From Bacillota bacterium (lineage in GTDB: Bacteria; Bacillota; Clostridia; Peptostreptococcales; Anaerovoracaceae): 64,000 nucleotides of DNA. The first letter of the stretch is position 1; each line of letters begins with the position of its first letter. Position numbers and translations under genes: made by a program. The notes under the pieces were generated by a model. That model saw only the letters and a list, made by a program, of their open reading frames with translations, was not told the DNA's origin and did no database searches. Location: contig JAQXQE010000006.1 of the NCBI GenBank assembly GCA_029101005.1, positions 114,483 to 178,482 on the forward strand, given 5' to 3'. Shown in pieces: positions 1 to 64,000 of the stretch.

Positions 1-28
1 TGAATTATCGAAAGGTTAGGTACAAGCA

Positions 29-1399
29 ATGAATACTAATAGAAGACATATGATCTCATCAACAGTCTGTATGGGTCTTGCACTCTTTGCAACGCAGTTC
101 GGTGCAGGTAATCTCATCTTCCCTCCATTCCTCGGACGTGGAACTGGCTCAGACTGGATGGTAGGTTTCCTCGGCTTCCTGATTATGGATGTTGGTCTCG
201 CAGCAGCTGCAGTATATTCAGTAGTTGCAAACAGAGCAGGAACAGTTGACGGAGTTGTCGGCAAGATGGGACCTAAGGCAGGTAAGGTCCTCCTTACAAC
301 TATCATTCTCTGCCTCGGACCATGCGTATGCATCCCACGCACAGCATGCACTAGCTACGAACTAGGCCTTCAGACAATGCTCCCAGGTGTTCCACTTCCT
401 ATCTACGGAGCTGTATTCTTTGCAGTAACACTTTTTCTTGTAATAAGACCTAGCAAGGTTGTAGACATCATCGGTAAGTATCTCACACCTGCACTCCTTG
501 CAGTTATGGTGCTTCTCATCATCCTCGGTATTGCTGATCCAATCGGCAAGGCCGTTCCAATCGAGGATGTTGTTGCTTTCGCATCAGGTGTTCAGAACGG
601 TTACCAGACACTCGACGGAATCGGCGGAGTACTTATGACAATGATGCTCATGAATGCGGCTATCGGCTACGGCTTCCGCGACAAGAAGGACATCAAGCAC
701 ATGGTAGCAGGTGCTGACATCATCTCAGCAGTTCTCCTCGCACTCGTATACGGCGGACTCTCATACCTCGGATCAACAGTATCCGGCATCGAAGCATTCG
801 CTGGACTCGAGCAGGCTCCTCTTATGGTAGCAATCACATATGCACTTATGGGCAAAGCAGGAGTATATGCTCTCGCAACAATAGTTATTCTCGCATGTCT
901 CACAACAGCACTCGGACTCAGTGCAGTTGTCGGTGATTACTTCGAGGAGCTGACTAACGGCAAGCTCAAGTATAAGACAGTAGTAGTAACAGTTATCCTG
1001 CTCAGCTACGCAATGTCAAACTTTGGACTGTCAACAATCATCTCAATTGCTGGCCCAATCCTTGAGATCCTCTATCCACCACTCATCGTGCTTGTACTCG
1101 GCGCGTTCTTCGAGAGAATCTCAAGCAATCACCACATTATCAAATTCGCTACATACTTCGCTCTCATCAGCAGCATCATATGTACATTCAATAACATGTT
1201 CGGCTTTGGAATGGACTTCCTTAATATGCTTCCATTCACATCACTTGGACTCGGCTGGGTATGCCCTGCCCTCATCGGTGGAGTAATCGGTTCATTCTTC
1301 AAGGATGAGCTCCACATCACAGAGACAGTGCTCGACGCAGCTGCAGAAGAGCTCCACGAACTCGAGGAGTCAATGCACCAGCACACAGCACTTAACTAA
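29..1399 (+). CDS. brnQ: Branched-chain amino acid transport system II carrier protein (LIVCS family)
   Basis: 456 aa polytopic protein; N-terminal FATQFGAGNLIFPPFLG typical of BrnQ. Confidence 0.93.
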   Translation: MNTNRRHMISSTVCMGLALFATQFGAGNLIFPPFLGRGTGSDWMVGFLGFLIMDVGLAAAAVYSVVANRAGTVDGVVGKMGPKAGKVLLTTIILCLGPCVCIPRTACTSYELGLQTMLPGVPLPIYGAVFFAVTLFLVIRPSKVVDIIGKYLTPALLAVMVLLIILGIADPIGKAVPIEDVVAFASGVQNGYQTLDGIGGVLMTMMLMNAAIGYGFRDKKDIKHMVAGADIISAVLLALVYGGLSYLGSTVSGIEAFAGLEQAPLMVAITYALMGKAGVYALATIVILACLTTALGLSAVVGDYFEELTNGKLKYKTVVVTVILLSYAMSNFGLSTIISIAGPILEILYPPLIVLVLGAFFERISSNHHIIKFATYFALISSIICTFNNMFGFGMDFLNMLPFTSLGLGWVCPALIGGVIGSFFKDELHITETVLDAAAEELHELEESMHQHTALN

Positions 1400-1448
1400 C
1401 GCTTACATGTAATTATCCATAATACATACAACATACCCCTAACGATAA

Positions 1449-1477
1449 AAACAGCACGCTTCCGCGTGCTGTTTTCT
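1449..1477 (+). terminator. Rho-independent terminator downstream of brnQ
   Basis: ACAGCACGC-TTCC-GCGTGCTGT followed by TTTCT. Confidence 0.8.
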
Positions 1478-1483
1478 CGTATT

Positions 1484-1613
1484 CAATAGCTCCGAAGTGG
1501 AACACTTGCGATAGCCGGTTCACGGTGACTGGCAAGCGCCAGCGCAGACAAAGCCCTTGAACCGCTGCGTCATCGCAATAGGCGCGAGCCGAGTTCCACG
1601 CAGCGAGCTATTG
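1484..1613. repeat. Large imperfect intergenic palindrome containing a 47-bp dispersed repeat (1552-1598)
   Basis: Arms CAATAGCTC/GAGCTATTG, GTGGAAC/GTTCCAC, TTGCGAT/ATCGCAA; 47-bp segment recurs at 6244-6290 with 2 mismatches. Confidence 0.75.
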
Positions 1614-2471
1614 TTTAAGTTCGGAGACGAGAGTTGCCCCCAGAATCATAGCCGCACCAACTACAATCATCGCGGTAAGCGGCTCGTGAAGCAGGAACGC
1701 TGAGAGCAATACTGCCTCAACTGGATCAATATAACTTATGATAGCTACAGTCTGTGCTTCTAGCTCCTTTACTGCGCCGAAGTAGATTACATACGCAATA
1801 CCAGTGTGTACTACTCCCACAATGAGGAGGCAGATCAGTCCTCTTAGCGAAAGCTGAATAGTGCCTATGTCCTCAGTCATCAGTACATATGGCAGCACCA
1901 TCACTGCTGCAAACGCCAGCTGAGCCATAGTCAGGTCGAAAGTGGATATATCTTTGAGGCTCTTATTGATGATTACGATTACTGCGTAAGTGATTGCTCC
2001 TGCAACAGCAAAAACAATTCCCTTGAGTGTGTTCGCATCAACCCCGGTTCCAGTTACTCCTGATACGAGAATCATTCCACCGAAGGCAATACAGATGCAG
2101 ACCACACTTCTAGCAGTAAGCTTCTCCTTGAACACCAGCGCCGCACCGATGAGGAAGAAGATTGGCTGAGTGTAGTAACATACAGTAGATATCGCAATAC
2201 TTGTATATCGAAAGGCCTCAAACTGGCAAACCCAGTTGGTCGCCATCAGTGCACCAAGCAGAATGATTTGCTTGAGGTTTCTTTTGATAGCTGGCATATC
2301 GACTCTCTGCTTAGTAAGTACGAAATACGCCAAGATAGTCAGTACCGCCAGCACCGCTCTACAGAAGCACATCGCACCCGAAGGAAGCTCTATGAATCTT
2401 CTGAAAGTACCAATGGTACCAAAGATCATACATATAATTATCAGTTTGAATTTCGCATTATTCAGTCCCAT
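1608..2471 (-). CDS. DMT-superfamily (EamA) transporter
   Basis: 287 aa, two EamA-like halves, ~10 hydrophobic helices. Confidence 0.88.
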   Translation of the reverse strand: MGLNNAKFKLIIICMIFGTIGTFRRFIELPSGAMCFCRAVLAVLTILAYFVLTKQRVDMPAIKRNLKQIILLGALMATNWVCQFEAFRYTSIAISTVCYYTQPIFFLIGAALVFKEKLTARSVVCICIAFGGMILVSGVTGTGVDANTLKGIVFAVAGAITYAVIVIINKSLKDISTFDLTMAQLAFAAVMVLPYVLMTEDIGTIQLSLRGLICLLIVGVVHTGIAYVIYFGAVKELEAQTVAIISYIDPVEAVLLSAFLLHEPLTAMIVVGAAMILGATLVSELKQ

Positions 2472-2483
2472 GAATCTTATCCC

Positions 2484-4523
2484 CTAATGCTTCTGTACGA
2501 GTGTTCCTCCGCAACTTGAACCCGCACCAGCTGTACATCCATAGCAGTGACAGTCGAACTTAATATCTCTTTCGAGGGACTCCACTCTTCCCTCAGCAAA
2601 ATCAAATATAGTCAGTTCGCCACAAGGGCCATCACACACCATATCCATAACCTGGTTGAAGTCGCAGTCGTAGATTCTACCATCATATCCAACGCTAATC
2701 TGGTTTCTGCACATCATATTCTCACATGCCTCAGGGTTAAATGCGTTGATAAGCATATTCATATAAGCCTCATATGTTCCGCATGCAAGGAGATGACGAC
2801 CGTATCTTCCAATTGGATTATTTGTTACTGCAAAGAGCTTGTTGAAGCATACATTGTATCTTGCAAGTTCCCTCTTATACAGTTTCTCAAGTTCATCCTG
2901 ATCTGGTGGCAGAGTCTCTCTCTGTGGATTGAACACAAGGTCGAGTTCCTTATCATCATCCATTCCATATCCAGCATCGTTCAGTTTTCTAAGAACTTCA
3001 ATACTGCCAGCAAAAGTTCCATCTCCACGCTGTCCATCAGCTGGAGCTTCACTGAAGTTTGGAAGACTCGCGATGACATTAACCCCAAGACGTGCATATT
3101 CATCAATAAGATGAGTATATCCCTCCTCGAGGAGAATTGTAAGATTTGTACGCACGATTACCTTGAGGCCTCTCTTTGAAGCTTCGTTAATGAACCACTC
3201 AAAGTCAGGGGCCATCTCCGGTGCTCCTCCTGTAACATCTACAGTTGTGAAGCCATATCTATCTGCAGCATCAAGTACTGCCTGAAGAGTATCTCTTTCA
3301 ATTACCTCAGTTCTGTTTGGACCAGCCTGCACATGGCAGTGAGCACATGCGAGATTACATCTCTTACCCACATTAACCTGAATTGTCGTAAGCTTATCTC
3401 TAGTCTTGAGCTGCTCCGACTTTGGCACCATATCCTCAAAATACATAACTCTTGCCATTGCATCGAGAAGATCCTGATGAGATGCCTGACGCTTCGGCTT
3501 ATATGCCTCTTTATGCCAAGCTGGCATAATCTCGAAACCACCAAGGATTGCATCATCAATGTACGAATCTGGTCCATTGATTATTCTATTTCTATAAGAC
3601 ACCTCTGCCGGACTATTGCGAGGCCATAACTTGTCAAACCACTCCAGATACGCATTATGGTCATACCTCACTGGAACGGCCTCAATATACACGCCTTTGT
3701 ACTCTGCTCTGTATATTGCATCATCGCAAGGCAGTATCGATATTCTTGTTAACACACCGAAATTCTGACCCTTGAACGTCGGAAGACCTGCTGAGCCGTT
3801 ATTAATCACAAATCCCGCAGCAAGCCTCATAGCAACTGCAGAACAAGTATGTGTTGTTGCCATAATGTCAATTGAATTAGCATCCATAAAGTCTGAGAGC
3901 TCCGCCTGACGCATTACATCCTCAAGCTGCTCTATCGCACAATCCCATCCACCAAGCAGTTTCTCGTCACCGTGAGTGATTCCTATCTTCAGTCCACCTA
4001 CAGATGCAATCATATGGGATGGTCTATTAACAAGCTTCGCAACAAGCTCAGGAGATGTCTGTATCTCCTTCTTCATAATATTGTGAATCCTGTTTGATCT
4101 CGACACGCTTGCATCATCAGTACAGTCTGGGTATGCGCAACCACATCCAACACCTACATCCTGAAGTCTTCTCACCTCAGCTTCAACGTTGCCGAGAAGC
4201 GGAATAAAGTTCTCTATATAATTCTCAATTCGCGCCCAGTTCTCGATATCTCTATCGAACCAGTGAATATCTCCGTTAAGAACTACACCTGCACGCCCTT
4301 TCTCTCCAAGTCTCTTACATTCATTATCGTACATTCTTGTAAGCTCCTCGGCTGCAAATGGATTGCCGTACAGTCCGCCCGCAATTAGCAGAGTATCAAA
4401 AATGTGATCATCAGAAACTTCTGATGACCACACCTTCTGATCCAATAGATAATCAATCGGGCAGGCACGACCTGCATCCTTGAAGTTATGGCGAATGTAA
4501 CTTGGTGTTCTACAACTTGCCAT
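2484..4523 (-). CDS. Fusion protein: N-terminal metallophosphoesterase + C-terminal ArsS-type radical SAM (DUF3641-like tail)
   Basis: Phosphoesterase motifs NGDIHWFD, GNVEAE, THGDE, TTHTC; radical SAM CNLACAHC; ArsS-like MCRNQISVGYDGRIYDCDFNQ and CHCYGCTAGAGSSCGG. Confidence 0.82.
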   Translation of the reverse strand: MASCRTPSYIRHNFKDAGRACPIDYLLDQKVWSSEVSDDHIFDTLLIAGGLYGNPFAAEELTRMYDNECKRLGEKGRAGVVLNGDIHWFDRDIENWARIENYIENFIPLLGNVEAEVRRLQDVGVGCGCAYPDCTDDASVSRSNRIHNIMKKEIQTSPELVAKLVNRPSHMIASVGGLKIGITHGDEKLLGGWDCAIEQLEDVMRQAELSDFMDANSIDIMATTHTCSAVAMRLAAGFVINNGSAGLPTFKGQNFGVLTRISILPCDDAIYRAEYKGVYIEAVPVRYDHNAYLEWFDKLWPRNSPAEVSYRNRIINGPDSYIDDAILGGFEIMPAWHKEAYKPKRQASHQDLLDAMARVMYFEDMVPKSEQLKTRDKLTTIQVNVGKRCNLACAHCHVQAGPNRTEVIERDTLQAVLDAADRYGFTTVDVTGGAPEMAPDFEWFINEASKRGLKVIVRTNLTILLEEGYTHLIDEYARLGVNVIASLPNFSEAPADGQRGDGTFAGSIEVLRKLNDAGYGMDDDKELDLVFNPQRETLPPDQDELEKLYKRELARYNVCFNKLFAVTNNPIGRYGRHLLACGTYEAYMNMLINAFNPEACENMMCRNQISVGYDGRIYDCDFNQVMDMVCDGPCGELTIFDFAEGRVESLERDIKFDCHCYGCTAGAGSSCGGTLVQKH

Positions 4524-4548
4524 CTATCTATTATCCTTTCTTATCTTG

Positions 4549-6105
4549 TTATGCTTCAATTCCCTCGGGATCAATCTCTTCCCACTCAGGTCGTGAATGC
4601 TCAGCATCAAGAGCAGCAATCTCTTCGTCTGTTCTGCCCTTCCATGCTGGACGACCCTCTGTCTTGTCCATCATGTTGGCAATTATACCACAAATGATGT
4701 ATGAACCCCAACAGAGAACTGCACCCCAGAGGTTAACTCCGAGGAAGTTTGCATAAGCTCCTGTTCCAATGTTCATGAATGAAAGAGCATCAGCATTAAC
4801 AGTATCAACGATACCGAGAATCATTCCAATCCAGAATGAAAGGTGGAATCCAAGCTTTGTTGGCTTTATAGGACCAGCTCCGTGAATCAGGAAGATTGGT
4901 CCAAGACCCATAATCATTGTTCCACTGATTGTTGTAGCAGCGAGGATATCTGTTCCAACAATCATTGGAAGGTTTCCGATGAATGCAAATGCAACCATGA
5001 ATCCGATACCAATCCATCTAGCCTTCTCGTGTGGATCCTTACCGAGAATTGCTGGAAGGTCTCTTGCAGTCAGCTTAGCAAGTGAGCTGAATGTTGAGTC
5101 AAGAGTTGAACCACCACACATGATCATCATGATGGCCATAAGGAAGAATGCTGCAATTCCCATACCCTGAGCAACAGTCTGAGCAGCATCTGTTACCTCC
5201 TCGAGGCCTGACAGCATTGCGTCAACTCCGATGAGTGAGAACAGTGTGATAGCAACAAAACCGAGAAGACCAGCTACAGTGAAGCACTTGAGCATCTTCT
5301 TCTCTTCACAGATGAATCCTCTGTCTGTAAGTACAGCATCGTGGAATCCGTATGAGAGGCACTGAAGACCTGCTCCAAGCACGAAATCAAGACCAGCATC
5401 CATTGTCCATGAACCACTTGTAATGTAAGCTGATGCTGGATGCGCTGGAAGAATCCAGAAGATTGTGAATACGAGAAGAACTGCGAACAGTGCTGCCTGA
5501 AGTACGTCTGTGATAAGTGATGATCTAAGTCCACCCCAGCAGCTGTACGCAAGAGTGATGAAAGTGAACAGAAGCGCAGCAACGATGAATGGCTTGCTTC
5601 CTGACTCACCATAGTATCCACCAATTACAGAAGTATTTGACCATACCTCGTTGAACAGTCTGATAAGGATAGCTGCACTGAAGCAGAACGCTGCAGCAAC
5701 ACCATAGTTGCTTGTCAGGAACTGAGTCATAGATGTAGCACCAAATCTTCTTCTAAGTCTGTAGATAGCATATCCTGTGAGTGGAATGCAGAGCCAATAT
5801 ACAGCATATCCGATACCACCTACGATACCGAACTTATAGCCCATATTTGCGCAGTTATAAACTGACTTAGCAAAAATCCAAGCAATAAATACTGAAGAAG
5901 TAATCATAAGCGAACTTGCCGCCTTACCCTTCTTATCTGTACCCTTGAAGAAGCCTCCAATAGTAACAGCCTTTGGTGAGATTACAAACATAATCACACC
6001 ATATACAACCAGAAAACCCCAGAACAGAAGTCCTGTACCCATCTGCATAGTTAAATATCTCCCTTCATACAATAAACTGTGAATTATTAGATATAGTCTA
6101 GCCAA
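4549..6105 (-). CDS. Sodium:solute symporter family (SSS) protein
   Basis: 518 aa polytopic protein with SSS-like GGSTLDSTFSSLAKLTARD. Confidence 0.85.
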   Translation of the reverse strand: MARLYLIIHSLLYEGRYLTMQMGTGLLFWGFLVVYGVIMFVISPKAVTIGGFFKGTDKKGKAASSLMITSSVFIAWIFAKSVYNCANMGYKFGIVGGIGYAVYWLCIPLTGYAIYRLRRRFGATSMTQFLTSNYGVAAAFCFSAAILIRLFNEVWSNTSVIGGYYGESGSKPFIVAALLFTFITLAYSCWGGLRSSLITDVLQAALFAVLLVFTIFWILPAHPASAYITSGSWTMDAGLDFVLGAGLQCLSYGFHDAVLTDRGFICEEKKMLKCFTVAGLLGFVAITLFSLIGVDAMLSGLEEVTDAAQTVAQGMGIAAFFLMAIMMIMCGGSTLDSTFSSLAKLTARDLPAILGKDPHEKARWIGIGFMVAFAFIGNLPMIVGTDILAATTISGTMIMGLGPIFLIHGAGPIKPTKLGFHLSFWIGMILGIVDTVNADALSFMNIGTGAYANFLGVNLWGAVLCWGSYIICGIIANMMDKTEGRPAWKGRTDEEIAALDAEHSRPEWEEIDPEGIEA

Positions 6106-6194
6106 ACATCGCAGATTCTACCATAACTCAAATCCCTCATCAAATAGAAGATATCTATAGCATTAGACTAAGTCTAAATACTAACGAACACTAG

Positions 6195-6224
6195 AAAAGG
6201 CTCCGCTACGCGAAGCCTTTTTCA
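6195..6224 (-). terminator. Intergenic terminator-like hairpin
   Basis: AAAGGCTCCGCTACGCGAAGCCTTTTT. Confidence 0.6.
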
Positions 6225-6243
6225 AACATATTAGAGCTGACAG

Positions 6244-6290
6244 AGCCCTTGAATCGCTGCGTCATCGCAATAGGCGCGAGCCGAGCTCCA
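6244..6290. repeat. Second copy of the 47-bp intergenic repeat
   Basis: agcccttgaatcgctgcgtcatcgcaataggcgcgagccgagctcca versus 1552-1598, 2 mismatches. Confidence 0.85.
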
Positions 6291-6297
6291 AGAGGAG

Positions 6298-7494
6298 CTA
6301 GTTGCTTGTGTAATTGTCGAAGTAGCCCTGTACAAGTACTACTGGTGTTCCCTTATCTCCCGATCCTGATGTCAGGTCGCAGAGTGAACCGATGAGGTCT
6401 GTCAGACGACGTGGTGTTGTTCCCTCTGACTCCATCTGTCCGAAGAGGTCAGCGTCCTTATCCTTGATTCTCTGAGCGATAGCAGCCTTGAGCTCATCTC
6501 CGCTGAGATCAGCGAAATCGTTATCAGCAAGGTACTTGAGCTTGAGCTCATTTGGTGTTCCCTCGAGTCCTGGTGTGTAAGCTGGTGAAACAACAGGGTC
6601 TGCGAGCTCCCAGATCTTTCCTACTGGATCCTTGAAAGCTCCGTCTCCGTATACCATAACCTCAACCTTCTTGCCAGTTCTCTCGTATACCTTAGCCTGG
6701 ATATCCATTACGAGGTCTGTGCACTCACGTGGGAAGAGCTTGATTGAATCTTCAGTAGCCTTGTTTGAACCGAGGAGACCGTACTTCTCGTTGTAGCCGC
6801 TACCGTTAACAGGAGCAGTGAGGATTTCATCCATTCCTACTACTGTAGCGCCCTTAGCCTTGAGAATTCTCTTTGTTCTTGCTCTTGTGTGGATATCACA
6901 TGTGAGAACCTTATCTGTGTATTCGAGAATGTCCTCAGCGTGGTTAGCGAAGATGATCTCGCACTCAGCGCCAGCCTCCTCGATGAGCTTACCGTAGTAG
7001 TCTACGTAGTCAACACCTGTGAACTGGTGCTTGTTCTCTCCGAAGAGCTCTCTGTACTTAGCGAGAGTAAGAACATCGCTGTATGGGTTGATTCCTGCAT
7101 TGTCAACCTGATCCATTGTCAGAAGAGCATTACCAACCTCATCGCTTGGATAGCTCAGCATGAGAACAACCTTCTTAGCTCCCATTGCGATACCTCTGAG
7201 GCAGATAGCAAATCTGTTTCTTGAGAGAATTGGCCATACAACACCAATTGTCTCGCCACCGAGCTTAGCCTTAACATCCTCAGCTACAGCCTGAATGCTA
7301 GCGTAGTTACCCTGTGATCTGGCAACGATTGACTCTGTAATTGAAATAACATCTCTGTCGTTCAGAGCAAAACCCTCAACTTCAGCAGCCTCGATTACGC
7401 TGTCAGCAACGATAGCTGCGAGGTCATCGCCCTCTCTGATGATTGGGCATCTGATACCTCTTGAAATGGTTCCAACTCTTCTTTCTTCGCTCAT
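6298..7494 (-). CDS. Coenzyme F420-0:L-glutamate ligase-like (CofE-family) protein
   Basis: CofE-like TISRGIRCPIIREGDDL and DRDVISITESIVARSQG; start set at MSEERR (RBS GGAGG), ORF track starts at 7527. Confidence 0.78.
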   Translation of the reverse strand: MSEERRVGTISRGIRCPIIREGDDLAAIVADSVIEAAEVEGFALNDRDVISITESIVARSQGNYASIQAVAEDVKAKLGGETIGVVWPILSRNRFAICLRGIAMGAKKVVLMLSYPSDEVGNALLTMDQVDNAGINPYSDVLTLAKYRELFGENKHQFTGVDYVDYYGKLIEEAGAECEIIFANHAEDILEYTDKVLTCDIHTRARTKRILKAKGATVVGMDEILTAPVNGSGYNEKYGLLGSNKATEDSIKLFPRECTDLVMDIQAKVYERTGKKVEVMVYGDGAFKDPVGKIWELADPVVSPAYTPGLEGTPNELKLKYLADNDFADLSGDELKAAIAQRIKDKDADLFGQMESEGTTPRRLTDLIGSLCDLTSGSGDKGTPVVLVQGYFDNYTSN

Positions 7495-7605
7495 AATTAT
7501 CCTCCCTATGTGCTTAAACGCTGCCATAATTTGACAGCCGGAAATACATATTTCTAAAGCCGATTAATTATATATCATAGCTATGGTCAATACAAACAAA
7601 ACTTG

Positions 7606-9294
7606 CTATTCGAGTGCATTTTTTGTAGCCGTCATTACCTTTTCTGCCTTGATTCTGGCCTTATCGGCTGTAGAATCCGAACTTTTGACGTATATCTTTA
7701 CAATTGGTTCGGTTCCAGAAGGTCTGATTAGAACTTCACAGTCCTCTGTCAGATAGAAATTGAGCATATCTGTCGCAGGGAAGCCATCTACACCCTTGCT
7801 AAAATCTCTTACTTTCTCTACAGGGTATCCCAGTTCAGTCGGAAGATTGTTTCTCAAGGCGAGCATAGATGCCGATATACGTGAAGCCGCCTCGTATCCA
7901 TCATAACGCACAGAGCTATTGAATTCCTCGCAATATCCGTACTTATCATAGAGTGCAAGCAGACCCTCATATACAGACTCACCCTTTGATCTGAAGTAGC
8001 ATGCCATCTCAGCGAGCAGCATTGCCGCAAGCACCGCATCCTTGTCTCTTGTGTATGTTCCCGCAAGATATCCAATGCTCTCCTCAAAGCCGAAGATGAA
8101 GCTGTGTTCACCTGATGCTTCGTATTCTTTAATCTTCTCACCAATGAACTTGAAGCCCGTGAGTGTCTCCACGCAACATACTCCGTATGCGTCGCAAATT
8201 CTCTCGCAGAGTGAAGTTGACACTACACTTTTGATAACTGCTGCATTAGCTGGAAGAGTTCCGAGCTCTGTCCTTCTTGTTAGAATGTAATCGAGAAGAA
8301 GCATTCCTATCTGATTACCAGTCAGTGCCTTGTAACCCTCTGGAGTCTTCATAACAGCACCACAGCGGTCACTGTCAGGATCAGTTCCTATGATGAGATC
8401 TGCATTGTTTGCCTCTGCATACTCGATTGGCAAATCATAGTTGGCAAGATACTCTGGATTCGGATTCTCCACACTTGGGAAATCTCCATCAGGAATGAGT
8501 TGCTCAACAACTGGAATTACATTTCTGATGCCTACACGCTCGAGCACCTTCTGAACTGGCTTGGCACCAGCACCGTGGAAGGCAGCATATACTATGCGCA
8601 CATCGTCTGCATACTCACTTACGTAATCACCTGCAAGAGACTGCTCGAGAACTGCATTGAGATAACGCTCATCAACTTCCGCGCCGATAATCTCGATATG
8701 TCCAGCTCCGACAGCATCTTCGAACGACATTGTTCTTACATCCTCGAAAATTCTGATCTCATCGAGAAGTTCTGCGAGTTCATTCGCCTTCTCAAGTCCA
8801 ATCTGAGATGCGTCATCCCAGTAGACTTTATATCCATTGTACTCCTTTGGATTATGGCTAGCGGTGATGTTTACACCGGCAACTGCGTGAAGGTCACGCA
8901 CAGCAAAAGAAAGCTCGGGTGTAGGGCGAAGTGCGTCGAAGAAGAAGACTTTTACCCCATTTGCTGCGAGAACAGCCGCGGTCTCCTCAGCGAAGAGCTC
9001 GCTGTTATGTCGTGAATCATGCGAGACAACAACACCATCGCTCGCTCTGCCCTCGGAAATTACGCTCTGCGCAAGAGCCTGAGAAGCGCAGCGAACTGTG
9101 TAGATGTTCATACCGTTGTAGCCGGCTCTCATCAGACCACGGATGCCGGAAGTGCCGAAGCTTGGCACTGTTCCGAAGCGATCCTTGAGTTCTTCTTCAT
9201 TATTTGAGATCGCAGCAAGCTCAGCCCTGCTCGCCTCATCGAGCACAGGAGAATTTATCCATTTATTGAATTGTTCTCTGTAGTCGCCCTTCAA
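7606..9294 (-). CDS. Phosphoglucomutase/phosphomannomutase family protein
   Basis: GTSGIRG, catalytic TASHNPKEYNGYK, GTDPDSDRCG, RPSGTEPIVKIY. Confidence 0.95.
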   Translation of the reverse strand: MKGDYREQFNKWINSPVLDEASRAELAAISNNEEELKDRFGTVPSFGTSGIRGLMRAGYNGMNIYTVRCASQALAQSVISEGRASDGVVVSHDSRHNSELFAEETAAVLAANGVKVFFFDALRPTPELSFAVRDLHAVAGVNITASHNPKEYNGYKVYWDDASQIGLEKANELAELLDEIRIFEDVRTMSFEDAVGAGHIEIIGAEVDERYLNAVLEQSLAGDYVSEYADDVRIVYAAFHGAGAKPVQKVLERVGIRNVIPVVEQLIPDGDFPSVENPNPEYLANYDLPIEYAEANNADLIIGTDPDSDRCGAVMKTPEGYKALTGNQIGMLLLDYILTRRTELGTLPANAAVIKSVVSTSLCERICDAYGVCCVETLTGFKFIGEKIKEYEASGEHSFIFGFEESIGYLAGTYTRDKDAVLAAMLLAEMACYFRSKGESVYEGLLALYDKYGYCEEFNSSVRYDGYEAASRISASMLALRNNLPTELGYPVEKVRDFSKGVDGFPATDMLNFYLTEDCEVLIRPSGTEPIVKIYVKSSDSTADKARIKAEKVMTATKNALE

Positions 9295-11151
9295 TTAGCA
9301 AACCTCCTCAAACTGTGAGTTGTAAAGTTCTGCATAGAAGCCTCCCTTTGCAAGGAGCTCCTCGTGTGTACCCTGCTCGACGATATCACCGTGATTCATT
9401 ACGAGAATGAGATCAGCGTTCTTGATTGTCGAAAGTCTGTGAGCGATGATGAAGCTTGTTCTTCCCTCTGTGAGGTGATCCATAGCCTTCTGGATTCGCT
9501 CCTCTGTTCTTGTATCTACTGAAGATGTAGCCTCATCGAGGATGAGAACCTCCTTGTCAGCAAGAATTGCTCTTGCGATTGTGAGTAGCTGTCTCTGTCC
9601 CTCGGAAACATTGGTTGCATCTTCATTGAGTACCATATTGTAGCCGCCTGGCAATGTCTTGATGAAGTGATGTGCTCTTGCCGCCTTAGCTGCTGCGATT
9701 ACCTCTTCATCTGTTGCATCAAGCTTACCATATCTGATGTTCTCCATGATAGTACCTGAGAAAAGCCAGGTATCCTGAAGTACCATCGAGAAATTATCTC
9801 TTAAGCCCTCACGTGTGTAGTCTCTGATATCCACACCGTCGAGCTTGATTGAGCCTGAGTTGACATCGTAGAAGCGCATGAGAAGCTTGACCATAGTAGT
9901 CTTGCCAGCTCCTGTTGGACCTACGATGGCGATTTTCTGTCCGTCCTTAACCTTTGCAGAGAAGTCGTTGATGATAGGCTGCTCTGGATCGTATCCAAAG
10001 TGAACATGCTCGAACTCGACCTCACCTTTGACTTTGCTTGCATCTGCAGGCTTATCAGTATCAGCAATCTCCTCTTCCTCAGCGAGGAACTCGAAGACTC
10101 TCTCTGCAGCGGCAGCCATTGACTGCACCTGATTCATTACCTGTGCAATTGACTGAAGCGGACGGGTAAGATTCTTTACATACTGTACGAAGGCCTGAAT
10201 ATCACCGATTCCGATTACTCCTCTGATTGCGAGCATTCCACCTGAGATGGCAACACCAGCATATCCGAGATTGCCGACAAAGACCATAGTTGGCATCATA
10301 AGTCCAGCGATGAACTGTGACTTCCACGCTGATTCGTAGAGTATTCCATTCGCCTTATCGAACTCTTCTGTAACATCCTTCTCCTTATTGAAGGCTTTGA
10401 TTACGAGCTGACCTGCGAAGTTCTCCTCAACCTGTCCGTTGATAATTCCGAGGTACTCCTGTTGTGTGCGGAAGTACTTCTGAGAGATTTTGATGATGAA
10501 TGCGAGCAGAATTCCAGAGAGCGGAATTGTGATAATCGCAATACCTGTCATCAGCGGTGAGATGGTGAGCATCATCACAATTACTCCAATCATCGTCGCA
10601 AGTGCAGTGATGATATTTGTGATGCTCTGGTTCATTCCATTACCGAGCGTATCTACATCGTTAGTGATTCTCGAAAGAACCTCACCGTAAGGAACACCCT
10701 CGAAATACTTGAGAGGCGTTCTGTTGATCTTCTCAGAGATCTCCCTTCTCATTCTGAAGATGAGATTCTGAGTGATATGTGTCATAACCCAGCCCTGAAT
10801 GAAAGCGCATATCGAGCTGATTACATATAATGCGAGTGTCAGTAGCAGTATGTGTTTAACCGCATCGAAGTCGATACCTCCAACTCCGTTGATCTTGCGC
10901 ATGAGACCCTCAGCAATCTCTGTAGTTGCATGTCCCATTACCTTAGGTCCGATAACCTCAAAGACTGTAGCTGCCGCAGCGAAGATCATTACTACGATAA
11001 CCGCATACTTATATGCACCAATATACTTCAGAAGGTCTCTGATAGCACCCTTGAAATTCTTCGGCTTCTCGCCTGGGGCAATTCCGTGGCCGCCGCCTCT
11101 TCCTCTTCTTCTTGGGGCCTGTCTGTATCTTGTCTGATTGTTCTCAGCCAT
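9295..11151 (-). CDS. ABC exporter half-transporter (TM + NBD)
   Basis: Walker A GPTGAGKTT, signature NVSEGQRQ, Walker B VLILDEAT; stop adjoins pgm start. Confidence 0.95.
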   Translation of the reverse strand: MAENNQTRYRQAPRRRGRGGGHGIAPGEKPKNFKGAIRDLLKYIGAYKYAVIVVMIFAAAATVFEVIGPKVMGHATTEIAEGLMRKINGVGGIDFDAVKHILLLTLALYVISSICAFIQGWVMTHITQNLIFRMRREISEKINRTPLKYFEGVPYGEVLSRITNDVDTLGNGMNQSITNIITALATMIGVIVMMLTISPLMTGIAIITIPLSGILLAFIIKISQKYFRTQQEYLGIINGQVEENFAGQLVIKAFNKEKDVTEEFDKANGILYESAWKSQFIAGLMMPTMVFVGNLGYAGVAISGGMLAIRGVIGIGDIQAFVQYVKNLTRPLQSIAQVMNQVQSMAAAAERVFEFLAEEEEIADTDKPADASKVKGEVEFEHVHFGYDPEQPIINDFSAKVKDGQKIAIVGPTGAGKTTMVKLLMRFYDVNSGSIKLDGVDIRDYTREGLRDNFSMVLQDTWLFSGTIMENIRYGKLDATDEEVIAAAKAARAHHFIKTLPGGYNMVLNEDATNVSEGQRQLLTIARAILADKEVLILDEATSSVDTRTEERIQKAMDHLTEGRTSFIIAHRLSTIKNADLILVMNHGDIVEQGTHEELLAKGGFYAELYNSQFEEVC

Positions 11152-11152
11152 A

Positions 11153-13462
11153 CTACTTCACCCCCTTCAGTTCTTTCTCAGAAAGCTGTGATTCAGCAAT
11201 CTGTCTGTATACATCACAGGACTCAAGCAGTTCCTCGTGAGTGCCCTTGCCGACAACCTCGCCGTCGTCAAGAACGATAATCTGCTCAGCGTGGAGAATT
11301 GTTCCAACTCTCTGAGCAACAATAATCTTAGTAGCATCCTTCTGTTTCTCCGCAAGTTCCTTACGGAGCTCAGCATCAGTCTTCATATCGAGAGCCGAGA
11401 AGCTATCGTCAAAGATCAGAATTGCAGGCTTCTTCGCAAGAGCTCTTGCAATCGAAAGTCTCTGCTTCTGTCCACCAGATACATTAGTTCCGCCCTGCGA
11501 AATGAAGCTCTCGTACTTCTCTTCCTTCTCCTCAATAAAATCCTCCGCCTGCGCAATCTTAGCGAATTCCTTAACCTCGTCGTCTGTCGCCTCGTTGTTA
11601 CCAAAACGTATATTCGATGCGATTGTTCCAGAGAAAAGCACGCCCTTCTGCGGAACAAGTCCTATATTGCGTCGAAGTGACTCTATGCTGTAGTCACGAA
11701 CGTCAATACCGTCGATCTCAACAGAACCCTCCGTAACGTCGTAGAAGCGCGGGATGAGGTTCACGATAGTGGTTTTACCAGAACCAGTACTACCGATTAT
11801 GGCTGTAGTCACGCCAGGGCGAGCCTCGAAGTCGATATCGTGGATTACATCATCGTCGGCTCCAGGATATCTGAAGCTTACATGATTGAAGCGCACAACA
11901 CCTCTGCAGTCAGAAAGCTCAGTTGCATTCTTCTTGTCTGCGATGCTTGTCTTTGTTCTTCTTACCTCATCGATACGCTCAGCAGCAACGCCCGCTCTTG
12001 GCAGGATTACTGACATAGCTGTGATGATGAGGAAGGATGTGATGATCATCATCGCATATGTGATGAAGGCTGTCATCGCACCGACCTGAAGTGTTCCGGC
12101 ATCGATTCTATGAGCAGCAATCCATGTGATCACGATGGTGATTGCGTACATTACGATCATCATCAGAGGTGACATAAGAGTCATTACTCTATTAACGAAG
12201 AGCTGATTTCTCATAAGGGCTCTGTTAGCGACCTCGAAACGTTCCTCCTCTGTACGCTCTCTTCCGAACGCTCTGATTACAGGAATACCGGTGAGAATCT
12301 CTCTTGATACTGCGTTAAGTCCGTCAACGAGCTTCTGCATGATGCGGAATTTTGGCATTGTAAATGCCATTAGTACACCAACAAGTGAGAGCAACACGAG
12401 TACTCCAGCAACGATTACGAAGCTCATGTGAGCTTTGGTCTGATATACCTTGATGATTCCCCAAATTGCCATAATAGGCGCCATAAGTACCATTCTAAGA
12501 ATCATCATCGATGTCATCTGCACCTGCTGAATATCGTTAGTGGCACGTGTGATGAGTGAAGATGTCGAGAACTGATCCATCTCGGCATTTGAGTACCCCA
12601 TTACATTGCTGAATACATCTCTTCTTAATGTTCTTCCGATGCCTGCACCGACTCTTGCAGAGAGCATTGATACCAATGCCGCAAAAGCTGTCATACAAAG
12701 TGCAAGAAGCATCATCTTTGCTCCGCAAATCCAGAGGTACTTCTCCTGAAGAGCCTCACCATCAATACCTGCAGCATTGTTGCAGTCTGCAGCGTATGCA
12801 TAGCCCATTGCCATGAGAGTCTGTGAACCTACTGCCTCGAGCATCTCGTCCATCTTGTCCTTGGACTCATCGAGTGAAGCTGCATCCATAACGCCACTTG
12901 CAATCATATCCTGAATAATCGGACGCATATCAACATAAGTCTGGCTTACACCATTCTCGTCCTCAGCCTCGAAGGTATCGAACTCCACATGGAGCATTGC
13001 CTCAATCTCCTCGAGCGACATATCGCTGATGCGCTCTGCCATCGATGCCATCTGCGGATTCTGGCTGAATGAACCCTTGAGCATGTCGCGAAGAGCATCC
13101 TCTGACATATGGCCCATCTGATATGTCATTACGATAGGCTGCAGCAGCTTATCGTCGAGTTTATCGAGCTCCTTGTCATCTTCAATTGAGCATACGTAGA
13201 TGTCCCCTTCCTTCTCGTATGCTGACTCCCACGCCTCTTTCTCCTTGTCGCTCATAAAGACTTGAGCGGCCTCATACTCAGACTCAGTAATCTGTGTCGG
13301 AAGTATGTGCTCAACACCAGCATTCTGAATGCCGACGTCAATTAGATCCTGTGTGTACTGCGGAAGTGTCATATCGCAGTAGCACTGAGCCGTGATGAGC
13401 AGAAAAATCAGAAGTACAATCTTCTTATAAGGACCGTAATTCTTAATTAAGTGCTTCATCAA
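11153..13462 (-). CDS. ABC exporter half-transporter partner with a large N-terminal extracytoplasmic insertion
   Basis: Walker A GSTGSGKTT, NVSGGQKQR, LIFDDSFSALD; Glu/Asp/Met-rich insert after TM1. Confidence 0.94.
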   Translation of the reverse strand: MMKHLIKNYGPYKKIVLLIFLLITAQCYCDMTLPQYTQDLIDVGIQNAGVEHILPTQITESEYEAAQVFMSDKEKEAWESAYEKEGDIYVCSIEDDKELDKLDDKLLQPIVMTYQMGHMSEDALRDMLKGSFSQNPQMASMAERISDMSLEEIEAMLHVEFDTFEAEDENGVSQTYVDMRPIIQDMIASGVMDAASLDESKDKMDEMLEAVGSQTLMAMGYAYAADCNNAAGIDGEALQEKYLWICGAKMMLLALCMTAFAALVSMLSARVGAGIGRTLRRDVFSNVMGYSNAEMDQFSTSSLITRATNDIQQVQMTSMMILRMVLMAPIMAIWGIIKVYQTKAHMSFVIVAGVLVLLSLVGVLMAFTMPKFRIMQKLVDGLNAVSREILTGIPVIRAFGRERTEEERFEVANRALMRNQLFVNRVMTLMSPLMMIVMYAITIVITWIAAHRIDAGTLQVGAMTAFITYAMMIITSFLIITAMSVILPRAGVAAERIDEVRRTKTSIADKKNATELSDCRGVVRFNHVSFRYPGADDDVIHDIDFEARPGVTTAIIGSTGSGKTTIVNLIPRFYDVTEGSVEIDGIDVRDYSIESLRRNIGLVPQKGVLFSGTIASNIRFGNNEATDDEVKEFAKIAQAEDFIEEKEEKYESFISQGGTNVSGGQKQRLSIARALAKKPAILIFDDSFSALDMKTDAELRKELAEKQKDATKIIVAQRVGTILHAEQIIVLDDGEVVGKGTHEELLESCDVYRQIAESQLSEKELKGVK

Positions 13463-13973
13463 TATCTCCTATTCCCTTAGCATTAATAATTGTGTCAAGA
13501 TGCTCCTGCTCGTAGAACCCCTCATCTACCATCTCCTGCAGAAGCGCGAAAGTGCTGTCGTAGTATCCGCACACGTTGAAGAAAATGCACGGACTATCAA
13601 TATAACCAAGCTTGTTGAGGCCAATCGCCTCACTTATCTCGTCGAGCGTTCCAACACCTCCCGGCATAGCGATCAGCACATCGCCGAGCTCGATCATTCT
13701 GCTTCGTCTGTCTGCCATCGAAGGCACGACCTCCACAGTCTGAATCTCGGGGTGTATTACTTCCTGCTCGATAAAAAGGGCTGGCGTTATTCCGATGACT
13801 TCCCCTCCTGTCGCAAGTACAGCGTCTGCGAGAGTTCCCATCATTCCATATTTGCCCCCACCATATACGAGTGTATGGCCATTCTCACCAATCCATCTGC
13901 CAAGGTCTCTGGCAGCGTCTGCATATTCACTTCTGTTGCCGATTCTGGCGCCGCAATATACTGTGATATTCAT
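13443..13973 (-). CDS. LOG-family / TIGR00730 Rossmann-fold protein
   Basis: VYGGGKYGMMG and PGGVGTLDEI motifs. Confidence 0.93.
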   Translation of the reverse strand: MNITVYCGARIGNRSEYADAARDLGRWIGENGHTLVYGGGKYGMMGTLADAVLATGGEVIGITPALFIEQEVIHPEIQTVEVVPSMADRRSRMIELGDVLIAMPGGVGTLDEISEAIGLNKLGYIDSPCIFFNVCGYYDSTFALLQEMVDEGFYEQEHLDTIINAKGIGDIDEALN

Positions 13974-14067
13974 ACATTACCTCACTTTCAAACCGAAATA
14001 TTATACCATAATATGCACCCACAAATGTGTTGATATAAAGGTGTTTTGCGCACACAAAAAGTCCGTG

Positions 14068-14100
14068 AAACCTTGTCACTATGGCTCACGGACTTATGAA
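14068..14100. terminator. Bidirectional terminator-like hairpin
   Basis: AAGTCCGTGA...TCACGGACTT. Confidence 0.6.
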
Positions 14101-14108
14101 CTGAAATA

Positions 14109-15128
14109 TTAGATGAGTTTCTCCTTATTGATGAGATCATCCCAGTCAGGGTCGAAGAAGAGATTCAGTCTGAGGTGCTCTGATATCTGCTCAAGAAGCT
14201 TGATGCCAGCCACGCTGTTACCCTTATCATCAAGCGCCGGACCGAACACTCCGATGCCGGCTCTCTTATCTGATACACAGAGAAGGCCTCCGCCTACTCC
14301 CGACTTTGTTGGAATACCTACCTGAATAGCATAGGTACCTGAACCGTCATACATACCACAGGTCAGCATTAGAGTCTTTACGATTCTTACAGTGCTGCCA
14401 GAGAGATATCTCTTACCTGTCTTAATGCAAACTCCATCACTTGCAAGAATCTTAGCGAAGTTCGCAAGGCTCTCAGCAGTAACATTAAGTGCACAGAGCT
14501 TTGTGTAGAACTTCAGAGTCTCCTCAACATCAGCCTGAATGATGCCCTTGCTTTCAAGAAGATATGCAATGGCGCGGTTTCTTGAGCAGGTCTTCATCTC
14601 TGATTCGTAAGCTTCCTCGTTGAATGTAATATCGTCATCAACACAAATCCTTCTTGCAAAGGCAATCATATCATAGAATGACACCTTATCAACTAGAAGC
14701 CCTGCAATTGCGAGAGCTCCTGAATTGATGAGCGGATTATATGGTTTATTGCTGTTGAGATCGAGCTCCGCAATAGAGTTGAAAGCTTCGCCTGATGGTT
14801 CAGCTCCTACATACTTGAAAACCTCTTCCATTCCCAGGATCTCGAGTGCCACGCAAAGTGACATCACCTTTGAGATACTCTGCATTGTGAATCTTACATT
14901 ATAGTCTCCAAAGCAGATCTTCTCTCCATCAAGTCTGTAGATGCAGATTCCGAGCTGGTCTGGATTAACCTTGCCGAGTTCTGGAATATATGTTGCAACA
15001 TGGCCTTCGCAGGTGTGCTTTCTCGCCTCTTCATAAGCCCTCTCGACTATATCGAGAGTCTCCTTTCTATCTTTCATTATGTACGCTTGTTCAAGCGAAT
15101 AATCGTGCATAGCTATACCTCTTTTCAT
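14109..15128 (-). CDS. glsA: Glutaminase A
   Basis: YIPELGKVNPDQLGI, PYNPLINSGAL, GIPTKSGVGGG. Confidence 0.94.
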   Translation of the reverse strand: MKRGIAMHDYSLEQAYIMKDRKETLDIVERAYEEARKHTCEGHVATYIPELGKVNPDQLGICIYRLDGEKICFGDYNVRFTMQSISKVMSLCVALEILGMEEVFKYVGAEPSGEAFNSIAELDLNSNKPYNPLINSGALAIAGLLVDKVSFYDMIAFARRICVDDDITFNEEAYESEMKTCSRNRAIAYLLESKGIIQADVEETLKFYTKLCALNVTAESLANFAKILASDGVCIKTGKRYLSGSTVRIVKTLMLTCGMYDGSGTYAIQVGIPTKSGVGGGLLCVSDKRAGIGVFGPALDDKGNSVAGIKLLEQISEHLRLNLFFDPDWDDLINKEKLI

Positions 15129-15227
15129 ATATATTTACGACAGTCTTATTGTCATATTATCACCATTTGCGCTTCGCTAATGTTATAATAAATGATGGCT
15201 AGTTAATTGTATATCAAGGAGGTTAAG

Positions 15228-16250
15228 GTGAAAAGGGTTAATTTGGGTATGAGCGGTGGCGTTGACTCTAGCGTTGCTGCATATCTTCTCAAACAGCAGG
15301 GATACGATGTCCACGGAATTAATCTATACCTCTGTGAAGGTAGCGTAAGTTCTACGGTAACAGCATCCTTCGTTGCGCACAGACTCGGCATTGATCTCGA
15401 GATGATAGATAAGCGCAAAGAATTCCGCGAAGAGATTATGGAATACTTCGTAAGTTCGTACGAGAATGCAATCACACCTAACCCATGCGTAAGATGCAAC
15501 AGACTGGTCAAGTTCAACTGGCTTATGCCGGAAGATGGTTATGTAGCAACAGGTCACTATGCTCGCATCACACAGGATGAGGATGGGCGCTGGCTGCTGC
15601 GCAAAGCGGACAACCTCGCGAAGGACCAGAGCTATTTTCTCTATTCACTGAGCCAGGAAGTCCTCTCGAGAACGCTCTTCCCTCTCGCTGACTACAGCAA
15701 GGACCAGATACGCGCCATTGCGGATACAATAGGCTTGCCGAACGCACAGAAGAAGGACAGCCAGGACGTATGCTTCATTCCTGATGGCGATTATGCGAGA
15801 TTCATCACAGAGTTCAGAGGCCACGACTATCCAGAGGGCAATTTCGTCGATATGGACGGCAATGTTCTCGGTAGACACAAGGGAATAATCCACTACACTG
15901 TAGGCCAGCGCAAAGGACTCGGTCTGGCGCTGAAGAAGCCTATGTATGTATACAGAATCGATCCTGAACGAAATGAGGTCGTGCTCGGAGATGACGCGGA
16001 CCTTATGTCTAAGGAAGTATATGCTAAGGAAGTCAACTGGATTGCTTTCGATACTCCACCTGCGGAGTTCAGAGCCAAGGCCAGAATAAGATATAGGCAT
16101 AAAGAAGCCGACTGCACGGTAATCCCGCTGGGCAAGGACGAGGTCAAGGTGATCTTCGATGAGCCTCAGCGTGCGGTAACCGCCGGCCAGTCGCTCGTCA
16201 TATACGACGAAGATATTGTAATTGGAGGAGGAATTATATGGACTGCTTAA
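15228..16250 (+). CDS. mnmA: tRNA-specific 2-thiouridylase
   Basis: GMSGGVDSSVAAYLL, NPCVRCNR, SQDVCFIP, VGQRKGLG; GTG start after AAGGAGG. Confidence 0.95.
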   Translation: MKRVNLGMSGGVDSSVAAYLLKQQGYDVHGINLYLCEGSVSSTVTASFVAHRLGIDLEMIDKRKEFREEIMEYFVSSYENAITPNPCVRCNRLVKFNWLMPEDGYVATGHYARITQDEDGRWLLRKADNLAKDQSYFLYSLSQEVLSRTLFPLADYSKDQIRAIADTIGLPNAQKKDSQDVCFIPDGDYARFITEFRGHDYPEGNFVDMDGNVLGRHKGIIHYTVGQRKGLGLALKKPMYVYRIDPERNEVVLGDDADLMSKEVYAKEVNWIAFDTPPAEFRAKARIRYRHKEADCTVIPLGKDEVKVIFDEPQRAVTAGQSLVIYDEDIVIGGGIIWTA

Positions 16251-17914
16251 CCCTCAAGAAAAGTAACTGCGTGGATTGCCATAAGTGCATCAGACACTGC
16301 CCCGTGAAGTCAATCAGATTCTCAGGTGGACAGGCGCACATCATGAATGATCACTGCATACTCTGCGGACACTGTTTCGTAGTATGTCCTCAGGATGCCA
16401 AGCAGATTGTAAGTGAGGTTGAGAAGGTTAAGGTTATGCTTCAGGGAGATGATCCTGTTATCGTAAGCCTTGCTCCTTCATTCATTGCTAACTACAACGA
16501 CGTTGGAATCAAGGCGATGAGAACGGCCCTTCAGAAGCTCGGTTTTACCGATGTTGAGGAGACAGCACTCGGAGCTACTATGGTTAAGAAGGATTACGAG
16601 CAGCTTGCGCTGCAAGGGACACAGAGTGTTATCATCACTTCATGCTGCACTTCAGTTAATCTGCTTATTCAGAAGTACTACCCTGATCTCATCGACTGCC
16701 TCGCACCTACTCTCACACCTATGAGAGCGCACTGCGCAGATATCAAGAAGAGAATTCCAAACGCAAGAACAGTCTTCATCGGACCTTGCGTTGCTAAGAA
16801 GGATGAGGGACAGCGTTCAAGAGATCTTGTTGATGCAGTCCTTACTTTCGAAGAGCTCTCAGAGTGGCTCAAGGAGGAGAACATAGAGATCGTTCTCGAT
16901 TACGATGATGACGATGAGACAAGAGCAAGAATCTTCCCTACTGCAACTGGTGTTCTCAAGAGCATGAGCAGAGAGATTCGTCACAAAACAAAGTATCGCT
17001 ATATGTCCATCGACGGCGTCAACAACTGCATCGCCGCTCTCGAAGATATAAGGACTGGAGATATCAAGGACTTCTTCATCGAGATGAATGCCTGTCCTAA
17101 CAGTTGCATCGGTGGACCAGTATTCGAGAAGTACCACAAGAGCCCTATCCTCAACTACGCTTCAGTAGTAAATTACGCTGGACATCAGGATTTCCCAGTT
17201 ACAGACAGCAGTTGGTCAGATCTCCGCACAATTTTCGATGATCTGTCAGAGAATGATATTATGCCAACAGAGGAGCAGATCAAGGAGATTATGGGCAAAA
17301 TGGGCAAGGTAACTCCTGAGGACGAACTCAACTGCGGAACCTGCGGATATGAGACATGCCGCGAGAAAGCTATCGCTGTCTTCCAGGGCAAGGCTGAGGT
17401 AGATATGTGTCTGCCTTACCTCAAGAAGAAAACCGAGAGCTTCTCAAATGTAATTATGAACACAATGCCTAACGGACTCGTAGTTGTTAACGAGCAGTTT
17501 GAGATTCAGCAGATTAACCCTGCTGCAGCCAAGATGATGAACATCAGACCATCTATGGACGTAACTGGTGAGCACATCGTCAACCTGCTCAGTCCGGAGA
17601 TTTTCTACCAGGCTCTCGAGAGAAAGAAGCCTGTCGAGCGCACGGAGTACCTCGCAGAGTACGAGAAGTATTTTAACCTGGTAGCCTTCTACAACGAGCC
17701 TACGGCTATGATTTTCTGCATCTTAAGAGATGTTACTGCTGAGGCAGAGGAGAAAGAAAGAAGAGTCGACATCGTAAGACAGACTTCTGAGATTGCCGAC
17801 AACGTAGTAGATAAGCAGATGAGAATCGTTCAGGAGATTGCTTCCCTCCTCGGAGAGACAGCAGCCGAAACTAAGATAGCGCTTACAAAGCTTAAGGAAT
17901 CAATCAATGAATAA
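16238..17914 (+). CDS. Sensory-type [FeFe]-hydrogenase domain protein with ferredoxin, additional Fe-S and PAS domains
   Basis: Two CxxCxxCxxxC clusters, H-cluster-like TSCCTS, GPCVAKK, ACPNSCIGG; CGTCGYETC; C-terminal PAS-like region. Confidence 0.88.
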   Translation: MDCLTLKKSNCVDCHKCIRHCPVKSIRFSGGQAHIMNDHCILCGHCFVVCPQDAKQIVSEVEKVKVMLQGDDPVIVSLAPSFIANYNDVGIKAMRTALQKLGFTDVEETALGATMVKKDYEQLALQGTQSVIITSCCTSVNLLIQKYYPDLIDCLAPTLTPMRAHCADIKKRIPNARTVFIGPCVAKKDEGQRSRDLVDAVLTFEELSEWLKEENIEIVLDYDDDDETRARIFPTATGVLKSMSREIRHKTKYRYMSIDGVNNCIAALEDIRTGDIKDFFIEMNACPNSCIGGPVFEKYHKSPILNYASVVNYAGHQDFPVTDSSWSDLRTIFDDLSENDIMPTEEQIKEIMGKMGKVTPEDELNCGTCGYETCREKAIAVFQGKAEVDMCLPYLKKKTESFSNVIMNTMPNGLVVVNEQFEIQQINPAAAKMMNIRPSMDVTGEHIVNLLSPEIFYQALERKKPVERTEYLAEYEKYFNLVAFYNEPTAMIFCILRDVTAEAEEKERRVDIVRQTSEIADNVVDKQMRIVQEIASLLGETAAETKIALTKLKESINE

Positions 17915-19067
17915 CTTAGCATTAGATATTGGAAGAGTCAGCATTAATCACTTTGGTGAGACCCTATGCGGAGATACCACAGCTGAAGTCGTTGCGAAAG
18001 ACGGCTCTCAAATTATCGTGCTCGCAGATGGACTGAAGAGCGGAGTAAAGGCTTCGATCCTCTCCACTCTCACAGCCAAGATCATCTCGACTATGCTGGC
18101 TGAGGGAATGCGCCTCGAGGACTGTGTAGCTACAGTTGCCCAGACGCTCCCTATCAGTTCTGAATATGGAATGGCCTATTCGACATTCTCCATCATCAGA
18201 GTAATTCACGGTTCGACAGCGGAGATAATCGAATACGAGAATCCTCGCGTAATGTTCATCCGCAACAACGAAGTAACGCCTCTCAAAGCAAGAGAGGTAA
18301 GTATCGCAGGCAAGAACATCCTTATGTCTAGCATCAGACTGCAGGAAGGCGATACTTTTATCATGATGAGCGACGGTTGTCCTGGCGCAAATGCCGAGCT
18401 CAAATACGATCTCAGCTGGAATGAGCGCGAGATTGCGGAATTCATCGCCGCCCTGACTTTCGCTGGCTACAATTCCAAGGAGCTCGCAAGCATGCTGATC
18501 GAGGAGTGCAACAACCGCTACGCTCAGAAGCCTATCGACGACTGCTCCGCATGTATCGTTCGTGTTCTGAAGCGCCAGTCAGCTAACATCCTCTTCGGAC
18601 CAGCAACCAACAGAGCAGATAGCACGCAGATGGTTGACCTCTTTATGTCCAAATCAGGAATCCGAATCGTTTGCGGAGGCTCAACTGCCAATATGCTCTC
18701 AACAGCTATGGGCTGCATTCCAGTCAACCCATGCACCAAGTACACTAATCTCGAGGGCCCACCAATGTCTGAGATTGAGGGCATCGATTATGTAACTGAG
18801 GGCGTTCTCACAATGAACAAGGTCCTCGAGTACACCAATAAGATGCTCACTGGCGAGATGACGCAGACCGATACCGACAGGGATGCCGCCGCAATCATCC
18901 TCCGAGTTCTCCTAGAGGAAGCAACAGACGTCAACTTCTTCGTCGGCCTCGCCTTCAATCCTGCTCACAACTTCGGTATCCAGTTCAGCATCAAGAAGGA
19001 CATCACCGAGAAGCTTGCAGCCAACCTCAGGACTATGGGCAAGAACGTAAAGATCAGTTACTTCTAG
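17907..19067 (+). CDS. SpoIIE/PP2C-family serine phosphatase
   Basis: VLADGLKSGVKA, MMSDGCPGA metal-binding motifs; overlaps hydrogenase gene. Confidence 0.87.
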   Translation: MNNLALDIGRVSINHFGETLCGDTTAEVVAKDGSQIIVLADGLKSGVKASILSTLTAKIISTMLAEGMRLEDCVATVAQTLPISSEYGMAYSTFSIIRVIHGSTAEIIEYENPRVMFIRNNEVTPLKAREVSIAGKNILMSSIRLQEGDTFIMMSDGCPGANAELKYDLSWNEREIAEFIAALTFAGYNSKELASMLIEECNNRYAQKPIDDCSACIVRVLKRQSANILFGPATNRADSTQMVDLFMSKSGIRIVCGGSTANMLSTAMGCIPVNPCTKYTNLEGPPMSEIEGIDYVTEGVLTMNKVLEYTNKMLTGEMTQTDTDRDAAAIILRVLLEEATDVNFFVGLAFNPAHNFGIQFSIKKDITEKLAANLRTMGKNVKISYF

Positions 19068-19085
19068 TAATAATAGATATGAGAA

Positions 19086-19114
19086 AATCCCAGCGCTCGC
19101 CGCTGGGATTTTGT
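19086..19114. terminator. Terminator hairpin
   Basis: AAATCCCAGCGCTCGCCGCTGGGATTTTG. Confidence 0.75.
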
Positions 19115-19228
19115 GTTTGTTGTATTGGTGTCTGCGCTTGTACTTGCGCGCGCTTTTGCCGCATGGGACCAAATCTAGGACGATTCTCTGTACAAATGCG
19201 CTTCTGTCCTAGATTTCGCAATTCTTAT

Positions 19229-19297
19229 CTATCTTCTTCTCAAAAACTTCGCCTTGCGATTGAGCTCCTGTTTGGTCAATTTGCGTTGCTTTGCCAT
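19229..19297 (-). CDS. Possible 22-aa basic micro-ORF (MAKQRKLTKQELNRKAKFLRRR) downstream of trmO
   Basis: ATG preceded by GGAG/TGAGG-like sequence; below ORF-track size cutoff. Confidence 0.35.
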   Translation of the reverse strand: MAKQRKLTKQELNRKAKFLRRR

Positions 19298-19307
19298 ACC
19301 TCAACTC

Positions 19308-19982
19308 CTATTCCACAACATCGACACTCATTACCACAGCTTCGCGCCCGCACACTTTGAATCTGATATTGTAATTCTTGTATCTCATACCGTATTCACG
19401 CTCATCGTCCTGATAGCGTGGTCTTGGGTCGCAGGCAATGAGTTCGCAGATTGCATCATTATCCTCTACAGGAAGATCGCATTCTGCTGTCACATCAAGT
19501 CTGTCATCTCCTATTGTGTCCACGAAACCGCAGACAGCATTTGGTCTGCAGTCTCCAGCGATTACATATGGCTTTATATCATATATCGGAGTTCCATCTA
19601 GAATATCCGCTCCGCTGACAATGATTTCAGGACCGTTCTCAGTCATCTCTATGCTCACGAGCTTCAGGCAACTCAATCCGATTGCATTCGGGTGCCACGG
19701 CGATCTGCTCGCAAAAACCCCTACTCTGGTGTTACCCCCGAGGCGTGGCGGTCTCACCGTAGGTGAGAACTTTTCCAGCATATCGAGTGCACCAGAAACC
19801 TGCCAGAGCACCCAGATATGCGAGAAACCCTCGAGGCCACGTACCGCATTGGGGTCGTTCCACGGTTCATCGAGCACTATGCGACCTGCAGTTTCAACAA
19901 TGCCAGCCTGCCTTGGAATGCCGAATTTCTCGGGATAGCATGTATGTATTCTTCCTATTGGTCTGATGCTGACTGCTTCCAT
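19308..19982 (-). CDS. trmO: tRNA (N6-threonylcarbamoyladenosine(37)-N6)-methyltransferase TrmO (TsaA family)
   Basis: RPIGRIHT, SRSPWHPNAIGLSCLKL, GADILDGTPIYDIKPY. Confidence 0.9.
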   Translation of the reverse strand: MEAVSIRPIGRIHTCYPEKFGIPRQAGIVETAGRIVLDEPWNDPNAVRGLEGFSHIWVLWQVSGALDMLEKFSPTVRPPRLGGNTRVGVFASRSPWHPNAIGLSCLKLVSIEMTENGPEIIVSGADILDGTPIYDIKPYVIAGDCRPNAVCGFVDTIGDDRLDVTAECDLPVEDNDAICELIACDPRPRYQDDEREYGMRYKNYNIRFKVCGREAVVMSVDVVE

Positions 19983-20003
19983 TTCAGCCCTCCTTATAGA
20001 ATG

Positions 20004-20031
20004 AAGCCCCTGTCCATTCGAACAGGGGCAG
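20004..20031. terminator. Bidirectional terminator hairpin
   Basis: GCCCCTGTCCATTCGAACAGGGGC. Confidence 0.65.
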
Positions 20032-20037
20032 TTATAC

Positions 20038-20565
20038 TTAATCTTCTACTCTATCAAGTTCCTTCCAGCCGAAGCGGATAATCGAGATGATCATCGAGAG
20101 CTCACTCACGACCTCATCGAGAATGCCAGCCCAGGAACCAACAATCACATTATACACTATCCAAAGCGGTGAATTAATGAAAATTCCGGCAATTCTGATC
20201 TTGCGCGCGTTCTTCGTGTATCCCGCAATCGTCGATGCTAGATTTGCCACTATCGGCAGAATGGATATCCAGCTCTCCCATGTGAGTGCAAGCACCACAA
20301 GTTGCATCGCACAGATGCAAGCGCACATTCGCCAGCTCTTAAGCTTCTCATTCGAGCTTCCGAGGCAGAACGAACGGAACGCATTGAGCATATAGCTCAT
20401 GCCTCCAGTCATCGCACCGAGTAGCAATAGATGCACGATGTAGCACACATACGACAGGAACTGCACCCTGAACAGATTCTTGTTGCTTCTGCATTGGAAC
20501 GAGAGGAAGAACACAATCGTTCCCGCGAAGCCAATGGCTTGAATCAGTAGATAGCTTAAAGTCAT
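20038..20565 (-). CDS. YgjV-family inner membrane protein
   Basis: IGFAGTIVFFLSFQCRSNKNLF N-terminus characteristic of YgjV family. Confidence 0.75.
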   Translation of the reverse strand: MTLSYLLIQAIGFAGTIVFFLSFQCRSNKNLFRVQFLSYVCYIVHLLLLGAMTGGMSYMLNAFRSFCLGSSNEKLKSWRMCACICAMQLVVLALTWESWISILPIVANLASTIAGYTKNARKIRIAGIFINSPLWIVYNVIVGSWAGILDEVVSELSMIISIIRFGWKELDRVED

Positions 20566-20605
20566 CAGTAACTCCAGATTATGGTCTCTCCGCTAAAAGT
20601 ATAGG

Positions 20606-20896
20606 CTATCTGTCGAGGGCTTCCGTAATTGCTTCGATGAGCTTAGGTATCTCGATAGGCTTAGCCAGATAAGCGTTCATACCTGCATTATAAGCGTTCT
20701 GCTTGTCTTCATCAAATGCATTCGCAGTCATAGCGATAATTGGAATCGAAGCCTTGTCAGAATCCGGCAGTCGTCTGATCATCTTGCTCGCCTCATAGCC
20801 GTCCATATTAGGCATCTGGATGTCCATAAGAATCAGGTCATAGTAGCCCGGCTCAGCCTTCTCGAGCATATCGATGCATATCAATGACCTCCTCAT
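20606..20896 (-). pseudogene. Truncated response-regulator receiver domain (remnant of a hybrid kinase)
   Basis: Has DLILMDIQMPNMDGYEA and PIIAMTANAF...GMNAYLAKPIE but lacks the first beta strand/acidic pair. Confidence 0.7.
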
Positions 20897-21053
20897 AAAT
20901 TGTTCTCGGAAGCAACTACATAATCCGCTTCCTATAACAGTCCTTGTTTCTGACGCGGAGACCTATCCTGACGATTGCCGAGCGAAAACATATCCATTAA
21001 CTTGCAAGCCAGCGCTATTTGTGTTATTATCAACAAGCACGTGAATACGATAC

Positions 21054-21141
21054 GGAGGATTGACCGAGTGGCTAAGGAGCCTGATTGGAAATCAGGTAAG
21101 GCGTGACAGCCCCGTGGGTTCGAGTCCCATGTCCTCCGCCA
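21054..21141 (+). tRNA. tRNA-Ser (anticodon GGA)
   Basis: Acceptor GGAGGAT/GTCCTCC, long variable arm, CCTGA-TTGGAAA-TCAGG anticodon arm, GGTTCGAGTCC T-loop, encoded CCA. Confidence 0.97.
21131..21141 (+). repeat. attL core
   Basis: GTCCTCCGCCA, 3' end of tRNA-Ser. Confidence 0.88.
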
Positions 21142-21148
21142 GATTTTA

Positions 21149-21183
21149 GGCTCTAGAGAGAAATCTCTGGAGCCTTTGTTTTT
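21149..21183 (+). terminator. Element-supplied terminator after tRNA-Ser
   Basis: GGCTCTAGAGA-GAAA-TCTCTGGAGCC then TTTGTTTTT. Confidence 0.75.
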
Positions 21184-21412
21184 AGGGGATTCCTTGAAAT
21201 ATCAACATTTTCATGCTTCTACCAAAACGCACACAGACGCATACAGGGGTCGTACAAACTCACAGTTAAGGCGGTGAGTAAGGCGGCGGGAATGTGCGAA
21301 TCCGAAAATCGCAGTGCAAATTTTTACGAGTATGGCGCTTATTGAAGATGAATTACATGAGTTGTTGGCATATGCTGGCAGCTCATTATTTATTATCAGA
21401 AAGGATTTCATT

Positions 21413-22279
21413 ATGAATAAAGAAGAAAGAAACAGCATTGTGGAACTGCCTATCGATGTAATTGACCAGTTCCCGAAACACCCTTATAAAGTCAAAGATG
21501 ATGACGATATGATCCAACTCATCGAAAGTATCAAGGAGAATGGAGTCATCACACCTATCATCGTAAGGCCAAAGCCTAAAGGCAGGTATGAAATGATATC
21601 CGGTCATAGAAGATTGCAGGCATGCAGACATCTCGGCCATAAGACTGTCAGAGGCCAGGTGTTGGAACTGGATAGAAATGCAGCAACAGTGATGATGGTA
21701 GACAGCAATCTGGCAAGGAGTAACATACTGCCAAGTGAGAAAGCGTTTGCTTATAAGATGAAGCTGGATGCGATGAAGAAACAAGGTAAGCGGACGGATT
21801 TAACTTTGTCTCCTTTGGAGACGAAGTTGAGGTCAGACGAACAGCTTGCTAATGATGTCGGTTATAGCAGAGCTCAGATTCAGAGGTATATACGATTAAC
21901 CAATCTCATCCCCCTACTTCTTCAGATGGTAGATGAGGGCAAGATTGCCATGAGACCAGCAGTAGAGATCTCTTATCTGCCTGACCATCTGCAGGACAAA
22001 CTTGCTGATTGTATCCTCAAAGAAGATGCTACTCCATCACATGATCAGACAATAAGAATGAGAAAGCTATTCAAAGAAGGATTACTAACCGAAGAAGCAA
22101 TAGATAAGATAATGCATGAGTTGAAACCTAACCAGACCAACAGAATATCTCTGCCAGAAGATAAGGTTAAGAAGTTTATGCCTAAGAATATGCCGGTAAG
22201 CAAGCGGGAAGATTATATTCTTAAAGCTTTGGAACATTATGACAAGTATCTGAAGAAACAGAGAGAAAGAGTGAGGTAG
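21413..22279 (+). CDS. ParB/Spo0J-family partition protein
   Basis: ISGHRRLQACRHLG, NLARSNILPSEKAFAYK, HTH region; start set at MNKEER. Confidence 0.9.
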   Translation: MNKEERNSIVELPIDVIDQFPKHPYKVKDDDDMIQLIESIKENGVITPIIVRPKPKGRYEMISGHRRLQACRHLGHKTVRGQVLELDRNAATVMMVDSNLARSNILPSEKAFAYKMKLDAMKKQGKRTDLTLSPLETKLRSDEQLANDVGYSRAQIQRYIRLTNLIPLLLQMVDEGKIAMRPAVEISYLPDHLQDKLADCILKEDATPSHDQTIRMRKLFKEGLLTEEAIDKIMHELKPNQTNRISLPEDKVKKFMPKNMPVSKREDYILKALEHYDKYLKKQRERVR

Positions 22280-22281
22280 AT

Positions 22282-22413
22282 ATGAAACTGAAACTAACAT
22301 ATGACGAAGTGAGAGTATTAGTATTTGCACTTAATGAACTTAGAAACCAGCTAATTCAGGAGAACAGATATACAGATGCAGTGGATGAACTTCTGATGAA
22401 ACTATGTAAGTGA
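22282..22413 (+). CDS. Small conserved protein MKLKLTYDEVRVLVFALNELRNQLIQENRYTDAVDELLMKLCK
   Basis: 43 aa ORF next to parB; paralogue at 41444-41587. Confidence 0.8.
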   Translation: MKLKLTYDEVRVLVFALNELRNQLIQENRYTDAVDELLMKLCK

Positions 22414-22421
22414 GCATATTC

Positions 22422-22474
22422 AATTCAGTCATTTTTGCTGAAATGACTGAATTGAAACAAGAAATGACTGAATT
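22422..22474. promoter_or_regulatory. Three repeated operator-like half-sites upstream of R-M regulator
   Basis: AATTCAGTCATTT, AAATGACTGAATT, AAATGACTGAATT. Confidence 0.6.
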
Positions 22475-22590
22475 AAAATACTATAGTTCACAATTAAAAT
22501 GTGCATATGCCAATTTCAAATTGCCAGAATGGGCAAGTGTGTTATAATGTTCTATAGTAAAGTGTATTAGAGAACACGAAAGGAAACATT

Positions 22591-22800
22591 ATGGCAGTTA
22601 ATTATAACCCACTCTGGCATTTGCTTATTGAGAAAGGTATGAAGAAAAAAGATCTTCGTGAGCTTGCAGGTATTAGCACAAATACACTTGCTAAGCTTGG
22701 TAAGAATCAGGATGTCAGCACTTCAATCATTGCTAAGATATGCACAGCATTAGACTGCAAGGTTGAAGATGTAATGGAATTTGTTCCAGAGAAAAAGTAA
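22591..22800 (+). CDS. XRE-family HTH regulator (R-M controller-like)
   Basis: 69 aa HTH; KKDLRELAGISTNTLAKLGK. Confidence 0.88.
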   Translation: MAVNYNPLWHLLIEKGMKKKDLRELAGISTNTLAKLGKNQDVSTSIIAKICTALDCKVEDVMEFVPEKK

Positions 22801-22816
22801 TTAAGAGGAGAAAGCA

Positions 22817-24379
22817 ATGGCAGATATTAAGAAAGAACAAGAAAGAGCAGAACTACACCGTACTATATGGAGTATTGCGGATGATTTAAGAGGAAGTGTT
22901 GATGGCTGGGACTTCAAGCACTACGTACTTGGTATGCTCTTTTATAGATATATTTCAGAGAACTTTACAGCATATATCAATGAAGGCGAAGCAGAAGCAG
23001 GAAATGAAGGATTCGACTATGCGAAACTTTCAGACGAAGATGCTGAAGGTGCAAGAGATGAGCTTGTAACTACAAAGGGGTTCTTTATTCCACCTAGCCA
23101 CTTATTCTGGAATGTTAAAGCAAAGGCAGCAAATGATGAGAATCTGAATGAAACTCTTGAAGCTGTTTTCAATGGAATTGAGAACTCTGCAAAGGGTACT
23201 GCATCAGAAAATGATATGGCTGGCCTTTTCGATGATTTTGATGTTAACAGTAATAAGCTGGGCGCTACAGTTGCAAAGAGAAATGAAAAACTGGTTAAGC
23301 TTATCAATGGTGTGGCATCAATGAATCTAGGTAATGTCAAGGATCACGACATTGATGCTTTTGGAGATGCTTATGAATATCTGATGACGATGTATGCTTC
23401 GAATGCAGGTAAGTCAGGTGGTGAGTTTTTCACACCTGCAGATGTATCTGAATTGCTTACAAGACTTGGAACCGTTGGCAAGACAGAAGTAAACAAAGTA
23501 TATGACCCTTGTTGTGGATCTGGCTCACTTCTTCTCAAGGCTGAAAAAGTTCTTGGCAAGGATGCTGTTAGAAATGGATTCTATGGACAGGAAATCAATA
23601 TCACTACATACAATCTGTGCAGGATCAATATGTTCCTTCATGATATTGAACCTGATAAGTTTGATATCGCATGTGAGGATACTCTTATTTCACCTGCGCA
23701 CTGGGATGATGAACCATTTGAACTTATCGTTTCAAATCCCCCTTATTCAATAAAGTGGGCTGGAGATGACAATCCACTTCTTATCAACGACCCTAGATAC
23801 TCTCCTGCGGGAGTGCTGGCACCTAAGAGCAAAGCGGACCTTGCTTTTATCATGCATTCGCTTTCTTGGCTTGCGTCAAACGGATCGGCTGCGATTGTTT
23901 GCTTCCCTGGAATCATGTACAGAGGCGGAGCGGAAAAGAAAATCAGGAAATATCTGATTGATAATAACTACATTGACTGCGTTATTCAGCTTCCAAGTAA
24001 TCTTTTCTTTGGAACCTCTATCGCTACATGCATTATGATTATAAAGAAGAATAAGGCTGATAATAAGACTCTGTTCATTGATGCTACAAATGAATGCATC
24101 AAGATTACAAACAACAACAAGCTTACTCAGGAGAATATGGATAGAATCGTTGGGACTTATGCAAGTCGCCTGGAAGACGACCATTTCTCGCACCTGGCAA
24201 GTTATGATGAGATAGAAGAAAACGATTACAATCTGTCTGTATCTACTTATGTTGAAGCTGAGGATACAAGAGAGAAGATCGATATTGTAGAGCTTAACGC
24301 ACAGATTGCAGCAATCGTAAAGAAAGAAGATGAACTCCGTAAGGCAATCGATGAGATCATCGCAGAAATCGAGGAATAG
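22817..24379 (+). CDS. hsdM: Type I restriction-modification DNA methyltransferase subunit M
   Basis: YDPCCGSGSLLL and NPPYS motifs. Confidence 0.96.
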   Translation: MADIKKEQERAELHRTIWSIADDLRGSVDGWDFKHYVLGMLFYRYISENFTAYINEGEAEAGNEGFDYAKLSDEDAEGARDELVTTKGFFIPPSHLFWNVKAKAANDENLNETLEAVFNGIENSAKGTASENDMAGLFDDFDVNSNKLGATVAKRNEKLVKLINGVASMNLGNVKDHDIDAFGDAYEYLMTMYASNAGKSGGEFFTPADVSELLTRLGTVGKTEVNKVYDPCCGSGSLLLKAEKVLGKDAVRNGFYGQEINITTYNLCRINMFLHDIEPDKFDIACEDTLISPAHWDDEPFELIVSNPPYSIKWAGDDNPLLINDPRYSPAGVLAPKSKADLAFIMHSLSWLASNGSAAIVCFPGIMYRGGAEKKIRKYLIDNNYIDCVIQLPSNLFFGTSIATCIMIIKKNKADNKTLFIDATNECIKITNNNKLTQENMDRIVGTYASRLEDDHFSHLASYDEIEENDYNLSVSTYVEAEDTREKIDIVELNAQIAAIVKKEDELRKAIDEIIAEIEE

Positions 24380-24382
24380 AGT

Positions 24383-25564
24383 ATGAGTAGATTAGATGAA
24401 CTGATTAAGGAACTCTGTCCAGAAGGAGTGGAGAAGAAAAGAATAGGCGATTTGTGCGAGATAAAACGTGGACGAGTAATGTCAAAAGACTATATTGCTA
24501 ATAATGCTGGGGAGTATCCAGTGTTCTCTTCTCAAACCGAAAATAATGGGGAGTTAGGTAGGATTAGCACATATGATTTTGAAGGCGAATACCTCACATG
24601 GACTACAGATGGTGCAAATGCTGGAACTGTTTTTTATAGAAAAGGACAATTCAGTGTAACAAATGTTTGCGGTCTACTTAATGCAAAATCTGAAATTATC
24701 CTAACAAAGTATCTATTTTATGCTTTAAGCATTGAAGCTCCTAAATATGTAAGTAGTGGAATGGGAAATCCAAAGCTTATGAGCAATGTGATGGCTAGGA
24801 TAAAGGTACATGTCCCACCACTTCCAGTGCAGGAAGAAATAGTAAAAATACTTGACAAATTCACGGATTATGTTACTGAGCTACAGGCTGAGCTACAGGC
24901 TGAGCTACAGGCTCGTAAACTACAGTATCAGCATTACTTAGATGCTTTCTATGACACCGAAAAGTATGAGATTATTCCGTTGGCATCTTTAGGTTCATTA
25001 ACAAGAGGAAAGAGGTTTGTACATGCAGATGCTACTGATAGTGGTGTTCCATGTGTTCACTACGGTGAACTGTATACATATTATGGAAGCCATGCAGATG
25101 CAGTAAAATCTCATATCCGCGAGGATTTACGACCTAAAATGAGATATGCAGACCCTGGAGATGTAATAATTGTTGGTGCGGGAGAGAATAATATAGATAT
25201 CGGGGTTGGCTTGTCGTGGGGAGGAAAAGAGCCTGTTGCCGTGCATGATGCCTGTTACACTCTGAAACATTCTCAGAATAGCCGATATATTTCATACTAC
25301 TTAAGATCATCGTATTATCATAACCAAATAAAACGTTGGGTATCTGAAGGAAAGATATGTTCTATTTCTGCTCAAAGTTTAGGAAAAGCGCTTATCCCTA
25401 TTCCCCCTATTGATGAACAAAATAGGATTGCAGAAATTTTAAGTGGCTTCGAGGAGTTGTGTAATGATATAGTATCTGGACTGCCAGCTGAAATCGAAGC
25501 GCGCCAGAAGCAATACGAATACTATAGAGATAAACTGCTTTCATTCAAGGAGATTGAATCATGA
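24383..25564 (+). CDS. hsdS: Type I R-M specificity subunit S
   Basis: Two target-recognition domains, conserved PPLPVQEEIVKILDKFTDYVTEL and PPIDEQNRIAEIL. Confidence 0.95.
   Translation: MSRLDELIKELCPEGVEKKRIGDLCEIKRGRVMSKDYIANNAGEYPVFSSQTENNGELGRISTYDFEGEYLTWTTDGANAGTVFYRKGQFSVTNVCGLLNAKSEIILTKYLFYALSIEAPKYVSSGMGNPKLMSNVMARIKVHVPPLPVQEEIVKILDKFTDYVTELQAELQAELQARKLQYQHYLDAFYDTEKYEIIPLASLGSLTRGKRFVHADATDSGVPCVHYGELYTYYGSHADAVKSHIREDLRPKMRYADPGDVIIVGAGENNIDIGVGLSWGGKEPVAVHDACYTLKHSQNSRYISYYLRSSYYHNQIKRWVSEGKICSISAQSLGKALIPIPPIDEQNRIAEILSGFEELCNDIVSGLPAEIEARQKQYEYYRDKLLSFKEIES
24877..24912 (+). repeat. Three perfect tandem 12-bp repeats in hsdS central region
   Basis: TGAGCTACAGGC x3 encoding ELQA repeats. 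Confidence 0.97.
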
Positions 25565-26487
25565 AACTAGGAAAGCTTAAAGAAGTAGATATTAGGAGCG
25601 TGTGGGCGCATGAACAATATGATTTCTCTAAATGGTTAGCGTCAGAAGAGAACATCAAAGAACTAAGTGATACATTGAACCTTTCATTAACTGACATTGA
25701 GACAGAGAAATTCGTAGGTTCATATCGTTGCGATATCATTTGTAAAGATGAGCTAACTGGTAAGAATGTACTTATTGAAAATCAGCTTGAGCAGACAAAC
25801 CACGATCATCTAGGAAAGATTATCACATATGCTTCGGGTTTGGATGCAAGTGTTATTGTTTGGATAGTTGCCAATGCTCGTCCAGAACATGCTAGCGCCA
25901 TTGAATGGCTAAATAAAAACACTACTGATGATGTGGCGTTCTTTCTCATAGAAGTCCATGCATACACCATTGGAGATTCTAGTCCGGCTCCAATGTTCAA
26001 AATAATTGAGCAGCCTAATGATTTTGCAAAAACAACAAAGTCACTGGCAAGTAAGGGGAATCTAAGCGAATCACAAATGTGTCGTCTTGAATTCTGGAAT
26101 ATGTTTAATGATGTTCTGGAAGAAAAAGGTAAGCCATTCAACAAACATAAAGCATCTACAGACCATTGGTACACAGTGGCAGTAGGTTCATCACAGTGCA
26201 GTATTTCAATTGATCTGGTAAACAAAGAACACAAAATCCGTGTAGGCTTATGGATCAATGATAACAAGGATATGTTTGACAGTATGTATTCTTACAAAGC
26301 AGAGATTGAAGCTGCTGCGGGTCAATCCTTAGATTGGTTTAGATTGGATGATAAAAAGGCATCTATTATTTCGCTGGATATCAAAGGATTAAACTTCAAG
26401 AAAAAAGATAATTATCCAGAACTAATGGATACAGTGATAGATAAGGTTGTTATTTTAAGAAATGCTATTAAACCTTATATAGGATAG
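25561..26487 (+). CDS. DUF4268-domain protein (PD-(D/E)XK-like N-terminus)
   Basis: VLIENQLEQTNHDHLGKIITYASGL typical of the DUF4268 N-terminal region. Confidence 0.8.
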   Translation: MKLGKLKEVDIRSVWAHEQYDFSKWLASEENIKELSDTLNLSLTDIETEKFVGSYRCDIICKDELTGKNVLIENQLEQTNHDHLGKIITYASGLDASVIVWIVANARPEHASAIEWLNKNTTDDVAFFLIEVHAYTIGDSSPAPMFKIIEQPNDFAKTTKSLASKGNLSESQMCRLEFWNMFNDVLEEKGKPFNKHKASTDHWYTVAVGSSQCSISIDLVNKEHKIRVGLWINDNKDMFDSMYSYKAEIEAAAGQSLDWFRLDDKKASIISLDIKGLNFKKKDNYPELMDTVIDKVVILRNAIKPYIG

Positions 26488-26502
26488 CATAGGAGGAAAA
26501 CC

Positions 26503-29500
26503 GTGCCATATTTCAACATAGTAGCACAGACAAATGAAAATACAGTCGTAACTGAATATGAACCAGTTAAGGTTAAGTCTGACAGTTATCAGAGCGAAGC
26601 GGAGTTAGAAAAGGACTTTATCAGAATGCTCCAGGAACAAGGCTACGAGTATCTTCAGATACATACAGAAGCAGACCTTGTTGCTAACCTGCGTGCGAAG
26701 CTTGAAGCTCTTAATAACTATTCCTTCACGAATAATGAATGGGATTTCTTCTTTAAGAATGCCATTGCTAATCAAAACGAAGGAATTGAAGATAAAGCTC
26801 GTAAGATTCAGGAAGACTATGTTCAGGTTCTTAAGAGAGACGATGGAACATCTAAGAACATCACTCTCATCGATAAGAAGAACATTCATAACAACAGTCT
26901 TCAGGTTATCAATCAGTATGAAGTATCGCAGGCCGAAGGTGCCAAGCATGACAACAGATACGACGTAACTGTACTTGTTAATGGATTCCCTCTTGTGCAT
27001 ATCGAGCTTAAGCGCAGAGGTGTCGCTATCAAGGAAGCCTTCAATCAGATTAACCGCTACCAGAGAGAGTCTTTCTGGGTAGGAAGCGGTTTATTTGAGT
27101 ACGTTCAGATATTTGTTATATCCAACGGAACAAATACTAAGTATTACTCTAACAGTACAAGATGGAATGCCATCAAAGATGCAAAGGCTGCAAATACCAA
27201 GAAGGAAAAGACAAGCAACAGTTTCGAATTTACATGCTACTGGGCGGATGCTAACAATAAAGTCATACCTGATCTTGTAGACTTTACTAGAACCTTCTTT
27301 GCTAAGCATACGATTCTTAATATCTTAACTAAATACTGTATTTTCACTTCTGAGCAGATGCTGATGGTTATGAGACCATACCAGATTACTGCTACTGAGA
27401 GAATTCTCAACAGAATTGAGATCGCAGATAACTATAAGAAATACGGAACAGTTGCAGGTGGCGGATATATCTGGCACACAACTGGTTCAGGTAAGACTTT
27501 GACATCGTTTAAGACTGCAAGACTTGCGTCAAACCTTCCATACATTGATAAGGTTCTCTTTGTCGTAGACAGAAAAGATCTGGACTACCAGACAATGAAG
27601 GAATACGACAGATTTGAGAAAGGTGCAGCCAACAGCAACTCATCAACAGCAGTTCTCAAGAAGCAGCTCGAGGATGATAATACTCACATTATCATTACAA
27701 CAATTCAGAAGCTGGCAACATTCATAAAGAAGAACAAAGGCCATGATGTATATCAGAAACACGTTGTAATCATCTTCGATGAATGTCATAGATCGCAGTT
27801 TGGTGATATGCATGCTGCAATCGTAAAGAATTTTAAGAAGTATCACATCTTCGGATTTACTGGAACTCCTATATTTGCAGAAAATGCCGGGGCAGTCAGA
27901 ACACCTCAGTTTATGACAACTGAGCAGACTTTTGGTGATCAGCTTCATACATATACAATCGTTGATGCAATTAATGACAAGAATGTATTACCTTTCAAAG
28001 TTGATTACATCAGCACAATGAAAGAAAAAGAAATACCTGACGAGGACGTCTGGGATATCGACAGAGAGAAAGCTATGATGGCTCCAAAGAGAATTTCTGT
28101 CGTAACAAAGTACATTCTTGATCACTTCGATAAGAAAACGTATCGAGGAGATAAGACATATATCTTCAATCAGCTCACCAATATTTCAGATGTTGCAGCT
28201 GGCAGAAACAAGGTAGAAGAAATCAAAGCAGCTCAGAGACTTAGCGGATTCAATTCAATATTTGCTGTTGCCTCAGTAGATATGGCTAAGCTGTATTACG
28301 AAGAGTTCAGGAAACAGATGGCTGAAGATCCATCAAAGAAGCTCAAGATAGCAACCATATACAGCTATGCTCCTAACGAAGAAGAGCCGGAAGGCGGTCT
28401 TCTTGATGAAGAAAATTCAGAGGATACTTCAGCACTCGATAAGAACTCAAGAGATTTCCTTGAAGAAACAATCAAGGATTATAACGAGATGTTCCATACA
28501 AACTACGATACATCAAGTGATAAGTTCCAGAACTATTACAAAGATGTTTCGCTTCGCATGAAGAATAAGGAACTGGATATGCTCATTGTAGTTAATATGT
28601 TCCTTACTGGTTTTGATGCGACAACACTCAATACTCTGTGGGTTGATAAGAATCTTAAGATGCATGGATTGATTCAGGCGTTCTCCAGAACAAACCGAAT
28701 CCTTAACAGCATCAAGACTTACGGTAACATAGTATGCTTCAGAAATCTCCAGAAGAAAGTTGATGAAGCCATAGCCCTCTTTGGCGACAAAGAAGCTGGC
28801 GGTATAGTTCTTCTTAAGAGCTTCCAGGAATACTACTACGGCTATCAAACTGCTGATGGCAAAGATATGCCAGGCTATGTGGATATGGTTGATGAACTCG
28901 TTGAGAGATTCCCTCTTGCAGTACCACAGATTGTTGGAGAAGAGAATCAGAAGAAATTCATTAAACTATTCGGAGCATTTCTCAAGATGAGAAATCTACT
29001 CAGTACATTCGATGAGTTTGAAGGAAAAGAGATTTTCTCAGATAGAGACCTTCAGGATTATCTTGGAAGGTATCAAGATTTAAAAGATATCTTCAGACCT
29101 GATGATAAAGAAAGTACTGACATTAATGATGACATTATTTTCGAAACAGAGCTGATAAAACAGATAGATATCAATATTGATTACATTCTTATGCTGGTTC
29201 AGAAATATCATGATGGACACATGCAGGATAAGGAAATCCTTGTTACTATTCAGAAAGCAGTTGGTGCTCACCCTGAACTCAGAAGCAAGAAACAGCTTAT
29301 CGAAATGTTCCTTGATAGCATTAACAATGTTAACGATGTGGTAACCGCTTGGAATGGGTTTGTAGAAAAGCAACGTGAAGATGATCTTGCAACAATCATT
29401 AGCGAAGAAAAGCTTAAGCCAGAAGAAACTCGTCGTTTCCTCGAAAAAGCTTTTGAAGACGGCGAAATCAAAGAAACTGGAACCGATATCGACAAGATTA

Positions 29501-29706
29501 TGCCACCGGTTTCCAGATTCGGAGGCGGCGCAAATAACAGAGCTGCAAAGAAGCAGACGGTTATCAGCAAGCTTAAAGGATTCTTCGAGAAGTACTTCGG
29601 AGTTGGAACAAAGTTCAAAGCAGTTCCTACAGAAGTTTACACGTTTGAGGAACCAGAAATGTTGATGGTTGCGGAAGAAACTAACGAATATTTTATAATT
29701 GAGTAA
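26503..29706 (+). CDS. hsdR: Type I restriction endonuclease subunit R
   Basis: VHIELKRRG nuclease motif, HTTGSGKTLTSF, FDECHRSQFG, GFTGTPIF. Confidence 0.96.
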   Translation: MPYFNIVAQTNENTVVTEYEPVKVKSDSYQSEAELEKDFIRMLQEQGYEYLQIHTEADLVANLRAKLEALNNYSFTNNEWDFFFKNAIANQNEGIEDKARKIQEDYVQVLKRDDGTSKNITLIDKKNIHNNSLQVINQYEVSQAEGAKHDNRYDVTVLVNGFPLVHIELKRRGVAIKEAFNQINRYQRESFWVGSGLFEYVQIFVISNGTNTKYYSNSTRWNAIKDAKAANTKKEKTSNSFEFTCYWADANNKVIPDLVDFTRTFFAKHTILNILTKYCIFTSEQMLMVMRPYQITATERILNRIEIADNYKKYGTVAGGGYIWHTTGSGKTLTSFKTARLASNLPYIDKVLFVVDRKDLDYQTMKEYDRFEKGAANSNSSTAVLKKQLEDDNTHIIITTIQKLATFIKKNKGHDVYQKHVVIIFDECHRSQFGDMHAAIVKNFKKYHIFGFTGTPIFAENAGAVRTPQFMTTEQTFGDQLHTYTIVDAINDKNVLPFKVDYISTMKEKEIPDEDVWDIDREKAMMAPKRISVVTKYILDHFDKKTYRGDKTYIFNQLTNISDVAAGRNKVEEIKAAQRLSGFNSIFAVASVDMAKLYYEEFRKQMAEDPSKKLKIATIYSYAPNEEEPEGGLLDEENSEDTSALDKNSRDFLEETIKDYNEMFHTNYDTSSDKFQNYYKDVSLRMKNKELDMLIVVNMFLTGFDATTLNTLWVDKNLKMHGLIQAFSRTNRILNSIKTYGNIVCFRNLQKKVDEAIALFGDKEAGGIVLLKSFQEYYYGYQTADGKDMPGYVDMVDELVERFPLAVPQIVGEENQKKFIKLFGAFLKMRNLLSTFDEFEGKEIFSDRDLQDYLGRYQDLKDIFRPDDKESTDINDDIIFETELIKQIDINIDYILMLVQKYHDGHMQDKEILVTIQKAVGAHPELRSKKQLIEMFLDSINNVNDVVTAWNGFVEKQREDDLATIISEEKLKPEETRRFLEKAFEDGEIKETGTDIDKIMPPVSRFGGGANNRAAKKQTVISKLKGFFEKYFGVGTKFKAVPTEVYTFEEPEMLMVAEETNEYFIIE

Positions 29707-29724
29707 TGTAAATAAGGAGAGTAA

Positions 29725-31746
29725 ATGAAAACAGATTTTCATATACACACAATTCCAACAAAATGGGATGCTCCATTTGAGTTTTCCATAGAAAAGCTGG
29801 TGGAATATGTTACATTGTTAGAAATAGATGCAATTGCAATAACAAATCATAACTGCTTTGATATAAATCAATTTAAACTCATTCAAACAAAACTTGAAGG
29901 AAAAGCAATGGTTTTCCCTGGAATAGAAGTAAATGTTGCGCCAAACAACGGTCATTTGTTAATTATTGCAGAGATGGATAATCTTGATAGTTTTTCGGAT
30001 GGTTGTAAGTTCATTGAACAAAACGTTGTAAATATTCATGACTCAATGGATATTATGGATATTGAGTCTGCTTTTGGCGGATTTAATAATTATCTATTAA
30101 TACCGCATTACGACAAAAGTCCGGCGATAAGCAAAGACGTAATTGAGCAATTGGGGGACAATATAATATGCGGTGAGGTAACAAGTGCTAAAAAGTATGT
30201 TCGAATGAAGAAATCTGATAAAATCACGCCTGTAATATTCAGCGATTGTAGAATATCTGACTCTCTGAATTATAACAAAACGAGACAAACCTATTTAACA
30301 CTTGGCGAGATCTCGATATCAGCACTTAAGCTTTGTTTGAAAGATAAATCTAAAGTAGCTCTTTCTGCTTTGATGAATGATGAAAAGTTTCAAGTTACAC
30401 CTAGTATTTGTATAGCAAACGGGCTTAATATTGTCATGGGGGAGCGTTCATCAGGGAAAACATACTTCCTAAATGAAATATCTGATGCAAATGAAAATGT
30501 AAAATATATCAAACAGTTTTCTTTATTAGAAAACAAAAGTGGGCAATCATTTGAGGACAGAATAAAAAGCAAAAAATCGAGCGATATTGCAGAATATTTT
30601 GATGAGTTTTCAAAAGTCGTTCGAGATATAAAGGGTGTCAGTTTTACCGATAACATGGAATCTTTGGGCAATTATTTGGATTCTTTAAAGAAAAATGCGG
30701 AAGAGTCAAATATGCAGGATGTATATTCTAAATGCAAGCTTTTTTCTGAAGTATCCTATACTGATGATGATTTACAGAGGATACAAGGTCTCATAAAATC
30801 AACAATGAATCTATTGGATTCAGATACATATAGAAAGATTATTGATTCAGTGATTCCGTATGAAAGGATGGTATTATTACTTGAGGTTTTATTGAACCAA
30901 TTTGAAACAGAAAAAGAACTCTCAATAAAAAAGAATTGGATTAATTCTGTTATTAATAATATTAAACAAGAGTTACAGGCGAATACATCGTCTACTATGA
31001 TAGAGGATATTGATTTCTATCAAATTGCGATGGATAACAAAAGGATCGATGCCTTTAACACTATTTCAAATAAGATAAAAGAAAATAGCGTCATTTTATC
31101 TGAAGAACTAGGAAAGTTTTCGTTAGTTGCTGAAAAGAGACCGTTTGATGGAGCTGGTGAAATGAAGGCTTATAGTGGAAAAGTGTTAAAGTTTTCAGAT
31201 GCATTTCTTCTATACGATAAACCATACGAATTTCTTCAAAAACTAAAAGAAATAGATTCTTTAGATGAAAGCACATATCATGAATTTTTTGCTAAAGTGA
31301 ATTATAAGATATTGAATCAGTATGGTTTGGAAGTTTCTGGTGGGGAACAATCCGAATTTAATCTTCTAAATGAAATAACAAAAGCAAGACAATATGAAAT
31401 ACTGTTGATTGATGAACCAGAATCATCGTTTGATAATGTGTTCTTAAAATCTGATGTTAATAAAATGTTAAAAAGTATATCAGAAGAAATGCCCGTAGTT
31501 ATTGTAACTCACAATAGTACTGTAGGGGCATCGATTAACGCAGATTACCTGATATATACTCGACGAGATATTAATAATGGTAAAGTTGTATTTAGAAGGT
31601 TTATGGGAAGACCGGGGGATACATTCTTAGTGGACGATTCTGGAGAAAAATCACAAAACATTGATGCACTTCTATCATGTTTTGAAGCTGGAGATGATGC
31701 GTATCAGCAAAGGAGAAATGATTATGAAATACTTAAAAATAGATAA
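29725..31746 (+). CDS. PHP-domain protein fused to RloC/SbcC-like ABC ATPase
   Basis: N-terminal DFHIHT, ITNHN, GIEVN; Walker A GERSSGKTYF, signature VSGGEQ, Walker B ILLIDEPESSFD, VIVTHNS. Confidence 0.83.
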   Translation: MKTDFHIHTIPTKWDAPFEFSIEKLVEYVTLLEIDAIAITNHNCFDINQFKLIQTKLEGKAMVFPGIEVNVAPNNGHLLIIAEMDNLDSFSDGCKFIEQNVVNIHDSMDIMDIESAFGGFNNYLLIPHYDKSPAISKDVIEQLGDNIICGEVTSAKKYVRMKKSDKITPVIFSDCRISDSLNYNKTRQTYLTLGEISISALKLCLKDKSKVALSALMNDEKFQVTPSICIANGLNIVMGERSSGKTYFLNEISDANENVKYIKQFSLLENKSGQSFEDRIKSKKSSDIAEYFDEFSKVVRDIKGVSFTDNMESLGNYLDSLKKNAEESNMQDVYSKCKLFSEVSYTDDDLQRIQGLIKSTMNLLDSDTYRKIIDSVIPYERMVLLLEVLLNQFETEKELSIKKNWINSVINNIKQELQANTSSTMIEDIDFYQIAMDNKRIDAFNTISNKIKENSVILSEELGKFSLVAEKRPFDGAGEMKAYSGKVLKFSDAFLLYDKPYEFLQKLKEIDSLDESTYHEFFAKVNYKILNQYGLEVSGGEQSEFNLLNEITKARQYEILLIDEPESSFDNVFLKSDVNKMLKSISEEMPVVIVTHNSTVGASINADYLIYTRRDINNGKVVFRRFMGRPGDTFLVDDSGEKSQNIDALLSCFEAGDDAYQQRRNDYEILKNR

Positions 31747-32023
31747 TGGTGCAGCTTACTTTCGTGATGAGGATTCTAATTATACATCAATCGAAAAAAT
31801 AACAAAGGAAGATTTAATGGAACTTATTAATAGAGTTGTTGATGACACTGTCTGTTTTGAAATGGATGATTTTGAAGAAAAAATAATTCAGAACCCGGCT
31901 CATAAGATAATCTATTCAAATTTATATAAAAAGTTCTTATCTTTACTGAGTGATGGGAATAGGTTTAAAGACGAAAGTAAATCAATCTATTTAGATGCAA
32001 AGATTAAATATAATATTAATTAA
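31724..32023 (+). CDS. Small (99 aa) uncharacterised protein, translationally overlapping the PHP-ATPase
   Basis: ATG after AGGAG, overlaps upstream stop by 23 nt. Confidence 0.7.
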   Translation: MKYLKIDNGAAYFRDEDSNYTSIEKITKEDLMELINRVVDDTVCFEMDDFEEKIIQNPAHKIIYSNLYKKFLSLLSDGNRFKDESKSIYLDAKIKYNIN

Positions 32024-32037
32024 TCAACTACATCGCC

Positions 32038-32076
32038 GCCAGGCTTTCAATTCGGAAAGTCGGGCGGCTTTTATAT
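32038..32076 (+). terminator. Terminator hairpin ending the R-M/PHP operon
   Basis: GCCGCCAGGCTTTCAATTCGGAAAGTCGGGCGGCTTTT. Confidence 0.7.
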
Positions 32077-32106
32077 TGCCCGGATTTCGGGCGGAAAGGA
32101 GGTCTT

Positions 32107-33084
32107 ATGGACCAGAATTATGAAAATTTAAGAATCATTTCAGGCTCAGAGATTGAGCCCAAGGAAGTCGACTGGCTGTGGTATCCGTATATTCCTTACG
32201 GCAAGATTACCATAGTACAGGGTGACCCAGGCGAAGGCAAGAGCACTTTCGTGCTGAATCTTGCTGCCATGCTGACGACTGGCACACCACTCCCCTACTC
32301 TACCGAAGAGTATGAACCGATGAATATCATCTATCAGAACACTGAGGATGATGCAGAAGATACGGTTGTTCCCCGCTTCATAAACGCAGGCGGAGATCTC
32401 AATCGTATCTTTTTTATTGATGAGAGAAGCCAGGCACTGAGTTTTGCGGACGACAGAATCGGCGAGACGATTAGAAGAACCGGTGCGAAGCTCATCATAT
32501 TTGATCCGCTTGCTTCATATATCGGAGCTGAAGTTTCTCTCAATCAGGCCAACGAAGTGCGTTCACAGATGAACTACCTCATCGACATTGCAAAGGAAAC
32601 CGGCTGTGCTGTTATCGTAGTTGCGCACATGAACAAGATGTCAGGAGCGAAAGCAATGTACCGCACGTCGGGGTCTATCGACATAGTAGCTTCGGCGAGA
32701 AGCTGTCTTCTGATTGGAACTGCACCTGAGGATCAGACCAAAAGAATCATGGCTGTTCAGAAATCTAACCTGGCTGAGAAAGGAAAAGCTATCGAGTTTG
32801 GCATCGAGGACAGCAAAGTTGCCTTCCTTCGCCAGCTGGATATGACAGCAGATGAACTCGTGAACAGTTATCCTTCGACTGGTTCCCGAAGAAAAACCAA
32901 GCGCGAGATGGCCAAGGAAGTATTACTTGAAATGCTGACTAATGGGCCGAAGACTCAACGGGACGTGATGGATGCAATGGATGAACTTAACATCAGCAAG
33001 CGCACCGTTGATGATGCCAAGCGTGAACTCGGGGTCGAATCCATGCGTGTAAAGGACGCCTGGATATGGCACTACGAGTCATAG
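32107..33084 (+). CDS. RepA-like AAA/RecA-fold ATPase (replicative helicase-like)
   Basis: GDPGEGKSTF Walker A, LIIFDPLASYIG Walker B, VVAHMNK. Confidence 0.85.
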   Translation: MDQNYENLRIISGSEIEPKEVDWLWYPYIPYGKITIVQGDPGEGKSTFVLNLAAMLTTGTPLPYSTEEYEPMNIIYQNTEDDAEDTVVPRFINAGGDLNRIFFIDERSQALSFADDRIGETIRRTGAKLIIFDPLASYIGAEVSLNQANEVRSQMNYLIDIAKETGCAVIVVAHMNKMSGAKAMYRTSGSIDIVASARSCLLIGTAPEDQTKRIMAVQKSNLAEKGKAIEFGIEDSKVAFLRQLDMTADELVNSYPSTGSRRKTKREMAKEVLLEMLTNGPKTQRDVMDAMDELNISKRTVDDAKRELGVESMRVKDAWIWHYES

Positions 33085-33093
33085 CGATGGCAT

Positions 33094-33434
33094 CAGGGCA
33101 AGAACGCAACATTCTCATAGTGAACGGAAGAGTCCCTGAAACATGCGATGTTGCTTTTGCCCTGCAAGGGGGTCAAGGGGTATTCCCCTTGCGAACGACC
33201 TATGCAATAGGTGTAGTGAGTTACTCATATGGGATGCAGAAGCGGCCTTGCGAGGGTTTCAGATGGAAACCTCTCGCTTAGTCGCTTCTTTTGATATGAG
33301 GGTCGAGGATGCAGACTCTCATACTCATCCGGCATCCCTTATGAGTACAGCAGGTTAACCCGGAGGGAATGGCATTGAGTGAAGAATGCAAAAGACAGCG
33401 CTTCAAGGGTGTCAATGTGGAATGTTGCGTTCTT
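33094..33434 (+). ncRNA. Candidate large structured RNA / origin-of-transfer region upstream of mobV
   Basis: 15-bp perfect long-range IR 33100-33114/33420-33434; 16-nt helix (1 mismatch) 33222-33237/33332-33347; nested hairpins. Confidence 0.6.
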
Positions 33435-33463
33435 CCTCTCAATGCAGAAAGGAGCGAAATGAA

Positions 33464-34441
33464 ATGGCAAACTATACGATACTGAGAATTGAAAAGAGAA
33501 AGCTTAATGCCGTCACCAGGATATGCAATCATCATGAGCGACTGAAGGAACAGTACAAGAGCAATCCTGACATTGATCCTGAAAGAACACATCTCAACTA
33601 TCATCTGTACGAGCCGAAGGATAGATACAGAGCAGCTGTCCTTGGCAGAATCGAAGAGGCAGGAGCAAAGCGAAGAAAGGACAGCGTTGTTCTTCAGGAT
33701 TCGATTGTAACTGCATCACCTGACTGGATAAATAATTTAAGTCAGCAGGAGCAGAGAGAGTTCTTCGAAAGAGCATATGCCTTTTTCACAAAGACCTTCG
33801 GAGAAGAGAACATGATCTCTGCTGTTGTCCACATGGACGAAACCAATCCTCACATGCATGTCTGTTTTGTTCCCATAACAAAAGACAACAGACTTTCATC
33901 GAAGGATATCATCGGAGGTCCAAGAGGGCTGGTTAAGCTGCAGGACGATTTTTATTCTCACATGCAGGAGAGGTTTCCTGATTTAAGTAGGGGTCTTTCA
34001 AGAAAGATTACTCAGCGCAAGCATATACCGACAGAGTTCTACAAGAATGCTGACAACCTGATGTCACATTACGAAGAGATTGTAAATGCAATCAATGATA
34101 TCGGAGTGTTTAGGAACGGAGAGAAGAGAGAAGCTGCCATCACTCTTCTCGGAAGGTATGCTCCTGAGATGGCACAGATGAACAGACAGCTCAAGATGAC
34201 GGATAACTATGTTACAAGACTTGAGAATGCAATAACTGATTACAAGAAGTCTAATGCAAACAAGAACGATATCATCTACGACCAGAGAGAAGAGATCGAG
34301 CAGCTTAAAAATAAAGTAAGCGAACTTAATTTCAATCAGAGGAAGCTTCAGAGAGTAATTGATAAGATACCGCCTGATGTTATGGATCAGATGAAAAAAG
34401 ATGAGAGAGCAAGACGAAGAGCAGAAAGAGAGGCACGCTGA
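33464..34441 (+). CDS. MobV/Pre-family relaxase
   Basis: ANYTILRIEKRK, ERTHLNYHL, VVHMDETNPHMHVCFVPI; start set at MANYT. Confidence 0.93.
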   Translation: MANYTILRIEKRKLNAVTRICNHHERLKEQYKSNPDIDPERTHLNYHLYEPKDRYRAAVLGRIEEAGAKRRKDSVVLQDSIVTASPDWINNLSQQEQREFFERAYAFFTKTFGEENMISAVVHMDETNPHMHVCFVPITKDNRLSSKDIIGGPRGLVKLQDDFYSHMQERFPDLSRGLSRKITQRKHIPTEFYKNADNLMSHYEEIVNAINDIGVFRNGEKREAAITLLGRYAPEMAQMNRQLKMTDNYVTRLENAITDYKKSNANKNDIIYDQREEIEQLKNKVSELNFNQRKLQRVIDKIPPDVMDQMKKDERARRRAEREAR

Positions 34442-34674
34442 TGAAGAATGTGCAGATACCGCTTACGCTTTTCCTAAAGCTTTATGGTTATGTCGTGCTT
34501 GGCAACTATCAGTTTCATGATGATATCGTCAGGCAGCTTGAGGACAAGCACCGGAAAGTCTACAGCCATCTTCTCTACACAACCAGTAAGACAGCAAAAA
34601 CCGAAGAGGAACGAGAAGAAGCAAGACAAAAGTATCTTGATGAAGTCGGAATGAAAGATTCATACAGATACTGA
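34441..34674 (+). CDS. Small accessory protein downstream of mobV
   Basis: 77 aa ORF overlapping mobV stop. Confidence 0.65.
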   Translation: MKNVQIPLTLFLKLYGYVVLGNYQFHDDIVRQLEDKHRKVYSHLLYTTSKTAKTEEEREEARQKYLDEVGMKDSYRY

Positions 34675-34691
34675 CTCGTTATCAGATTATG

Positions 34692-34714
34692 ACAGCTGTG
34701 TGGCACACAGCTGT
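34692..34714. repeat. Perfect 10-bp-stem palindrome
   Basis: ACAGCTGTGT-GGC-ACACAGCTGT. Confidence 0.9.
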
Positions 34715-34748
34715 TAATTTCTTATACAGAAAGAGAGGTACGTTAATT

Positions 34749-35099
34749 ATGATTAAACACATTAGTATTGATAAGTTATATCCTTTTGAGGAAGTATTAT
34801 TCTCCCTTGATGATAACGATGAGATGGAGATGCTCATTGATAGCATCAAGGAGTTTGGAGTTCTCCAGCCTATCATTGTCAGGAAGGCTTCATACGGTTA
34901 TGAAGTTATTTCAGGCAATAGAAGACTCTATGCAGCGTGCATGGCAGACTATGAAACAGTTCCTGCTATTATAATGGATCTTACAGATGAAGAAGCGATT
35001 GCGGTAATGGTCGATTCTAATCTGCACAGGAATATACTGCCGAGCGAGAAAGCTTTTTCCTACAAAGCAAAATATGAGGCTCTTGAGAGTCTTAAGTAG
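34749..35099 (+). CDS. Truncated ParB-like protein (N-terminal domain only)
   Basis: ISGNRRLYAACMA, NLHRNILPSEKAFSYKAK then stop; lacks HTH present in the ParB at 21413. Confidence 0.8.
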   Translation: MIKHISIDKLYPFEEVLFSLDDNDEMEMLIDSIKEFGVLQPIIVRKASYGYEVISGNRRLYAACMADYETVPAIIMDLTDEEAIAVMVDSNLHRNILPSEKAFSYKAKYEALESLK

Positions 35100-35213
35100 T
35101 GAACTCCATATGGGGATGAGCCGCCTATTAATCTGGCGACTCATTCCTACAAAACGAACGCTTGTTCTTTTAGCGTGCTTAGCTTATACTATTACTATCA
35201 ATGATGCAAAGGA

Positions 35214-35969
35214 ATGAAAAAATTTATGGCAGAAAAGAAAACCAAGCGCGTCTTCGCAGGCTACTACGAACGCTATGACCTTGTTAATATTCATGTGGCA
35301 ATGGTTGTCGATGATGTAGATTCCGGTGAAAAAATCGTGTTATTCACATACGAAGGAAAACATGACGATGGCAAGAATCATGCTATCTCACTAAAATCGT
35401 TTTGTGAGGAAGTCGAGTATCACGGCAATGTTTGCCCGAAATTCAAAAGGAAAACGCAGCGTTACAAGAACAAATACTATGAAGAAGAACTTTCAGATGC
35501 CGGACTAAAAGTTCCGCGCAGACATGTTAAGAAAGAGAAACCTTGCTATACTATCCGAACATGCCGACGCTGTTCTTCATATGAGGAATATGCTAAGGAC
35601 ATGTGCGTTCACTATTCGGAAGATCTGAACAGGTACAATCAGACAGCGAAGATGAAACGCTGTGTCGGAGTTATGGGTAAGTCCGAGTTTGCTGCCCTAA
35701 AGGAAGATCTGACGTTCCTGCAGGATTGTTTCAATACTTCACTAAAACAGTACCTGCCAATGTTCAAGATGATATATGTCAAGGGCGTTTCAATAAGGAA
35801 CTGTGCAGAGGAGCTTGGAAAGAATCGCGGCAGTATCGAATATGCCAAAAAGAAAATGCTGGATGAATTGGCTGCCTTGCTCAGATATCGAGACGAGATA
35901 GATAATACTTCCAGATTAAATATGAACTATTCAGGCGAAGAACCATCGTTCATAGATAGATACAGATAA
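35214..35969 (+). CDS. Sigma-70-region-4/HTH-like protein
   Basis: C-terminal FKMIYVKGVSIRNCAEELGKNRGSIEYAKKKMLDEL HTH-like. Confidence 0.55.
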   Translation: MKKFMAEKKTKRVFAGYYERYDLVNIHVAMVVDDVDSGEKIVLFTYEGKHDDGKNHAISLKSFCEEVEYHGNVCPKFKRKTQRYKNKYYEEELSDAGLKVPRRHVKKEKPCYTIRTCRRCSSYEEYAKDMCVHYSEDLNRYNQTAKMKRCVGVMGKSEFAALKEDLTFLQDCFNTSLKQYLPMFKMIYVKGVSIRNCAEELGKNRGSIEYAKKKMLDELAALLRYRDEIDNTSRLNMNYSGEEPSFIDRYR

Positions 35970-36103
35970 TTATTTAAACTTATAGCAATTTATCACCAGA
36001 GACATTTGTTGAGACACGGCAGATGTCTTTTTTGTTATGTCAAATTACGACGATACCTAATGAAATGTCCTGTATGTGAGAGGATGAATAATTTCCCCAG
36101 ACG

Positions 36104-36564
36104 AAGAATGACAGTTTACGACATTGCCTAATGCCCTGTCTAACAAGTGAAGGGACATTGCTCTCAATACAACTGAATACACATTCATCAGGTACTTTAA
36201 CTATGAGAGGCGAAAGCTACAGCATGCATGACGATGCGCCAAGACCTTCCCATGGGAGTGAGCGATAAAGCCCTAGCCCCGAAGCTTTGCTTCGGAGGCA
36301 GGTCTTATGCGAGAGGCACAGGACTTATAGTCCGTGGTGCTTACCGCAAATGTCTCGTCTGAAAGACAGGTGGCACCTGCCAAGTGCGATGATCCTCATA
36401 GAACACAATGATACTCCCGTCCAGTCACAGCCCCATAGGAATATGGGATCACGCAATGAGGGCGGCCTGGAGAGAACCTCGAGGGGGCTAGTAACCCGTG
36501 AAGCAGTTTGCCAGCTGCTGCCTTATGTATTCCTGATTCCCGGGGCGTTGAGGACAAAATGGGA
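36104..36564 (+). ncRNA. Structured repeat element, copy A (with 82-nt optional insert 36266-36347)
   Basis: Extended homology to 42481-42859; compensatory changes in CCCATA-GGAA-TATGGG hairpin. Confidence 0.65.
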
Positions 36565-36571
36565 TTCCTGG

Positions 36572-36620
36572 CATAGAAATGCGCTTTTTGTACTTTTTCT
36601 GCAAAAAAAGCATTTCTATG
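36572..36620. promoter_or_regulatory. 11-bp inverted repeat upstream of AAA/RloB operon
   Basis: CATAGAAATGC ... GCATTTCTATG. Confidence 0.5.
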
Positions 36621-36683
36621 TTGAATAATTTATTGTGCGATGGTAATCTAATACTGTACACATAATTGAAGGAGGATAAGATT

Positions 36684-37943
36684 ATGTTAATACAGTTTTC
36701 AGTAAGGAATTATATGTCCCTGAAAGATGAAACAACACTTAGTTTAGTTGCAGGTCAGGGAAAAGAATTAAAGGATAACTTAAGACAGTATAAAGATGGT
36801 AATCTACTTCCTACAATTGCAATTTTTGGAGCAAATGCGGCTGGTAAGAGTAACATTTTTAAGGCTATGACAGCAGCAATTAATATCATCAGAAGTTCTA
36901 ACGAAAGACAGATTGATCGCCCAATTCCGTTCATAGTTCCATATGCGTTTGATTCAGAATGTAGGATAAATCCATCAACCTTTGATTTTATATTCATTGT
37001 CAATGGTAAAAAATATCAATATGGATTCTCGGCAGATCAATATAGGATCTATGATGAGTATTTGTATTTATATAAGACAAAGATACCATCACTTATATTC
37101 GAGCGTACCAATACCCGTGAGTATAACTTTACTTCAGCTAATGAAAGTAAATTAAAAAAATACATTGAAAAAACATCCGATAATAAACTGTTTTTATCTA
37201 CAGCAACAAACTGGAATAGTGACTTGACTAGAAATGCATATATTTGGTTTGCAAATTGTGTTGATACCTACAATGATTCAAGTTTCAAATTAAATCCAGG
37301 TACGCTGGAAGTCTTCGATAATGGCGGAGAGGCACTAGAAGATTTTGTTACTTCGTTGTTAAAAACTGCAGATATTAACATTAGTGGTTATAATATAGAG
37401 TCAGAAATCGTTGATGCACCGAATATTCTGGTTGGCGATTTACCTCCAGGTATTCAAATAAATGCTCCTCAGAAGATGAAACATTTTATGTTAAGCACTA
37501 ATCATATAATTAATAATGGTCAGGAAATTACTGAGTTTACATTGCCTTTGGAAGAAGAATCAGAAGGAACTCAAAGAATATTTGCTTTTGGACCAATTAT
37601 CAAGGATGCCCTTGAGCGTGGTAGAACACTTGTTGTTGATGAAATAGATAATAGCTTGCATCCTCTTTTCTTGGAGTATTTAATCAGTCTTTTTAACAAC
37701 AAAGAATCAAATCCGAATAACGCGCAGTTAATATTCAACACTCATTCGGTTGAGGTACTGTCTCTGGACTTATTCAGACGAGATCAAATATATTTTGTTG
37801 AAAAGAATAACGATGACGGAGTAACAGAACTGTATGCATTAGATGAGTTTTCTCCAAGAAAAACCGAGAATATAAGAAAAGGATATTTACAAGGGAGATA
37901 TGGTGCTGTTCCTAATATTGGTTGGGAGGATCTCAAATGGTAA
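36684..37943 (+). CDS. AAA family ATPase, AbiLi/RloA-like
   Basis: FGANAAGKSNIFKA, TLVVDEIDNSLHP, IFNTHSVEVL; followed by RloB gene. Confidence 0.85.
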   Translation: MLIQFSVRNYMSLKDETTLSLVAGQGKELKDNLRQYKDGNLLPTIAIFGANAAGKSNIFKAMTAAINIIRSSNERQIDRPIPFIVPYAFDSECRINPSTFDFIFIVNGKKYQYGFSADQYRIYDEYLYLYKTKIPSLIFERTNTREYNFTSANESKLKKYIEKTSDNKLFLSTATNWNSDLTRNAYIWFANCVDTYNDSSFKLNPGTLEVFDNGGEALEDFVTSLLKTADINISGYNIESEIVDAPNILVGDLPPGIQINAPQKMKHFMLSTNHIINNGQEITEFTLPLEEESEGTQRIFAFGPIIKDALERGRTLVVDEIDNSLHPLFLEYLISLFNNKESNPNNAQLIFNTHSVEVLSLDLFRRDQIYFVEKNNDDGVTELYALDEFSPRKTENIRKGYLQGRYGAVPNIGWEDLKW

Positions 37944-38554
37944 AATCCAAGGAAAAGCAAAGAGGAAAAGTTAGAAAACAACGAGCAAAGTTTGTTGTTA
38001 TTGGTGTCGAAGGAAAAAACAAAACCGAGAGAAACTATTTCCATGACTTTTTCAAGACAAACAAGGAGTATAAAGTAAAGTTCTCTTCTTCAGGAGATAC
38101 TGATCCTGAAGGAATCGTGACTGATACAATAAAGTACATACAAAAAGAGGAAATCAATCTTAATGATGGAGATGTAGCATTCTGTTTTGTTGATACTGAT
38201 ACAGATATCACTAAGCAGCCTCAAATTGACAAGGCATTAAAGCTTGCAAGCGATAACGGGATTGAACTCCTATTATCCAATCCTTGCTTTGAAGTTTGGT
38301 ATATTCAGCATTTTAATTACAGCACAAGATCTTTTGCAAATAATGCAGCAGTAATTGCCGAGTTACAAAAGCACATTCCTAGTTACGAAAAGAATACATC
38401 GGCATATTCACAACTGGTAGGAAAAACCGAAGATGCTATAAATAATGCTGAAAAACTAGAAAAATATCATGACGGTTTAGGAAACAAAGAAAAGCATATT
38501 TCAAGGAACCCTTCATCTGAAGTATTCAAAGCAATAAAAGCTTTCAAACAGTAA
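37922..38554 (+). CDS. RloB-domain protein (AbiLii-like)
   Basis: VGVEGKNKTERNYF, VAFCFVDTDTD, SNPCFEVWYIQHF. Confidence 0.85.
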   Translation: MGGSQMVKSKEKQRGKVRKQRAKFVVIGVEGKNKTERNYFHDFFKTNKEYKVKFSSSGDTDPEGIVTDTIKYIQKEEINLNDGDVAFCFVDTDTDITKQPQIDKALKLASDNGIELLLSNPCFEVWYIQHFNYSTRSFANNAAVIAELQKHIPSYEKNTSAYSQLVGKTEDAINNAEKLEKYHDGLGNKEKHISRNPSSEVFKAIKAFKQ

Positions 38555-38676
38555 ATAGTTGACTCAATTTGGTATGCAAGCAAAGAATTCAGTAAACGCA
38601 ACGTTTTCAGCAATATGATTTCGTTGACTGATAGTTGATTGCTAAAATCGATAAGGACAATATAAACAATCTATTT

Positions 38677-38717
38677 AGAAGACATTTGTCAATTAAGACA
38701 GGTGTCTTCTTTTTTAC
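38677..38717 (+). terminator. Terminator hairpin after RloB gene
   Basis: AAGACATTTGTCAATTAAGACAGGTGTCTTCTTTTTT. Confidence 0.7.
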
Positions 38718-38859
38718 ATCATAGATATGCAAGGAATAAGCCTATGCATATTAGCGAAGCGAATGCAAGTCTGCGATTGGTAGCTTAGCAATTCGCACAT
38801 TAGATTCCAACCGGAATCAGTATTACTATGATTATGCTGATTTCAGAAAGGATTTTAAC

Positions 38860-39099
38860 ATGTTAATGAACACCCCGGAAACTTACGGATCATCTGCCCT
38901 TGCTTGTGACGTGAAATTTTATTCGATTCCGGAACTGCAGAAAATGACAGGCTGGAGTGAAAAGACAGTACAGAAACTTTTTAACGATCCGGAATTTCCT
39001 GCTACTGACTTTGGTAGAACAAAGCTTGTGGAGGCGCATGCGCTAATTAATTATTTTTCGAAAAGAAGATGCAAGAATACAAATAGATATTGGAAATAG
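38860..39099 (+). CDS. Excisionase-like HTH protein
   Basis: 79 aa; YSIPELQKMTGWSEKTVQKLFNDPEFPATDFGRTKLV; directly upstream of integrase. Confidence 0.85.
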   Translation: MLMNTPETYGSSALACDVKFYSIPELQKMTGWSEKTVQKLFNDPEFPATDFGRTKLVEAHALINYFSKRRCKNTNRYWK

Positions 39100-39111
39100 G
39101 AGAAAAGAATT

Positions 39112-40293
39112 ATGGCAAGAAAGACTAAGACACCTAAGAACCCTAACAAGCGCGCTGAGAGAGGCACAGGCTCAATCAGACTCAAGGATAACGGCAAGTA
39201 TGAATACAGAATCACTTACAAGGACGCCTATGGCAACAGCAGAAGAAAAACATTCACTTCTTACTATGAGGATGAATGCTATGAGATGTGTGAAGAGTTC
39301 CTCCTGAACCTCGATAAAATGAACTACGGTGTTCGTATGGAGGCAACTATCCCCGATCTGGTTGAAGCATACTACCAGCGAAGACTGGATATGAATTATG
39401 TTCAGCCTCAGGGATATCACCGCAGCATGGAGACACTTAAGATTATTAGAAGAAGTTTAATCGGAGGAATGCCGATACAGGATGTCGAGAAAGAACATAT
39501 TCTCATATTCCTGAGAAGCATCACTAAGTATGCAGACAGCACTATTGAGAAACTGTACCTTCAGCTTCAGAAGGCTTTTGCTCTAGCTGTGAACAAGAAA
39601 ATCATCAAAGATAATCTTATGCTTGATGAAGACCTTGTAAGACCAAGATCAAAGAAGCCGACCAAAGAAGTTGTCAGTCTTACACAGGAGCAGCAGAAGA
39701 TATTCCTTGATACGCTGAATGCTCACAAGGTTCCTGCTTACAGAAATAATTACAAGAAGCAGCTGCTCCTCGCTCTGAATACTGGAATGCGTATGGGAGA
39801 AATCAATGCGCTTAAGAAGTCGGATATAGATTTCAAACGCAAGATAATCAAGGTTAGAAGAACCATTTCACTCGGTGAGAAATCTATTCCATTTCTTAAT
39901 GATACAACCAAGACAGATGCAGGAAGAAGAGATATCCCATTCACCGAAGCAGTTGAGAAGCTTCTGAGAGAAGTCATTGCAGAGAGCAAGTCTAACCCTG
40001 ATAACCTGCTGTTCTACGACTACAATAAGATGAGCCTTATTACGACAAATCAGGTCAACAGCTTCTTCAACAGAATCTGTAAGAAAGCCGGCCTTGAAAT
40101 CACGGGTCAGCACGCGTTAAGACATACCTTCGCAACCAGATGCATTGAAGCTGGTGTTGAAGCAATTGTTTTGAAAAAATGGATGGGACACACTGATATT
40201 CATGTTACACTAGACCAGTACGCAGATGTCTTTGACAGCATGCATAACAACTCAATCAATAAGCTTGAAGCACATATGATAACGATTGCATAG
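39112..40293 (+). CDS. int: Tyrosine recombinase/integrase
   Basis: NTGMRMGEINALKKSD, HALRHTFATRCIEAG, MGHTDIHVTLDQYAD. Confidence 0.96.
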   Translation: MARKTKTPKNPNKRAERGTGSIRLKDNGKYEYRITYKDAYGNSRRKTFTSYYEDECYEMCEEFLLNLDKMNYGVRMEATIPDLVEAYYQRRLDMNYVQPQGYHRSMETLKIIRRSLIGGMPIQDVEKEHILIFLRSITKYADSTIEKLYLQLQKAFALAVNKKIIKDNLMLDEDLVRPRSKKPTKEVVSLTQEQQKIFLDTLNAHKVPAYRNNYKKQLLLALNTGMRMGEINALKKSDIDFKRKIIKVRRTISLGEKSIPFLNDTTKTDAGRRDIPFTEAVEKLLREVIAESKSNPDNLLFYDYNKMSLITTNQVNSFFNRICKKAGLEITGQHALRHTFATRCIEAGVEAIVLKKWMGHTDIHVTLDQYADVFDSMHNNSINKLEAHMITIA

Positions 40294-40382
40294 AGATTAA
40301 GGAGTCGAAAGCCTTCGAGTCATGGCGAAAATCAGCGGCAGACCTTGAAAACAGGGCAAAACATACAGCCTATCAGTCTGCC

Positions 40383-40393
40383 GTCCTCCGCCA
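40383..40393 (+). repeat. attR core
   Basis: GTCCTCCGCCA identical to tRNA 3' end. Confidence 0.88.
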
Positions 40394-40399
40394 TAACCT

Positions 40400-40425
40400 A
40401 GAGACCTGAACAAGGTCTCTTTTTT
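40400..40425 (+). terminator. Terminator immediately after attR (probable ancestral tRNA-Ser terminator)
   Basis: AGAGACCT-GAACA-AGGTCTCT-TTTTT. Confidence 0.7.
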
Positions 40426-40722
40426 CTTGTAATTGCAAGGGTTCCAGCAATTGCAAGGGTTTGCGGGCTTTCTCCATTTCTTACGAAAACCTCATATAAC
40501 CTTATACAGCCTTATACAACCTTACTTCCAGTCAGGATTCGTTCAGGATTTGGCCTATTTCGGTTAGGAGACGAAAGTGCAAAATCGCATTTTGGTATGA
40601 AAGCGCCATAGTCGAAGTCTGGTGTCTGGTACTCCTGATCAAGATTAATTTGAGATATTGTATAAGTGTAGATAGTGGATTATGATTGAAAGAGAAATTA
40701 GAATTTGTGGAGGTGTTAGCAT

Positions 40723-41136
40723 ATGTGGTTTGTATTTGCACTGTTGTCTGCAATATTTGCAGCTCTTACTTCAATACTGGCGAAAGTCGGTATAGAAGGA
40801 GTTAATTCTAATCTCGCAACAGCAATCAGGACGGTTGTTGTTGTAATCATGGCATGGGGAATGGTATTTCTCACAAATGCACAAGGTGGTATTTCTGCTA
40901 TTGGAAAGAAGAGCTGGGTGTTTTTGATTCTGTCAGGGTTGGCAACAGGAGCTTCATGGCTATGTTATTACAGAGCTTTACAGCTGGGCGAAGCATCAAA
41001 GGTAGTGCCGATTGATAAATTAAGTGTTGTAATAACCTTGATTTTAGCCTTTGTTTTCTTACATGAAGAATTCACGGCGAAGTCTTTCCTTGGTTGTGCT
41101 TTAATTGGCGTTGGAACGTTGGTTATGGTTTTATAA
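40723..41136 (+). CDS. Single-EamA-domain transporter
   Basis: 137 aa, four helices, ALLSAIFAALTSILAKVGIEGVNSNLATAIRT. Confidence 0.85.
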   Translation: MWFVFALLSAIFAALTSILAKVGIEGVNSNLATAIRTVVVVIMAWGMVFLTNAQGGISAIGKKSWVFLILSGLATGASWLCYYRALQLGEASKVVPIDKLSVVITLILAFVFLHEEFTAKSFLGCALIGVGTLVMVL

Positions 41137-41165
41137 ATCCCAGTTTCTAGAGGAGGCAGGATATT

Positions 41166-41369
41166 ATGACCATGGATCAATTCATAGACAAACTAGACTT
41201 CATACTGAATAGAGGAATGCTGATAGCAGGTATTATATTTATCCTCGTTATCATCGGTGGTCTCATCTATAGGATTGTAAAAAAGAAACCTTATAGAGGC
41301 AATCCGCCTATCGGAGTAATGAACGACCTGCCAAGTAGTGTAACAGGCATAAATAAATATCATGAATAG
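41166..41369 (+). CDS. Small membrane protein, unknown
   Basis: 67 aa, one hydrophobic segment. Confidence 0.5.
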   Translation: MTMDQFIDKLDFILNRGMLIAGIIFILVIIGGLIYRIVKKKPYRGNPPIGVMNDLPSSVTGINKYHE

Positions 41370-41443
41370 TTAATAATACAATTTCGCATCATTGCTGCCC
41401 TACATTCTTCATATTAATATGAAGAAAAACGGAGGTGCTGGCA

Positions 41444-41587
41444 ATGAGAAATACAATGAAGCTTAAGCTCACATACGACGAGATCAGAGTTCTGGTTTTC
41501 GCACTCAATGAGCTCAGAAACAACTTAATAGCTGAAAACAGATACACAGATGCAGTCGATGATATTCTTGTAAAGCTCATCGCATAA
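41444..41587 (+). CDS. Small conserved protein, paralogue of 22282-22413
   Basis: MRNTMKLKLTYDEIRVLVFALNELRNNLIAENRYTDAVDDILVKLIA; GGAGG RBS. Confidence 0.8.
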   Translation: MRNTMKLKLTYDEIRVLVFALNELRNNLIAENRYTDAVDDILVKLIA

Positions 41588-41671
41588 CCTTCTGCCAGTA
41601 TCGATACATGCCGTACTCAATCAGGAGTGCGGCTTTTTTGTTTAAGCCGATTTGGCGGAAAGGAATAAGTA

Positions 41672-42100
41672 ATGAGCGAAAGAATTTCAATTAAAATCAA
41701 TTTAATGGATCCGGATGAATGCGGATGCATTTCATGGGATGGTGAAAACATCTGCCCGCATCAGGTTGCTATTGAAAAGACCTGTGCAGAAATGGCACAG
41801 CATGTAGCAGTATCAATTGGAGAAATTACGAAAGATAATGGTGAGCTTAATAATATGTATGCTTATCTGTTCTCTCATCTGGACGTGTTATGCGATGGAC
41901 TCACCTATTCAGCAATACTGGCGAGCCTGCAGATTATATGTACCATTATGGGAGATGATGTTGCTGCAGATTTAGTAGAGGAAGTGTTCTGTTTGGATGG
42001 AAAATACGATGGAGCTGCTATGAATTTCCTGTGGAAATTAGCTGACGAAATGCAGGTTAAATATGGCATTAAATATACTTTCGACGATGAGGAGGACTAG
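41672..42100 (+). CDS. Hypothetical protein of island cargo
   Basis: 142 aa intact ORF between terminator and parA remnant. Confidence 0.65.
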   Translation: MSERISIKINLMDPDECGCISWDGENICPHQVAIEKTCAEMAQHVAVSIGEITKDNGELNNMYAYLFSHLDVLCDGLTYSAILASLQIICTIMGDDVAADLVEEVFCLDGKYDGAAMNFLWKLADEMQVKYGIKYTFDDEED

Positions 42101-42103
42101 CCT

Positions 42104-42478
42104 ATGGAGAAATGTAATGTTATTGCCGTATGCAATCAGAAAGGTGGTGTTGGAAAGACCGCCACCGCACTCAATCTGGGTGTCGGTCTTGCAAACGAGA
42201 GCCGCAAGGTTCTTCTCATTGATTGCGATCCACAGGCTGATCTGAGTGCTTCTTTAGGCATCCATAATCCTGATGAACTTGATGTAACACTTTCAGATCT
42301 TATGGAGAAAGTAATCAAGGACAAGCAGATTGTTCCAGAGGAAGGCATTATATCTCATAAGGAAGGTGTTGACCTGATACCTTCCAACATAGGACTTTCC
42401 TCTATGGAGATGCAGCTTGTAAACATTATTGGCAAGGTTAAGAAAAATCTGAATCCCAAGGCAAATGAATCCCACTGA
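42104..42478 (+). pseudogene. Truncated ParA-family ATPase
   Basis: [33 protein letters not shown]; then MQLVN joined to [10 protein letters not shown] and stop at start of repeat copy B. Confidence 0.8.
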
Positions 42479-42480
42479 CC

Positions 42481-42859
42481 AAGAATGACAGTTTATGACG
42501 CTGCCTAATGTCGTGGCTAACAAGTGAAAGGACATTTCTCTCAATACAACTGAATACACATTCATCAGGTACGTTAACTATGAGATGCGAAAGCTACAGC
42601 ATGCATGACGATGCGCCAAGACCTTCCTCTGGAAGTGAGCGACAATGTCTCGTCTGAAAGACAGGTGGCACCTGCCAAGTGCGATGACACTCATAGAATA
42701 TAATGATACTCCCGTCCAGTCACAGCCCTGCAGGAATGCGGGATCACGCAATGAGGGCGGCTCGGAGAGAACCTCGGAGGGGTTAGATTCCCGTGAAGCA
42801 GTTTGTCAGCTGCTGCCTGATGCATTCCTGATTTCCGGGCTGTCGTGGACAAAATGGGA
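42481..42859 (+). ncRNA. Structured repeat element, copy B
   Basis: Homologous to 36104-36564; CCTGCA-GGAA-TGCGGG hairpin with compensatory changes. Confidence 0.65.
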
Positions 42860-43027
42860 CTACATATAAATATTTTTAACAGGATAGCTATATAAGCTTC
42901 TGGATTAAAAAATATCACTAAATTTTTAAATTCTGCCCCTATACTTGTATATGGATTTTAAATTTTGCTTGTTTTTTTAAATCCTATCCCTTAATATGGT
43001 TAGTATATAGAAAAAGGAGGTGTTATT

Positions 43028-44248
43028 TTGAAAAGCAAGGAATACGTATTACTCAAAAGTCTATATTATGACAATAAAGAAGAATACGATGAACTGTACA
43101 ACAGCAGATTTAATGCAAGTGATTGCATTCATCTGAATTTCTCAATTGCTGGTAACCCTGCTTTCTTTATGGAAACACCGGAGCTAATTAAAAAAGTTGT
43201 TGCGATCACTAGACTTGATAAAGATATCTCACTATTATCACATTCTCTCCCAGGGGTTGCACTTAAGCAGTATATCAACAAATGCTTGATTGATGAGATT
43301 GTCATAACTAATAACATCGAAGGTGTCCATAGTACTCGTAAAGAAATTGGCGAGATACTTGATGACCTTGAAGGAAAAAGCGACAAGAGATTCTTTGGTC
43401 TAGTTAATAAATATAATGCATTAATGACTGGCAATTATATAGCTATAAAAGACAGTCATGAGGTCCGCGCTCTGTATGACGAAATGTTCCTTTCGGAAAT
43501 CATTGAAGAAAACCCGAAAGACGAACCTGATGGTGAGATTTTCAGAAAGGATCATGTTGACGTAGTTGATCCAACACAGAAAGTCATTCATCATGGTGTG
43601 TATCCAGAAAGCAAAATTATTGACAGCATGAACGATGCCATCAATATACTAAATGATTCTACGATAGAACCTCTATTCAGGATATCAATTTTCCATTATT
43701 TGTTTGGATATATTCACCCGTTCTACAATGGCAACGGACGTCTGAACAGGTTCATAAGCAGCTATTATTTAGCCAATACGCTTGAATCAATTATGGGATA
43801 TCGCCTGTCTTATACGATAAAAGAAAACATCAATAAGTATTACAAGAGTTTTAAGATAGTAAACGAAGAAATTAATAAAGGTGATATAACGCCATTTATA
43901 TTCACTTATCTGGATTTTATTAAGGAATCCGCAATCAATCTGAGAAATGGTCTTATGGAAAAAGCACAGCGTTTGGAAGCTTTTGCAAAACAGCTGGAAA
44001 CTTTGCCAAATGGCAATGACGAGAAGTATAGCCGCTTATATTACTATTTACTGCAGGCTTCTCTGTTCTCTGAAATTGGTATTTCGATTAGTGAGTTGCT
44101 TAATTACTTAAATATCACCAGACCAACGTTACAGAAGCGTTTAAGTGAAATAGATAAACACGGTTTATTGATTACTGAAAAACGTGATGCAAACAAATTC
44201 TACCAGTTAAATCTCGAAAATTTAGCCGAGATGATGACAACCAAATAA
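43028..44248 (+). CDS. Fic-domain protein with autoinhibitory-type helix and C-terminal winged helix
   Basis: HPFYNGNGRLNR catalytic motif; TNNIEG matches [ST]xxxE[GN]; TTG start after AAAGGAGG. Confidence 0.92.
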   Translation: MKSKEYVLLKSLYYDNKEEYDELYNSRFNASDCIHLNFSIAGNPAFFMETPELIKKVVAITRLDKDISLLSHSLPGVALKQYINKCLIDEIVITNNIEGVHSTRKEIGEILDDLEGKSDKRFFGLVNKYNALMTGNYIAIKDSHEVRALYDEMFLSEIIEENPKDEPDGEIFRKDHVDVVDPTQKVIHHGVYPESKIIDSMNDAINILNDSTIEPLFRISIFHYLFGYIHPFYNGNGRLNRFISSYYLANTLESIMGYRLSYTIKENINKYYKSFKIVNEEINKGDITPFIFTYLDFIKESAINLRNGLMEKAQRLEAFAKQLETLPNGNDEKYSRLYYYLLQASLFSEIGISISELLNYLNITRPTLQKRLSEIDKHGLLITEKRDANKFYQLNLENLAEMMTTK

Positions 44249-44297
44249 TAATACTTAGGGCAAGAAGCTTGGAATTATCCGGGCTTCGAGATTTTCC

Positions 44298-45074
44298 TTG
44301 ATGCTCTCGCATATATCTGACAAGCCACTTCGTAAAGTATCAATAGAAGAAGCACATGAGTTCATTAAGTCAACAAAAGGATGTGCTATTGAGGTTGCCA
44401 ATGCAACAGCACTTTGCATCCTCAGCCCTGTCCTTCTTGTAATACTTGGCTCGCTTTCCGAAGAAAGCAAGTTCAATATTACAGAAGGAATTGCATCCCT
44501 TATCGGTTGCACTGCTCTCTTCTTACTAATTGCTATAGCAGTATTCATATATATCACATACGGTGTAAGAGCTAGTCACACAGAGCACCTCGAGAAAGAG
44601 CATTTCGAGACCGCCTACGGTGTTTCTGGCATGGTAAAAGAGAAGCGTCAGGCGTACGAGTACACTTATGCGCTCGGCCCTGCATTCGGCGTAGTTCTCT
44701 GCATCGTTTCAGTAATCCCTGTCATCATCGCAGGCTCACTCAATGCACCAGATTATGTTACAGGTTGCTTAGTAGGACTGCTCCTGTCTATGGTAGCAGT
44801 AGAAGTTAACCTCACCATCCGCGTAAGCATGGTGAAGGCTGGCTATGACATTCTCCTTCAGGAAGGCGAATACTCAAGTGAAGAGAAGCGAATCAGATGC
44901 AAGACTGATCCACTCTCAGGCGTATACTGGTGCTTTATCACAGCAGTATATCTCGGATGGAGCTTCTGGACAGAGAACTGGAAGTTCACATAGATTATCT
45001 GGCCAGTAGCTGGAGTACTCTTCGCAGCAATCAAGGGAATTATGCGAATCAAGGCATCTAAAGACGACAAGTAA
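44298..45074 (+). pseudogene. Membrane domain of an XRE/permease-type protein interrupted by in-frame TAG
   Basis: ENWKFT(TAG)IIWPVAGVLFAAIKGIMRIKASKDDK; N-terminal HTH apparently missing. Confidence 0.65.
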
Positions 45075-45089
45075 TAATCCCAACATAAC

Positions 45090-45120
45090 AAATGACCTGC
45101 CTTGCGGCAGGTCATTTTAT
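45090..45120. terminator. Bidirectional terminator
   Basis: AAATGACCTGCC-TTGC-GGCAGGTCATTTT. Confidence 0.8.
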
Positions 45121-45135
45121 ATACATACACATTTC

Positions 45136-46278
45136 TTAAATTTGATAACGCTCTGAATGGAAGCCCTCGAATACTGGCTTGCCAGTATACTCCATAACCT
45201 CAGCCTCTCCGATAAGAGCTCTGTAACCACCGGCTGCAAGAGCTGCAACCTCAAGCTCACCTGGATATACGTATACTGGAGCAATCCAATCAACATATGA
45301 TTTGACGATATCCATAATGCGTTCACTTCTAGCAACTCCCCCAGTGAGAAGAATTGCTTCGAATTTGCCTTTGAGAACCACAGAATACTCTCCTATAGCC
45401 TTTGCGAACTGGTATGCCATACCCTCAATTATGAGCTTAGCATACTCGTCGTTCTCCTCGACGATTCGTCTTTCTATCTCCTGAATATCTGATGTACCAA
45501 GGTGATCGATGAGTCCACCCTCTCTGATAAGCTTAGTCTCAAGGCCTATCATCGATGGATAGTCCTTGCTGTATGCCATCTTGAATACTACTGAGTTAGG
45601 CAGAATTCCAGCACGAGTTGGAGTCATTGGTCCATCTCCGATAAGGCTATCACTAGTATCAATCATCTTACCGTTATGATGAACTGTGATAGAACATCCA
45701 CCACCGAAGTGAGCTACAAGAAGATCTGTTTCCTCATACTTAAGCCCCTTCTCCTTGCAGAATCTGTACGCAACCTCTTTCTGATTAAGGCAGTGACAGT
45801 GACTCTGTCTGTATAAGCCCTTGAGGCCTGACACTCTCGCAATTTCCTGAAGTTCATCAGTATCTGGAGAGTTGACAGTGAACGCTTTTACTCCATACTT
45901 ATCAGCAAGCTTCCTGCAAATCTGAGGTGCAAGGTTTGCTGGGTGTGGAACACCAGCTGCCGCCTTTATGCAGTCTCTGAGCATAGTTGTATTAATCTCA
46001 TACACTCCACCGGAACAGCCGACCATTCCGCCTCCACGACCAATAAATGCATCAATCGTCGAGAGATCAAGATCATGCTCTTTGCATGTCTTCTCAACCA
46101 TCTCCCAGCGGTAATATAGCTGATCTTGTATGCAGCTATATCTCGCAAGTTCATCCTTCTCATGGTGAATATTCTCAATCCACACCTTCTCATCATTATG
46201 ATAGAAGCCTATCTTTGTCGATGTAGAGCCTGGATTAATTGCGATGATGTTATATATTGCCTTCTCCATTACATGCAT
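45136..46278 (-). CDS. buk: Butyrate kinase (acetate/butyrate kinase family)
   Basis: IIAINPGSTSTKIG, GRGGG, VAHFGGGCSI; start uncertain (46278 or 46269; track gives 46341). Confidence 0.92.
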   Translation of the reverse strand: MHVMEKAIYNIIAINPGSTSTKIGFYHNDEKVWIENIHHEKDELARYSCIQDQLYYRWEMVEKTCKEHDLDLSTIDAFIGRGGGMVGCSGGVYEINTTMLRDCIKAAAGVPHPANLAPQICRKLADKYGVKAFTVNSPDTDELQEIARVSGLKGLYRQSHCHCLNQKEVAYRFCKEKGLKYEETDLLVAHFGGGCSITVHHNGKMIDTSDSLIGDGPMTPTRAGILPNSVVFKMAYSKDYPSMIGLETKLIREGGLIDHLGTSDIQEIERRIVEENDEYAKLIIEGMAYQFAKAIGEYSVVLKGKFEAILLTGGVARSERIMDIVKSYVDWIAPVYVYPGELEVAALAAGGYRALIGEAEVMEYTGKPVFEGFHSERYQI

Positions 46279-46329
46279 ACCCCATTTCTCGTAGATTATC
46301 CCCGGAGTTTGAGGGGAAGATATAAAGCC

Positions 46330-46364
46330 GGCGCCTCTCAAAGGAAGACTAGAAGAGAGGCGCC
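46330..46364. promoter_or_regulatory. 10-bp-stem hairpin between etfA and buk
   Basis: GGCGCCTCTC...GAGAGGCGCC. Confidence 0.6.
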
Positions 46365-46387
46365 ATATGCTTCAAGAAAGAAGTCTA

Positions 46388-47503
46388 TTACTTGCCGGCC
46401 TTTGCTGCTCTGATTGAATCGAGGAGCAGAGGTCCAACCTTAAAGAGGTCTCCTACAATACCGTAGTCAGCAATCTCAAAGATAGGAGCTGCATCATTCT
46501 TATTAACAGCGATGATGCACTCTGAATCCTGCATTCCAGCCTTGTGCTGAATAGCTCCTGATATACCGAGAGCGATGTATACCTTAGGATGAACTGTCTT
46601 ACCAGTCTGTCCTACCTGATGGTCTGCGCTGATCCATCCTGCATCAACTACAGCACGTGATGAACCAACTACGCCACCGAGCTCCTCTGCGAGCTCTTCT
46701 GCAATCTTGATTCCTCCCTCAACGTCCTTAGCGATTCCACGACCAACTGATACGATGAAGTCTGCTCCGATGAGGTCAACCATCTTCTTAGCTGCCTTAA
46801 CGATCTCAACTACCTCTGTCTCGATATCAGCCTCTGTGAGTGAGAACTCTGGGTGGAGAATCTCAACAGCCTTTGCTGCTGCCTCGTCGAAAGGTCTCTT
46901 CTGCATTACTCCAGGTCTTACTGTAGCCATCGCTGGGCGGAATCTTGGGCATACGATAGTAGCCATGAGGTGTCCACCGAAAGCCGGTCTTGTCATCTTC
47001 AGGTTAGTGTTAACGTCGAAGAGAGGACTCTCCCACTTCATGTTCTCGATGTCGAGTGATGATCCTGATCTCAGGAACTCCTTGTATCCCTCAAGATCTA
47101 CATCGAGGTGTGTGCAGTCAGCACAGAGTCCTGTGTGAAGTCTTGCAGCACAACGAGGTGCGAGATCTCTTCCGATATTTGATGCTCCAAAGAGCATAAT
47201 CTCTGGCTTGAACTCCTCAACTGCCTCAGCGATAACCTTTGTGTATCCGTCAGTTGTGTAGTTCTTGAGAAGAGGGCTGTTGTATACGTATACCTTATCA
47301 GCACCGTATCCGCCGAGCTCGTTTGCGATTCCATCTACATCGTCTCCGAGAAGAATTCCGCAGAGCTCTACGCCGAGCTCATCAGCGAGCTTACGACCCT
47401 CAGAAATAAGTTCGAATGTTGTAGGCATCATTTTGCCCTGACGCTGCTCACAGAAAACCCATACATTCTTGAAAGCAGCGATATCTGCACTGTTATATGA
47501 CAT
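46388..47503 (-). CDS. etfA: Electron transfer flavoprotein subunit alpha
   Basis: VGSSRAVVDAGW, VGQTGKTVHPKVYIALGISGAIQH. Confidence 0.95.
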   Translation of the reverse strand: MSYNSADIAAFKNVWVFCEQRQGKMMPTTFELISEGRKLADELGVELCGILLGDDVDGIANELGGYGADKVYVYNSPLLKNYTTDGYTKVIAEAVEEFKPEIMLFGASNIGRDLAPRCAARLHTGLCADCTHLDVDLEGYKEFLRSGSSLDIENMKWESPLFDVNTNLKMTRPAFGGHLMATIVCPRFRPAMATVRPGVMQKRPFDEAAAKAVEILHPEFSLTEADIETEVVEIVKAAKKMVDLIGADFIVSVGRGIAKDVEGGIKIAEELAEELGGVVGSSRAVVDAGWISADHQVGQTGKTVHPKVYIALGISGAIQHKAGMQDSECIIAVNKNDAAPIFEIADYGIVGDLFKVGPLLLDSIRAAKAGK

Positions 47504-47525
47504 TGTTAGTACTCCCTTCCTGCTA

Positions 47526-48326
47526 TTAGATGATGTGCTTATCTGTAAGAATTCCTACGAGCTTGTCTGTAGTCTCTTTGCCACAACCCTCAAGCATCAT
47601 TCCTACACCCTTCTGTGGAGGTGTGAATGACTTGTAGATGTTTGTAGGTGAACCCTTCAGACCGATTGTTGTTGCATCGATAAGCTCGTGATCCTTAAGA
47701 GCATCGAAGTCCATTACTGTAAGTGGCATATCCCAGCACTTAACAGTACCTGCAACTGTCATATAACGAGGAGTGTTGAGCTCCTTGATACATGTAATCA
47801 TGCAAGGTGTCTTAACCTTAACTGTCATATATCCGTCCTCAAGCATTCTCTTAACTGTGAGAACGTTGCCATCCTTCTTGATCTCTCCAGCATATGTAAC
47901 CTGTGGGAGGTGGAGCTTCTCAGCAATCTGTGGACCAACCTGAGCTGTATCTCCGTCGATAGCCTGGCGTCCTGCCATGATGATATCGCCCTCTTCGAAG
48001 CCATATGTGTCAATAGCTGCAGCGAGAATCTGTGATGTAGCATATGTATCTGATCCACCGAACTGTCTAGCAGATACGAGAACTGTCTCATCAACGCCCA
48101 TAGCCATGAGCTCTCTGAGCATTCCCTCTGCAGGAGCTGGTCCCATTGTGAATGCAACTACCTTATATCCATACTCATCCTTGAGTGTGAGAGCTGCCTC
48201 AACTGCATTCAAATCATCAGGGTTGATTATTGTCTGCATTGAAGCTCTATCGAGAGTTCCGTCAGCATTTACTGCAACCTTACCAGAGGTATCAGGAACC
48301 TGCTTTACTGTAACAATTATTTTCAT
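47526..48326 (-). CDS. etfB: Electron transfer flavoprotein subunit beta
   Basis: KQVPDTSGKVAV, GRQAIDGDTAQVGPQIAE. Confidence 0.95.
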   Translation of the reverse strand: MKIIVTVKQVPDTSGKVAVNADGTLDRASMQTIINPDDLNAVEAALTLKDEYGYKVVAFTMGPAPAEGMLRELMAMGVDETVLVSARQFGGSDTYATSQILAAAIDTYGFEEGDIIMAGRQAIDGDTAQVGPQIAEKLHLPQVTYAGEIKKDGNVLTVKRMLEDGYMTVKVKTPCMITCIKELNTPRYMTVAGTVKCWDMPLTVMDFDALKDHELIDATTIGLKGSPTNIYKSFTPPQKGVGMMLEGCGKETTDKLVGILTDKHII

Positions 48327-48345
48327 TTTCCGTATCCTCCTTCTC

Positions 48346-49488
48346 TTACTTCAAAAGTCCATTAGCAATTACAACCTGCTGAATCTGTGATGTTCCCTCG
48401 AAGATTGAAAGGATACGAGCGTCTCTGTACAGTCTCTCAACTTTGTACTCCTGAATGTATCCATATCCACCGTGAATCTGCACAGCCTTATAAGCAGCTC
48501 TGTTTGCAGCCTCTGCAGCGAAGTACTTAGCCTTTGAGCAAGCGAGTCCAGCTTCTGGATCACCAGCATCCTTAAGTACTGCAGCATGGTATACGAGCTG
48601 TCTAGCAGCCTCGATCTCAGCCTCCATATCAGCAATCATGAAGCTTACACCCTGGAAATCTGCAATTGGTCTACCGAACTGCTTTCTCTCCTTAGAATAC
48701 TTTACAGCCTCGTCGATGCAAGCCTGACCAAGACCAACTGCCATAGCAGCTACTCCAAGTCTTCCGCCATCGAGAGTCTTCATTGCGTACTGGAATCCCT
48801 TGTGGAGAGGTCCGATGAGGCACTCCTTGCCTACTCTTACGTCCTCGAATACTACGTCACATGTTGGGTATCCCTTGATTCCCATCTTCTTCTCATGAGC
48901 TCCGAGAGATACGCCAGGAAGCTTCATGTCAACGATGAACATTGAGATTCCTCTTGAACCCTTCTTTGTGAGGTCTGTCTTTGCGAAAATGATGATCCAG
49001 TCTGCAACAGGTGCTCCTGAGATGAAGCACTTTCTTCCGTTGATGATGTAGTCATCGCCGTCAGGGATTGCAGTTGTTGTTGTTCCTCCGGCATCTGATC
49101 CAGCACCTGGCTCAGTAAGTCCGAATACGAGAATCTTCTCTCCTCTAGCTACAGGTGGAAGATACTGCTGCTTCTGCTCCTCGCTACCAGCGATCATGAG
49201 TGGACCACCACCGAGTGAGTTAGATGTGTTAGCGTAGATTGCAAGGCAAAGATCCTGTCTTGCGAGCTCCTCGTCCATAATTGCATATGAGAGGTAGTCT
49301 CCGCCCTGTCCGCCGTACTCAGCAGGAATCTTTGTTCCCATGAAGCCGTACTTAGCCATCTTGTTGTGGATGTCCCAGTTAAATTCTCCAGTTGCCTCTA
49401 ACTCGTCCTGCAGTTCCTTTGTGAACTCATTCTCTGCGAACTCGCGGAAGAGTTTTCTCTGAAGTGCATGTTTCTTGTCAAGAATCAT
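48346..49488 (-). CDS. Acyl-CoA dehydrogenase
   Basis: [38 protein letters not shown]. Confidence 0.95.
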
Positions 49489-49565
49489 ATTGTCCTCCTA
49501 AATAATGTAATTTCGTGTGGAAGCTTTCCAATGAATAATAGCCGCCATACGAACAGATAATTCCT

Positions 49566-50579
49566 TTAGTCCTGTGGCAGTTCGTGTCTTGATGAGCCAG
49601 TTGTGAGAATCTCGTAGATTCCATCAACTCCTGCAGCACACATCTCCTCAGCAGCCTCGCGTGTGAAGAACGCCATATGAGGTGTGTGGATTACATTCAC
49701 GAATGAGCGTACATACTGCAGCTTGAGCCAGCTCTTCTTCTCGCCTGCGAAGTTTGTTACGATATCCTCATCATGTGTCATGTGGATGATTCCCTCCTCA
49801 CCAGGATATGCATCCATAGCGAGTACTCCGAACTTCTCATTCTCGAGAGCCTCGATTACATCGTCGATGTTCATAAGGCCTCCACGAGCATTGTTAACAA
49901 GGATTACTCCGTCCTTCATCTTAGCGATTGTTTCCTTGTTGATTACGCCCTCTGTTGATGGAAGAAGTGGAGCGTGGAGTGTGATTACATCTGACTCTGC
50001 AAGGAGAGTATCGAATGGAACATACTCAGCAATCTCCTTAACTACAGGGTTCTCATATACGTCGTTACAGATGATTCTGCATCCGAATCCCTTGAGCAGT
50101 TTGATTACGTGATATCCGATTCTTCCAGTTCCGTATACTCCTACTGTAAGTGATCCGAGCTGACGTCCCTGCTTGCCCTTGAGTGTGAAGTCCTTATCAT
50201 CAGTATTCGCCATAGCTCTCTTCATCTTTCTGATTGCCATGAGAATAGTCATGATTGTGAACTCAGCAACTCCGTTTGGTCCATATGATCCGTGGCAGAG
50301 CTTGAAGCCCTGTGCCTCAGCATACTCTCTGTTCATACGATCATAACCAACACATCTTGCAGCTACTACCTTAACTCCCATCTCCTTCAGCTTGTCATAT
50401 ACTTCATTGCTGAATGTTGACTGACCAAGTGTAGTAACTCCATCTGCACCTTCTGCAAGCTCTACTGTTGTCATATCCAGATTAGCAGCTGTCATCACGA
50501 GCTCAATGCCCTTCTCAGTGCATAATCTTTCCAGAGTATTTCTTTCATCAGGTCTAACTTCATAAGCAGTAATTTTCAT
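49566..50579 (-). CDS. D-2-hydroxyacid dehydrogenase ((R)-2-hydroxyisocaproate dehydrogenase-like)
   Basis: VGVYGTGRIGYHV NAD-binding motif, NNARGGLMN; in had operon. Confidence 0.9.
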   Translation of the reverse strand: MKITAYEVRPDERNTLERLCTEKGIELVMTAANLDMTTVELAEGADGVTTLGQSTFSNEVYDKLKEMGVKVVAARCVGYDRMNREYAEAQGFKLCHGSYGPNGVAEFTIMTILMAIRKMKRAMANTDDKDFTLKGKQGRQLGSLTVGVYGTGRIGYHVIKLLKGFGCRIICNDVYENPVVKEIAEYVPFDTLLAESDVITLHAPLLPSTEGVINKETIAKMKDGVILVNNARGGLMNIDDVIEALENEKFGVLAMDAYPGEEGIIHMTHDEDIVTNFAGEKKSWLKLQYVRSFVNVIHTPHMAFFTREAAEEMCAAGVDGIYEILTTGSSRHELPQD

Positions 50580-50683
50580 AATAAAGTCTCCTATCAGTAT
50601 TCAATATTATCAATTGGATGGCTCTTCCGGATTCAAGACCCGGAAGAGTTATTATGTGCTTACTTGTCCCTTGCCCTAATGCT

Positions 50684-51919
50684 CTACTTGAGGTTTGGAT
50701 CGAGTGTTACTGCAGCGCCAGACTCTACCATCTCAGCAATCTGCTCGTCTGTATATCCAAACTCCTTAAGTACTGACTCTGTATGCTCTCCTGGATATGG
50801 ACCTCTCTCGTAAGGAGGAAGTCCAATCTCCTCGAACATGATTGGTGGGCGAACCAGAGTTCTCTTCGCACCAGTTGGGTACTCCATCTCATAGAAGCAA
50901 TCTGAGCCCCAAGCCTGCTTATCAACAAGCAGCTCTTCCCAGCTCTGTGCGACAGCATATGGCAGGTCTGCCTCGTCCATGATCTTTGTCCACTCGTCGA
51001 GTGTCTTTGATCCCATAATATCTACGAGAATGTCGTAGAACTCCTCTCTGTTTGCCTGAAGAGCAGCCTGTGGATAATACTTAGGATCTCCAACAAGTTC
51101 TGGATGTCCTGCTGCCTCCATGAAGATAGGATAATGTCTATCGTACTGAGGCATAGCAATTTGCAGCCACTGCTCATCTTTGGTCTTATGGCAAACAGTA
51201 AGAGGGTTAGCAATGTTACTTCTCTTCATTGGGAACTTCATACACTCTGCACCATACTGGCTCGCCTGAAGAACAAGCGAGATATCCCAGATAGCACTGT
51301 GGAGGAGTGATACAACAACCTTATCTCCCTCTCCTGTCATCTTTGCCTTGAAGAGAGCTGCAAGCACTCCTGTAGCAAGGTTCATTGAAACCTGATGATC
51401 TCCGAATCCAGGAACAGTCAGCATTGGTACGCTGTCCTTGTCACGAAGCGGTCCAAGGATTCCGCCACGAGCATAGAATGCTGTGAAGTCGAATCCAGGA
51501 AGATCCTTGTCTGGACCCTTCTCCCCGTATCCTGATACATATCCGAATACGAGTGATGGATACTTAGCGTGAAGTGTGTCGTAATCAAAGCCCATCTTCT
51601 TCAGAGGTGTCTGTCTCATGTTAGTGATGAAAACATCAGCTTCGCTGATCATCTTCTCAAGAGCGTCGTGACCCTCCTTGGTCTTTGTGTTGAGAGTTAC
51701 ACATCTCTTACCTGCGTTCTCGAGGTCATATGATGTGTTCTCAAGGTGAGTGAGAGGTCTTCCCTCATTAACAGCTGTGAATCTGAGCGGATCTCCTGCA
51801 GGAGCCTCAACCTTGATAACGTCAGCTCCAAGATCTGCAAGTACTCTAGCTGTGCAAGGTGCTGCGATAAAAGTCGCAAGCTCTACTACCTTGATTCCTT
51901 CTAATGGTCTACTTGTCAT
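50684..51919 (-). CDS. CaiB/BaiF family CoA-transferase (HadA-like)
   Basis: PLEGIKVVELATFIAAPCTARVLADLGADVIKVE; start MTSRP after GGAGG. Confidence 0.92.
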   Translation of the reverse strand: MTSRPLEGIKVVELATFIAAPCTARVLADLGADVIKVEAPAGDPLRFTAVNEGRPLTHLENTSYDLENAGKRCVTLNTKTKEGHDALEKMISEADVFITNMRQTPLKKMGFDYDTLHAKYPSLVFGYVSGYGEKGPDKDLPGFDFTAFYARGGILGPLRDKDSVPMLTVPGFGDHQVSMNLATGVLAALFKAKMTGEGDKVVVSLLHSAIWDISLVLQASQYGAECMKFPMKRSNIANPLTVCHKTKDEQWLQIAMPQYDRHYPIFMEAAGHPELVGDPKYYPQAALQANREEFYDILVDIMGSKTLDEWTKIMDEADLPYAVAQSWEELLVDKQAWGSDCFYEMEYPTGAKRTLVRPPIMFEEIGLPPYERGPYPGEHTESVLKEFGYTDEQIAEMVESGAAVTLDPNLK

Positions 51920-51976
51920 GTCATCCTCCAAATAGTACTTATATGATTTTCGCATTCATTACGATTACCGTTTACA

Positions 51977-53092
51977 TTACATTGAGATTACATCTCTAAA
52001 AGTTTCGAGGTTAGTTCTAATCTGCTCGAACTGGTTCATCTGACGATCCACCTCTACGATAGCAACTGGGATTCCAGCCTCTTCGCAAGCCTTCTTGATG
52101 ATTGGATAATCAAACTCTTCTGGATCGCAGAACTTTGTCATTACAACTACTACACCATCAGCGCCTCTTGCCTTAGCTGTGTCTACGATCAGCTGAACTC
52201 TCTTCTTCTCTACATCGTAGAGAACTGAGCAGTTATCCATTACCGCAAACTTCTCAGCCATTGCCTGAAGTGCATCGTCGCCTGCTGGCACGTCTGTGCG
52301 GTACTGTCTTGACTGTGCTGCTACATCGTCAGCAACGATATGCATTCCCATCTCATCGAAGATCTCGTTGAGCTGTGGAGCATCTGTCAGAATTCCAGAT
52401 ACAAGGATTGCCTGCTTCTTCTCCCCTGCCTCTGTCTTCTCGAGCTCTGCGATAAGCTTCTCAACAAGCTCAGTGTGCTCCTCTGCAGTCATGAAGAATG
52501 CACTCTTGAATACATCACTTCTCTGTACTGCACTTACCTCAGGATGCTTAGCGATTACTTCATCGACCTTGCGCATTGCCTCGTTGTGCTTGTTGTATAT
52601 CTTGCAGGACTCAGCGAGTGCCGCATTGTCGAACACTCCACCGACAGCCTCAAGATCTCTTATTACTCTCTCATAGCCTGCTCTTGTGAACTTCACGCCG
52701 TAGTCAGGCTTGCGATTCTGTGGGTATGTCATAGGGATAAAAGGAATATCCTTTACCGCGTACTTCCAGTTCTGACCGAGGGTCTTCAGTGTGTCGCAGA
52801 GTGAAGGAATAATCAGAGCGCTTGCTCCATCATATGCTCCATCCATTCCGAGCTCGAGAATCGACTGAGCGATTGAGCAGAGGAATGCTGGGCAGTACTC
52901 CTTAGCCTTGTTGAGCTGTACATCTGCTCCCCATGCACCCATTGGAACGAATCCCATTGAGTGAACGATCTCTCCTGGTGTGTATACAGGAGCTGTAAGA
53001 ACTACCTTCTTACCTTCAGCAATGTACTTATCCATCTGTGCACGAGGAGATGTAGCTACCTCATGGAATTTTGCAAAAATCTCATTTACCAT
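51977..53092 (-). CDS. 2-hydroxyacyl-CoA dehydratase subunit C (HadC/FldC-like)
   Basis: DUF/HGD-D family; VLTAPVYTPGEIVHSMGFVPMGAWGAD. Confidence 0.9.
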   Translation of the reverse strand: MVNEIFAKFHEVATSPRAQMDKYIAEGKKVVLTAPVYTPGEIVHSMGFVPMGAWGADVQLNKAKEYCPAFLCSIAQSILELGMDGAYDGASALIIPSLCDTLKTLGQNWKYAVKDIPFIPMTYPQNRKPDYGVKFTRAGYERVIRDLEAVGGVFDNAALAESCKIYNKHNEAMRKVDEVIAKHPEVSAVQRSDVFKSAFFMTAEEHTELVEKLIAELEKTEAGEKKQAILVSGILTDAPQLNEIFDEMGMHIVADDVAAQSRQYRTDVPAGDDALQAMAEKFAVMDNCSVLYDVEKKRVQLIVDTAKARGADGVVVVMTKFCDPEEFDYPIIKKACEEAGIPVAIVEVDRQMNQFEQIRTNLETFRDVISM

Positions 53093-53106
53093 AACTATTC
53101 TCCTTC

Positions 53107-54333
53107 CTACTTATTTGCTTCCATAATTTCCATCAGACCCTCAACACGTGTCTCATACTGTGCCTCTGAGAAGTTTCTTGGATCTGCCTGGTCTCCGTCG
53201 AAGTGAGCAACTGGGATGTTGCACTCTGCTCCGATCTGGCGTCCCATCTCTGCCATAAATCCACTCCACAGCTTGCAGGAACGGTTGTTGTGAATGAGAA
53301 GTCCCTCTACATGGTTCTCCTTGCAGAGCTTGATTCTCTTATCTCTTGATTTCTCGAGATTGATTGCATTAGGTACGCTGCAGTAAGCTGCAATCATCTC
53401 ATCGAAGCTGTTATAGTCGAAACCGAATGCATCAGCATAGATTGTTGTAACCATGTTGATACCTCTGTTCTTGAGTCCCTTTGAAGTAGCTCTGAGGTAT
53501 GGCCAGCAAGCGATTCCCTCGAACATGATTCTGTACTTCTCTTCTTCTCTGAAAGTACTCTTACCAGTCTCGTGGTTCTCCTTGTACTCCTTGAGAAGGA
53601 CGTTCATTGCTTCACCAGCCTCTTCCTTACCTCTTGCTGTAACCATTACAGCCATGTGGTTGAGAAGGTCGAAACCGTTGAATGGTGAAGGAACATGACA
53701 TGCCTCAGATGTTGCTGCGAGCCATGCACGGCTTGCTGTGCAGCTGAATCCTGTTACTTCCTTGAACTTCTCATCATCCCACTTCAGGTCGAAGATCTCC
53801 TCAAGCTGATGAACTGCATCCCAGAACTGAGCTCCAACATATTCGATAATCTCTGGTGTTGGCTCATAATCAGGATTAAATGGGATGTCCAGCATAATCA
53901 TTGGAATGTTCAGCTCAAGAGCAAGATTCTCATACCACTTAATCATGCAGTTACAGATATTGTTACAGCAGAGCACTGCATCTGGCATTGCTACATCCTG
54001 CTCAGGACATTCCTTGAGCTTTGCGTATGCAAGGCTGATTCTCGCATATGCACAGATATCATTTGAGTATCCATCAGCCTCTGCAACCTCGCACATACGC
54101 TGACCTGCGCCTCTTGCTGCGATTCCTGCAGCCTGATTCTCAGGATATACTGTTGCAAGGCCAAGTGTCTCTGGAATCTCAACTGGGAAATTACTTGAGA
54201 TCCACACTACAGGCTTGCCCTGCTTCTTTGCTTCGATAGCATTAACATAAGCATCGGATGCGATCTTGCCGAGCTTATATTTCGCAGAATTAGGATCTAC
54301 TGGACGCGGTGCCTTTTTTACTTCTTCTGCCAT
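53107..54333 (-). CDS. 2-hydroxyacyl-CoA dehydratase subunit B (HadB/FldB-like)
   Basis: NNRSCKLWSGFMAEMGRQI, GKPVVWISSNFPVEIPE. Confidence 0.92.
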   Translation of the reverse strand: MAEEVKKAPRPVDPNSAKYKLGKIASDAYVNAIEAKKQGKPVVWISSNFPVEIPETLGLATVYPENQAAGIAARGAGQRMCEVAEADGYSNDICAYARISLAYAKLKECPEQDVAMPDAVLCCNNICNCMIKWYENLALELNIPMIMLDIPFNPDYEPTPEIIEYVGAQFWDAVHQLEEIFDLKWDDEKFKEVTGFSCTASRAWLAATSEACHVPSPFNGFDLLNHMAVMVTARGKEEAGEAMNVLLKEYKENHETGKSTFREEEKYRIMFEGIACWPYLRATSKGLKNRGINMVTTIYADAFGFDYNSFDEMIAAYCSVPNAINLEKSRDKRIKLCKENHVEGLLIHNNRSCKLWSGFMAEMGRQIGAECNIPVAHFDGDQADPRNFSEAQYETRVEGLMEIMEANK

Positions 54334-54364
54334 ATATCTGTCCTCCTTATTACATAGCAGCGAA

Positions 54365-55150
54365 TTAACGCTTCTGCTTCATCAGCTTGTTGTATGAGTA
54401 AAGCGCTGCTCCTATTGCTCCGAAATACTGAGCACGTGGATCAAACGCAATATCAACTTCGAGACTCTTCTCAAGGGCACGTCTTACTGCCTCGTTCTTC
54501 GCAACTCCTCCAGACATACAGACAAGTTCTTTTACTCCTGCCCTCCTTGCCAGTGCCGCAACCCTTACGGCCACGCTGTTGCAGATTCCTGCGACGAGGT
54601 CTTCTCTCTTTACACCATTAGCGAGCTGACTGATTACTTCAGATTCAGCGAAAACCGTGCAGGTGCTCGAGATAGATACCTCTTCGGTCGATGCTGCAGC
54701 GCAAGCACCGAAGTCGTTGACGTCCATCTTGAGAATATTTGCCATTACATCAAGAAATCTGCCTGTTCCAGCCGCACATTTGTCATTCATCACGAAGTTT
54801 GACATACGACCGTCCTCAGACAGACTTATTACTTTGGCATCTTGGCCACCAATATCAATTACTGTACGGAGCTGTGGATAGACGTATCGTCCACCTAAAG
54901 CGTGGCAAGTCAATTCACTTGCTTCGTCATCAGCCCCTTCGAATTTCATTCTTCCGTATCCTGTTACTGTAGTTCTTGCAATATCAGACGCAGTAAGACC
55001 GCAGGACTCCCACAGCTTAGCAATGGCAGTTGCAGGTCCATCAGTTCCAAGACCACCGATTTCGAGGGAATAGCCTACAAGCTCGGCGCCATCATCAAGA
55101 ATTGCACATTTTGAAGTTGTTGATCCGATGTCGATGCCGAGTGTGTACAT
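54365..55150 (-). CDS. 2-hydroxyacyl-CoA dehydratase activator (HadI-like ASKHA ATPase)
   Basis: LGIDIGSTTSKC, DIGGQDAKVI, NDKCAAGTGRFLD. Confidence 0.95.
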   Translation of the reverse strand: MYTLGIDIGSTTSKCAILDDGAELVGYSLEIGGLGTDGPATAIAKLWESCGLTASDIARTTVTGYGRMKFEGADDEASELTCHALGGRYVYPQLRTVIDIGGQDAKVISLSEDGRMSNFVMNDKCAAGTGRFLDVMANILKMDVNDFGACAAASTEEVSISSTCTVFAESEVISQLANGVKREDLVAGICNSVAVRVAALARRAGVKELVCMSGGVAKNEAVRRALEKSLEVDIAFDPRAQYFGAIGAALYSYNKLMKQKR

Positions 55151-55396
55151 TACGAAAACCCTCTACTTGATAATTTCTTAACAATTATGATTATAGCCTT
55201 CGTCAAATTTTTGTCAATATACAATTGTTAAAACATTATCAATAAAAAGTCAAATGAGCCATAAGATGTTGTTATCACTCGAATTAAAAAAAAAGTTATA
55301 TCCCTCAGAAATTCTGCCTTGCTTCTGTTTCTGTGCCAGTTCAAGTGTGGTAGAATTAATCAACGTTATTCCTATAGATTAACCCTAATAAGAAAT

Positions 55397-56746
55397 ATGA
55401 TGACAACAACAAAGAACAAACTATTATTCCTGATTCCGTCCTTCGTAGGAGTTTTCCTCTTTATGCTCCCTGTGAAGTTCGATGGTGCCTGGACAGTTAC
55501 CGTTAAGATTATCGCTGACATCATTGCTGGATGGATCTCAGGCTTCCTTCCCCTGCTCTGCCTGATGATTCTCACAGTATCCGGAGTGCTGTCGACAATT
55601 GCGCTAGCAAAGCCGCGTTTCATTATGAATAACAGCATCCTGCGTGATGTATTCTATACAACTCCTATCTGGGTTGTTATTCGTGTGCTTGGTGCAATCT
55701 TCTGCTGGATTACCTACCTTGGACTTCAGGGCGGTGTTCTCGGAGCAATCTCAAGTGGCGATCAGGGCGGATTCATTCTCAACGACCTGCTCTGCACACT
55801 TGTAATCATATTCGTAATCGCAGGACTGCTTCTTCCGCTGCTCCTCGACTTCGGTCTTCTCGAGTTCATCGGTGCTATTCTGACAAGATTCATGCGCCCT
55901 CTCTTCAAGATTCCAGGCAGAGCTGCTGTTGACTGTATCACTTCATGGATTGGTGACGGAACTCTCGGAGTTATGCTCACTTGCAATCAGTATGAAGGTG
56001 GATACTACTCAGCACGTGAGGCATCAGTTATCGCCACAACATTCTCCGCAGTATCAATCACTTTCTCACTCGTAGTTCTCGATCAGGTGGGAATGACTGA
56101 GTACTTCGGAGTGTACTACCTCATCATCTGCCTCGTAGCAGTTGTGTGCGCACTTATCTGCCCTCGTATACCACCTCTTTCTCGCAAGAAGGATACTTAT
56201 CTTGTAGAGGGTAATAAGATGCCTGAGACAATTCCTGAGGGGTACGCTAATGCTAGAGAGTACGGCTTGAGCCTCGCAGCGCAGAGAGTTGCCAAGCATC
56301 AGGGAATCGGGGAATTTCTAAGAAATGGTGTCAAGAACTCAATCAGCATGTGGTTCTGTGTTCTGCCAACAGTAATGTGCATTGGAACAGTTGCACTTAT
56401 TCTGGCAAACTACACATCAATCTTCCAGACACTGGGAATTCCTTTCAGACCAATTCTCGATGTACTCGGAGTACCAGATGTCAACGACGCAGCATCTACA
56501 ATGATCATCGGCTTCGTCGATATGTTCACACCATCAATTCTCATCGCAGGTTCCGGAGCATGCGAGATGACTAAGTTCATCGTTGCTGTAATCTCAGTAA
56601 CTCAGGTTCTCTACCTCTCAGAGGTTGGAAGCCTTATCGTATCTTCAAAGCTTCCGCTGAATATCGTTGAGCTGTTCTTCATCTTCCTTGAGAGAACAAT
56701 TATCAGCATTCTGATTGTGTGCCCTATCGCTCAGCTGATTTTCTAG
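55397..56746 (+). CDS. YjiH-family membrane protein (nucleoside-recognition/Gate domain)
   Basis: FLMRPLFKIPGRAAVDCITSWIGDGTLGVMLT. Confidence 0.85.
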   Translation: MMTTTKNKLLFLIPSFVGVFLFMLPVKFDGAWTVTVKIIADIIAGWISGFLPLLCLMILTVSGVLSTIALAKPRFIMNNSILRDVFYTTPIWVVIRVLGAIFCWITYLGLQGGVLGAISSGDQGGFILNDLLCTLVIIFVIAGLLLPLLLDFGLLEFIGAILTRFMRPLFKIPGRAAVDCITSWIGDGTLGVMLTCNQYEGGYYSAREASVIATTFSAVSITFSLVVLDQVGMTEYFGVYYLIICLVAVVCALICPRIPPLSRKKDTYLVEGNKMPETIPEGYANAREYGLSLAAQRVAKHQGIGEFLRNGVKNSISMWFCVLPTVMCIGTVALILANYTSIFQTLGIPFRPILDVLGVPDVNDAASTMIIGFVDMFTPSILIAGSGACEMTKFIVAVISVTQVLYLSEVGSLIVSSKLPLNIVELFFIFLERTIISILIVCPIAQLIF

Positions 56747-56782
56747 CAAGTATTATTCAATATATAAGGAGGGTAAATTTTT

Positions 56783-57406
56783 ATGAACAAGAAAGCAATG
56801 TATAAGTTAAGTTACGGCCTCTTCGTTCTCACTGCAAAAGAAGGCGACAAGGACAACGGTTGCATCATCAATACAGCTATTCAGGCTGCATCTACACCTA
56901 ATCAGATCAGCATCTGTGTTAACAAGGACAACTACACACACGATATGATTGTCCGCACTGGTGAATTCACCGTATCCACAATCAGCCAGAAAGCAAGCTT
57001 CGATCTCTTCAAGCACTTCGGCTTCCAGACAGGTCGTGAGGTAGATAAGTTTGCAGACTTCACAGCCTGCAGAAGAGGATCTAATGGTATTATGATTATC
57101 ACCGAAGGAACTAACGCCTACATCTCAGTCAAGGTAGATAAGACTGTAGATCTCGGCTCACACACTATGTTCATCGGTGAAGTAACAGATATGGAAGTGC
57201 TCAGCGACGATTCATCCGCAACATATGAGTACTATATGAACAATATCAAACCAAAGCCAGAGGCTGTAGGCACAACACCATCAGGTGAGACCGTATGGAG
57301 ATGCATCATCTGCGGCTATGAGTACGTAGGTGAAGAACTCCCAGATGACTTCATCTGTCCGTTGTGCAAGCACCCTGCTTCGGATTTTGAGAAAGTAGTT
57401 AGATAG
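56783..57406 (+). CDS. Flavin reductase-like protein with C-terminal rubredoxin
   Basis: WRCIICGYEYVGEELPDDFICPLCKHPASDF rubredoxin domain. Confidence 0.93.
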   Translation: MNKKAMYKLSYGLFVLTAKEGDKDNGCIINTAIQAASTPNQISICVNKDNYTHDMIVRTGEFTVSTISQKASFDLFKHFGFQTGREVDKFADFTACRRGSNGIMIITEGTNAYISVKVDKTVDLGSHTMFIGEVTDMEVLSDDSSATYEYYMNNIKPKPEAVGTTPSGETVWRCIICGYEYVGEELPDDFICPLCKHPASDFEKVVR

Positions 57407-57431
57407 AGATAACGAAAGGAGAGTACGAAAA

Positions 57432-57803
57432 ATGAAATTCTATGTATGCGAGCACTGCGGCAATTTCGTAGGAGTTATCCATGATTCAGGGGTTCCTATG
57501 ATGTGCTGTGGACAGAAGATGACAGAAGTTATTCCAGGCACAACAGATGCAGCCGTTGAGAAGCACGTTCCTGTATTCACCGTTGACGGCAACAAGGTTT
57601 CAGTTAAAGTTGGTTCTGTCGAGCATCCTATGGCTGATGAGCACTTCATCGAGTGGGTTGCAATCGAAACAGAACAGGGCGCACAGAGAAAGACACTCAA
57701 GCCAGGCGATGCTCCAGCTATAGAGTTCGCTCTCTCAGACGATGACGCTCTCGTAGCAGTATACGCATACTGCAACCTCCACGGACTCTGGATGGCTGAG
57801 TAG
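57432..57803 (+). CDS. Desulfoferrodoxin/superoxide reductase family protein
   Basis: MKFYVCEHCGN, EHPMADEHFIEWV, YCNLHGLW. Confidence 0.93.
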   Translation: MKFYVCEHCGNFVGVIHDSGVPMMCCGQKMTEVIPGTTDAAVEKHVPVFTVDGNKVSVKVGSVEHPMADEHFIEWVAIETEQGAQRKTLKPGDAPAIEFALSDDDALVAVYAYCNLHGLWMAE

Positions 57804-57830
57804 GAATTTGATGACATCTTAACCTACACT

Positions 57831-58133
57831 GTGTTAGAATTTGAATTCTACTGCGACTGCTGCGGTAACGGATACAAATCAACATTCAAGGAGTCATCAA
57901 CCTACGGTTCACACCAGAGAATGCAGGACATCAGTCGCAAGGCCGACGCTCTTAACAACATCCTCGGTGGCAGACTCTGTGGAATCGGCTGGGACGTTGC
58001 CCGCGGTGCCGATGCACTGAGAGATCGCATTGACCAGCATGGTCCTGAGTGGCGCAGAGAGCAGGAAGCTGCTTTCGATGAAGCGCAGGAAGAGATCAGA
58101 CCATACTTCCGTAGGACACGTAACGACACATAA
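57831..58133 (+). CDS. Hypothetical zinc-ribbon-like protein
   Basis: GTG start; FYCDCCGNGYKS. Confidence 0.6.
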   Translation: MLEFEFYCDCCGNGYKSTFKESSTYGSHQRMQDISRKADALNNILGGRLCGIGWDVARGADALRDRIDQHGPEWRREQEAAFDEAQEEIRPYFRRTRNDT

Positions 58134-58136
58134 ACA

Positions 58137-58168
58137 CAAGACAGCTTCTTGGGAAGCTGTCTTTTTTT
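58137..58168 (+). terminator. Terminator
   Basis: AAGACAGCTTCTTGGGAAGCTGTCTTTTTTT. Confidence 0.88.
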
Positions 58169-58283
58169 GCGTGAGGTGACTGTAATGTCGATTTGAGGGA
58201 CGCTGTTGTTTGTTGTGTATTCGATAAGAACTTACACTTTAATCATCAAATATTACTCAGTAAACAATAGGAGAATTCAAAAT

Positions 58284-59240
58284 ATGATGACATTTGAACA
58301 GTTTATCGAATACGTTGCAGCTGAGATTCAGAGCATTCTCTCTGACGATATTCCAGATATCAAGGTCGAGTCTACTACAGTCGTGAAGGTCAATGATCAG
58401 AAGTTACATGGCATCTTCATTATGGAGGATGAGGGCAAGGCCTGTCCGAATTTCTATCTCGATGCTGCATATGAAGCATATTGTGATGGCCATGACCCCG
58501 ATGACATCGCTTACGACATCTGCAAACAGTATTGGGTTATTCGACACGATATGACGCCACCGACAGCTCAAGTATATGAAGAACACAACCAATTCAAGGA
58601 CAGCGAGTTCAATCTGAGACTTCTTGATTCGACCAGGAACACCGAGTACCTGCAGGATATTCCGCACCTCGAGGTTGGCAACGGCTTCGTTCTCATCTGT
58701 GATGTCAGAGTCATCTCTTCTGATAACGGTATCTACTCAAGCGTAATCAATGATTCTATGCTCGATTCACTTGAGATGAGTGCAGATGAACTCTTCGAAC
58801 GCGCTCTCAGCAACGCCTGGGATAATGACACTCCACTTCTCTACAGTATGGAAGAGAAGCTTCTCAATTATTACAAATACGATGAATATAGAATGACCAA
58901 CCTTCTCACCGCGAGCAAGCTGCGCCCGCAACAGCTTCAGTATCCAATGTACCTTCTTTCGACTGACTCTGGTATATACGGCGCAGCTGCCCTCTTCTTC
59001 CCGGGAGTACAGGAACGAATCGCGCAGGTTTTCAAAGACGATTACTACGTCCTGACAAGTTCAACAGAGGATGTAATTATCGTCCCTCTCACCAACGCAG
59101 GTCCGGTTTCTATGTATACAGATATGGTCAATGATATGAATAACACAGTAATGGAGCCGCATGAGATTCTCAGCGACAAAGTCCTTCGCTATTACCGCAA
59201 GAGCGGTAAGCTACGCGACGTTACTGCGAGAATTGCTTAG
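58284..59240 (+). CDS. DUF5688-like protein
   Basis: 319 aa; MMTFEQFIEYVAAEI... recognisable gut-Clostridia family. Confidence 0.7.
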   Translation: MMTFEQFIEYVAAEIQSILSDDIPDIKVESTTVVKVNDQKLHGIFIMEDEGKACPNFYLDAAYEAYCDGHDPDDIAYDICKQYWVIRHDMTPPTAQVYEEHNQFKDSEFNLRLLDSTRNTEYLQDIPHLEVGNGFVLICDVRVISSDNGIYSSVINDSMLDSLEMSADELFERALSNAWDNDTPLLYSMEEKLLNYYKYDEYRMTNLLTASKLRPQQLQYPMYLLSTDSGIYGAAALFFPGVQERIAQVFKDDYYVLTSSTEDVIIVPLTNAGPVSMYTDMVNDMNNTVMEPHEILSDKVLRYYRKSGKLRDVTARIA

Positions 59241-59339
59241 AAGGTATTTGATATTTATATCTTTCCTTATCTTGCGATGAATGTATAATCAAATTATCCG
59301 TATTATTCTTACATCAATTGACATTTCAGGGAGACAAGT

Positions 59340-60209
59340 ATGCATTTCGTTGAGGTCAAAGGCATCCTCTCAAGCAAGAACGGAATGAATATCTACCGTG
59401 GCTGTTCTCACGGGTGTATCTACTGCGATAGTCGAAGCAAATGCTACGGCTTCACACATGAATTCGAGGACATCGAGGTCAAGGCTAATGCTCCAGAACT
59501 CCTGGAGCACGCTTTGCGTACTAAGAGAAAGAAATGCATTATAGGCACTGGTTCGATGTGCGACCCCTATCTTCACATCGAGGAAGAACTCAATCTAACT
59601 AGACGCTGCCTCGAACTGATAAATCAATACGGATATGGCGTAACAGTACTCACCAAATCTGCCAGAGTCCTGCGAGATCTGGATCTTCTTCAGTCCATCA
59701 ACGAGAAGTCAAAGGCAGTTGTACAGATGACTCTAACCACCTTCGATGAAGACCTGTGCAGAATTCTAGAGCCTAACGTATCAACAACATATGAACGCTT
59801 TGAAGCTCTGATGGAGTTCAAGCGAGCTGGTATACCTACAGTAGTATGGCTCTCTCCTATTCTTCCGTTCATTAATGATACCGAGGATAATATCAATGGC
59901 ATACTCGATTACTGCATTGAAGCAGGTGTCAAGGGCATCATATGCTTTGGTATGGGGCTTACTCTCCGCGAAGGCAATCGGGAGTACTATTACAGAGCTC
60001 TTGACAGACACCTCCCTGGTCTCAAGGAGAAATACGCTAGAGTATATGGCAATGCATATGAGCTTAACAGTCCTAACAACAGACAGCTAATGCGCATATT
60101 CGAGAAGAGATGTGCAGAGAACGGCATACTGAGCAGACCAGATGAATGCTTCAGCTACTTGCAGGAATTCCCTCTGAAATATGAACAGATGTCCTTGTTC
60201 GATTATTAA
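59340..60209 (+). CDS. Radical SAM protein, SPL/Rv2578c-like family
   Basis: MNIYRGCSHGCIYCDSRSKCY, GSMCDPYLHIEE. Confidence 0.9.
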   Translation: MHFVEVKGILSSKNGMNIYRGCSHGCIYCDSRSKCYGFTHEFEDIEVKANAPELLEHALRTKRKKCIIGTGSMCDPYLHIEEELNLTRRCLELINQYGYGVTVLTKSARVLRDLDLLQSINEKSKAVVQMTLTTFDEDLCRILEPNVSTTYERFEALMEFKRAGIPTVVWLSPILPFINDTEDNINGILDYCIEAGVKGIICFGMGLTLREGNREYYYRALDRHLPGLKEKYARVYGNAYELNSPNNRQLMRIFEKRCAENGILSRPDECFSYLQEFPLKYEQMSLFDY

Positions 60210-60376
60210 ACTGGTAGTAGAATCAACTCGTATATTTGTCAAAAGGGTTCCAGAGGAGGGACAATATTATGGAAGAGAAATGCGTAATGGTCATCGATAG
60301 CGAGCTACCGCAAGGACGGCAACAATCACCTCGGAATAATCCACTTCTTCGATTAATTGTTCATGCGATATATAAC

Positions 60377-60420
60377 AGCAAAGCTACGGCTCATCTCAGC
60401 CGTAGCTTTGCTTTTGTCAG
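60377..60420 (+). terminator. Terminator hairpin
   Basis: AAAGCTACGGCTCATCTCAGCCGTAGCTTTGCTTTT. Confidence 0.75.
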
Positions 60421-60430
60421 TATGGATGTA

Positions 60431-60724
60431 TTATTCTGCTTCAGGTTCTGGAATTGCATCCACAAACTTTGTTCGATTCATGATAGGATGCTCAAGTCTG
60501 ATTGCACCCTCAACAGGGCACTCGATTACGCATGCTCCGCAGTACCAGCACTCGCCTGGCCATGCAACGATTGGGTGCACACCCTTCTCTGTGCTTGGAA
60601 GAAGCACGTCTGAATGGCAAGTTCTTGCACAAGTGTTGCAACCGATGCACTTAGTCTCGTCGAACTGAATTGGATTTGCGCTGCATGGAACAACGGATAC
60701 CTTAAGCTCATTCATCTTCTTCAT
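60431..60724 (-). CDS. 4Fe-4S ferredoxin subunit (AprB-like)
   Basis: CIGCNTCARTCHSDV and CWYCGACVIECPVEGAI. Confidence 0.88.
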   Translation of the reverse strand: MKKMNELKVSVVPCSANPIQFDETKCIGCNTCARTCHSDVLLPSTEKGVHPIVAWPGECWYCGACVIECPVEGAIRLEHPIMNRTKFVDAIPEPEAE

Positions 60725-62661
60725 TACTTCTTACCTCCGTTGATATAATCCTGATTACGCTTCTCATACTCTGTCTTCAAATCACCAAAGTAGTCGAGCT
60801 CTATATCTCCTCTTACAGGAACTCCATTCTCTTTTCTAATTGTGATGAAGTGATGATCTGCTTCTGGATCAACTTCCGGATAATCACTTCTATTGAAGCA
60901 AAGAGTTGCTGAGCTTGACTTTCTCATACGGCATGCCTCGAGAATCATCTCAGCTACCTCGAGAATATCAAGAACCTCATGTGTACGAACAAGATCATGT
61001 GTGTTATGGCAAGAAAGCTTAGGCACGATCTCCTCTCTGTATGTTCTAAGAAGATCGAGACCCTGTACGAGCAGTGCCTCGTTCTTGATAGCTCCACAGT
61101 AGTTCTTCATACACTTAGCGATAGCCCAGTTGAGTTCCTTCCATGTGTAACCTTCCTCTACGTACATAGGAGCGTAAAGTCTCTCAATCTCATCATCTAC
61201 AATCTTTCTGTCGTAGTCAGCAAGCTCAACAGAATCTGCGTATGCTGATGCTTTTCTTCCTGCATAGTATCCAGTTGCAGCAGCGAAGCCAGCACAGTCG
61301 GAACCGAAGAGCTGATCTCCAGCCGCATAGATTCCGTCGATATTTGTCTTAAGATCCCAGTCGTGCATAATTCCGCCTGGAGCACCAAAGAGCTGTCTCT
61401 CGTCATCGCTGAATGAAGCTGATGTCCAACCTGTTCCGTATACCTGCATTGCCTTCTTAGCAGGGTCGAAACCTCTCTTATTGTAGTAATCGAGAACAGG
61501 AATTGCAGTCTTACCCTCGTTACCGACCATCATACCCCAGATTACATCTCTCTCCTGCTTTGGCATTCTTGACATATCTGCGTAGAATGGGAGCTTGTAT
61601 CCTCTCTTCATAAGCTCATCGAATGGTACAGTCTCTGGTCCTCTATATTCATACTTAGGCTCATCGATTACACCACCCTTGAGGAAGAACTTCTGTCCAG
61701 GAGCTGGCATGAATCTCTCCTTAACAGTCTTGAGCTCATTTCCATCTCTATCAAGGTATGGAATCTCAACACCGCGTGAGTCAACCATTGTGCAAGCGTA
61801 CCATGTATTGTGGTTATTACCTGCACTGTATGGAGGGAAGCTTGAACCAGCTGCTGAGAACTCAGCTCGAACGCTCTTCTCCATCATTGTGAACTCCATT
61901 CCTACTCTGTATCCCATAGCATGTCCAGAACCGATAGAGTTAAAAGGTCTGAACTCGCAGAGGCCCGGCAGGTCTGCGTTGAAGAGCCAGATTCTCGCTG
62001 GTCGTGACATTGTAAGAATTGTTGACTTTGAATGGAACACCTTAATCTTTCCAGTATGTGTATCCATTCCAATAGCTCCTACCCCTATCTTCTTGCCATC
62101 AACCTCTGTAGTGAGAAGTGCAGTAGCTTCTGTATAATCGTAAATAATTACTCCGAGTCTCTTAAGCTCCTTAAGAAGAGCTGGCTTGAAAGTCTTACCC
62201 CATACTCTAAGAGTAAACTTGTTCTCATAATCATATGCGAACATAAGCTTTGTCTCTTCGTCTCTGAAGTCAGCTCCTACGAACTCGTCTTCTGTATCTC
62301 TAATCTTTCCACCAATACCCTCAAGGTCAAGCAGTCTATCCCAACCTTCCTCGCAGCAGATATAATGAGCGATTCCGTTTGACATATGGTCCTGCTCATC
62401 TACATAAGCCTCAGCAATCTCCTTTGATGTAACCTTTGAGCAAGGGTTAGTACAAGCAGACTCCCAGTGGTCGAAACCTGTTCCAGCAGCTCCGCTTCGA
62501 ACAGTCGCACCTTTCTCAACGAGTACAACCTTCTCTCCTCTTCTAGCAGCAGACAGAGCAGCAAAGCAACCAGCAATTCCTCCTCCGAGGACGAGGACAT
62601 CTGCTTCTATCTGTTCTTCCTGACCGAATTCATTGGCATAAGGCCATTTAATCTCGCTCAT
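60724..62661 (-). CDS. FAD-dependent oxidoreductase (succinate dehydrogenase/fumarate reductase/AprA flavoprotein superfamily)
   Basis: EADVLVLGGGIAGCFAALSAARRGEKVVLVEKG; GIYAAGDQLFGSDCAGFAAATGYYAGRKA; start set at MSEIKW. Confidence 0.9.
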   Translation of the reverse strand: MSEIKWPYANEFGQEEQIEADVLVLGGGIAGCFAALSAARRGEKVVLVEKGATVRSGAAGTGFDHWESACTNPCSKVTSKEIAEAYVDEQDHMSNGIAHYICCEEGWDRLLDLEGIGGKIRDTEDEFVGADFRDEETKLMFAYDYENKFTLRVWGKTFKPALLKELKRLGVIIYDYTEATALLTTEVDGKKIGVGAIGMDTHTGKIKVFHSKSTILTMSRPARIWLFNADLPGLCEFRPFNSIGSGHAMGYRVGMEFTMMEKSVRAEFSAAGSSFPPYSAGNNHNTWYACTMVDSRGVEIPYLDRDGNELKTVKERFMPAPGQKFFLKGGVIDEPKYEYRGPETVPFDELMKRGYKLPFYADMSRMPKQERDVIWGMMVGNEGKTAIPVLDYYNKRGFDPAKKAMQVYGTGWTSASFSDDERQLFGAPGGIMHDWDLKTNIDGIYAAGDQLFGSDCAGFAAATGYYAGRKASAYADSVELADYDRKIVDDEIERLYAPMYVEEGYTWKELNWAIAKCMKNYCGAIKNEALLVQGLDLLRTYREEIVPKLSCHNTHDLVRTHEVLDILEVAEMILEACRMRKSSSATLCFNRSDYPEVDPEADHHFITIRKENGVPVRGDIELDYFGDLKTEYEKRNQDYINGGKK

Positions 62662-62832
62662 CTTCAATCCTCTCTTTCTTAATGCAACATTTTGAGATGA
62701 GATTATTATATACTTCAGATTATGCACAATTCAAGTTGAAATTATGCATAATGCAAAATTTCGCAAATCTGTATTGAAGATGAATATCACATATTGTAAT
62801 ATCTATTACAGAATAGATAGGAGAGCGATACT

Positions 62833-63474
62833 ATGGCTGAGGTAAAGACAATAACAGAACAGATATACAGCAACATCTATGAACTAATCATAAGTGGCAA
62901 GTTCCCTGCTGGTGCCAGATTGACAATGAAGACGCTGCAGGAAGAACTCGGTGTGAGTTCAAGCCCTATCAGAGAAGCCCTGACAAGACTACAGCAGGAT
63001 GGACTTGTTGAATATCAGCCTAACAGCGGAGTTAGAGTCAGAGTGTACACACCAAGAGATGTAGTAAGCCTCTTCACGCTCATGGCAGACCTTGATTCCC
63101 TCGCACTCAAATACGCATTGAACTCAAATAATATCAATGAGCTAATTGAACAACTTAAGGAGAATGCCCAGGAGTCAAGATTAGCCCTCTTGGGGAATCA
63201 AATTGAAGAATGGCGCAGGCTTACTGATTATTATCACGCACTGGTTATTCAGTTCATTAACAATCCATTCCTTCAGGATTCCTTAGAGAGAATTTATCGC
63301 CATATCAATGTATTCTCAATCAGATATGAAGCAGATGATTCCGTTAGACGGAGAATACAGGATGAGCATGAGGAAGTAATTGTGCTTATGGAACAGAATA
63401 AGAAAGAGGACGCTATCACACTCTATCGTGAGCACGTCCTTTCATCAATGAACGAAGCACTCAAGAGTCTATAG
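62833..63474 (+). CDS. GntR-family regulator with FCD domain
   Basis: SGKFPAGARLTMKTLQEELGVSSSPIREALTRLQQDGLVEYQPNSGVRV. Confidence 0.94.
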   Translation: MAEVKTITEQIYSNIYELIISGKFPAGARLTMKTLQEELGVSSSPIREALTRLQQDGLVEYQPNSGVRVRVYTPRDVVSLFTLMADLDSLALKYALNSNNINELIEQLKENAQESRLALLGNQIEEWRRLTDYYHALVIQFINNPFLQDSLERIYRHINVFSIRYEADDSVRRRIQDEHEEVIVLMEQNKKEDAITLYREHVLSSMNEALKSL

Positions 63475-63498
63475 ACTTCTTGAGTGCTTTGTTCGTTC
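63463..63498 (+). terminator. Terminator overlapping the GntR stop codon
   Basis: AGCACTCAAGAGTCTATAGACTTCTTGAGTGCTTT. Confidence 0.75.
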
Positions 63499-63518
63499 GC
63501 GTGTTATATATAGAAAAA

Positions 63519-63776
63519 TTACATATTATGCTTCTTATCGTATCTCATATTCATCAGCTTCAGTACCGTGAGAGGAACATTGATGATGAGTGAGATTATC
63601 GCAAAGATTCTTCCGAAACCGAAGAACAGGCAGAACCAACCCTTCTCCAGGAGATATGGTGCGAAATTAGATCCGTACCAATAACCCAGCATAATAATAG
63701 CCGGAATAATGATATACAGAATCAGGCCGAAAGCGGTGATTGTAGATCTGTGATCAGGACGTTCTGCAGTATTCAT
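63519..63776 (-). CDS. Small membrane protein, unknown
   Basis: Two hydrophobic segments; start set at MNTAERP. Confidence 0.65.
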   Translation of the reverse strand: MNTAERPDHRSTITAFGLILYIIIPAIIMLGYWYGSNFAPYLLEKGWFCLFFGFGRIFAIISLIINVPLTVLKLMNMRYDKKHNM

Positions 63777-63867
63777 AGTACAAAGCCTCTCTTTCAAGAA
63801 AATCTCTTTACTTAATTGTAAAGCATCGAAATGATTTTTTCAACACGTAATCTCGCGACATAATCAT

Positions 63868-63990
63868 AACCACTAGTAAACTAGTGGTTTGCTCTGGCCC
63901 TGGAAGGGCCTATTACTTGCTCGCCCTCTCAAAGAGGGCACTGAAGGTTTAACATCGCATCACTATCACAAGAGGCCACTAAAAGTGGCT
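63868..63990. repeat. Cluster of four consecutive hairpins at window edge
   Basis: AACCACTAG-TAAA-CTAGTGGTT; GGCCCT-GGA-AGGGCC; GCCCTCT-CAA-AGAGGGC; GCCACT-AAA-AGTGGC. Confidence 0.75.
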
Positions 63991-64000
63991 TCTTTTATTT

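Follow-up and report, generated by a model that had tools for sequence, protein, structure and literature searches.

A repeated RNA before two defence-like loci of a Bacillota genome probably unites the Rfam pemK RNA with the processive antiterminator canT of Tn916

Introduction

What does a repeated, apparently structured unit do that stands once before an ATPase-RloB gene pair and once before a fic gene of the same bacterium? Both copies lie in a window of 64,000 nucleotides (the whole stretch of DNA analysed here) from a Bacillota bacterium of the Anaerovoracaceae (GenBank assembly GCA_029101005.1, contig JAQXQE010000006.1, positions 114,483 to 178,482). A preliminary description made from the letters had offered two options: a mobile structured RNA related to transposon guide RNAs, or a regulatory or antitoxin RNA for the downstream gene. 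In the orf8-xis interval of Tn916, a 452-bp fragment named canT has been described as a cis-acting, orientation-specific, processive antiterminator, which is active with heterologous promoters and terminators and acts through three terminators in series (Wirachman and Grossman 2024, PMC11658703). We propose that the two window copies, the Rfam pemK RNA (representing the core) and Tn916 canT (the experimentally studied member) very probably belong to one RNA family acting as a cis antiterminator. The window copies are further members of a known RNA, and the interest lies in the link between pemK RNA and canT. In the literature that was searched, neither a link between pemK RNA and canT nor one between BoxA and Tn916 came up, which is not proof of novelty.

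Results

Two copies of a discrete RNA unit

All window features given below are on the + strand. The repeat search aligned 36087-36268 with 42464-42645 (89% identity) and 36349-36564 with 42644-42859 (88%); between these blocks about 80 nt (36269-36348) are found in copy A only, as a hairpin extension near the site of inserts of up to 147 nt in many relatives. The alignment starts at 36087/42464 and ends at 36564/42859, with the sharp divergence of the flanks that had been described for copy A at 36104-36564 and copy B at 42481-42859. Both are real, discrete copies of a structured RNA, 88-89% identical outside the one insert, and they are the only two in the 1.6-Mb genome. The RNA domain proper, counted from closing stem to closing stem, spans 36187-36526 in A and 42564-42821 in B.

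Both copies exceed the gathering threshold (34.8 bits) of RF02913, "pemK RNA", in Rfam 15, copy A with 53.4 bits at 36405-36501 and copy B with 71.1 bits at 42700-42796. The preliminary description had allowed that a clear Rfam match might explain the repeat away; the match is clear, but it is confined to a 61-position core and has no function assigned to it. The conserved RNA measures 260-420 nt; the RF02913 model leaves out P1, the stem that closes it, as well as stem P2, a kissing loop and a BoxA-like segment farther upstream. A sub-threshold match to the hsp17 thermometer at 36640 was taken as chance.

The extent of the family was followed with an nhmmer profile, seeded with copy B and extended on fetched loci from the genus, from a phylum sample and from a pattern scan of named genomes; the pattern scan and the genome family searches were queried with the core, the search among relatives with the long sequence. 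The profile recognizes copy B and both halves of copy A, and it matches 192 of 193 fetched loci at E<1e-4, mostly near full length. RF02913 matches occur in 21 of 47 genomes of the genus and in 31 of 399 genomes of the phylum sample. BLASTN with copy B gave no match against plasmids and four short fecal-phage matches only against phages, because the RNA is too divergent for BLASTN. Ten IMG/VR contigs (L224-L233) carry the RNA by pattern, all ten confirmed by the profile. Matches were also seen on MAG contigs labelled Alistipes (L112), Melainabacteria (L081) and Micrarchaeota (L133), which may be binning errors.

A covarying architecture with a kissing loop

Mutual information was calculated from 108 non-redundant sequences without any prior structure, and its top pairs nest into stems. 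The final alignment of 339 columns contains helices P1, P2, P3 and P7 to P10 as well as a kissing loop joining two hairpin loops, a pseudoknot that forms part of the covarying architecture together with the closing stem. In copy A, covariation places P1 at 36187-36193 with 36520-36526, P2 at 36200-36207 with 36395-36402, and the kissing-loop strand TGGC at 36371-36374 opposite GCCA at 36510-36513. The corresponding elements of copy B are P1 at 42564-42570 with 42815-42821 and TGGC at 42666-42669 opposite GTCA at 42805-42808, which includes a G-U pair. Folding of copy A as a single sequence recovered P2 and P7 to P10, and P1 in part.

Over 47 pairs in the 108 sequences, 91.0% standard pairs were counted against a mean of 71.1% and a maximum of 72.6% in 200 shuffles and 40-46% with slid partners, and 1036 compensatory cells against a shuffle maximum of 386; these figures support the structure and are not probabilities, since the shuffles ignore sequence relatedness and the helices were picked on the same alignment. 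Compensatory changes are present in 43 of the 47 pairs. The hairpin from which covariation had originally been argued (CCCATA/TATGGG in A, CCTGCA/TGCGGG in B) is real, but it belongs to a variable apical extension and the stronger covariation lies elsewhere.

Relationship to canT of Tn916

Two reference elements were compared, one of Tn916 type on pCF10 (L219), the other Tn1549-like on pMG2200 (L222). A profile built without them matches their orf8-xis gaps with E values of 8.7e-31 and 3.2e-34, respectively, and RF02913 exceeds its gathering threshold in both gaps. The same profile gave no match in three Tn1545-type integrase loci that have no orf8-xis gap.

The published loss-of-function changes map to the shared core. 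According to the Methods of the canT study, the inactivating ATA>TGC substitution starts 283 nt past the orf8 stop, and a 162-bp deletion covers nt 229-390 (PMC11658703). With the orf8 stop of L219 at 2261, the substitution corresponds to 2544-2546, where L219 has ATA, and the deletion to 2490-2651. The RF02913 match of L219 is 2544-2644, so that the substitution alters exactly the three bases with which this match begins, and the core is lost entirely in the deletion. L219 stands here for the Tn916 record, which is supported by the exact ATA register and by an orf5 of 83 codons with alanine at codon 30. The segment AUAAUGAUACU, in which canT is inactivated, is conserved in the window as ACAATGATACT in copy A and ATAATGATACT in copy B. 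A 400-bp canT fragment has been reported to be active yet insensitive to the inactivating substitution, and the authors considered that activity could not be read from the predicted structures (PMC11658703). An RF03532 match (SQ2397, a cis-regulator of an HTH factor) was seen upstream of the sigma-like gene of L219 (1095-1324); the match in L222 is weaker and below gathering.

The BoxA-like segment

In many family members a segment such as TGTTCTTTGAAAACTGAATA stands about 18-30 nt 5' of P1. It is near-identical to the BoxA of rrn leaders and spacers of the hosts, a kind of site also present in lambda nut; the rrn sequences compared came from other genomes, that of Mogibacterium from a single relative (L218). 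A BoxA pattern composed after the loci had been seen occurs, with at most two mismatches, in 69 of 156 loci; among 362 control stretches, 2 have it. Unlike those of many family members, the segments of the window copies are degenerate (CTCTCAATACAACTGAATA at 36161-36179 in copy A, upstream of P1; 42538-42556 in copy B). The active 452-bp canT fragment begins 126 nt after the orf8 stop, which is inside BoxA in L219, so the 5' half of BoxA is dispensable in the canT assay. Judged from sequence, the degenerate segments of A and B and the start of the canT fragment would both speak against a required role of BoxA. In many loci, the interval from the stop codon of the sigma-like gene to the RNA contains, as judged by eye, a terminator-like stem CCCCTC/GAGGGG; its 3' arm could alternatively pair with a later CCCCTC before BoxA, a possible switch.

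Genomic context of the family and of copy A

A sigma-region-4-like gene on the same strand ends at most 700 nt upstream, usually about 36-39 nt before the RNA match, in 79 of the 139 loci with sufficient upstream sequence; of 54 upstream proteins that were aligned, 42 have a Sigma70_r4_2 match with E<=0.01. Downstream, a serine or tyrosine recombinase is encoded within 4 kb on the same strand in 54 of the 69 loci with more than 2.5 kb of downstream sequence, and on the opposite strand in 2; PemK follows in 24 of these 69. The recurring downstream families are recombinases, the Tn916-type integrase, PemK, HTH_17 excisionase, RepA-type AAA_25 and ParA. Predicted terminators downstream of the RNA are only moderately enriched: 69 of 151 windows have one, compared with 143 of 485 random ones, and the enrichment is equal on both strands. 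A search across the loci for a clean terminator at a constant spacing past the RNA found none.

Copy A resides in an integrative mobilisable element of 19.25 kb (21131-40393) inserted in a tRNA-Ser gene and bounded by an 11-base direct repeat, GTCCTCCGCCA, which forms attL at the 3' end of tRNA-Ser (21131-21141) and attR at 40383-40393. A relative (G062) has the empty site, with both flanks contiguous (149 bases, 89%). Besides ParB, HsdM, HsdS and HsdR of a type I restriction-modification system, a RepA-type ATPase, a Mob relaxase, AbiL, Xis and Int, the element encodes a DUF4268 protein (PADLOC PDC-S11) and a 673-aa protein (PDC-M49A). The right end is ordered as sigma-like gene (35214-35969; weak, Sigma70_r4_2 E=0.0099), predicted terminator (35998-36030), RNA, AbiL pair, predicted terminator (38677-38710), excisionase-like HTH_17 protein (38860-39099; E=0.00013), tyrosine integrase (39112-40293) and attR. 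The gene pair after copy A had been described as AAA-RloB, which holds: an AAA_21 ATPase (36684-37943, ATG with Shine-Dalgarno at 36684) and an RloB-like protein (37922-38554) have AbiLi and AbiLii as their best PADLOC matches. The placement of copy A fits that of canT, which lies between the sigma-like/orf8 module and xis-int: a sigma-like or HTH module, the RNA and xis-int follow one another on the same strand, with cargo intervening in copy A.

A predicted terminator separates copy A from the sigma-like gene, which complicates the assignment of a promoter; a consensus promoter scan gave sites no more frequent than in shuffles. Close to the left end, within the element, a strong terminator is predicted at 21148-21175, in the position that T1 has in Tn916. 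Elsewhere in the window, a 58-nt intergenic direct repeat is found at 1541-1598 and 6233-6290 (91% identical).

Discussion

One alternative is that the unit is left over from a transposon guide RNA (TnpB or IscB omegaRNA, HEARO or RAGATH-18 type) as a mobile structured RNA, as had been suggested from the motif GTGAAGC; pemK RNA has been listed beside RAGATH-18, itself the scaffold of an omegaRNA, in a set of RNAs located close to defence genes (PMC11061315). We regard this as highly improbable, given that neither HEARO nor RAGATH nor another guide RNA matched in Rfam at gathering or at E<=1, that the genes recurring beside the RNA encode recombinases, PemK, Xis, RepA and ParA, with tnpB and iscB absent from the recurring groups inspected, and that the homology with canT, including its mutants, leads in another direction. 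Just as little credit can be given to a conserved protein-coding sequence or an untranslated recombination spacer. Short overlapping ORFs are present and the repeats could act as points of homologous exchange for cargo, but the compensatory changes, the lack of a Pfam match in the 113-aa ORF across the unit and the demonstration that orf5, which overlaps canT, does not function as a protein (PMC11658703) argue for a structured RNA, as first described.

An antitoxin-like or gene-specific regulatory RNA for rloAB, fic, pemK or similar toxin or defence genes would account for the position of both window copies before such genes, for the frequency of PemK downstream and for the Rfam name and "Cis-reg" type. 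The RNA, however, stays constant while the downstream genes vary widely (recombinases, Xis, PemK, RepA, ParA, AbiL, Fic), a recombinase lies downstream in most loci, and in Tn916 the RNA stands before xis and affects terminators that are unrelated to it (PMC11658703). The suggested role on downstream genes is supported, whereas a gene-specific antitoxin is not and appears very unlikely to us. Slightly less remote, although still improbable, is a conventional attenuator or riboswitch that folds alternatively with a nearby terminator, controls the next gene only and leaves the polymerase unmodified. Terminators often flank the RNA, and ahead of it, past the stop codon of the sigma-like gene, a terminator and alternative pairings can be seen, but no terminator follows at a fixed position, and canT is active when promoters and terminators are heterologous, also across three consecutive terminators (PMC11658703).

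A processive antiterminator is the reading that we prefer. Cis-acting processive antitermination has been demonstrated for Tn916 only, and for copies A and B we infer it; copy A is likely to be active. The RNA would be transcribed at the head of the accessory or xis-int segment of an integrative element and would fold while emerging, with P1, P2, a compact core and the kissing loop between two hairpins. It would then act in cis on its own polymerase, so that later terminators are ignored. From copy A, transcription is predicted to pass the terminators around abiL and enter xis-int, the terminator in the abiL/xis interval being one that the RNA would need to overcome. After excision and circularisation, transcription might continue through the T1-like terminator at the left end and across the joined ends into the parB, restriction-modification and mobilisation genes, all of which are on the + strand. 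Copy A differs from canT in the AbiL cargo between RNA and xis, in the hairpin extension of about 80 nt, in the degenerate BoxA segment (shared with copy B) and in its carrier, a tRNA-Ser integrative mobilisable element instead of an ICE such as Tn916. The same kind of action, a cis RNA rendering polymerase terminator-resistant, is attributed to HK022 put, EAR of B. subtilis and conAn2 of pLS20. EAR had no Rfam match in the window, and bases 1-50000 of pLS20 gave no profile match.

The wider proposal is that the pemK RNAs of Firmicutes form one BoxA-linked, kissing-loop-locked family of processive antiterminators that load onto RNA polymerase and couple cargo, excision and transfer genes via a single transcript; we consider it moderately probable. 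The pemK-canT link would unite an orphan Rfam RNA with an antiterminator previously described apart and give pemK RNA a function, and it comes with a comparative structure of testable helices and a testable kissing loop. It points to a possible connection with rrn-type BoxA, and it predicts that many integrative elements, some with abortive-infection or toxin-like genes, use this RNA to cross terminators.

Copy B lies outside the element that carries copy A, upstream of fic and within what is left of a second element; its antiterminator activity is less likely than that of A, because its surroundings resemble a remnant. The placement seen for canT is lacking here: a parA remnant (42104-42478) stands upstream and there is no integrase. 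As had been described, a Fic-domain gene follows (43028-44248, best PADLOC match SoFic). The parA gene is cut off where copy B begins, which suggests that recombination has created a junction at this RNA; a parA of roughly normal length follows the RNA in four other loci.
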